In this document: positions 1-37,550 of the stretch, piece by piece
Layout of the letters: each line of letters opens with the position of its first letter
How positions within the stretch are numbered: position 1 is the stretch's first letter
From: Botryococcus braunii
Lineage: Eukaryota > Chlorophyta > Trebouxiophyceae
Assembly: GCA_002005505.1 (NCBI GenBank)
Contig: KV908352.1
Span: forward strand, 610,540 to 648,089
Reading direction: 5' to 3'
Length of the DNA: 37,550 nucleotides
Notes under the pieces: generated by a model
Told to the model about the DNA's origin: nothing
Seen by the model: the letters and a program-made list of their open reading frames with translations, nothing else
The model's database searches: none
Position numbers and translations under genes: made by a program

Positions 1-457
1 AGATCCACTTTACGTTACCCAAACCTTGGTCAACTAGATTATTATTATATCAAAACGGTCACTTACCTGTTCGTCATCTTCATTTCCTCTAACATTGTTG
101 CCTGCACTCCCACCGACATGGCTCCCTCAGCCTTGAATCCCTTTACATAGCAAAATGGCAACCTATCACACCCATTCCCCCTTTTCCTAGAAAATATAAC
201 ATAGTGGTATCGCCATTCTCACTGGACAGCTGTGTTGCAAGACAGATGCCCAACCCTGACCTGTGCTTGTAGATTATGTGCCAACATGTATGGCATGACC
301 TGCAGTCGATCCAACAGGTCAGATGCCCAATGCTCCTGTGGACATTTCATGTGGTGGTGCTACCATTGTGTAGGACACCACAAAGCCCGAAACACCTTGT
401 AGATGGATGGATCAGGAACTTAATTCTATGGAGGGATGCTAACCTGGCACACACACA

Positions 458-478
458 CCCCCCCCCCCCAAAAAAAAA
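458..478. repeat. Homopolymer pair C12-A9
   Basis: A run of twelve C is followed directly by nine A, preceded by a short (CA)n stretch from about 449. It is a simple-sequence tract with no further meaning visible. Confidence 0.9.
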
Positions 479-567
479 GAAAAGGTTTTTGAACATAGCA
501 CCGGAACCCGTCCTACGCCTTGGGCAAACAGCCCCTTAAACCCACAATAAAACTACTGCCATAGGTA

Positions 568-908
568 TCAGCAAAAAGTAGGCAAAGTTTGGTAATCACC
601 AAAGAAAGAGTGTCCTCTTCCATGTTGTATGGGAAAATTTCCCAGAGAAGTGGTCTGCCCGACATGGTGAAGGAAAGACGCCATAGCCGTATGCAGCAGA
701 GAATAGGACTCCTTAGTAAAGCTGGTGCAACAAACAACCATCAATTCGACCGTGTCCTTTTTAACCAGGTCATCAAGGGTTGAGTTGTCAGTTTCATACG
801 AGTACCTGAACGACAGTTTGAACATGTTCCCATTGCAGCTATAAGAATTATGGACTAGGACCTCAACCAGGAAACCTTTCCCTTGGGCCTTCTTCAACAC
901 GAGTCCAC
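568..908 (-). CDS. Possible host exon (unrecognised protein)
   Basis: On the minus strand an open frame of about 114 codons begins right after a good 3' splice-site string (TTACGTTGCAG then GTGGACTCG) near 908 and ends at a stop at 568. The peptide has mixed composition (GGLVLKKAQGKGFLVEVLV, then LDDLVKKDTVELMVVCC) and does not look like low-complexity or transposon protein. I do not recognise a family. The overlapping plus-strand ORF is not convincing. It could be the last coding exon of a host gene whose other exons lie outside the window, or a chance frame. No promoter or partner exon is visible. Confidence 0.25.
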
Positions 909-1544
909 CTGCAACGTAAGGCATAATTGTTTTCATGGTAAGTCTAGTGAGGAAGTTATGGAGCAATGTTGCGGGCCAACGAAAGGTCTACCTCGAAGCT
1001 GAGCCCCTGACAATGTTCCCAGAAAAGGAAAAGGACTTATCAGAGAAGCATTGCATGCTTTCTGTTGTGCAAAACAAGACCCTGGCCGGACGTCCGGCAG
1101 AGAAGCCCAAATCGAACCCATAACGCTCCAACCAGGGTTCGACCAACTGCTTTCAGGATCGCAGATAAGAAAACCAGTTGCACCTAAAACCGTTAGTCTA
1201 GAAGTGGCCTGTAAGCAGAGTTATGGATCTAACTAATCACGTATACGATGTGTGGATCGGCGATCGAGCAAATAGCCCGGTCTTCGCCCCAGTTTCCCGC
1301 TAAGACATCTGAGAAGAGGCTTCTCTAGGCCCAAAACCGAGGAGACGAAGGGCTGGTCTTCTGTGTTCCACTTATGTAAAAGAAGAAAAAGATACAACTG
1401 TCCAGCCCAAAGGGCATGATAAAGTGCTGGTTAGCCTGCAAAAGGCAGATACGCCAATGGCCCCAACAGTACCTAGGGATGGGTGAGTCACCCTAGGTGA
1501 CCCTAAGGCCTAGCCTAGTGAGGGTCCGACCCAGTGAACTTATT

Positions 1545-1790
1545 AGTGGCGAAATGTCGCCAATTTGGCGAAATAAAATGAAATGAAGCAAGATTTGGCG
1601 ATGTAAAATAATATTCTGGGACTTGCTCATCGCCAATTTGGCTATAACAAAATAAAATCATTGGTGGGTACTTCGCCATGCCCTGGCGACACAAAAATGA
1701 AATAAAAGAAGGACAAATCGCCATAATGGCGGAAATATGAATGAAAGCAGGGCAAATCGCCATCGTTAAATTAAAATTGCCAGTGGCCTG
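1545..1790. repeat. Cluster of CGCCA/TGGCG mini-palindromes
   Basis: The short palindromic word CGCCA-n-TGGCG or its halves recurs about every 50-60 bp in an AAATAAAATGA-rich background (for example near 1549, 1595, 1630, 1673, 1720 and 1758). It recurs again at 2709-2722, 2754-2768 and 2795-2808. This spaced palindrome pattern suggests a repeat array inside a non-autonomous element. No coding function is seen. Confidence 0.55.
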
Positions 1791-1991
1791 TGTTCAATTC
1801 GGCCCTTGTCTGCCAGTAAAACATTCTGCGGGCCGAATCGGAATTTTCCGGAAACTCGAAGTGTTACGTGTTACCGGGAACCGATCAAACAAATCAGTTC
1901 TCATTGAGAACTTCTCAACCCCTTGCTTTAATTTCAACACTTTTACATGCATACAGACTGAACTACAGCCCTTCCACTGAACTACAGCCCT

Positions 1992-2144
<153 letters not shown>

Positions 2145-2150
2145 CCCACT

Positions 2151-2243
2151 CCATATCACCTTCAGTATTTGGCCCCTAGATTCCGCGCCCCTGCATGATG
2201 GATTTTTGGTATGCGGTTAAAATAGGCTTCACTCTTAATTTTA
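2151..2243 (-). repeat. Dispersed repeat R, copy 1
   Basis: Read on the minus strand, this 93 bp segment matches 5785-5880 on the plus strand (shared words AATTAAGAGTGAAGCCTA and CGCGGAATCTAGGGGCCAAA). In both copies the same end runs straight into a long (GA)n tract. It is a dispersed repeat that carries, or seeds, a microsatellite at one end. Confidence 0.8.
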
Positions 2244-2362
2244 AATCAGTTCTGGTTTCTAGTTTTTTCACTCTCGTCGTTCTTCAGTTTTATTATTTCT
2301 CTTCTACGTGTTTGGCTTTTACTTTTTATGTTTTATGTTTTATGTTTTTTGGTTTTATGTTT

Positions 2363-2594
<232 letters not shown>

Positions 2595-2837
2595 GGAAAG
2601 GCGAGGTCTAGGCTTGCATGATGCAACGACGTAGTGACTTCATCAAGCCGACGGGTAGCAGGAGCTCAACTGTGCGGTTCAGAAAAAAATGCACAAAACT
2701 GTGGGAATTCGCCATTATGGCGACAAGAAAATGTAATTATATGACCTTAATTCGCCACCCAGTGGCGACAGGAAAAACAATTGTCGGGCTCAAAATCGCC
2801 AATTTGGCTAATTGCCAAAAACCTTAATAATAACACT

Positions 2838-3566
2838 GGTCCGACCCAGGGTTGCCGCTTTTATTATTGAAGTCCGATTGCTAATTCCAAATGTGCCAAA
2901 TATTTGGCACAACTTGTTTTTCACCTGGCTTTATTCGACATTGTTGGCAAAAATTCATTTGAAGGCACCAATCGACTCCTTTTTCAAAGCTCTATCGGCC
3001 TGTTCCATTATCTGCCTACAAAAAACTGAACAGGACCATGATACATTGCAAAAACTACATGTGCCAAATCTGCCTTGCAATGCAAAATGTTTTACAAGGA
3101 TGACCAGTGCAGGCAAAAATCACAAGAGCTCACAATTGTTACATATATGCTTTTCTCTGCAATCTGGGCACAACTTGGAAAGGTTTAAGACAATCCTACT
3201 CTCCCCTCCGGAGAGTAGGATCTTAAGCCAATCCTACTCCCCCCCTGGACATTTCATTTACAGAATCAGAAAAAGCTTGACGCCATGCCAATCTAGTTCG
3301 ATATTAACATAAATGTGCCAACTTGATGTGTTTGCGGTGGATTGTTTCAAACTTATATGCGCGGGAGGGAGCAAAATGGCTGTCATGGATGGCTCCGGTA
3401 CGAGCAGCACGTGCAGTACATCACTAATGCTTTTGTACTGCTTTGTACTGCAGTGGAATTTGGCCGGCCTTTGCCAAATTAGATGTGGTGGCTAAATGCA
3501 CTAAATTAATTAATTTGGCAAAGGCGCGCCAAATAATTTGGTTTTAGCGGCAACCCTGGTCCGACC
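2838..3566. repeat. Nested inverted-repeat unit (about 730 bp)
   Basis: The left end at 2838-2859 reads GGTCCGACCCAGGG then TTGCCGCT. The right end at 3546-3566 is its near-perfect reverse complement. The inside contains further small palindromes, such as a TGCCAAATATTTGGCA block near 2892. No ORF is convincing. This may be a separate MITE inside the 1478-3612 element. Confidence 0.5.
3193..3221. repeat. 12 bp perfect hairpin
   Basis: ATCCTACTCTCC at 3193-3204 pairs perfectly with 3210-3221 across a 5 nt loop. The left-arm word is repeated at 3231-3240. It lies inside the nested inverted-repeat unit, so structure or template switching in that element is more likely than a terminator. Confidence 0.7.
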
Positions 3567-3850
3567 GAGGGTCCCTAGCCTAGAGACCCTAGGTCACTGA
3601 CCCACCCAGGATGGAGGCACACGGCAAGGACCGCAAGGATTCCCAGTGGGAATTTCCCACAGTCTACACATCACCCGAAACATTATGTAAACTGTACCAT
3701 TCGCAAGAAAGAAAGACAGAATTAAAGGAAGAGTGAAATATTTCAGTCTCAGGCCCGTGATGCCCCAATAGCCGGTACATCAATCCAGCCCAGAGGGCAT
3801 GATGAGATGCAGACGGATAAAACCAGGTATATGAGAACAAGGTGGAATAA

Positions 3851-4252
3851 TACCGTATCGGCGGTATATACAATATTAAATTAAATTAAAATCGAAGCGC
3901 CTCAAACTTCCCAAGAAATTGATTTTCGGCGACGGTAACACTAATTAAAAACCCCCTGGAAAATCGATTCTCGGCAGTAACTTGTGAAAAAATCGGCTGA
4001 GACGGCCGATCGTCTTCGCCTGGCAAAAGCTGGGCTGTCTCTTCGTCTGGATCGGCTGAGATGGCCGATCCAGACGAAGGGACAGCCCAGCTTTTGCCTG
4101 GTATGTTCGCCAAAAGGATGTTGTAACATATTTTTGGAATCACCCAGAAAGTCGTGAAAGCGATTGTAACTTTGATTTAAAATTCCCCGAGAAACTCAAA
4201 TTTCGACTTGTAACAAATTATAGTTGTAACAATATATACCGCCGATACGGTA
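3851..4252. mobile_element. MITE with 20 bp perfect terminal inverted repeats
   Basis: TACCGTATCGGCGGTATATA at 3851-3870 is perfectly inverted at 4233-4252. If the outer TA is the target duplication, the TIR is 18 bp, as expected for a Tc1/mariner-type non-autonomous element of about 400 bp. The inside has a long hairpin: 4022-4056 pairs with 4064-4098 (35 bp arms, one mismatch, 7 nt loop). No transposase is encoded. The superfamily assignment rests only on the TA duplication. Confidence 0.75.
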
Positions 4253-4310
4253 CTATGCTTCTGAGCGAATGGCATCATCGTTGTATACTTTTCAGATTTG
4301 TATGCTTTTC

Positions 4311-4577
4311 CTGTACACAAAACTCTCTTAGTGTTATAAGGATGCTGTGCCCTTCAGCTCTCACTGGCGTGCGTTCTCGACACGATACAGCAATGACACA
4401 GGAGTCTGATTATAGCAGTCAGAACTAATTACATAAAACAACTATCTAAGTACTGTTGTAATCACCTGTACATAACACTCTCTCAGTGTTATAAGGATGC
4501 TGTGCCCTTCAGCTCTCACTGGTGTGCGTTCTCGACACGACAAAGCAATGACACAGGAGTCTGATTATAGCAGTCAG
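4311..4577 (+). repeat. Direct repeat, two 112 bp copies with a 43 bp spacer
   Basis: 4311-4422 and 4466-4577 are close copies (shared block GTTATAAGGATGCTGTGCCC; ends GCAGTCAG). The layout of repeat, spacer, repeat resembles the LTR leaders further right. However, the spacer starts with AACTAA rather than GT, and I see no PBS after it. It could be the remnant of another LTR of that type or a simple tandem duplication in flanking DNA. Confidence 0.7.
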
Positions 4578-4701
4578 GACTGCCTGTATCAATGAGGGCA
4601 CTCCCAATATATATTAACAGGGAAACTCTTTATTTATTAGCCTCTTAACAGGTATACAACTCCAGATCTTGACGGCGTACGGGCACGATCAAGTTGCTTC
4701 C

Positions 4702-5418
4702 TGTTATGTTTTAGAAGATTGACATGTGCCTTTCCCTCAGGAGAGTAATGGTGGCCAGACCAGCTCTGATCGACAGGCGGGAACAATTCTTAGAATGAGT
4801 AATAGGTGGCAGAACCTAGAAGTTTTGCCAGGACCAATCTCATTTAGATTATAGAGAATGAGGTAATCTGACACGGTTTGCTAGAAAGGATATATGTCGC
4901 CGGCTCGAAGGGACAAGGCACTTGATTGGGACTACAAAAGCACTTCGGGTGTTTGTCTCTTAACAGTTGCCAGTCAAGTCATCTCACACAGTCGCCACTG
5001 CTTGTTTCTCGACACACAACAAGAGTGCCGCCGGACTAAACACCCTCGTGCCGGGTCATACAGGTAAACTGATGTGCAACACTGAATGCACAGTAACAAT
5101 GGATTAGAAAGAGGTCTAGATAATGTGTATTAAGAGAGTGCTAATGTTTTAGCTCATCGGACACTGGTAATACAGACTATCGATAGTTACGTAGATGGAG
5201 TAGTTTGAATTACTGAGTGATGAGAGAGAACAGTAAGCATTGTGAAGGCACTTGATTGGGACTACAAAAGCACTTCGGGTGTTTGTCTCTTAACAGTTGC
5301 CAGTCAAGTCATCTCACACAGTCGCCACTGCTTGTTTCTCGACACACAACAAGAGTGCCGCCGGACTAAACACCCTCGTGCCGGGTCATACAGGATACGC
5401 CAAGCTCATAAGTTTACA
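4702..5418 (+). repeat. Element A 5' LTR (long form)
   Basis: Starts TGTTATG and ends TTTACA just before the PBS. Order: U3 4702-4914, repeat 1 4915-5063, spacer 5064-5244, repeat 2 5245-5393, U5 5394-5418. The two 149 bp repeats look identical by eye. Repeat 1 ends TACAG followed by GTAAACTG (5' splice-site-like). Repeat 2 ends TACAG followed by GATACGCC. The spacer ends TGTGA just before repeat 2, where the other families have TGTAA. Confidence 0.9.
4890..4897 (+). promoter_or_regulatory. TATA-like box of element A
   Basis: GATATATG lies about 25 bp before the first base of repeat 1 (4915), so repeat 1 probably begins at the transcription start. The same spacing occurs in B (TATATG at 7241, repeat at 7270) and C (TATTAA at 16955, repeat at 16986). 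Confidence 0.55.
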
Positions 5419-5432
5419 GGTTATGGGCCCAC
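5419..5432 (+). promoter_or_regulatory. Primer-binding site, half initiator tRNA-Met type
   Basis: GGTTATGGGCCCAC follows the LTR end directly. It is complementary to the anticodon stem-loop of initiator tRNA-Met (CCCATAACC with the CAU anticodon), not to a tRNA 3' end. This is the primer type known for Drosophila copia and yeast Ty5. Confidence 0.85.
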
Positions 5433-5484
5433 AGACTCGTAAGCTGGGCAAGTAAGATGTATGACTCGATTGTCATAATCAGCT

Positions 5485-5776
5485 ATGGCGCGAACGAGGA
5501 AGACCGGAAGAATGTCAACTGGCTACACAGGACCTCTGCGACGGCCCCCACCTCCACCACCTATGTATAACGAAAGAAGAAAGGCTGGTGGCGAAACAGG
5601 ACCAAGGACGGCTGAAGAACGAGCATTCATCATTAAGGATTTTGTCAGCCGCGCATATGGCCAGGGCAGTCTTACTCCTCCCCAGTGGTTCAAGCTGCGT
5701 TTCCCCATCTACCCAGCCTACAAAGTCACCGAGTGGGAGTGCTCATTCATTAACGGGGATCCAGGCTTTGTCACAC
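5485..5776 (+). pseudogene. Element A ORF1, 5' fragment
   Basis: Starts at ATG 5485, 52 bp after the PBS. About 97 codons are homologous to ORF1 of element B at 7827-8351: shared blocks GGETGPRTAEERAFI, KDFVSRAYG, FPIYPAYKVTEWECSFIN and DPGFVT. Homology stops at about 5776, where the dispersed repeat copy follows, so the gene is truncated. ORF1 lies between the leader and gag. Its function is unknown and I recognise no domain. A proline run (PPPPPPMY) follows the basic N-terminus. Confidence 0.75.
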
Positions 5777-5784
5777 TGGGTACT

Positions 5785-5879
5785 TAGAATTAAGAGTGAA
5801 GCCTAGTCTAACCGCATAACCAAAATTCCATCATGCCGGGACGCGGAATCTAGGGGCCAAATATTACAGGTGATATTGA

Positions 5880-5880
<1 letters not shown>
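5785..5880 (+). repeat. Dispersed repeat R, copy 2
   Basis: Matches 2151-2243 in opposite orientation and, like it, leads into a (GA)n tract. Its insertion coincides with the point where A's ORF1 breaks off. Confidence 0.8.
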
Positions 5881-6899
<1,019 letters not shown>

Positions 6900-7009
6900 C
6901 AGTCGATGGGGTGTGGAATGCATCTGGGCTTCGAGCTCCAAGCTGAATAGTGTTTGCTCTGTATTGAAGGACTGCTTGATATACTGCTGTCACATTCATT
7001 TCAATACAG
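6900..7009 (+). other. E leader exon 1 (unspliced copy)
   Basis: These 110 bp recur at 14896-15005. Here they are followed by a donor, CAATACAG|GTAAGC. At the second copy they join directly to exon 2. The intron runs from 7010 to 14461 today. Without nested element B and its duplicated target site it is 123 bp (7010-7038 plus 14368-14461) and ends TTGCAG. Confidence 0.85.
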
Positions 7010-7240
7010 GTAAGCTTGCGATCGCTGGCAAGGGTAACTGTTATAATAGTGACAGAACATTTTGGTGCCTTTCCCTCAGAAGAGTAATAGTGGCCAGATC
7101 ATCGTCAATTACCAGAGAGAGAGCAGTTAGTAGAATGAGTAATCAGTGGCAGAACCCAGGAGTTCTGCCAGAACCAATCTAGACCAATTGCACGTTAATA
7201 AGAAAGGATTAGATAATCGGACACGGTTTGCTCGAAAGGC

Positions 7241-7246
7241 TATATG
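7241..7246 (+). promoter_or_regulatory. TATA-like box of element B
   Basis: TATATG, 29 bp upstream of repeat 1. It implies a transcription start at or near 7270. Confidence 0.55.
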
Positions 7247-7582
7247 CTCCTGGCTCGAAGGATTGAGGCACTTGATTGGGACATCACAAGCACTTCGGGT
7301 GTTTGCTACTTTACTGTTGCCAGTCAAGTCTCTTCACTCACAGACGACACTGCTTGTTTCTCTACGCACAACAAGAGTGTCGCCGGGCTTAACACCCTCG
7401 TGCCGGGACATGCAGGTAAACTGCTGTCAAGACATCATATGAACATGAACAATGGGTTAGGAAGGGTCTAGATAAGGTACAATAGAAAGGTGTCATTGCT
7501 TAGCTCATCGGACATTGGTAATGCAGACTATCAGTAACGTTGTTGATAGGATAGTTCGAGTTGCCGAGTGACGAGAGAGAGC

Positions 7583-7596
7583 AATAAACATTGTAA
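7583..7596 (+). promoter_or_regulatory. Probable poly(A) signal, AATAAA plus TGTAA
   Basis: AATAAACATTGTAA ends 1 nt before repeat 2. TGTAA is the usual poly(A) signal of chlorophyte green algae, and it occurs at the same place in C, D, E and G. In the 5' LTR it would lie inside the proposed intron; in the 3' LTR (14177-14190) it would direct 3' end formation. Confidence 0.55.
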
Positions 7597-7768
7597 GACT
7601 TGATTGGGACATCACAAGCACTTCGGGTGTTTGCTACTTTACTGTTGCCAGTCAAGTCTCTTCACTCACAGACGACACTGCTTGTTTCTCTACGCACAAC
7701 AAGAGTGTCGCCGGGCTTAACACCCTCGTGCCGGGACATGCAGGGAACATTACGCCCAGAATTGTACA

Positions 7769-7782
7769 GGTTATGGGCCCAC
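7769..7782 (+). promoter_or_regulatory. Primer-binding site, half initiator tRNA-Met type (B)
   Basis: GGTTATGGGCCCAC directly follows the terminal CA of the LTR. Confidence 0.85.
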
Positions 7783-7826
7783 CAAACTCTTGAGCTGGGC
7801 AACTGAAAGCATGTTCCGAGCATACG

Positions 7827-8351
7827 ATGGGACGAACGAAGCAGAGCGGAAGGATGTCGACCGGCGGTAAAAGACCTTTTATTCCCCCACCTCCTTCACC
7901 ACCGACATATGATAGCCTGAGGCGAGCTGGAGGAGATACGGGACCGAGAACACCAGAAGAACGAGCATTTATAGTGAAGGATTTTGTCAGCCGCGCGTAC
8001 GGACTGGGCAAACTCGAACAGCCTCTGTGGTTCAGACGACGATTCTCTGTTTACCCAGCATACAAAGTAACTGCGTGGGAGTGTTCATTCATCAACGCGG
8101 ACCCAGGCTTCGTCACGCGAGCATTATTTGAACGACATCTACAACAGCTCGGAGGACCCAACAGACCCGAGTACTGGGAAGAAAGGGCAGCCTACACAGC
8201 AGTGGAGTGTGCTCTCGCTACTCTTGACGAGGACTTCCTACTTTCCCTTCTGGGCAGCAGAAAAGGATTCAGCCCAGAGGAGTGGTGCACGGACACAGAC
8301 GACGGAGACGACGACAGGGACGCGCAGCTGTCAGAACCTAACGCAGACTGA
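7827..8351 (+). CDS. Element B ORF1, unknown 174-aa protein
   Basis: ATG start 44 bp after the PBS; TGA at 8349-8351, 11 nt before the gag ATG and in a different frame. A basic N-terminus (MGRTKQSGRMSTGGKRPF) is followed by a proline-rich stretch (residues 18-27). A conserved core of about 100 residues (PRTPEERAFIVKDF, SVYPAYKVTAWECSFIN) comes next, and the C-terminal tail is acidic (DTDDGDDDRD). The core matches the ORF1 fragment of A, and C has a related N-terminus, so it belongs to this copia group. I recognise no known domain. A role as RNA-binding or accessory protein would be a guess. Confidence 0.8.
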   Translation: MGRTKQSGRMSTGGKRPFIPPPPSPPTYDSLRRAGGDTGPRTPEERAFIVKDFVSRAYGLGKLEQPLWFRRRFSVYPAYKVTAWECSFINADPGFVTRALFERHLQQLGGPNRPEYWEERAAYTAVECALATLDEDFLLSLLGSRKGFSPEEWCTDTDDGDDDRDAQLSEPNAD

Positions 8352-8362
8352 GGGACATCAGC

Positions 8363-11300
8363 ATGGCGAAAAAGAGATCCAAATCAAGGGAGCCATCCGA
8401 GGAGGAGCCCACAACAGAGGAAGCATCTACATCGTCTCCCACACGACAGCCGTGTACACCCAGCACATCAAAGGGCGAGGGAGATGTACTTCCCAAGGTC
8501 ATTGCCACCCAAGTCAAAGTGCATATTAAACTGGATCGTCATGGCACAAATTTTGTGGTATGGGACAATGCCTTCACTGCTGCCAATAGTGCCAAGGGTT
8601 CCTTTCCTGCCATTCAGTCAGCCATGCCTGGAACTATCCATAATGCAGCTGCAATGCTTCTGTTGTATGAGTCAGTTCCAGAGGAATGGTTAGGGGAAGT
8701 GTCAAGTAAGCCGTCAGCATATGATGCATATCTGTTTATTTGCAAGAAATTTGTTGGTGGTTACAACACTCAAGCCAACGCAGACTGGCTGAAGGAAATG
8801 TCAAAAGGGATGAGGCGTGGAGAAACAATCTCTCAGTATGTGTCTAGAATGATAAATCTCAAAAGCTGCTTGAAACGCAATGGACATGACCTCCTGGATG
8901 GTCATGTGGCCTCCCAGATCGTACAGGGACTGCCAGCAGCAGCTAATCCTCCTGGTCTACTGCCCACTGCAGTAGCTTACCCCTTGGATGAACTGGCAGC
9001 TCTCATTTCCACCACTGCAGAAGCTTCTGGCTACAACGATGATGGAGAACAGCCTGCCATGGTGATGCAAGCAATGCCTGCTCAACGAGAGACTGCTCCT
9101 GCCCCTTCCACTGGCGGGGCCAATCCCTCCAAACAGCCAGCAGACACAGAATCAAGGGGAGAAGTGAGAGGCACATGCAACTACTGCCACAGGAAAGGCC
9201 ATTTCTGGAGAGACTGCCGCAAACGCCAAAGGGATGCAGAGACACAACGCAATGTGGTGGCAGCAGTACAGCAACTTGCTGCCATGTGGCCCCAAGGTCA
9301 GTTTCCTGGTGCGCCTCAACCGCCTCCAAGCGTGCAGCATGCATTCCCAGGCACTGGAGCGTTCCCACTGCTGCACCCTCCTCCAGGACCACCTTCTCCT
9401 CCCTCAGGAGGTATGCCATACGTGGTGTCTTATAATGTGCTGGATGGCAGTAAACACCAGCAGTCCAAACAGTCGTGGCTTGTGGACAGTGGAGCGTCTG
9501 TACATCTTGTGAACAACTTGTCCCTGCTGCATGCCCCTACAGTACATGACCACCCTATTCCACTGCTGCTTGCTACATCTGATGCCACTGGGGGTATTGT
9601 TGCTACTGGGTCAGTGTGCCTCCTGTCCTCTCAGCGTATTCCAGTGTGGCTGCATCATGTCCAGTGTGTTCCCTCAGCTACCACCAATATTCTCTCAGTA
9701 TCTGCTGCTCTGCGTGATGGAATCCGGTTCAGTACAGATAGACTGGGAGCATTCACTGCTGTCTCAGGACCGAGTGGTTGGCAGATGCCTGTGAAACCAG
9801 AGAATGGTCTCTATTATATTCACAACTGCCTCCCAGTAGCACCAGTGAAGGTCCCTTATTCAGTGACAGCTGCCTTGAAGAAGAAATGCTCCAAAGGTCA
9901 AAGTCATGACTGTGCCAAGCGTTTCCTGTGGCACAGCAGATTGGGACACCCAGGAGACCCCTGGATGAAACGCCTGAGCAGTGAGCAACTGGTTACTGGC
10001 TTAGACACCTCGATGTCCCCCTGTGAAAATTGTCCTAAGTACTGTGAAGCGTGCATTGAGGGGAAGCATGCACGTCCCCCATTTGGTGAAAGCTCTAGAC
10101 CTGCTGAAAAACCCCTTGACAGAATCCACATTGACACTGTGGGTCCCATATCACCAGCAGCCATTACTGGGGAACGTTTTTGGGTAACTGTAACTGATGA
10201 GGCATCTGGGTGGAAGGCAGTGCTGCCAGTGAAGTCAAAAGATGTAATTGCAGCTGTTGTCAGAGACCTAATTCTGTATTGGCAAACTGAGAAGGAAACT
10301 ACAGTGAAGTGCATCCGCAGTGACAGAGGGACAGAGTTCTTAAATGCCAAGTTCAAGGAATTTTGTGCATCCCAGGGCACTAAGCTGGAGACATCTGCCC
10401 CATATACCCCTCAGCAGAATGGAGTTGCTGAGAGAGCCAACAGAACCCTCAAGGAGCGCACCAGGACCCTCCTCAATTTTGCTGCAGCAAGCCCTGTTAT
10501 GTGGAAGGAAGCCCTGGAGACAGCCTGCACCCTCCTAAATATGGGACCCAGCACAGGCAGGCCCCTATCTCCCTGCGAAATGTTCATGGGATATAAGCCT
10601 GATGTATCCCTGCTGCGTACATGGGGATGCCTTGCATTTGTGCACGTTCCTGACCAGCAGAGGGGGACCTTTGCACCAAAGGCTGTGGCTGGGATGTTCA
10701 CTGGTTACTCCCCAGTGTCAAAGGCATATCGTATCTATATGGGAGGGGGGATCTGGAGAGAGAGCAGAGATGTTCAATTTGTGGAACACATTCGGGGAGC
10801 TACTAGGGTGGGAATGGCTGTTCTCCCTGACCAGCCTCAGCAGTTTTCATACCCTGAAGACTTGTCAGGGCAATTGCACCGCAGCAATCCAGTGGTGCCA
10901 TTGTCACAGCGCAGTATGCAGAACCAGACTGTCAGCAGCCCATGCTCCAGCAGTAGACCTGACAGCGCCTTCCCAGTACCCTCTGACCAGGCTGCAACTG
11001 AGCCTGATAGTCAGGGGAAGCCTTCCCAGGAGGGGGGCATTCTCATTGTGTCTCCCGAAGCAAGCACGGGAGAGCAGCAGCCGGACCTGGATCAGTCCGG
11101 GGCTCTGGACGCCATCCAACGACTGGCGCGAGGAAGTGCAGACAGCGGACAACATCATCAGACTTTAGAGCGAATACAGCAGTCACTGCGTAACCCGCAT
11201 CCGGCTACTACCACCCTGCCTCCGGACGGACTGTCGCGGGCTCAACGCTATGAGCAACGAACTGCGGCTCGAGATATCCTGCTGGCACAGGATAAGGGAG

Positions 11301-12121
11301 AGAGCTGTGAGCGAGAGGGGAGGACTGAAGGTGACACAGAGTCACAGGGACCAGGGGAAGCGCAGGAATTGGGGCAGGACACCGAGAGACCTGCTTTACT
11401 TGTAAGAGATGAGAGGGGGGCAGTCTCTGATCAGACTGCAGATGGTCCAAGTGAGCTGAGATGTATGGGTGGGACCTGCTCAGTGCCTGAGAGTAATGTT
11501 AGCGATGAGAACTCTATCAGTGATGCCCAAGGACAATGTGGTGCCAGCCACGCAAGCATGGGCCATGCATGGGAGTGTGCTGCTGGGCCTGCGCCCCAGC
11601 GCTCATGTCTAGTGGGCAGCAGACAGAGAGAGAGAGAGACATGGACACAGCAGCAAAATAGACCAAGTGCTCATGCAATGCAGAGTGGTCCACGTGTCTG
11701 TGAGAGTCCTGACGGGACTGCAAACCGTCAGCCATGTGAGAGTGTGTCTGAGGAGGTGAATCGGAAGCCAAGACAGTGTGAGAACTCCCCCAATTACAAG
11801 AGCTTTCCGAGAGGTACCTGTGTTTGGGAGGATGATGTGAGAGAGGATGGCAGCAAGCTTGAGAGGGCAAGCTGTGAGTCTAAGAGAGAGAAAGAGCAGA
11901 GGGAGAGATCTGGATCTTTACCAACAGTTCCCACGTGCTGTGCGGCGACATTCAGCGAAAGAGTAGTGGAGAGAGTGAGAGTAAGAGTAAGCAAGAGCAG
12001 GGGAAGCATACTGGGGTGCGTTTTGGGAAGATCAGTGTGCCCTCAAGTCTCAAGGAGGCACAGCAGTCCCCACAGTGGGAGTACTGGAAGGCTGCAATGC
12101 AGGAGGAGCAAAACTCCTTAG
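8363..12121 (+). CDS. Element B Gag-protease-integrase polyprotein
   Basis: 1252 codons from ATG 8363. Order: copia Gag capsid (residues about 50-220), zinc knuckle CNYCHRKGHFWRDC near residue 272 (CX2CX4HX4C), aspartic protease with WLVDSGASVHLVNN near 372, GAG-pre-integrase/HHCC region (LWHSRLGHPG, then CENC and CEAC), and integrase core. The integrase acidic triad is visible in HIDTVGP, RSDRGTEFLN and NGVAERANRTL. The last part is a long linker rich in Ser, Glu and Arg that includes GA-dinucleotide tracts. The RT lies in another frame, which overlaps the last 200 nt or so. So RT-RNase H needs frameshifting or other recoding, or the copy is mutated here. Confidence 0.9.
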   Translation: MAKKRSKSREPSEEEPTTEEASTSSPTRQPCTPSTSKGEGDVLPKVIATQVKVHIKLDRHGTNFVVWDNAFTAANSAKGSFPAIQSAMPGTIHNAAAMLLLYESVPEEWLGEVSSKPSAYDAYLFICKKFVGGYNTQANADWLKEMSKGMRRGETISQYVSRMINLKSCLKRNGHDLLDGHVASQIVQGLPAAANPPGLLPTAVAYPLDELAALISTTAEASGYNDDGEQPAMVMQAMPAQRETAPAPSTGGANPSKQPADTESRGEVRGTCNYCHRKGHFWRDCRKRQRDAETQRNVVAAVQQLAAMWPQGQFPGAPQPPPSVQHAFPGTGAFPLLHPPPGPPSPPSGGMPYVVSYNVLDGSKHQQSKQSWLVDSGASVHLVNNLSLLHAPTVHDHPIPLLLATSDATGGIVATGSVCLLSSQRIPVWLHHVQCVPSATTNILSVSAALRDGIRFSTDRLGAFTAVSGPSGWQMPVKPENGLYYIHNCLPVAPVKVPYSVTAALKKKCSKGQSHDCAKRFLWHSRLGHPGDPWMKRLSSEQLVTGLDTSMSPCENCPKYCEACIEGKHARPPFGESSRPAEKPLDRIHIDTVGPISPAAITGERFWVTVTDEASGWKAVLPVKSKDVIAAVVRDLILYWQTEKETTVKCIRSDRGTEFLNAKFKEFCASQGTKLETSAPYTPQQNGVAERANRTLKERTRTLLNFAAASPVMWKEALETACTLLNMGPSTGRPLSPCEMFMGYKPDVSLLRTWGCLAFVHVPDQQRGTFAPKAVAGMFTGYSPVSKAYRIYMGGGIWRESRDVQFVEHIRGATRVGMAVLPDQPQQFSYPEDLSGQLHRSNPVVPLSQRSMQNQTVSSPCSSSRPDSAFPVPSDQAATEPDSQGKPSQEGGILIVSPEASTGEQQPDLDQSGALDAIQRLARGSADSGQHHQTLERIQQSLRNPHPATTTLPPDGLSRAQRYEQRTAARDILLAQDKGESCEREGRTEGDTESQGPGEAQELGQDTERPALLVRDERGAVSDQTADGPSELRCMGGTCSVPESNVSDENSISDAQGQCGASHASMGHAWECAAGPAPQRSCLVGSRQRERETWTQQQNRPSAHAMQSGPRVCESPDGTANRQPCESVSEEVNRKPRQCENSPNYKSFPRGTCVWEDDVREDGSKLERASCESKREKEQRERSGSLPTVPTCCAATFSERVVERVRVRVSKSRGSILGCVLGRSVCPQVSRRHSSPHSGSTGRLQCRRSKTP

Positions 12122-13614
12122 ATGCCCATGAGGTGATGGAGTTTGTTCCTAGACCTCGTGGGCACAAAGTTATCCCAGTTCACTGGATTTTTTCAGTGAA
12201 AATGGATGCACACGGCAATGTGCTTAGATTCAAGGCCAGGCTGGTGGCTCAAGGGTGTAGGCAAATTCCAGGAGTGGATGTGATGGAGGTATTTGCTCCC
12301 ACCAGCAGTTATGGGTCTAGAAGAGCTTTACTGTCAGTGGCTGCACAGGAGGGTCTTGAAATTCACCAGGTGGATGTCACGACTGCTTTCTTAAATGGTG
12401 AATTAGAGGAGGAGGTCTATGTCACACAACCTCCTGGGTTTGAGAATGGGGATGGGAACACTGTGTGTCGCTTGAAGAAGGCATTGTATGGCCTGAAGCA
12501 AGCTCCAAGGGCATGGCATAAGACCCTTAATGAGAAGCTACATACCATGGGGTATGAGGTGTGCAAGAGTGATGCTGGGGTCTATGTGAAATGTTCTGTG
12601 GATGGAGGGAAATCCTTTGTGCTGATTTATGTTGATGATCTATTGATAGTTTCAAAGGGCATGAGTGAGATTGAGAGGGTGAAAGGGTTGCTGAAGCAGG
12701 AGTTCACCATCCATGATCTTGGAGAGGTGAAAGATTTCTTGGGCTGTCAAGTAATGAGAGATAGAGAGAAAGGGTTGATTTCTTTGAGTTGCATCCCAAA
12801 GATTGATGCCCTAGTTGAGAAATTTGGGCTGGATCTGGAGTCTGTGGGGCCTGACACCCCTATGACTAAGGATTTTGTGGCCACACAGCGACCTATGTCT
12901 AAGGACAACAGTGCCAGCATTGGAGCTGGGAGTCCCTTACCTCCAGGTCACAGATATTGTGAACTGGTTGGGTCACTGTTGTACATTGCCAACACCACAA
13001 GGCCTGATGTTTCCCAGGCTGTGGGAGTGCTTTCCAGGTATAGGATTACTCCCACCACTGCTCATTGGAATGAAGCCATCAGAGTGTTGAAATATCTGAT
13101 GGCTACCAGGGATCTTGTGTTAGTACTTGGAGGGAAGGACACAGAGCTGGAGGGCTTTGTGGATGCAGATTATGGTGGTGATCAGGATCACAGGTTCTCC
13201 ACTACTGGTTACGTAATTCGTGTGTTTGGAGGAGCAGTAGTTTGGGGAAGCAAAAAGCAGTCTGCAGTGGCCACATCCACTGTAGAGGCTGAGTTTATGG
13301 CGGCAAGTGCAGCTGTCAAAGAGGCAAATTGGATGAAGGGATTCCTGGAAGAAATTGGGATTTCTCCGTGGATTGTGAAGATCCACTGTGATAATCAGGG
13401 ATGTATCAATCATCTCAGAAATCCAGTGTTCTCTAAGCATACCAAGCACATCGCGATCAGCTTCCATTTTGCACGGGAAGCTATTGCATTGGGTCAGGTG
13501 GATGTAAAATACGTTCCTTCTGCAAGGAATGTAGCAGATATATTCACAAAGCCTTTGACAAGGCAGGTGTTTCAGGGACATCGTGATGCTCTGGGGTTGG
13601 CCAAGTTTTTGTGA
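11884..13614 (+). CDS. Element B reverse transcriptase-RNase H
   Basis: The frame is open from 11884 (after TAA 11881-11883) to TGA 13612-13614. Recognisable copia RT starts near 12020 (FGKISVPSSLKEAQQSPQW). It contains FKARLVAQGCRQIPGVDV, the DVTTAFLNGELEEEVYV block and the catalytic YVDDLL at about 12629-12646. RNase H follows with acidic residues in VDADYGGD, EAEFMAAS, CDNQGC and NVADIFTK. It ends a few bases before the polypurine tract. No ATG is well placed for independent start. The frame differs from that of integrase. Confidence 0.9.
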   Translation, partial: ERERAEGEIWIFTNSSHVLCGDIQRKSSGESESKSKQEQGKHTGVRFGKISVPSSLKEAQQSPQWEYWKAAMQEEQNSLDAHEVMEFVPRPRGHKVIPVHWIFSVKMDAHGNVLRFKARLVAQGCRQIPGVDVMEVFAPTSSYGSRRALLSVAAQEGLEIHQVDVTTAFLNGELEEEVYVTQPPGFENGDGNTVCRLKKALYGLKQAPRAWHKTLNEKLHTMGYEVCKSDAGVYVKCSVDGGKSFVLIYVDDLLIVSKGMSEIERVKGLLKQEFTIHDLGEVKDFLGCQVMRDREKGLISLSCIPKIDALVEKFGLDLESVGPDTPMTKDFVATQRPMSKDNSASIGAGSPLPPGHRYCELVGSLLYIANTTRPDVSQAVGVLSRYRITPTTAHWNEAIRVLKYLMATRDLVLVLGGKDTELEGFVDADYGGDQDHRFSTTGYVIRVFGGAVVWGSKKQSAVATSTVEAEFMAASAAVKEANWMKGFLEEIGISPWIVKIHCDNQGCINHLRNPVFSKHTKHIAISFHFAREAIALGQVDVKYVPSARNVADIFTKPLTRQVFQGHRDALGLAKFL

Positions 13615-13616
13615 GG

Positions 13617-13632
13617 AAAAGGCAAGGGGAAG
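13617..13632 (+). promoter_or_regulatory. Polypurine tract of element B
   Basis: AAAAGGCAAGGGGAAG lies immediately before the 3' LTR. The same tract precedes the 3' LTRs of A (23901-23915) and C (22811-22825). D carries a related one on the minus strand (29728-29744). Confidence 0.85.
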
Positions 13633-14362
13633 TGTTATAATAGTGACAGAACATTTTGGTGCCTTTCCCTCAGAAGAGTAATAGTGGCCAGATCATCGTC
13701 AATTACCAGAGAGAGAGCAGTTAGTAGAATGAGTAATCAGTGGCAGAACCCAGGAGTTCTGCCAGAACCAATCTAGACCAATTGCACGTTAATAAGAAAG
13801 GATTAGATAATCGGACACGGTTTGCTCGAAAGGCTATATGCTCCTGGCTCGAAGGATTGAGGCACTTGATTGGGACATCACAAGCACTTCGGGTGTTTGC
13901 TACTTTACTGTTGCCAGTCAAGTCTCTTCACTCACAGACGACACTGCTTGTTTCTCTACGCACAACAAGAGTGTCGCCGGGCTTAACACCCTCGTGCCGG
14001 GACATGCAGGTAAACTGCTGTCAAGACATCATATGAACATGAACAATGGGTTAGGAAGGGTCTAGATAAGGTACAATAGAAAGGTGTAATTGCTTAGCTC
14101 ATCGGACATTGGTAATGCAGACTATCAGTAACGTTGTTGATAGGATAGTTCGAGTTGCCGAGTGACGAGAGAGAGCAATAAACATTGTAAGACTTGATTG
14201 GGACATCACAAGCACTTCGGGTGTTTGCTACTTTACTGTTGCCAGTCAAGTCTCTTCACTCACAGACGACACTGCTTGTTTCTCTACGCACAACAAGAGT
14301 GTCGCCGGGCTTAACACCCTCGTGCCGGGACATGCAGGGAACATTACGCCCAGAATTGTACA
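13633..14362 (+). repeat. Element B 3' LTR (long form)
   Basis: 730 bp copy of the 5' LTR with one visible difference. Repeat 1 13864-14009, repeat 2 14192-14337. It ends TTGTACA and is followed by the duplication GTAAC. Confidence 0.95.
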
Positions 14363-14461
14363 GTAACGGTCGCAGTCGTGTGGCTGCGATCGTAGGCGTT
14401 AAGCACATGCATACTGATGTTTCTGCTGATAATGAAACATTACATGTGTCTTGTGTTGCAG

Positions 14462-14540
14462 GAGCTGCATTGCTTGTATGTTACTGTTGTGCGAACAGTA
14501 AGGCTATTTGTGTGTGACGAGTTGCACACTGGTTATAGCG
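14462..14540 (+). other. E leader exon 2 (unspliced copy)
   Basis: Preceded by GTGTTGCAG and followed by GTGAGTACAG. The spliced copy is 15006-15078, which lacks 6 nt (TAAGGC near 14499). This is the one length difference between the two leader copies. Confidence 0.85.
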
Positions 14541-14626
14541 GTGAGTACAGATACGTATAACAAGCTTGCTCCTGCTGGTTAAATAACTGTTTTGTTTTGA
14601 TCTCTGATGATCCACATATTGTGCAG
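14541..14626 (+). other. E leader intron (86 bp)
   Basis: Begins GTGAGTAC and ends ATTGTGCAG. It is absent from the second leader copy, where exon 2 and exon 3 join exactly at 15078/15079. Confidence 0.9.
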
Positions 14627-14698
14627 ATTGGTTGGGAGTAGCCATTAAACTCCTGGGACTGCTGAAGGGCCAAGGGTGTCCTGATCGGAGAGCAGTCG
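14627..14698 (+). other. E leader exon 3 (unspliced copy)
   Basis: 72 bp, copied at 15079-15150 with one visible substitution (GAAGGG versus GAAAGG). Confidence 0.85.
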
Positions 14699-14802
14699 GT
14701 ACGTACACATATGTGGATAGGATGCGTGTGTGTTTTATATGGTTTAGATATATTTTATGGACACTGATGAACCCACAAGTAAATCATAACGCTCGGGTGC
14801 AG
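14699..14802 (+). other. E leader intron (104 bp)
   Basis: Begins GTACGTAC and ends CTCGGGTGCAG. It is precisely missing at 15150/15151 in the second leader copy. Confidence 0.9.
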
Positions 14803-14869
14803 GCAGATATAGACGGCAGTGCGAGCACTGGTCTATATAGACATTGAGAGTACTTGGTGGTGTTCACAG
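14803..14869 (+). other. E leader exon 4 (unspliced copy)
   Basis: 67 bp ending GTTCACAG and followed by a donor-like GTAAATATACG. The copy at 15151-15217 is followed instead by GAAGTGATTC, the U5-like sequence. A spacer of only 26 bp, ending TGTAAC, separates exon 4 from the second leader copy. Confidence 0.85.
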
Positions 14870-14895
14870 GTAAATATACGTAAACCATTTGTAAC

Positions 14896-15217
14896 CAGTC
14901 GATGGGGTGTGGAATGCATCTGGGCTTCGAGCTCCAAGCTGAATAGTGTTTGCTCTGTATTGAAGGACTGCTTGATATACTGCTGTCACATTCATTTCAA
15001 TACAGGAGCTGCATTGCTTGTATGTTACTGTTGTGCGAACAGTATTTGTGTGTGACGAGTTGCACACTGGTTATAGCGATTGGTTGGGAGTAGCCATTAA
15101 ACTCCTGGGACTGCTGAAAGGCCAAGGGTGTCCTGATCGGAGAGCAGTCGGCAGATATAGACGGCAGTGCGAGCACTGGTCTATATAGACATTGAGAGTA
15201 CTTGGTGGTGTTCACAG
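14896..15217 (+). repeat. Spliced (intronless) copy of the E leader
   Basis: Exons 1, 2, 3 and 4 follow each other without any of the three introns present in the upstream copy. Each join sits exactly at a GT-AG boundary. This can only come from a spliced RNA that was reverse transcribed. It starts 1 nt after TGTAA (14890-14894) and ends CAG just before the U5-like segment. It therefore occupies the place of repeat 2 in the LTRs of A, B, C, D and G. Confidence 0.9.
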
Positions 15218-15284
15218 GAAGTGATTCTCTGACGGCATACGTACTGCTTACAGTTACGGCATCCTCCAACTAATACACAACAAA

Positions 15285-15298
15285 GGTGCTGGGCCCAC
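15285..15298 (+). promoter_or_regulatory. Degenerate PBS of element E
   Basis: GGTGCTGGGCCCAC differs from the PBS of A, B, C and G at two positions, both in the part that pairs with the anticodon loop. Its position after the leader and before ORF1 is the expected one. Confidence 0.55.
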
Positions 15299-15329
15299 AA
15301 CTTGCTGCATGCCAGAGTAGGGAGTCATT

Positions 15330-16289
15330 GTGATCGAAGATACACTGGAACCTGAAGAGCAACGGACGCCGAGACATTTCCCAACAACGAGAGGAAGAGG
15401 ACTGCGACCTGCATTACGTCAACAGCATCCAAGAAGACCAGAACACTCAGAGTATCCCATTCCTTTTGTCAGGACTCACTTTGAAGTTCCTGACTATTTT
15501 GGAGACCCGGGTCTGTATATTCATATTGAGAGGCCTGGTGTTCCAAAGGGTCAATTTCAAAGGCCAATTGTGCATCACCAAGACATTGTGCTGAACAATC
15601 TTCCTGATCCTGTTGAACGAGCAAACTACATATTTGTTAAGACTTGTGAAAGTGAAGAAGGGTCCGTTCTGTGTGGAGGAATTATATCAACGGCATTCTT
15701 GGCTGGTCTGACACAGCCACGAGAGGAGCCCATTTTGGTCAAGTGGGAGGAATTGATTGTGTTCAGTGATCCCCTTGCTGATAGCCTGGTGCATGAGGTA
15801 GCAGAGCTATACGGGAAGAGCCTTCCAAAAGAAGACTGGGAGGTGCACTATTTTCTGAAAGTGTGGAACCGTTTGCAGGAGTTATTTAAGCTAACTGCAG
15901 ACGGGCCACGGGAAGGTTTTCCTTCGTTCTTTCTCGACAGAGCTATTGTTGAGGGAAGAGAGGGAACAGGACAGGTACTCAGGTGGTACAGAGAATACCA
16001 CGTGTATATCGAGCTGGTACAGTTCCAGTTCCGTTTACACCAGGGGCAGAGTAAGGCAGTATTTGACCGACTGCCATCATGGAGGGAGGTGGAGGAGCTG
16101 GGACTCAATCCGTTGCGGCTCCATCCGGATTACTTCCAGACCTACGAGGGGATCTCACGGGGGGGGCTGGAACCAGTGATGGGGTTACAGCGACTGACAT
16201 GGGAAGAGATTCAGGAGTTGGAACAGCAGTGGCTAGGGGATCTGAACCGGCCAGTACATCTGGCCGGGAAGATCCGACTAGTCCAGTGA
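15330..16289 (+). CDS. Element E ORF1, unknown protein
   Basis: An open frame of about 320 codons from roughly 15321 to the TGA at 16287-16289. There is no ATG near the start: the frame opens after TAG 15318-15320 and the first in-frame start-like codon is GTG 15330. Either an upstream start joins by splicing or the start has been lost. The protein is soluble-looking and charged, with Trp/Glu-rich helices in the C-terminal half (VKWEELIVF, WEVHYFLKVWNRLQELFKL). I do not recognise a domain. It occupies the same place as ORF1 of B, between PBS and gag, but I see no clear sequence match. Its 3' end overlaps the gag frame. Confidence 0.6.
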   Translation: MIEDTLEPEEQRTPRHFPTTRGRGLRPALRQQHPRRPEHSEYPIPFVRTHFEVPDYFGDPGLYIHIERPGVPKGQFQRPIVHHQDIVLNNLPDPVERANYIFVKTCESEEGSVLCGGIISTAFLAGLTQPREEPILVKWEELIVFSDPLADSLVHEVAELYGKSLPKEDWEVHYFLKVWNRLQELFKLTADGPREGFPSFFLDRAIVEGREGTGQVLRWYREYHVYIELVQFQFRLHQGQSKAVFDRLPSWREVEELGLNPLRLHPDYFQTYEGISRGGLEPVMGLQRLTWEEIQELEQQWLGDLNRPVHLAGKIRLVQ

Positions 16290-16779
16290 ACTCCAGTCTG
16301 CAGGTCACCACCTCCTTAGATAGACTGGGTTTTTCGTTGGACATCTGGAAACAAAATGTGTTCCATTGTGCCGTGAGCAGGAATGTGCTGGAATGCCTAA
16401 AAACGTCCATGCCGGGGACTAAAGGGGATGCAGTGGCACTGCATTTGTTGCTGCAAAAGGTTCCAGAAGTGTGGGCTCAGAAGGTGGCATTCGCTGAATC
16501 TGCAGCAGTGGCATTTAATTGGATTATGAGCCAGTTCCAAGGGGGAGCAAACTTGGAAATCAATGACCAATGGCTGGAGCTGTTGGACAGTGAAATGATG
16601 GGGAGTGAGGGCACGTTGGAAGAATATGTGGCGAGGAAAGAGTTGCTGGCAAAAAGACTGAACGATAACAACATGCCAGTAACGCAAACAAAACTCAAGA
16701 AGTCAATCCTGAAGTGCCTTCCGTGGCAGTTTGATGCTCATAAACCAAGTTTATCTTCTTCCACTGCTACATGCAATAT
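16079..16779 (+). pseudogene. Element E gag, 5' part cut by element C
   Basis: Frame from ATG 16079, overlapping the end of ORF1 by about 210 nt in another frame. From about residue 75 it follows the copia Gag fold seen in B and C: LLLQKVPEVWAQKV aligns with the FILQSVPSMWHDEV region of C, and FQGGANLEINDQWLELLDS with CTGGKDREINEKWIKGLKQ. The frame runs into the LTR of C at 16780, so the capsid domain is incomplete, and no zinc knuckle, protease or polymerase follows. Confidence 0.75.
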
Positions 16780-17149
16780 TGTTGAGTTGTGAACATACAT
16801 TATAGAATGCCTTGTGCTTTAGGTGATCTTCAAATGTACATTATTAGGATACGGGTCCACTATCCACATAAGGTACCTCAAGACACGTTCGGATGAGGTC
16901 TATTTCGAACATAAGGTACAATCTGATTTAGATTACGCGTTAGCGTGAAAGGACTATTAAAGCTGCGATCATCGCATAGTCGAGCAACTGGTTTGGAAAG
17001 ATACTGGGCACATAAGGTTGCCAGTCTTGTTCATGCAGTTGCATGTGTCTAAAAGAGCAGACAGTCGTCAAGGACTGTAGCTGGAGAGGCACGAACTTAC
17101 GACCTGTCTGCTTGCTTACAGGATACGCCACTGCCCATAACCTTTTACA
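16780..17149 (+). repeat. Element C 5' LTR (short form)
   Basis: Starts TGTTGAGTTG and ends TTTTACA. It has a single leader repeat (16986-17121) joined directly to the U5 GATACGCC. Spacer and second repeat are absent, and with them the TGTAA motif. TATTAA at 16955 lies 31 bp before the repeat. U5 contains GCCCATAACC, which is complementary to the PBS and could pair with it. Confidence 0.9.
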
Positions 17150-17163
17150 GGTTATGGGCCCAC
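17150..17163 (+). promoter_or_regulatory. Primer-binding site, half initiator tRNA-Met type (C)
   Basis: GGTTATGGGCCCAC directly after the LTR. With 17132-17142 of U5 it can form a 10 bp stem with a 7 nt loop. Confidence 0.85.
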
Positions 17164-17198
17164 GCCCTTCCAGCTGAGCCAAGGGCAGACAGGAGTGC

Positions 17199-17354
17199 AT
17201 GGCATCATCGGATGCATCTGTACTGGGTTTTCCACGGACTCGCCTGACGGCAAGAAGAAGTAAAAAAGGAACAACTGGATATTCACTCAGAAGGCCTACG
17301 GACAGAGTCTTCAATATCTTGGGAAGTTTTTTTTTTTTTTTTTTTTTTCCGTGA
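17199..17354 (+). pseudogene. Element C ORF1 remnant (51 codons)
   Basis: ATG 17199, TGA 17352-17354. The N-terminal part (PRTRLTARRSKKGTTGYS, then LRRP) resembles the basic start of ORF1 in A (MARTRKTGRMSTGYTGP, then LRRP). A run of 22 T (17327-17348) encodes seven Phe, and a stop follows at once. Element G has a matching start (DASVLGFPRTRLTARR) that also stops early. This looks like a decayed ORF1. Confidence 0.55.
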
Positions 17355-17576
17355 AGTGACCTGAGATTATCACCCGTCGTCGTTGTCGTGAGACCGTCAG
17401 TAGGTCCGGGTGGTCAAGCAATTGAATTGCTGAAGAATATTTTGCATATCTTGCATATTAAGGGTACATGCTAGACCTCGAAAGGGTGGAATACTTGAAA
17501 GTGCTGTGGTGCACGCCGGAAGGGTATACTTAAACCAGCTGTGTCAGGCTGAGCGCTGTGAGAGCAAGTGAAGTGT
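17355..17576 (+). other. Element C leader between ORF1 remnant and gag
   Basis: About 220 bp without a convincing ORF. It corresponds to the decayed rest of ORF1 or an untranslated leader. Confidence 0.5.
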
Positions 17577-20500
17577 ATGACCAGACCTCAAACTCGTTCC
17601 CAAATCAAGGCTTCTGAAAGTAATCCCAGCAGTACAGAGACTATGGCAACACCAGCAGGAGGCAGCACGGCCTCCTCAGGAGCTGGACAGTCAGGACAGA
17701 CCACTGGAGGCACTGCAGCCAGCTCGTATGCATACACGATGAACTCCTCCAATCCCAAGATGTCTACACAGCTGAAGGCTGATCGCACTAATTTCAGTGC
17801 CTGGCGTGAAGAGCTGGAGTCTTGCGCAATGCAAAAAGGAGCAATGGGAGCGTTGGAGACAGCTATGCCTAAGACCGCAGAGAACGCAGCAGTAAAACAT
17901 TTCATTTTGCAGTCTGTCCCGTCCATGTGGCACGACGAAGTCAAACAGCGGGGGAGCGCTTTTGACTTCATTCAGTGGATGGCAGACCGCTGCACTGGAG
18001 GGAAGGACAGGGAAATCAACGAGAAGTGGATCAAGGGGCTCAAACAAGGCATGGTAAAGGGAGAGACAGTGCAAGAATGGTGCCACCGAGTCATCAGTAT
18101 TGCCGCCTCCCTGGAGGCCAATAACCATCAGCTGAGCGACCGCCAGATCTGCAGGTATATGTATAAGGGACTACCTGCAGTCTTGCAGAACGACGCTTGG
18201 GCAATTACCTCCGCCAAGTCAGACCCCTACAACATGCTGGAGACGATCCTCACTGCCATTGAGAACTTGGAGTACCAGGATATCCCGCTGGCAGAGTCAG
18301 TGCAAGTCACAGCATCAGCTGCAGCAGTTATGGCAGCAGCAGCAGCAGCCGTGCCAGCTCAGGGTGGAATCCCTGGGCCTCCCCAAGGCGCAGGAGCTGC
18401 ACCGGGCGCTGGAGCAGCACCAGGAGTGGGAGCTGGAGCACCTGCTGATGGTCAGGCCCCCTATGGCCCTTCTGCTCACAACGCTGGAGGCAGGGGGCGA
18501 GGGTCTGGACGTGGCAGGAGGCCAAAGGAGGAACTGGCGTGTCGCTTCTGCAACGGGACGGGACATTTCTGGAGGGATTGCCTGGAACTGAAGAGGCTGC
18601 AAGCTCTACGTGGCACAATGCAAGCTGCAAGTGCGGGCCCAGCTGCGTGGTGGGGCACTGGAGCTCCTCAGCAACAAGCCAGCTGGTGGGATGCTGGCCA
18701 GTCCAGAGGAGGCCCTCCCGTGTCAACCTCACATCCTCCTGGATCTGTGTCCACTATCTTCCCCTTCTTCCCAGGCTGGCATCTCCCACCACCACCTCCT
18801 CCAGGTGCTGGTGAGCCTATGTTCGTTTCGTTAAATGTGCTTACCCCTACATCTCATGGGGCTTGCAGTACCTCGTGGCTGATAGATAGTGGTGCATCGG
18901 TGCACCTTGTAAATGATCTGTCTTTACTACACAACCCAGTCATGCATGCTCAACCCCTCCCACTTCATTTGGCCACTTCTGATGCCAAAGGAGGGATAGT
19001 TGCAACTGGGTCTGTGTGTCTGGTCAATGCCAGACAAGAGGTGTTTTGGCTGCATAATGTGCAGTGTGTGCCCAATGCACACACTAATCTGATTTCTGTC
19101 ACAGGAGCCATTCAGGATGGAGCATCATTCCTCACTGACAGTGCAGGTGGGTACACGACCATGAAAGGCCCAGCAGGCTGGTCTGGTAAGATAGCCAGAG
19201 AGCGAGGGCTGTTTTTTTTAGAATGGGTGTGTCCCGTCAAGAGCCAGCATGATGCGCAGCCACAGTCCAGTCCTCATGTGGCCTCGTATCATGCCAGGAA
19301 AGGGCACGTGTGTACAGATCGACTACTGTGGCATGCAAGGTTGGGGCATCCTGGGGTTAAGAGTATGACAAGGTTGGACAACGAAGACCTGGTCACTGGG
19401 ATCAATGTGTCCCTTGCTCCATGCTCAGAGTGTTCTCCCCAGTGTGAGTCATGTATACAAGGGAAACATTCTCGCCCCCCCTTTCCAGCTTCCTCTAGGC
19501 CTGCAGAGAGTGTGTTAGATAGAGTGCATGTGGACACTGTGGGTCCCATTTCACCAGCTGCAATCACGGGAGAGCGTTTTTGGGTTACTGTTGTTGATGA
19601 AAAATCCCATCTGATAGCCTCATTGGCAGTGAAGTCGAAAGAAGCCATTCCCAAGGCCCTCATTGAGCTCTTGAAGTACTGGCAGACATTTCATGAGAAA
19701 GTGGTGAAGTGTGTGAGATCTGATAGAGGGACAGAATTTCTGAATCAGCAGTTCAAAGAATTTTGTGCTCAGCAGGGCACTAAAATGGAGACCTCAGCTC
19801 CATCCACGCCTCAGCAAAATGGACTTGCTGAGCGCATGAATCGGACTCTGAAGGAGCGCACAAGGACCCTGTTGGTGCACGCTGCAGCAGACCCTTCCTT
19901 GTGGAAGGAGGCATTGGAGTCTGCCACCCTGCTGTACAACGTGGGCCCCACCACAGGCAGGCCTCTGACCCCTACTGAGATGTTCTATGGGGTAAAGCCT
20001 GATGTTGCTTCCTTGCGCACATGGGGCTGTGTGGCACATGTTCACATTCCCCCAGGTCAGCGGTCTGTATTTGGACCAAAGACCATTCCAGGCATGTTCA
20101 CTGGGTATTGCCCACAGTCCAAGGCCTATAGAGTGTACGTAGGCAATGGTGTATGGAAAGAGAGCAGGGATGTTACATTCCTTGAGCATTTGAGAGGAGG
20201 GGAGAGAGTGGGTATGTCTAAGGTGCAACCTGGATCCTCTCAATGGCTCTCAGGAGCGTCCTTGCAGGGCAGGGGAGGCAATTCCAATGTCCCCAGCTCA
20301 CCAACAGCCATTCCCGTGAATTTTTGGGAAGCAGAGGATGACCCAGTGGTGGAGTGCAAGCCCACTGGATCTCCTGCTACCACTGCCAGCTCTCCAGAGG
20401 ATCACAGCAGGCTGAGGAGCTCAGTCGGACCTGTGGCTGGAGCCCCCAGCAGCCAAGATGGTTCCCCTGCCACTTCAGAGACCTCACAGCAGTCATGGTC

Positions 20501-21191
20501 AGTGCTGGGCCATCTTCAGAATTTAGCTCGGGGGGGTGCTGAAGCGCACTCGCAGCTGGACAAACTGCAGAAGATGCAGGAGGGGGTCAGGTTCCAGGGG
20601 AAGTCTCAACATAGACTTCCCCCAGGAACCACCCTCACAAGGGATCAGCGTTATGAACAGCGCCAGGCTAGGAGGGACTCAGTAGGGGTCCCCATGCATG
20701 ACCCTGGCTCAGGCCAGGTACTTGTGAGTGAGCCACCCTCGGTAGGTCTCCCTGATTTGCAGAGGCAGGTTGAGACAGGGGAGGCTATGCTTGGAGAAGA
20801 TGTTAGCGAGAAGAGTAGTGGGCTAGAAGTGCCAGCAGCAGGGGAAGCACGTAGCCAAGTTGAGCTGGGAACCAGTCATGCTTATGGGGTGCAGCCTGAC
20901 ACAGTAGGCGCAGCTCAGGAAAGTCAGAGTAGTGTACCTAGGTGTGAGTCCAGGAGAGAGAGAGAGCTGCTGCTTCCACCTGCATTGAGAAAGGTGAGAG
21001 ATTGTAATGGTGGAGCGCATGAGTCTGGCAGTTCAAGAGAGAGAGTTGGGGAGGGCTCTGGCAGTTCTGGCTATACTGCAGGATCTCAACATAAGGTACA
21101 AAATGTACCTTATTCTAGGAACCAGGATCAGAGGAATATAAAAGACAACAGTCCCAGGAGTGCTGACAGTACTGCAGAGTCTCAGCATTAG
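17577..21191 (+). CDS. Element C Gag-protease-integrase polyprotein
   Basis: ATG 17577 (the frame is open nine bases further left) to TAG 21189-21191, 1204 codons. Gag capsid (AWREELESCAMQKGA, CTGGKDREINEKWIKG), an Ala/Gly/Pro-rich linker, zinc knuckle CRFCNGTGHFWRDC, protease WLIDSGASVHLVND, HHCC region (LLWHARLGHPG, CSEC, CESC) and integrase core with HVDTVGP, RSDRGTEFLN and NGLAERMNRTL. The C-terminal linker carries an in-frame tandem duplication of about 96 bp. The stop lies in its second unit at the place where the first unit has a Lys codon (AAG), and RT continues in the same frame. Confidence 0.9.
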   Translation: MTRPQTRSQIKASESNPSSTETMATPAGGSTASSGAGQSGQTTGGTAASSYAYTMNSSNPKMSTQLKADRTNFSAWREELESCAMQKGAMGALETAMPKTAENAAVKHFILQSVPSMWHDEVKQRGSAFDFIQWMADRCTGGKDREINEKWIKGLKQGMVKGETVQEWCHRVISIAASLEANNHQLSDRQICRYMYKGLPAVLQNDAWAITSAKSDPYNMLETILTAIENLEYQDIPLAESVQVTASAAAVMAAAAAAVPAQGGIPGPPQGAGAAPGAGAAPGVGAGAPADGQAPYGPSAHNAGGRGRGSGRGRRPKEELACRFCNGTGHFWRDCLELKRLQALRGTMQAASAGPAAWWGTGAPQQQASWWDAGQSRGGPPVSTSHPPGSVSTIFPFFPGWHLPPPPPPGAGEPMFVSLNVLTPTSHGACSTSWLIDSGASVHLVNDLSLLHNPVMHAQPLPLHLATSDAKGGIVATGSVCLVNARQEVFWLHNVQCVPNAHTNLISVTGAIQDGASFLTDSAGGYTTMKGPAGWSGKIARERGLFFLEWVCPVKSQHDAQPQSSPHVASYHARKGHVCTDRLLWHARLGHPGVKSMTRLDNEDLVTGINVSLAPCSECSPQCESCIQGKHSRPPFPASSRPAESVLDRVHVDTVGPISPAAITGERFWVTVVDEKSHLIASLAVKSKEAIPKALIELLKYWQTFHEKVVKCVRSDRGTEFLNQQFKEFCAQQGTKMETSAPSTPQQNGLAERMNRTLKERTRTLLVHAAADPSLWKEALESATLLYNVGPTTGRPLTPTEMFYGVKPDVASLRTWGCVAHVHIPPGQRSVFGPKTIPGMFTGYCPQSKAYRVYVGNGVWKESRDVTFLEHLRGGERVGMSKVQPGSSQWLSGASLQGRGGNSNVPSSPTAIPVNFWEAEDDPVVECKPTGSPATTASSPEDHSRLRSSVGPVAGAPSSQDGSPATSETSQQSWSVLGHLQNLARGGAEAHSQLDKLQKMQEGVRFQGKSQHRLPPGTTLTRDQRYEQRQARRDSVGVPMHDPGSGQVLVSEPPSVGLPDLQRQVETGEAMLGEDVSEKSSGLEVPAAGEARSQVELGTSHAYGVQPDTVGAAQESQSSVPRCESRRERELLLPPALRKVRDCNGGAHESGSSRERVGEGSGSSGYTAGSQHKVQNVPYSRNQDQRNIKDNSPRSADSTAESQH

Positions 21192-21206
21192 GTACAAAAT
21201 GTACCT
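21189..21206 (+). promoter_or_regulatory. In-frame TAG within a small hairpin between integrase and RT
   Basis: TAGGTACAAAATGTACCT: the stop overlaps a 7 bp stem (21190-21196 with 21200-21206). An 8 bp version with AAG instead of TAG stands 96 bp upstream (21093-21111). This could be a nonsense mutation or a readthrough site. Confidence 0.5.
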
Positions 21207-22805
21207 TATGTCAAGCTGGGAAAGGTTCACGTGCCATCTAACCTGAGGGAAGCCCAATGCTCCCCTCAGTGGGATTTTTGGCAACAAGCAATGAGGGAAG
21301 AGATGGATTCCCTTGATACCCATGAGGTTCTAGAGTATGTGGACAGACCACATGGACAAAAAGTTATTCCTGTCCATTGGATATTCTCCACTAAAATTGA
21401 TGCACATGGGAATGTTACTCGCTTTAAAGCGAGGTTAGTTGCCCAAGGGTGTAGACAGATCCCTGGGATAGATGTTGGGGAGGTATTTGCACCCACCAGC
21501 AGCTATGGGGCAAGGAGGGCTGTGCTGGCAGTGGCTGCCACACAGAATCTTGAGATCCACCAAGTGGATATCAAGACGGCTTTTCTCAATGGAGAGTTGG
21601 AGGAAGAGGTCTATGTGACCCAACCACCAGGATTTGAGAATGGCAACACGAGGGTTGTGTGCAAGCTCAGGAAGGCACTATACGGTCTAAAACAAGCCCC
21701 ACGGGCTTGGCACAAGACCTTGACCGACAAGTTGAGCGTGATGGGGTATAGTGTGTGCAAGAGTGATGCGGGTGTATACATCAGGAGGGCCCCTGATGGC
21801 AACCTGTCCTTTATTCTTGTTTATGTTGATGATCTTCTCATAGTTGCCAGATTGGTTGCAGAGATTGAGTGGGGGAAAGAGTTGTTGAAGAAGGACTTCA
21901 CCATCCATGATTTGGGAGAGGTGAATGATTTCCTGGGGTGTCAGGTCCTACGCAATAGAGTTCAGAGCACTATTTCCATGAGTTGCACTCCCAAGATTGA
22001 TGCTCTTGTGGAAAAGTTTGGGGTTGCTGATGATGGGCGTGTGGTTGATACCCCCATGTCCAAGGACTTCGTGGCTAGCAGCAGACCCGAGTCCTCAGAT
22101 GGTTTGTCACATGGGGCAGGTACCCCACTGCCACCTGGTCATCGGTACTGTGAGTTGATTGGATCGTTGCTATATATTGCCAATACGACCCGGCCTGACA
22201 TTTCTCAGGCGGTTGGAGTGTTGTCAAGGTATAGAATGACACCCACTACCTCACACTGGAATGAGGCCATTCGAGTGCTGAAGTACTTGAGAGATACGAG
22301 AGAATTAGCTCTTACTCTGGGTGGAAAGGGGCCTGAGCTAGAAGGCTATGTTGATGCCGACTATGCTGGGGACCTGGACCACAGGTATTCCACCACTGGC
22401 TATGTTCTATCAGTCTATGGTAGTGCCGTGGTTTGGGGAAGCAAGAAGCAGAGCTCAGTTGCTACCTCAACTGTGCAAGCCGAACTTATGGCAGCCGGCC
22501 ATATTGTGAAGGAAGCCAACTGGCTTAGGGGCTTCTTGGAAGAGATTGGAGCTGCACCTTGGAGAGTCAAAATTTTCTGTGACAACCAAGGATGCATTTC
22601 CAATTTACGGAACCCCCTTTATTTCAAATTCACAAAGCATGTTGCAGTAAGCTTCCACTATGCTAGGGAAGCTATGGCACTTGGGCAGGTAGATATCCTC
22701 TATGTAGAATCTGCTCGAAATGTGGCTGACATTATGACCAAGCCACTTGCTAAGCCCGTGTTTGTTGGTCATCGTGATTCACTAGGTTTGAGAAGATACA
22801 CATAA
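21192..22805 (+). CDS. Element C reverse transcriptase-RNase H
   Basis: Same frame as the upstream ORF after one TAG. RT blocks: LGKVHVPSNLREAQ, FKARLVAQGCRQIPGIDV, DIKTAFLNGELEEEVYV, catalytic YVDDLL near 21822-21839. RNase H: VDADYAGDLDHR, QAELMAAG, CDNQGC, NVADIMTK. The acidic residues of RNase H are kept. It ends TAA 22803-22805 just before the polypurine tract. Unless the TAG is read through, RT would need another way to be translated. Confidence 0.9.
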   Translation, partial: VQNVPYVKLGKVHVPSNLREAQCSPQWDFWQQAMREEMDSLDTHEVLEYVDRPHGQKVIPVHWIFSTKIDAHGNVTRFKARLVAQGCRQIPGIDVGEVFAPTSSYGARRAVLAVAATQNLEIHQVDIKTAFLNGELEEEVYVTQPPGFENGNTRVVCKLRKALYGLKQAPRAWHKTLTDKLSVMGYSVCKSDAGVYIRRAPDGNLSFILVYVDDLLIVARLVAEIEWGKELLKKDFTIHDLGEVNDFLGCQVLRNRVQSTISMSCTPKIDALVEKFGVADDGRVVDTPMSKDFVASSRPESSDGLSHGAGTPLPPGHRYCELIGSLLYIANTTRPDISQAVGVLSRYRMTPTTSHWNEAIRVLKYLRDTRELALTLGGKGPELEGYVDADYAGDLDHRYSTTGYVLSVYGSAVVWGSKKQSSVATSTVQAELMAAGHIVKEANWLRGFLEEIGAAPWRVKIFCDNQGCISNLRNPLYFKFTKHVAVSFHYAREAMALGQVDILYVESARNVADIMTKPLAKPVFVGHRDSLGLRRYT

Positions 22806-22810
22806 AGCAT

Positions 22811-22825
22811 GCAGGCAAGGGGAAG
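22811..22825 (+). promoter_or_regulatory. Polypurine tract of element C
   Basis: GCAGGCAAGGGGAAG, immediately before the 3' LTR. Confidence 0.8.
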
Positions 22826-23528
22826 TGTTGAGTTGTGAACATACATTATAGAATGCCTTGTGCTTTAGGTGATCTTCAAATGTACATTATTAGGATACGG
22901 GTCCACTATCCACATAAGGTACCTCAAGACACGTTCGGATGAGGTCTATTTCGAACATAAGGTACAATCTGATTTAGATTACGCGTTAGCGTGAAAGGAC
23001 TATTAAAGCTGCGATCACCGCATAGTCGAGCAACTGGTTTGGAAAGATACTGGGCACATAAGGATGCCAGTCTTGTTCATGCAGTTGCATGTGTCTAAAA
23101 GAGCAGACAGTCGTCAAGGACTGTAGCTGGAGAGGCACGAACTTACGACCTGTCTGCTTGCTTACAGGTGCGGTGACGCAGGATGTGTATTGGTAATGTG
23201 TTCATGTTTGATTGCTTGTTTGTAAGTGAACCATCTTAGTGGACAATCAAGTCTCCCAAACAGCTAAGGGACGGAGTCTTGATTGAGTATAGGAAGGTAC
23301 TTGCTTTCAGCCGTCAGGAGCTTATCCGTGTGTAGATGCTCATTGACAGATCAACATGTAACGGAACTGGTTTGGAAAGATACTGGGCACATAAGGATGC
23401 CAGTCTTGTTCATGCAGTTGCATGTGTCTAAAAGAGCAGACAGTCGTCAAGGACTGTAGCTGGAGAGGCACGAACTTACGACCTGTCTGCTTGCTTACAG
23501 GATACGCCACTGCCCATAACCATTTACA
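22826..23528 (+). repeat. Element C 3' LTR (long form)
   Basis: Repeat 1 23032-23167, spacer 23168-23364, repeat 2 23365-23500, U5 23501-23528. The two 136 bp repeats look identical. Repeat 1 ends GCTTGCTTACAG|GTGCGGTG and repeat 2 ends GCTTACAG|GATACGCC. The pyrimidine-rich stretch before CAG would serve as a 3' splice site. TGTAA at 23357-23361 lies 3 nt before repeat 2. Confidence 0.9.
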
Positions 23529-23529
23529 G

Positions 23530-23897
23530 GAAGCAAGAAGCAGTCAGCTGTGGCCACTTCCACTGTAGAAGCTGAGTTCATGGCAGCCAGTGCAGCTATC
23601 AAAGAGGCAAATTGGGTGAAAGGCTTCCTGGAGGAAATTAGAGTTTCTCCATGGATTGTTAAGATTCATTGTGATAATCAGGGGTGTATTAACCACCTTA
23701 GAAATCCAGTGTTTTCTAAACACACCAAGCACATCGCAATTAGCTTTCATTTTGCCCGGGAAGCCATTGCATTGGGGCAAGGTGATGTGAGATATGTCCC
23801 ATCTGCCAGAAATGTGGCAGACATCTTTACTAAACCTCTGACGAGACAGGTATTTCAAGGACATCGTGATTCGCTAGGTCTGGCCAAGTTTTTGTGA
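23530..23897 (+). pseudogene. Element A RNase H, 3' fragment
   Basis: About 120 codons very similar to the end of B's RNase H (TSTVEAEFMAASAAIKEAN, CDNQGCINHLRNPVFSKHT, SARNVADIFTKPLTRQ). It is cut on its left by the 3' LTR of C at 23528 and ends TGA 23895-23897, just before A's polypurine tract (23901-23915). It is the only surviving pol part of A. Confidence 0.9.
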
Positions 23898-23915
23898 GGA
23901 AAAGGCAAGGGGAAG

Positions 23916-24641
23916 TGTTATATTTTAGAAGATTGACATGTGCCTTTCCCTCAGGAGAGTAATGGTGGCCAGACCAGCTCTGATCGACAGGCGGGAACAA
24001 TTCTTAGAATGAGTAATAGGTGGCAGAACCTAGAAGTTTTGCCAGGACCAATCTAGACCGATTTCATTTAGATTAGAGAGAATGAGGTAATCTGACACTG
24101 TTTGCTAGAAAGGATATATGTCGCCGGCTCGAAGGGACAAGGCACTTGATTGGGACTACAAAAGCACTTCGGGTGTTTGTCTCTTAACAGTTGCCAGTCA
24201 AGTCATCTCACACAGTCGCCACTGCTTGTTTCTCGACACACAACAAGAGTGCCGCCGGACTAAACACCCTCGTGCCGGGTCATACAGGTAAACTGATGTT
24301 GCAACACTGAATGCACAGTAACAATGGATTAGAAAGAGGTCTAGATAATGTGTATTAAGAGAGTGCTAATGTTTTAGCTCATCGGACACTGGTAATACAG
24401 ACTATCGATAGTTACGTAGATGGAGTAGTTTGAATTACTGTGATGAGAGAGAACAGTAAGCATTGTGACGGCACTTGATTGGGACTACAAAAGCACTTCG
24501 GGTGTTTGTCTCTTAACAGTTGCCAGTCAAGTCATCTCACACAGTCGCCACTGCTTGTTTCTCGACACACAACAAGAGTGCCGCCGGACTAAACACCCTC
24601 GTGCCGGGTCATACAGGATACGCCAAGCTCATAAGTTTACA
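23916..24641 (+). repeat. Element A 3' LTR (long form)
   Basis: Starts TGTTATATT and ends TTTACA, followed by the duplication CTTCC. Repeat 1 24139-24287 and repeat 2 24470-24616 are separated by a GTAAACTG-starting spacer. A few substitutions and short indels relative to the 5' LTR lie in U3 and the spacer; the repeats themselves look unchanged. Confidence 0.9.
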
Positions 24642-24646
24642 CTTCC

Positions 24647-24812
24647 TATCAGTACCATGCACTGGATTTCAATGTACCTTGTAATTCAACCCAGCCGTCG
24701 ATGAACAGTACGGATCTACGCCAATGATCATGTCGAATCTCTAAATGACTCGAATCGTTAACTCACAACTGCTATGAATCATGGATCAAACACCAGGGAC
24801 CGTCGGACTAAA
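24647..24812. other. Unassigned DNA between A and G
   Basis: 166 bp between A's target duplication and the approximate LTR start of G. Before A inserted it was joined to the sequence left of 4697. No feature is visible. Confidence 0.5.
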
Positions 24813-25500
24813 ATTTGAGTTCTGAACATTATTATTGCATGCGTTGTGCTTTAAGTGATCTTCATGTGTGCAATATTAGGATATGGGTCCAGTGAGAACA
24901 TAAGGTACCTTGAGACACGGTAGATTGTGAACGCTTTCGAACATAAGGTACAATCTGATCTACATTACACGTTTGTTGGGTGAATTCTTAAGGCTGCCTC
25001 ACTGGTGTGAATGCCAACTGGTTGTGAAAGATGCTGGGCATTTCCAGATGCTAGTCTTGTCCAATAGTTGTGCATGATACTCAGCAGACAGTCGTATGGA
25101 CTGCAGCTAGAGTAACTTCGTCGACTGACGACCTGTCTGCCATGTACAGGTGCGGTGCGGCAGTGTGTGTTGTATCATTGTTGCTATTGTGAGAGTGAAC
25201 AAGATTAGTGTACCCTGTAGTCACTTAAACAGACAAGGGACAGTGACGGCAGGGAGTATAGGCATGTACTTGAGCGTAGCCGCCTAGAGCCTTACCTAGT
25301 AATTGCTTGATCGGTGCTTGAGTGCAATACAATGATGTAACGGAGCTGGTTGTGAAAGATGCTGGGCATTTCCAGATGCTAGTCTTGTCCAACAGTTGTG
25401 CATGATACTCAGCAGACGGACGTACGGACTGCAGCTAGAGTAACTTCGTCTACTGACGACCCTCCCGTTTACAGGATACGCCAATGCCCATAACCTTTCA
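24813..25500 (+). repeat. Element G 5' LTR (long form)
   Basis: Repeat 1 25018-25149 ends CATGTACAG|GTGCGGTG. Repeat 2 25346-25474 ends GTTTACAG|GATACGCC. The repeats differ at several positions, unlike those of A, B and C, so this copy is older or mutated. TGTAA 25336-25340 lies 5 nt before repeat 2. U5 carries GCCCATAACC facing the PBS. Confidence 0.8.
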
Positions 25501-25514
25501 GGTTATGGGCCCAC
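25501..25514 (+). promoter_or_regulatory. Primer-binding site, half initiator tRNA-Met type (G)
   Basis: GGTTATGGGCCCAC, as in A, B and C. Confidence 0.85.
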
Positions 25515-25549
25515 GCCCTTCCAGCTGAGCCAAGGGCAGACAGGAGTGC

Positions 25550-25636
25550 ATGTCATCATGGGATGCATCTGTACTGGGTTTTCCACGGACTCGCCTGACG
25601 GCAAGAAGAGGAAACGGAGTGAGCCTACACTCATGA
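25550..25636 (+). pseudogene. Element G ORF1 remnant (28 codons)
   Basis: ATG 25550 to TGA 25634-25636, with DASVLGFPRTRLTARR as in C. It stops early, so ORF1 seems decayed in the C/G branch. Confidence 0.45.
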
Positions 25637-25908
25637 TCTCCACCTGCTTAGTCTCCAATGGTGTTGGGGCTCTCCATCGTGAATTTTGCATTTGGGATTA
25701 CTACTCGTCGTCAACTACCTGAAACAGTCGGTCGAGCAGAGTGTTCGGCTGTCCGAATTTTCTATGGAGTATCTAGTTTTTGACATGTTGTAAGATTATC
25801 TTACTGACATTGAAGAATTGGAAAGTATTGAAGACTCCTGGCGTATATCGGAAGACTATGTTTAGCCTGTGTGTTCAGGCTTAACTGAGTTAAGGGGCAG
25901 AGAAGTGT
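25637..25908 (+). other. Element G leader before gag
   Basis: 272 bp without a convincing ORF. It corresponds to the C leader at 17355-17576. Confidence 0.5.
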
Positions 25909-26578
25909 ATGTCAGGACCTCTAACCCGAGCTAAAAAGGAGGCAGCTGACAGTTATTCAAGTATCGCAAGTATAATGGCGATACCAGCGGCAGGAAGCAC
26001 GGCTACCTCAGGCACAGCTCAGTCAGGTCAGCAGACCAGCGCAGCCACTGCTGCAAGCAGCTATGCATATATAATGAGTTCATCCAACCATAAAAAGTCC
26101 ACGCAGCTGAAGGCTGACCGTACCAATTTCAGGGCCTGGCGTGAGGAGCTGGAGTCATGCGCAATGCAGAAGGGAGCTATGGGAGCTATGGAGGCACCCA
26201 TGCGCAGGACTGCAGAAAACGCAGCACTTCATTCTACAGTCTATTCCACCCATGTGGCAGGATGAAGTCAAACAGCGGGGGAGTGCTTTTGACTTCATTC
26301 AGTGGGTGCCAGATCGCTGCACTGGAGGGAAGGACAGGGTTATAAATGAAAAGGGGATCAAGGGGCTCGAGCAAGGAATGGTAAAGGGAGAGACCGTGCA
26401 AGAATGGTGCCACCGGGTTATAAGTATCGCCGCCTCCCTGGAAGCCAATAACCATAAGCTGGGAGATCGCCAGCTTTGCCGGCACATGCACAAGAGGCTT
26501 CCTGCAGTCTTGCAGAACGACGCCTGGGCGATTACCTCCGCCAAGTCAGATCCCTACGACATGTTGGAGACAATCCTC
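25909..26578 (+). pseudogene. Element G gag, frameshifted and truncated
   Basis: Starts ATG 25909. Residues 1-104 follow the Gag of C (LKADRTNF, AWREELESCAMQKGAMG). A small deletion near 26225 then moves the homologous sequence to another frame (DEVKQRGSAFDFIQW, EWCHRVISIAASLEANNHK). The gene ends at 26578, where the LTR of F begins. Confidence 0.85.
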
Positions 26579-26820
26579 TGTTGGAGAGGATCCGACGGAA
26601 GACTTCAGGAAAGAAACGCAAGATTGTTACAAAGGAGCAACCGCCCAGACCACCATCCACGTCCAAGTCCCTTTCCCATAATATATGGCTATATTCTAGT
26701 CTAACTCTAATTATTATACAACTAACTCACACCCGCTACTCCACGGTGCTTCGTCCCATAAGGTCGCGTCACACCGCGTCAGAGATTCGGCAGTACAACT
26801 GTACCGGAATCCCCCTAACA
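26579..26820 (-). repeat. Element F 3' LTR (242 bp)
   Basis: On the minus strand it begins TGTTAGGGGGATTCC and ends CTCTCCAACA. It follows a purine-rich stretch (AAGAATAAGAGGGGGTGGG, complement of 26821-26839). The right end falls exactly where the gag of G stops matching C. No second copy is in the window. Confidence 0.7.
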
Positions 26821-27275
26821 CCCACCCCCTCTTATTCTTTGGCCGTCCCGGCAAAGACTAACTAGTCCTAGCCCTCGGTGGTCTTGTCTGACGTCCCCAG
26901 CTCCATGTCAGACCCTTCCAAGTCCAATGTCCAGTCCCAGTCCCTTACACATATACTAAAGAAAGAAACCCTAAGTCTATGTCCGAGTCCCAACACAAGT
27001 CCCAATACGAGGTCCAAGTCCCAAGTAACTTAATGCCATCACTCTACTATTCACGTTGCAAGTTGAGCATCTAAGGCAGCAATAGTCAAGTCCCGCGGGT
27101 GAGCAGCCCGTGCCACACGCACCCGAAGCAATCAGCTTGTATTTTGTAAGCCCCGTCCCATGCCATGCTCTCGTACTAGGATATCCCCAAGGTACACTCT
27201 GGTGTGCCTATCCAAAGCTTCCCTGATGGCCAAGGATGTACCAAGGGGCCGACCCGACCTCCCAGGGTGACTAAA
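26821..27275 (-). other. Element F 3' untranslated region
   Basis: 455 bp between the integrase stop and the 3' LTR. There is no convincing ORF. Repeated GGGACTTGG/GGACTGGGACT words stand near 26925-27035 on the minus strand. The purine-rich end is the likely plus-strand primer. Confidence 0.6.
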
Positions 27276-28980
27276 CTAACGCTTTCGTTTCTTTTTCCCA
27301 TCTCCCTTGGCCTTCACCCCGTGGTTATCCCAATACGTCTGCAACGCCTCCCGCGCGTTTCCTAAATGATCCTCAGGCTCCCATGTATTATTGATATCTT
27401 CGTACCCTGTCCACTTAATGAGGTACTCGCGTTTAACTTGTCGCCCTTGTCCCTTTTTCTCCCTATGTGCTAACACAGCCTCCACCTCATACTCCAATTC
27501 ACCATCTATCACCTCTGGTGGAGGTGGAGGTTGAACAGTACCGTCACTACGGTAAGGCTTTAACAAGGAAACATTAAACACATCATGAACACGCATTGAC
27601 TTGGGTAACCGTAACTTAAACGCTACGGGTGACACCACTCTATCTAAAACAAAGGGACCTATAAAGCGTGGAAGTAACTTCCGAGTACGCGTATGCTTGA
27701 ACTTAATGTTTTTGCTAGATAAAAGCACATGTTGCCCTACTTCAAAGGTTGGACCATCTCGACGATGACGGTCTGCGTACGCTTTCATACGATCCTGGGC
27801 AGCCTTGAGGCACTGCCGAGCCCGTTCAACATCATAACGCATGCGGCGTACAAATTCTTGTGCCGCTGGGACATAGTCATCTCCCAAGAGGCGTACGGTC
27901 ATTCGAGAAGGTAAAACTTCGTGGAAAGGGATCCTTGGGTCCTGCCCAAAAGTCAGCCTAAACGGCGTAGAATTTATAGACGCTTGATATGTATTATCAT
28001 ACACAAACTCAGCCTCACAAAGATGTACGTCCCCATCCGTATGCCTACCCGTTACATAATGACGTAGGTAATCTTCTAGAATACGGTTTACCCTTTCGGT
28101 CTGCCGATCCGTTTGTGGATGGAAGGCCGTGGAGAGAGTGTTACGACACCCCGTGAGCTTAAACAGCTCTGAACAAAACTTATTGACCCAGCGGGGGTCC
28201 CTATCACTAACTATCTCCATGGGAAAACCATGTAATGTAAATATTCTAGTCCTAAGCAGGTTGGCAATGTCTACTGCATCGGCCTCCGTCCAAGTGGCAG
28301 CAAAGTGCGCACACTTAGAGAGACGGTCCACTACTACCCATATGGCATCATGCCCAGACTTAGTTTTTTGGCAAGCCAGTGATCAAGTCCATTGAAATGG
28401 ATTGCCACTTTCTAGTAGGTATCTCCAGGGGATGCAAAAGTCCTGCTGAAAGTTGTGAGGAGGCTTTTACACGTTGACAATTGTCACAATGGGCCACAAA
28501 ATCTCGAACACCCTCATAAACTCCTGGCCACCACCAAGATCTAGCCACCAACTCTAAGGTACGATCCCGGCCAAGGTGGCCCACCACTGGTGGCCCGTGG
28601 AGATTTTCTAAGACCTCCCTGCGTAAATTATACTCGGTCCCTTCCCTATCCACATGATGCGAGGGAACGTACACACGCGAGCTTTTATAGAATAACCCAT
28701 CCCTAAAGGTTACCTTACGACGGTTTTGCCATCGCTGGAGCCATGGATCACCTAAACTAGCCTGCTTGATACGGTCCAGCCACACGCCCTCCTCTCCGGG
28801 ATGCGAGGGTAGGGTGATAGCCCCTGCAGTGACTCCAACCCCCATCGCCCCTGCAGTCCTTTTAGCATGTGCGGGCCCCATAAAATCAGGGTGACGCGAG
28901 AGTGGGTCGGCCGGGTTTTGTCGACCTGGTGCCCAGACCCACTCTATGCTAAAATTTTGCAAGAACTCGGCCCACCGCAC
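27276..28980 (-). pseudogene. Element F RNase H end, integrase and chromodomain
   Basis: Two frames, 28980-28360 and 28331-27276. The first holds the end of RNase H (PGRQNPADPLSRHPDF) and the integrase HHCC zinc finger (HGPPVVGHLGRDRT, CDNCQRVK). A run of six T on the plus strand (28364-28369), one more than the frame allows, shifts the frame and gives an early stop. The second holds the integrase core (SDRDPRW, FHPQTDRQTERVNR), the GPF-like domain (FIGPFVLDRV) and a C-terminal chromodomain (YLIKWTGYEDINNTWEPEDH). The integrase acidic residues are kept. Confidence 0.9.
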
Positions 28981-29008
28981 CCGTCGAGGTGTTAGTGAGG
29001 ACTGTTCC

Positions 29009-29727
29009 TCTTACATTTAGGTTATGGGTGTGAAGACCTGCAAGCACGAGCGGAGCGAGTGATCAGTTGCTTTAGTTGGCTGGGCCGTTCTTATGGCGGC
29101 CTTGCGCCAAACGAAAACACACTTGCTGTCTTCACACATGTATCAGTCATTGATAGTGCTAGGCAAGTGGTTACATTTAGAGTCTTCTTATGCTAACGCA
29201 ATTGAGCCTCCAGAACATAAATCCTTGCATGCGCTAGCAAATATCTTGCATGATACTTGTCTCCCTGATCTTCTCTCATAGGTATGGCACCCGCAACCGA
29301 TGAAGATACAGATGTTCAAAAATTTAGTTATAGCAAGCAAGTAACTTGTCCATGCATGTCTTAACATGTCTACCTAGGCCAATCGGCCTTACCTGCAAGC
29401 ACGAGCGGAGCGAGTGATCAATTGCTTTAGTTGGCTGGGCCGTTCTTATGGCGGCCTTGCGCCAGACGAAAACACACTTGCTGTCTTCACACATGTATCA
29501 GTCATTGATAGTGCTAGGCAAGTGACATTCGACTCCACTGCTTGCTTCTCAAATACCCGCGTTGCAAGATCACGCGTTGATCTGGCAACCACGTGCAAAT
29601 AACGTACGACACTATTTATAACATGACCTTGTGTTTAACCATTGTTTATCAATCCTTTTACGAGTTCATGTTTGTTCATGTCTGTTCAAGAGGAAGGCAG
29701 TCTCACTATATGTCACAAAATGTAACA
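29009..29727 (-). repeat. Element D 3' LTR (long form)
   Basis: Minus strand: U3 from 29727, repeat 1 29524-29393, spacer 29392-29170, repeat 2 29169-29038, U5 29037-29009. The 132 bp repeats differ at two positions. Repeat 1 ends GCTCGTGCTTGCAG|GTAAGG, a strong donor. Repeat 2 ends GCTTGCAG|GTCTTCAC. The spacer ends TGTAAC. The LTR ends TAAGA rather than CA. Confidence 0.9.
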
Positions 29728-29740
29728 CTTCCCCTTGTCT

Positions 29741-31657
29741 TCACTCTTGATACAGACTGAGTAGACCTAGAGCATCGACATGTTTCCTGAACACTGGACC
29801 AACCAGTGGCTTGGTCATCACATCTGCACGATTCTTAGCTGACTCCACATATTGGATATCAACTTGGCACAACTTAATGGCCTCACGTGCGTAGTGGAAT
29901 GCCACTGGGATATGCTTTGTGAACTTAGAGTTCACGGGGTTCCTAAGATTGTTAATGCACCCTTGGTTGTCAATGAAAATCTTAACATTCCAAGGTGGCT
30001 CGCCAATCTCCTCCAAGAAGGACCTCAGCCAGTTGGCCTCCTTGATGGCAAGGCTAGAAGCCATGAACTCTGCCTCAACAGTTGAGGTAGCCACAGAGTT
30101 TTGCTTCTTGCTGGTCCATGACACAGCACCGCCAAAGACATAAAATACATACCCAGACGTAGAAAATCTACTATCTAGGTCACCCGCAAAATCGGCATCT
30201 ACGTAACCCTCCAAGACTACACTGGAGTTGCCACCTAGTACGAGGACTTTGTCCTTCGTATCCCTTATAAGGTAGTGCAACACACGCATTGCTGCATTCC
30301 AATGGGCAGTGGTGGGATTACACCTATAGCGAGAGAGAACGCCGACAGCTTATGCAATATCAGGCCGTGTTGTATTAGCTACATACAGCAGTGACCCAAT
30401 GAGCTCACAATATCTATGACCTGGATCTAAGGGGACTCCAGCACCCGAACCATCACGCTTATCCTCTACGAAGGGCATCCGAATAGGAACGAATCCCTTT
30501 TGCATGGGAGTGTCCACTACTCTTCCGCCATCGCTCACACCGAACTTATCTAGCAGAGCCTCAATCTTTGGGATGCAGCTGATAGAAACTTGCCTATCCT
30601 GTCGCTTACGACGGACTTGGCAACCCAAAAAAACTTTGACCTCACCTAGATCATGGATGGTGAACTTGCTCTTTAGGAGCTCCTTGAACCACTCTACTAG
30701 GCTGAGATCTTTACATATGATGAGTAGATCATCCACATACACAAGAACAAACAGGGGCTTCTCTCCTGCTCTCTTCCTCACATATACACCAGCATCGCTT
30801 TTACAGGCAACAAAGCCCAGTGTGCACATCTCAGCATCCAGCTTCTTGTGCCATGCACGAGGGGATTGCTTCAACCCATAAAGGGCTTTGTTGAGCTTGC
30901 AAACGACAGGGGGATCACCATTCTCAAACCCAGGAGGCTGTGTTACGTAAACCTCCTCTTCTAGGTCTCCTTTCAAGAACGCCGTCTTGGTGTCGACTTG
31001 ATGGATTTCATAATCCCTCTGAGCAGCCACGCTCAGAATTACACGTCTAGCAGCAAAGCTACTAGTGGGAGCAAATACTTCATCAACATCTACTCCAGGA
31101 ATTTGAAGACATCGTTGGGCTACCAGGCGTGCTTTGAATCTAAGGACATTGCCAAAGTTATCAACTTTGGCAGGATAGATCCAGTGCACTGGAATGACCT
31201 TCTTGCCCCATGGGCGCTCTAGATACTCCATGGTGTCGTGAGCGTCCAATGAGTTCTTTTCCTCATTCATAGCTTGCTCCCAGTAAGACCACTGGTCTGA
31301 CTGTCGAGCCTCACGATGATTTCTGGGGACTGAAATTTTGCTGAATTTCACCCCATGTTCCCCTTCATTGGGTGGCCTGTCGTCACATTGAAAGATATAA
31401 AATCTTTCTTCAGTGAATCCATCTCTCTCAGCCTCCTCCCCACACATCCTCACAGAGTGTTCTGTAGTAGGCACGTGTCTCTTGCACTCCTTGCCAGACT
31501 CACACCTGGCAGCTGACAGTCGAGCACTGTGATCTTGTGACACTTGAGATGCTGGCATCTCTCTCTCTGGGCCCATGTGTGCTTCAGCACCTCTCCCTGT
31601 CTCCATTCTCTCACATGCGCTCTCAATTGCCAAGGGGATTGTCTCACTGACTTCCAC
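29741..31657 (-). pseudogene. Element D reverse transcriptase-RNase H with a nonsense codon
   Basis: RT 31657-30350: FSKISVPRNHREARQ, FKARLVAQRC, DTKTAFLKGDLEEEVYV, catalytic YVDDLL. A TAA at 30352-30350 stands where B and C have a Gln codon. RNase H goes on in the same frame to 29741 (VDADFAGDLDSR, EAEFMASS, IDNQGC, NRADVMTK). The frame differs from that of D's integrase, as in B. Confidence 0.85.
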
Positions 31658-31782
31658 TGAATCACTCTCGGAATGGGGTAAATGAGGGGCAGGATGCTCA
31701 GCATGTACATCATGTTGTACCTTATTTTCAGGGATGGCTGAAGGTCCCGTTTTCCCTTTTTTAAGGCACCCATGCTGGGAAT

Positions 31783-33357
31783 TTACTTCCCCTGCTTCCT
31801 GACTCTCTCTCTCTCTACAGCTTTCCCTCCTCCTGAGCCATGACCTATGGTTTGTGAAGGGCTCCCGCTCCCTCTACTCAGGCACTCAGTAATTCTCTCA
31901 GAAGGAGATGCAGAGGGAGACATCTGTACTCTGGATCTCAGCTCTCTCACAAGAGTGCGCCTCTCAGCCCTCTCTTGCCTTTGCTGTGCTTGCACAGCTG
32001 ACCTTTGGGCTTCCCCTGCTGTAGGAGCCCCTGAAGGGGGTCTGAGCAATTGCTGGGTCGCCTGCAAACGCTCATCTTGACCCAATTGTCCTTCCCCACC
32101 ACGTGCACAGTCTCTCAATCTGTCAAGGAAGGACCAGCTACGCCCCTGAGGATGTACAGGGGCTTCAGCGTCGGTCCCTGGTGAGCCTGCAGGCTGAAAA
32201 GGGGAAGGAGACCTTGTCTCTGGTCCACCCGTTGAGTGTTGATGTGTGTTGCAGGGCTCCAGTGGTTGGTGCAGTTCATCGTTGCCAGTTGCAGGTGATC
32301 CAGGGGTCCCATTGGTTGCGCCAGAAGGTCCAGGTGATGGTTCTACTCCAAGACGTGCTGGGACTTGTGTTTGCAGAGGGTCCATGGGTCTTGGTTCAGC
32401 AGGCGCCTCCACTGCTGGGGCACTTCTGGAGGCAGGGGACTGATTGCCTTGTGCAGCAGGACCTGGTGGAGGCTGCGCTTGGTGGCGCCCCCATGTGTGA
32501 AGGTCCAGGTAGCCCACGACTGGCGCTCCAAGCTCCTCTTCGATGAAGCGCACGTCCCTGGACACCTTCATGCCTTGGGCGGTGAGGATGCGATAGGCCT
32601 TGGATCCCACCTCATATCCCACCATCATCCCAGGCAGTGACCTTGGTCCAGTTGCTGTCATGTGTGGCTTCTGAAGTAGGACGAATGCCTTGCATCCCCA
32701 GATCCGAAGGGCAGCTGCTGGTGGCTTGATGCCAAAGAAGGCCTCATATGGGGTGACGCTCCTGTTGCTGGCAGGCACAATGTTGCACAGGAGGACTGCT
32801 GCTTGGAGGGCCTCCCTCCATAGCGACTGTTTGGCTTGCGCTGCTGCTAGTAGGGTTCTGACACGCTCTTTGAGTGTGCGGTTCATGCGCTCCGCTGCTC
32901 CGTTCTGCTGGGGCGTGCCAGGCGCAGAGGTTTCCACCTCAATACCCTGGACGATGCAAAATGACCTGCACTCCTGGTTGAGGAACTCTGTGCCCCTGTC
33001 AGACCGTATGGATTTGATCTGCAGGTTCAGTCGCTTCTGCCAGAATGTGAGCAAGTCCTTCAGCTTCCCGGGGATCTCTGCCTTGGACTTCACAGGGATA
33101 GCTGCAACACAGTGTGACGCTTCATCCAGAACTGTGATCCAGTACTTCTCTCCAGTGAGGGCTCTGACAGGGAGTTCTCCAATTGTGTCCAGGTGTATGC
33201 GTTCTAGGACACGACTGGCAGGCCTTGTGCTGTTTGGAAATGGTGGGCGAGGCAGCTTTCCCTGAAGGCAGGCCTCACAGGCGGAGGAGCAATCTGCACA
33301 GGGTATAAGGGACACAGGGATACCCTTGATCAATCCTTCTCGTGTGATCCTGGACAT
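31783..33357 (-). pseudogene. Element D integrase
   Basis: 524 codons with the C-terminal half of the HHCC finger (CADC, CEAC) and the integrase core (HLDTIGE, RSDRGTEFLN, NGAAERMNRTL). A long Pro/Ser-rich linker follows and ends near GA-repeat sequence. The first His residues of the zinc finger fall in a broken frame upstream (33358-33540). The ORF stops at 31783, before RT. Confidence 0.85.
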
Positions 33358-33543
33358 GGCTGTCTCTCATGGATGGCCCAAGCGTCTGTGCCAGAGGTCT
33401 CTCTGCTGACAATTGTGAGGAAGCTTTACGTGTCCTTCTGCGCTGTCTGGCAGGGAGGCTGCTTTGGGCACTGATAGGGATCTGCACTGAACGCGCTGTA
33501 GCAGTAAAGGCCCTTAAACATGGCAACTGCACACTCCCAAGTT

Positions 33544-33850
33544 TCAGGACCGATCATCTGCACATGAACCTCTGCTGTCAGTGCGAAACTTGCATCCACC
33601 TTTAATAGCTGCTGACACTGAAATGAGGTTTGTCGTTGGACTTGGTACACACTGTACATCATGGAGCCAGAGCTGGGACCCACGTGCATCAAGAAGGCAG
33701 ACTGACCCCTTTGCAATAATCCCCCCCACTGCATCACTGGTCGCCAGGTGAAGAGGTCTGGGGGACTGGTACACAACTGAATTGTGCAAGTATTGGGGAT
33801 TGTTCACCAAGTGGATGGATGCGCCACTGTCTAGGAGCCATGCCAGAGCG
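33544..33850 (-). pseudogene. Element D protease fragment
   Basis: Minus strand. The protease motif LLDSGASIHLVNN lies at about 33843-33805, followed by LHLATSDAVGGIIA and WLHDVQCVPS as in B and C. The frame is lost after about 33544. Upstream there is no capsid or zinc knuckle, only a 200 bp joint to the PBS. Confidence 0.75.
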
Positions 33851-34045
33851 GTAGGGGACTGGCATCTGGCATAAAGGGTGGTGGAAACTGCATGAGCTGT
33901 GCATCTGAGCTGTCATGCTGAGCTGTGCATCTTCTGGCATAAACATTGCTCCAGTCGTGTTGGAAGGAGGCTGAGGTGGCGACAGTGCTTGCTCCATAGT
34001 CGTTGATTGCGGGCATCGGCATCACCATCACTCATGCGGATGAGC

Positions 34046-34059
34046 GTGGGCCCATAACC
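34046..34059 (-). promoter_or_regulatory. Primer-binding site, half initiator tRNA-Met type (D)
   Basis: Minus-strand GGTTATGGGCCCAC directly after the 5' LTR. CCCATAACC in U5 (34079-34071, minus) faces it, forming a 9 bp stem. Confidence 0.85.
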
Positions 34060-34424
34060 TCTTACATTTAGGTTATGGGTGTGAAGACCTGCAAGCACGA
34101 GGGGAGCGAGTGATCAGTTGCTTTAGTTGGCTGGGCCGTTCTTATGGCGCCCTTGCGCCAGACGAAAACACACTTGCTGTCTTCACACATGTATCAGTCA
34201 TTGATAGTGCTAGGCAAGTGACATTCGACTCCACTGCTTGCTTCTCAAATACCAGCGTTGCAAGATCACGCGTTGATCTGGCAACCACGTGCAAATAACG
34301 TACGACACTATTTATAACATGACCTTGTGTTTAACCATTGTTTATCAATTCCTTTTACGAGTTCATGTTTGTTCATGTCTGTTCAAGAGGAAGGCAGTCT
34401 CACTATATGTCACAAAATGTAACA
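34060..34424 (-). repeat. Element D 5' LTR (short form)
   Basis: A single leader repeat (34220-34089, minus) joined directly to U5 GTCTTCAC, with no spacer and no TGTAA at that place. The U3 part matches that of the long 3' LTR. TATAAATA on the minus strand (34316-34309) is about 90 bp before the repeat. A weaker TATTTG is about 30 bp before. Confidence 0.9.
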
Positions 34425-34429
34425 GTTCC

Positions 34430-35532
34430 TGTAAGAAACTATTTGACTTATGGTCTGTAATGACCTTAAAGGACTTTCCTAACAAGTAACACCGCCACTC
34501 CTTTAAAGCATACATGACCCCGGCCGACTCTTTCTCGGTTGTTGAGTAGTTTCTCTCTGCGTTATTTTATTTTTTGCTGAAATAGGCTACCGGCCTATCA
34601 TTCTGCAGTAAGATCGCCCCTACCCCTACATCACTGGCATCGGAAATGACCTTGAGCTCAAAGGCCTTTGTCATATCCGGCAACACTTACACAGGTGCGG
34701 AGGTTAGAGCGTCCTTAATTCGTTGAAATGCATGTTGTTCTACCGCCCCCCATGCCCAAGGACGTTTGGTACTAGTCAAGGATGTCAAAGGTGCTGCAAT
34801 GATATTGTAACGCGCGATAAACTTAAGAAAATAATTGGCCAATCCGAGAAACTGCCTTACGTGTTGTACGCTAGAAGGCGGGGGCCATTTATTGATTACC
34901 TCGATCTTCTCTGGATCAGGTTTAAGCCCATCCTTCCCCACTAAATGTCCTAAGTATTTGAGTTCGTGTGTGAGAAAGTTACATTTAGACAACTTATCAT
35001 ACAACTGATGTTCCCTTAAGCGGTTTAGCACCCGCTTGAGGTGGTGCATATGGTCCTCTGTAGTTTTACTGTATACTAACAAGTCATCAAGACATACAAC
35101 AACAAATCCTTCTCGGACAAAATCATGAAAGATGGTGTTCATTAAACGCTGGAATGTTGCTGGGGCATGAGTGAGCCCAAATGGTAAAACTAAAAATTTA
35201 AAAGAACCAAAAGGAGTCCGGAAAGCTGTCTTCGGTATATCGGAATCCAAAAGCCTAACTTGATGGTATCCAGACAAAAGATCGAAAGAAGAAAAATGTT
35301 TTGCACCTTGTAATTTGTCAAGGAGATTGTCTATCCTAGGCAAGGGATATTTATCTTTGACAGTCAAGTTGTTGACGGCCCTATAGTCTATAACCATCCA
35401 GAATGTACCTTCTTTCTTTCGTACAAACAGGATGGGACTGCCATAAGGTGAAGCACTTGGCCTTATCAAACCTTGCTGAAGCAATTCTTCCACCTGCTTT
35501 TTACATTCTTCTAATTCAAGATGAGAAAGACG
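34430..35532 (-). pseudogene. Element F reverse transcriptase and start of RNase H
   Basis: Minus strand. Ty3/gypsy RT at 35493-34687: EELLQQGLIRPSASPYGSP, DYRAVNNLTVKDKYPLPRID, FSSFDLLSGYHQVRL, TAFRTPFGSFKFLVLPFGL and a catalytic box VVCLDDLLVYS, where Cys replaces the more usual Tyr or Val before L-D-D. A TAA sits just upstream of the RT start (35534-35532). RNase H starts at about 34690 and is cut by D at 34429. Confidence 0.85.
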
Positions 35533-36165
35533 TTACGTTGGCCTACAAGGGGGTCTGTGTCCCGGGTCCATTGGAATAGTGTGCGAGACTTGCCGCACGG
35601 GCGGCAAGCTCGGCAATTTAGTGGGAAACCTATCCACATACTCCATCAATAAATCTTTTAGAGCATCGGGTTTTTCCAGCAACTCTATGACACGACGGGA
35701 ATTTTCATTTAATTGGCCTTCGGCACCCAACAAGTCCCAAGGGTTCAACTGTTCTGAAGCCATGGCGGCTGCAGAAAATATATTTTGCACCTCTGGGGTC
35801 ATTTCATCCAATGTAACAGTAGTAGTACCTTCTTTTGAATCCCCCATGCTTGTTCGTACAAGTCCCCAGAATGCTTGCGCACCCTTACGCAAGTACCGGC
35901 AAGCTGTCACCGCACCTACCACCTTTGGCGGTCCTCTCCGCTGATTTCCCCAGTAGTGAGGTGTGAGTAGGTGTGGACAGACCAACATCCTTGACAAGAC
36001 AGGACCAGACAAGACTGACTACCCCCCGAGCCCGTAGAAAGTCTTGCCCCAAAATAACATCTACCCCATCCAAAAGGGTATCGCATACGATGAATTTTCT
36101 TTGGTCGGTAATGTGAGAGGCTAAGTGTATTCTTAACCGAGCCGTGCCCGCTGACTTCATCATAT
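35533..36165 (-). pseudogene. Element F protease-like region and linker
   Basis: Minus strand. The end of a retropepsin-like domain is visible as LDGVDVILGQDFLRARG (about 36086-36036). After a frame change a linker leads towards RT (LPSLPPVRQVSHTIPMDPGH). The catalytic Asp-Thr/Ser-Gly of the protease is not found, because the sequence breaks at the palindrome. Confidence 0.6.
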
Positions 36166-36251
36166 GAATACTGAAAGTGTCAACATTCAGTTGGCAGATG
36201 GTCAAATGCATTTGACCATCTGCCAACTGAATGTTGACACTTTCAGTATTC
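36166..36251. repeat. 86 bp perfect palindrome
   Basis: Two 43 bp arms meet at ATGCAT with no spacer (centre 36208/36209). Every base I compared pairs. It lies at the 5' break of element F. The same peptide can be read from both strands. Confidence 0.95.

Positions 36252-37550
<1,299 letters not shown>

Follow-up and report, generated by a model that had tools for sequence, protein, structure and literature searches.

An LTR of a copia-like element in Botryococcus braunii carries an intron-bearing leader and its spliced copy, which appears to be renewed by reverse transcription

Reverse transcription of a spliced RNA should erase its introns, and an LTR that holds a leader with three introns, followed by the same leader without them, raises the question of how the introns are kept and where the second copy comes from. 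Such an LTR, of an element here called E, lies in a 37,550-nt stretch of B. braunii contig KV908352.1 (the window). The first-pass annotation described four exons separated by GT-AG introns and, after them, a precisely spliced second copy with one 6-nt and one 1-nt difference. End-to-end alignment bears this out: the joined exons of the first copy (copy A, 328 nt) match 14896-15217 (copy B) apart from a 6-nt gap in exon 2 and a G/A substitution in exon 3, both found in 0/39 other E LTRs, and all three exon junctions sit exactly on GT-AG boundaries. The repeat is real, but its first truly common base is the A at 6901/14897, not 6900/14896. Likewise, the gap between exons 1 and 2 is a GT-AG intron as annotated, but one that is normally 123 nt long; exon 1 is remote from exon 2 in the window because copia element C (7039-14362) is inserted in intron 1. 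The features of E are as follows.

6456-7038, + strand: part of the E 5' LTR, with U3 (6456-6900), exon 1 of copy A and the start of intron 1; 99.0% by blastn to positions 1-583 of the L012 LTR
6901, + strand: predicted transcription start of E, the first base common to A and B
6901-7009, + strand: copy A exon 1, with GTAAGC as its donor in 39/39 LTRs
14368-14461, + strand: remainder of copy A intron 1 (29 + 94 = 123 nt)
14462-14540, + strand: copy A exon 2
14541-14626, + strand: copy A intron 2, 86 nt, GT-AG
14627-14698, + strand: copy A exon 3
14699-14802, + strand: copy A intron 3, 104 nt, GT-AG
14803-14869, + strand: copy A exon 4
14870-14896, + strand: E spacer including junction base 14896 (26 nt in 39/39 LTRs, plus the junction base)
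14870, + strand: predicted exon-4 donor of E, GTAAAT
14890-14894, + strand: predicted poly(A) signal of E, TGTAA
14897-15217, + strand: copy B, intron-free exons 1-4, ending TTCACAG
14870-15217, + strand: predicted fourth intron of E, with the end of B (TTCACAG) as acceptor; ends GT..AG in 38/39
15218-15282, + strand: U5 and LTR end of E (...ACACAACA), boundaries from 5'/3' LTR pairs
15283-16779, + strand: start of the E internal region, with candidate primer-site region and putative copia-like gag; a different element interrupts it at 16780

A query made of A and B together yielded 197 candidates in the same genome, and the best 40 (window included) provided 39 further E LTRs. Copy A with three introns, a 26-nt spacer and copy B follow in this order in 39/39; intron 1 measures 123 nt in every one, and introns 1, 2 and 3 have GT..AG ends in 38, 39 and 39 of them. 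An independent genome-wide pattern scan found 70 exact-match B copies without intron 1 and none that keeps it; only one A copy lacks it. Nine 5'/3' pairs were compared. In eight, the LTRs are 1503-1505 bp long, run from TGTTGT to ACAACA or ATAACA and show a visible 5-bp target duplication; the ninth is part of a tandem array. Pair L020/L041 also shows a 5-bp target duplication, and L014 was assigned to L033 solely from contig, orientation and the flank on the internal side (the E alignment leaves out the first part of the L014 U3, an insertion). The unspliced-then-spliced order, which the first-pass annotation expected in both LTRs of full-length copies, is present in the nine pairs and in these two. 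The same annotation held that segments apart from each other or outside the LTR would speak against its reading; in the 39 fetched LTRs they are adjacent and inside the LTR. It also considered that 14896-15217 might stem from an unrelated host gene, as a retrocopy inserted by chance next to its parent. Retrocopies are typically recognised by exact intron loss, but 39 LTRs carrying both copies contradict this origin, as does the position of B in both LTRs of pairs, within the LTR termini and the 5-bp target duplications, and we regard its probability as negligible.

Variants in the two copies bear on how B is maintained. Across 27 E elements and 328 columns (the junction column was left out for E and H), 14 exon variants are present in at least two elements, and ten of these are mirrored in A and B: e1.95, e1.99, e4.48 and e4.59 without exception, and e1.70, e1.96, e1.102, e2.17, e2.63 and e2.74 with L018/L038 as the sole exception. 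The remaining four (e1.44, e1.78, e2.41, e2.80) are not mirrored; independent mutation is a likely but unproven explanation for them and for the imperfect variants of family H described below. Of the variants seen in a single element, eight are in both its copies, 51 are confined to A and 35 to B. Among ten paired elements, none of the 22 variants restricted to one LTR occurs in both copies; variants present in both LTRs are in both copies in 11/19 cases, and seven of the eight that are not mirrored belong to L018/L038. The corresponding Fisher values are 2.4e-5 for the ten pairs and, for the eight of the nine pairs above that show target duplications, 0.020 (4.1e-4 without L018/L038), which overstate the independent evidence because the pair-mirrored variants are mostly repeated subfamily markers, such as e4.48 in five pairs and e4.59 in two. 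Within an LTR, A and B differ on average in 2.77 of 328 columns, versus 5.88 between the A copies of different elements. Because ten variants are mirrored and one-LTR variants never occur in both copies, B was likely re-copied from the exons of A during transposition, and it appears to be re-made at each transposition rather than once.

DNA-level gene conversion between A and B in integrated LTRs, with an intron-free copy that arose once, could also keep the copies alike, as they are adjacent direct repeats and nearly identical within LTRs. An E LTR with one leader copy (C365), another with two spacer-plus-B units (C163) and the family F LTR at 16780-17149 could be products of recombination. 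However, each of the 22 one-LTR mutations lies in one copy only, so that conversion between A and B must be rare or absent once the element has inserted, and conversion of an intron-bearing by an intron-free copy, or the reverse, should move introns, yet no exact-pattern B retains intron 1 and just one A is without it; we consider this explanation quite unlikely. A single retro-duplication that gave rise to B, followed by side-by-side inheritance without renewal, is very improbable. The arrangement does look old, being in 39/39 fetched E LTRs and in other copia families, and a high correlation of A and B distances is expected under single duplication as well (Mantel 0.535 for E, with 9/9999 permutations as high; 0.971 for H, with 0/9999), so this correlation alone cannot tell renewal and joint inheritance apart. 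Yet a single duplication predicts fixed A/B differences that predate the subfamilies, and in the E, C and H comparisons there is none except the junction base; the mirrored variants contradict it directly.

E is not the only family with this arrangement: a version with one intron is present in further copia families of the window.

7039-14362, + strand: element C, an unrelated copia element inserted in E intron 1 (Pfam hits, paired LTRs)
7039-7768 and 13633-14362, + strand: element C LTRs, 730 bp each
7034-7038 and 14363-14367: element C target duplication, GTAAC
7270-7743, + strand: C left LTR, A exon 7270-7415 (donor CAG / GTAAAC), TGTAA 7592-7596, B 7598-7743, then U5
13864-14337, + strand: C right LTR, A exon 13864-14009, B 14192-14337
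4915-5393, + strand: family D LTR, A 4915-5063 (CAG / GTAAAC), B 5245-5393 (CAG / GATACG), identical 150/150, no TGTAA before B
24139-24616, + strand: second family D LTR, A 24139-24287, B 24470-24616, identical 148/148
23032-23500, + strand: family F LTR, A 23032-23167 (CAG / GTGCGG), TGTAA, B 23365-23500, identical 137/137
16780-17149: single-copy family F LTR
25018-25474, + strand: family G LTR (older), A 25018-25149, TGTAA, B 25346-25474, 95.7% over 116 bases
29038-29523, - strand: family H LTR, A 29393-29523 (CAG / GTAAGG), TGTAA 29171-29175, B 29038-29168

Element C has Pfam matches to RVT_2, SH3_retrovirus and gag_pre-integrs over the cut-off and to rve just under it. Among the 120 listed of 7411 protein matches to its RT region, most are unnamed; the named ones include Centaurea (37%), Volvox africanus (43%) and Chrzof1 (44%), a label that we read as Chromochloris. 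In its left LTR, A equals B over 147 bases; the same holds in 20/22 family C LTRs, the other two having one mismatch of 147, and each of two subfamily variants is in both copies. In 21 family H LTRs, A and B of one LTR differ in 1.71 of 130 columns, against 11.25 for copies from different LTRs, and 17/25 recurrent variants are exactly mirrored, the other eight imperfectly. A and B likewise evolve together in families C and H. The single leader of an ordinary U3-R-U5 LTR is replaced by two in 39/39 E, 22/22 C and 21/21 H LTRs, all of them selected for their likeness to a query with two copies; LTRs with a single copy also exist, one in E and one in F (the latter in the window).

The border between spacer and B holds two further signals. 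First, the base preceding the first shared A is C in 38/39 and T in 1/39 E LTRs on the copy A side, but G in 32/39 and C in 7/39 on the copy B side, which makes the window's C at 14896 atypical. The junction base is also G in 14/22 C and 11/21 H LTRs (T or A in 5/21 of the latter), where A mostly has C, as if the cap G of an RNA had been copied. Second, five of the six window families (E, C, F, G and H) have a TGTAA that begins 6-10 nt ahead of B (chance about 0.005 in a 9-nt stretch); family D has TTGTGA in its place. PMC1868727 gives UGUAA as the poly(A) signal in late-branching green algae and places near-upstream elements usually 15-20 nt before the cleavage site. TGTAA at 6-10 nt before B would thus place cleavage just inside B. 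A comparison of TATA-like words gives no clear picture, and for E it leans away from the model: the best such word precedes B (7/8, background 0.028; before A 6/8, background 0.174).

In host genes, TGTAA use shows no clear pattern across 13 Lhc regions. The host genome has 35 matches to the chlorophyll-binding family, and two Lhc exons compared with the PDB have as top chains the multi-domain LHCI proteins of 9vfj, followed by single-domain Lhca-type chains, which we take to be mostly green-algal entries.

We propose that each transposition makes B afresh, by reverse transcription of the spliced transcript of A, and give this full LTR model a probability of roughly 0.8. We infer the start, splice and poly(A) sites of the E RNA from the DNA sequence. 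Transcription would start at the first A of copy A exon 1 in the 5' LTR (6901), introns 1-3 would be spliced, and the exon-4 donor (14870) would join the acceptor at the end of B (15217). Spacer and B would leave as a fourth intron, carrying away TGTAA and preventing premature polyadenylation in the 5' LTR; their removal, which must occur in the model, is an amendment to the first-pass annotation. The RNA would reach the 3' LTR, with the introns of A kept there, and end roughly 10-15 nt inside B, guided by TGTAA just upstream. Reverse transcriptase would copy U5 and the spliced leader to the cap as strong-stop cDNA, whose last few bases (R, the start of B) would anneal to the RNA 3' end and be extended through the spacer, intron-bearing A and U3. 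The new LTR would comprise U3, unspliced A and spacer from the RNA 3' end, and spliced leader and U5 from the 5' end; it would therefore hold both forms, owing to strong-stop transfer from a spliced 5' end to an unspliced 3' end. A would be the intron-bearing master and B a disposable cDNA, mostly never a template. The model needs introns to be removed at the RNA 5' end yet kept at the 3' end, a demand that counts against it.

The comparisons support the annotation's proposal that B came from the spliced 5' end of the RNA and was joined to an unspliced copy of its 3' end, as well as its view that the LTR may keep its introns by carrying both forms. The exceptional pair L018/L038 is a mosaic: both LTRs carry seven B variants of exons 1-2, all present in the B of L047 and six also in that of L046, and A, U3 and U5 are main-type. 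It is as if the foreign part of B derived from another co-copied RNA; with U5 main-type, the foreign block would be only part of the strong-stop region, so that a second template switch would be needed. Renewal by strong-stop cDNA might also differ in detail, with RNA that ends past B (R being all of B) or cDNA that pairs with the whole of B. An RNA 3' end 10 nt inside B and one 300 nt inside it would leave identical sequence data, and TGTAA is missing in family D, but its position in the other five families points to cleavage just inside B, and we think such variants of the process unlikely.

E resembles Ty1/copia elements in its TG..CA LTRs with 5-bp target duplications, as that group requires, and in a purine tract before the 3' LTR. 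A copia-type gag/pol is tentative, with a weak gag match (Retrotran_gag_2, 7.8e-05, 22.6 bits, below the curated cut-off of 27) and, in L030, a 268-aa ORF that closes the internal region on its 3' side and by eye reads like copia RNase H. After the LTR, E carries AAGGTGCTGGGCCCACAAC at the candidate primer site, and C, D, F and G carry GGTTATGGGCCCA, which presumably resembles an initiator-tRNA half. In ordinary U3-R-U5 LTRs the RNA starts at the U3/R border, and we know of none with a pair of intron-bearing and intron-free leaders. Split-intron retroviral vectors are man-made and exploit the origin of U3 from the RNA 3' end and of R-U5 from the 5' end; to our knowledge they have no self-renewing leader pair. 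In the foamy virus LTR the major splice donor precedes the poly(A) signal, and splicing factors can silence the 5' site, according to the abstract of PMC3694450. The donor between RNA start and poly(A) signal is like that of the E model, but this abstract describes no paired unspliced and spliced leader, and in E the signal is predicted to be spliced out along with an entire leader copy that reverse transcription would later replace. Penelope-like elements are reported to retain introns through retrotransposition, and in PMC3846280 the authors favour an antisense template or leave an unspliced one possible; E, in contrast, is predicted to be spliced at one RNA end and unspliced at the other. 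A Penelope-like identity of E itself is disfavoured by its fixed LTR ends, with 5-bp duplications, and by the weak copia gag match. A literature search by titles and the beginnings of abstracts found no LTR with paired unspliced and spliced leaders; a gene-therapy paper matched the search phrase through a vector named LTR1. The annotation, too, knew of no described family of this kind; E is not alone, given the one-intron versions in the window.

It is probable that an entire group of copia elements replicates with a self-renewing split LTR, in which an intron-bearing master leader in U3 is accompanied by a throw-away cDNA copy that would be spliced out at one RNA end, lie beyond the poly(A) site at the other and be written anew from the master with each transposition. 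Splicing would then be obligatory for reverse transcription and poly(A)-site choice, and the introns would persist indefinitely. If the model is right, E keeps three introns because its LTR parts come from opposite RNA ends, one spliced and one unspliced, and the layout solves two problems, intron retention and avoidance of the 5' LTR poly(A) signal. B would document the 5' end of the parent RNA after capping and splicing, so that genomic DNA alone would suffice to read the start sites and splice junctions used in past transpositions. The split-LTR layout can be searched for wherever LTRs are annotated with internal repeats, and because its one-intron version is present in other copia families of this genome, the lineage may use it generally.

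The first-pass annotation had read the leader of E, a copia-like LTR retrotransposon, as present twice, first with introns (copy A) and then precisely spliced (copy B), and had traced B to strong-stop cDNA of the spliced transcript. The four exons, when joined, do correspond to 14896-15217 over 328 columns, differing by a single substitution and a gap of 6 nt. Intron removal is exact, with every junction on a GT-AG boundary. The parts of the E leader region, read on the forward strand, are:

6901-7009, 14462-14540, 14627-14698 and 14803-14869: exons 1-4 of copy A
14870-14896: spacer between the copies
14897-15217: copy B
15218-15282: U5

Exons 1 and 2 lie far apart in this copy by accident: a complete element of another copia family, C (7039-14362; LTRs of 730 bp; GTAAC as target duplication), sits inside E intron 1; the E LTR is therefore 6456-7038 plus 14368-15282. 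Nesting extends over 4702-24641 of the window: besides C in E intron 1, an element of family F follows the E gag, both E and F seemingly lie within family D, and F is flanked on its right by D-like pol, which suggests a deletion or a recombination event. Hardly any variation is seen in the 26-nt E spacer, in which a TATA-like word, TAAATATA, accompanies the donor and TGTAA. The region following the E LTR, 15283-15303, reads AAGGTGCTGGGCCCACAAC and differs from GGTTATGGGCCCA in families C, D, F and G. Long simple repeats at 1794-2634 and 36700-37480 of the window give long spurious ORFs in several frames.

A query of 14462-15300 against the organism's own genome (176 Mb, 989 contigs) gave 197 candidates, 40 of which were scored, comprising the window and 39 others. 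All 39 fetched LTRs share one layout of U3, exons 1-4, 26-nt spacer, intron-free copy and U5, with introns of 123, 86 and 102-106 nt; one of them (L014) has an insertion within U3. GT..AG ends are present in introns 1, 2 and 3 of 38, 39 and 39 of the 39 LTRs, respectively, and in 38/39 they bound the interval between the exon-4 end of A and the 3' end of B. The unspliced-then-spliced order, which the annotation expected in both LTRs, was found in each of the nine 5'/3' pairs compared. Eight of these have LTRs of 1503-1505 bp and a visible 5-bp target duplication, which is visible for L020/L041 too; the ninth belongs to an apparent tandem array on contig C41 (396842-420536; L009, L011, L026), arranged LTR-internal-LTR-internal-LTR. 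E is classed as copia-like from its LTR termini and target duplications, together with a gag match that is weak.

Because the fetched LTRs are the best matches to a two-copy query, the frequency of single-copy LTRs is not measurable from them. Genome-wide scans with exact patterns, run without mismatch, found the TGTAA spacer followed by spliced exon 1-exon 2 at 70 places, window included, and the spacer followed by exon 1 plus intron 1 nowhere. U3 is joined directly to spliced exon 1-exon 2 once, in an E 5' LTR on contig C365 (65326-65450 and around; L077/L078) in which a lone spliced leader separates U3 from U5; no 3' partner was found in the ~27 kb downstream. Two consecutive spacer+B units likewise occur once, at C163:72652-73018, where positions alone give a start-to-start distance of 354 nt (26 + 328). 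Both forms would be expected if strong-stop cDNA pairs with A rather than B, or if spacer+B stays unspliced, but they are not proof, since recombination between A and B yields the same products.

Variation among the 39 E LTRs, grouped into 27 elements and with the junction base left out, bears on how B is maintained. First, 10 of the 14 exon variants recurring in at least two elements are mirrored in A and B: e1.95 (exon 1, column 95), e1.99, e4.48 and e4.59 without exception, and e1.70, e1.96, e1.102, e2.17, e2.63 and e2.74 with L018/L038 (B alone) as sole exception. Four (e1.44, e1.78, e2.41, e2.80) are unmirrored; the B copies of L018/L038 and of L047 have e2.41 in common. Second, variants found in one element are in A only (51), B only (35) or both copies (8); among the last are e1.36, carried by both L012/L022 LTRs, and a 2-nt deletion that L042 has in A as well as B. 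Third, in ten paired elements all 22 variants confined to one LTR are in a single copy, and 11 of the 19 present in both LTRs are in both copies; seven of the remaining eight belong to L018/L038. Fisher tests (2.4e-5 for ten pairs; 0.020 for the eight with target duplications, 4.1e-4 without L018/L038) overstate the evidence, because most mirrored variants mark subfamilies and enter the count through more than one pair. This distribution implies that the two copies are equalised before LTR duplication and diverge once inserted, evidence for reverse transcription rather than conversion in the chromosome; B is likely renewed from A.

The L018/L038 element (C174:230878-240596) is likely a mosaic of two RNAs. 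Both its LTRs carry seven exon 1-2 variants in B, all present in the B of L047 and six in that of L046; the main type is kept in U3, copy A and U5. The exon 1-2 part of B probably came from a different parent, and because U5 is main-type, reverse transcriptase would have had to switch templates once more, somewhere between exon 2 and U5. Template switching is normal in reverse transcription.

The other copia LTRs of the window also carry a leader twice, over ~116-150 aligned nt, the copies being 328-355 nt apart. At the end of the first stands CAG|GTAAAC, CAG|GTGCGG or CAG|GTAAGG; the second ends in CAG adjoining U5. For family C (22 LTRs: two in the window and 20 of 38 other strong matches), A and B are identical in 20 and differ by one mismatch in two, and every LTR that carries the position-18 or position-64 variant has it in A and B alike. 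For family H, 21 LTRs were compared, one in the window and 20 from other places among 42 listed matches. The difference is 11.25/130 columns between LTRs versus 1.71 between A and B within an LTR; 17/21 B copies have the A of their own LTR as nearest or tied-nearest, and exact mirroring holds for 17/25 recurrent variants. The comparison of families D, F and G covers the window. Family F may be young and active, since all 40 copies scored, of 1464 candidates, are ~100% identical over 703-705 bases. One F LTR, 16780-17149, has a single leader copy without intron or TGTAA and is 98.8-99.4% like the two-copy F LTR 22826-23528; no target duplication is evident by eye in the outer flanks of the two, which may stem from separate insertions. 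Our search of published open-access papers found no precedent for the organisation of the E LTR and its renewal.

TGTAA immediately precedes B in all LTRs sampled of E (39/39), C (22/22) and H (21/21) and in the window LTRs of F and G, and is absent from those of D. In late-branching green algae it is described as the signal for polyadenylation, and the usual distance from a near-upstream element to the cleavage site is 15-20 nt (PMC1868727). The chlorophyll-binding family is matched 35 times in the host genome, and two of the exons match LHCI/Lhca chains in the PDB, making a green alga the likely host. Given TGTAA and the 15-20 nt spacing, the RNA is predicted to end just inside B, making R roughly 10-15 nt. 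The base preceding the first A of B is G in 32/39 E, 14/22 C and 11/21 H LTRs, and the corresponding base in copy A is C in 38/39, 21/22 and 21/21; a copied cap G would explain the junction G.

An RNA starting at B predicts that B descends from B and A from A with accumulating fixed differences, and none is seen, the junction base aside. An RNA starting at A and retaining spacer+B would add one unit to the LTR per cycle, and a grown LTR was met once. The simplest model, and a likely one, is that transcription starts at A and exon 4 of A is spliced to U5 through a predicted acceptor formed where B ends. Two observations run counter to this model: for E the TATA comparison favours B, and family D lacks the TGTAA. 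Introns would have to be out at the RNA 5' end and retained at the 3' end: the spliced 5' end would be leader plus U5, identical to B plus U5, and the 3' end would supply the spacer and unspliced A.
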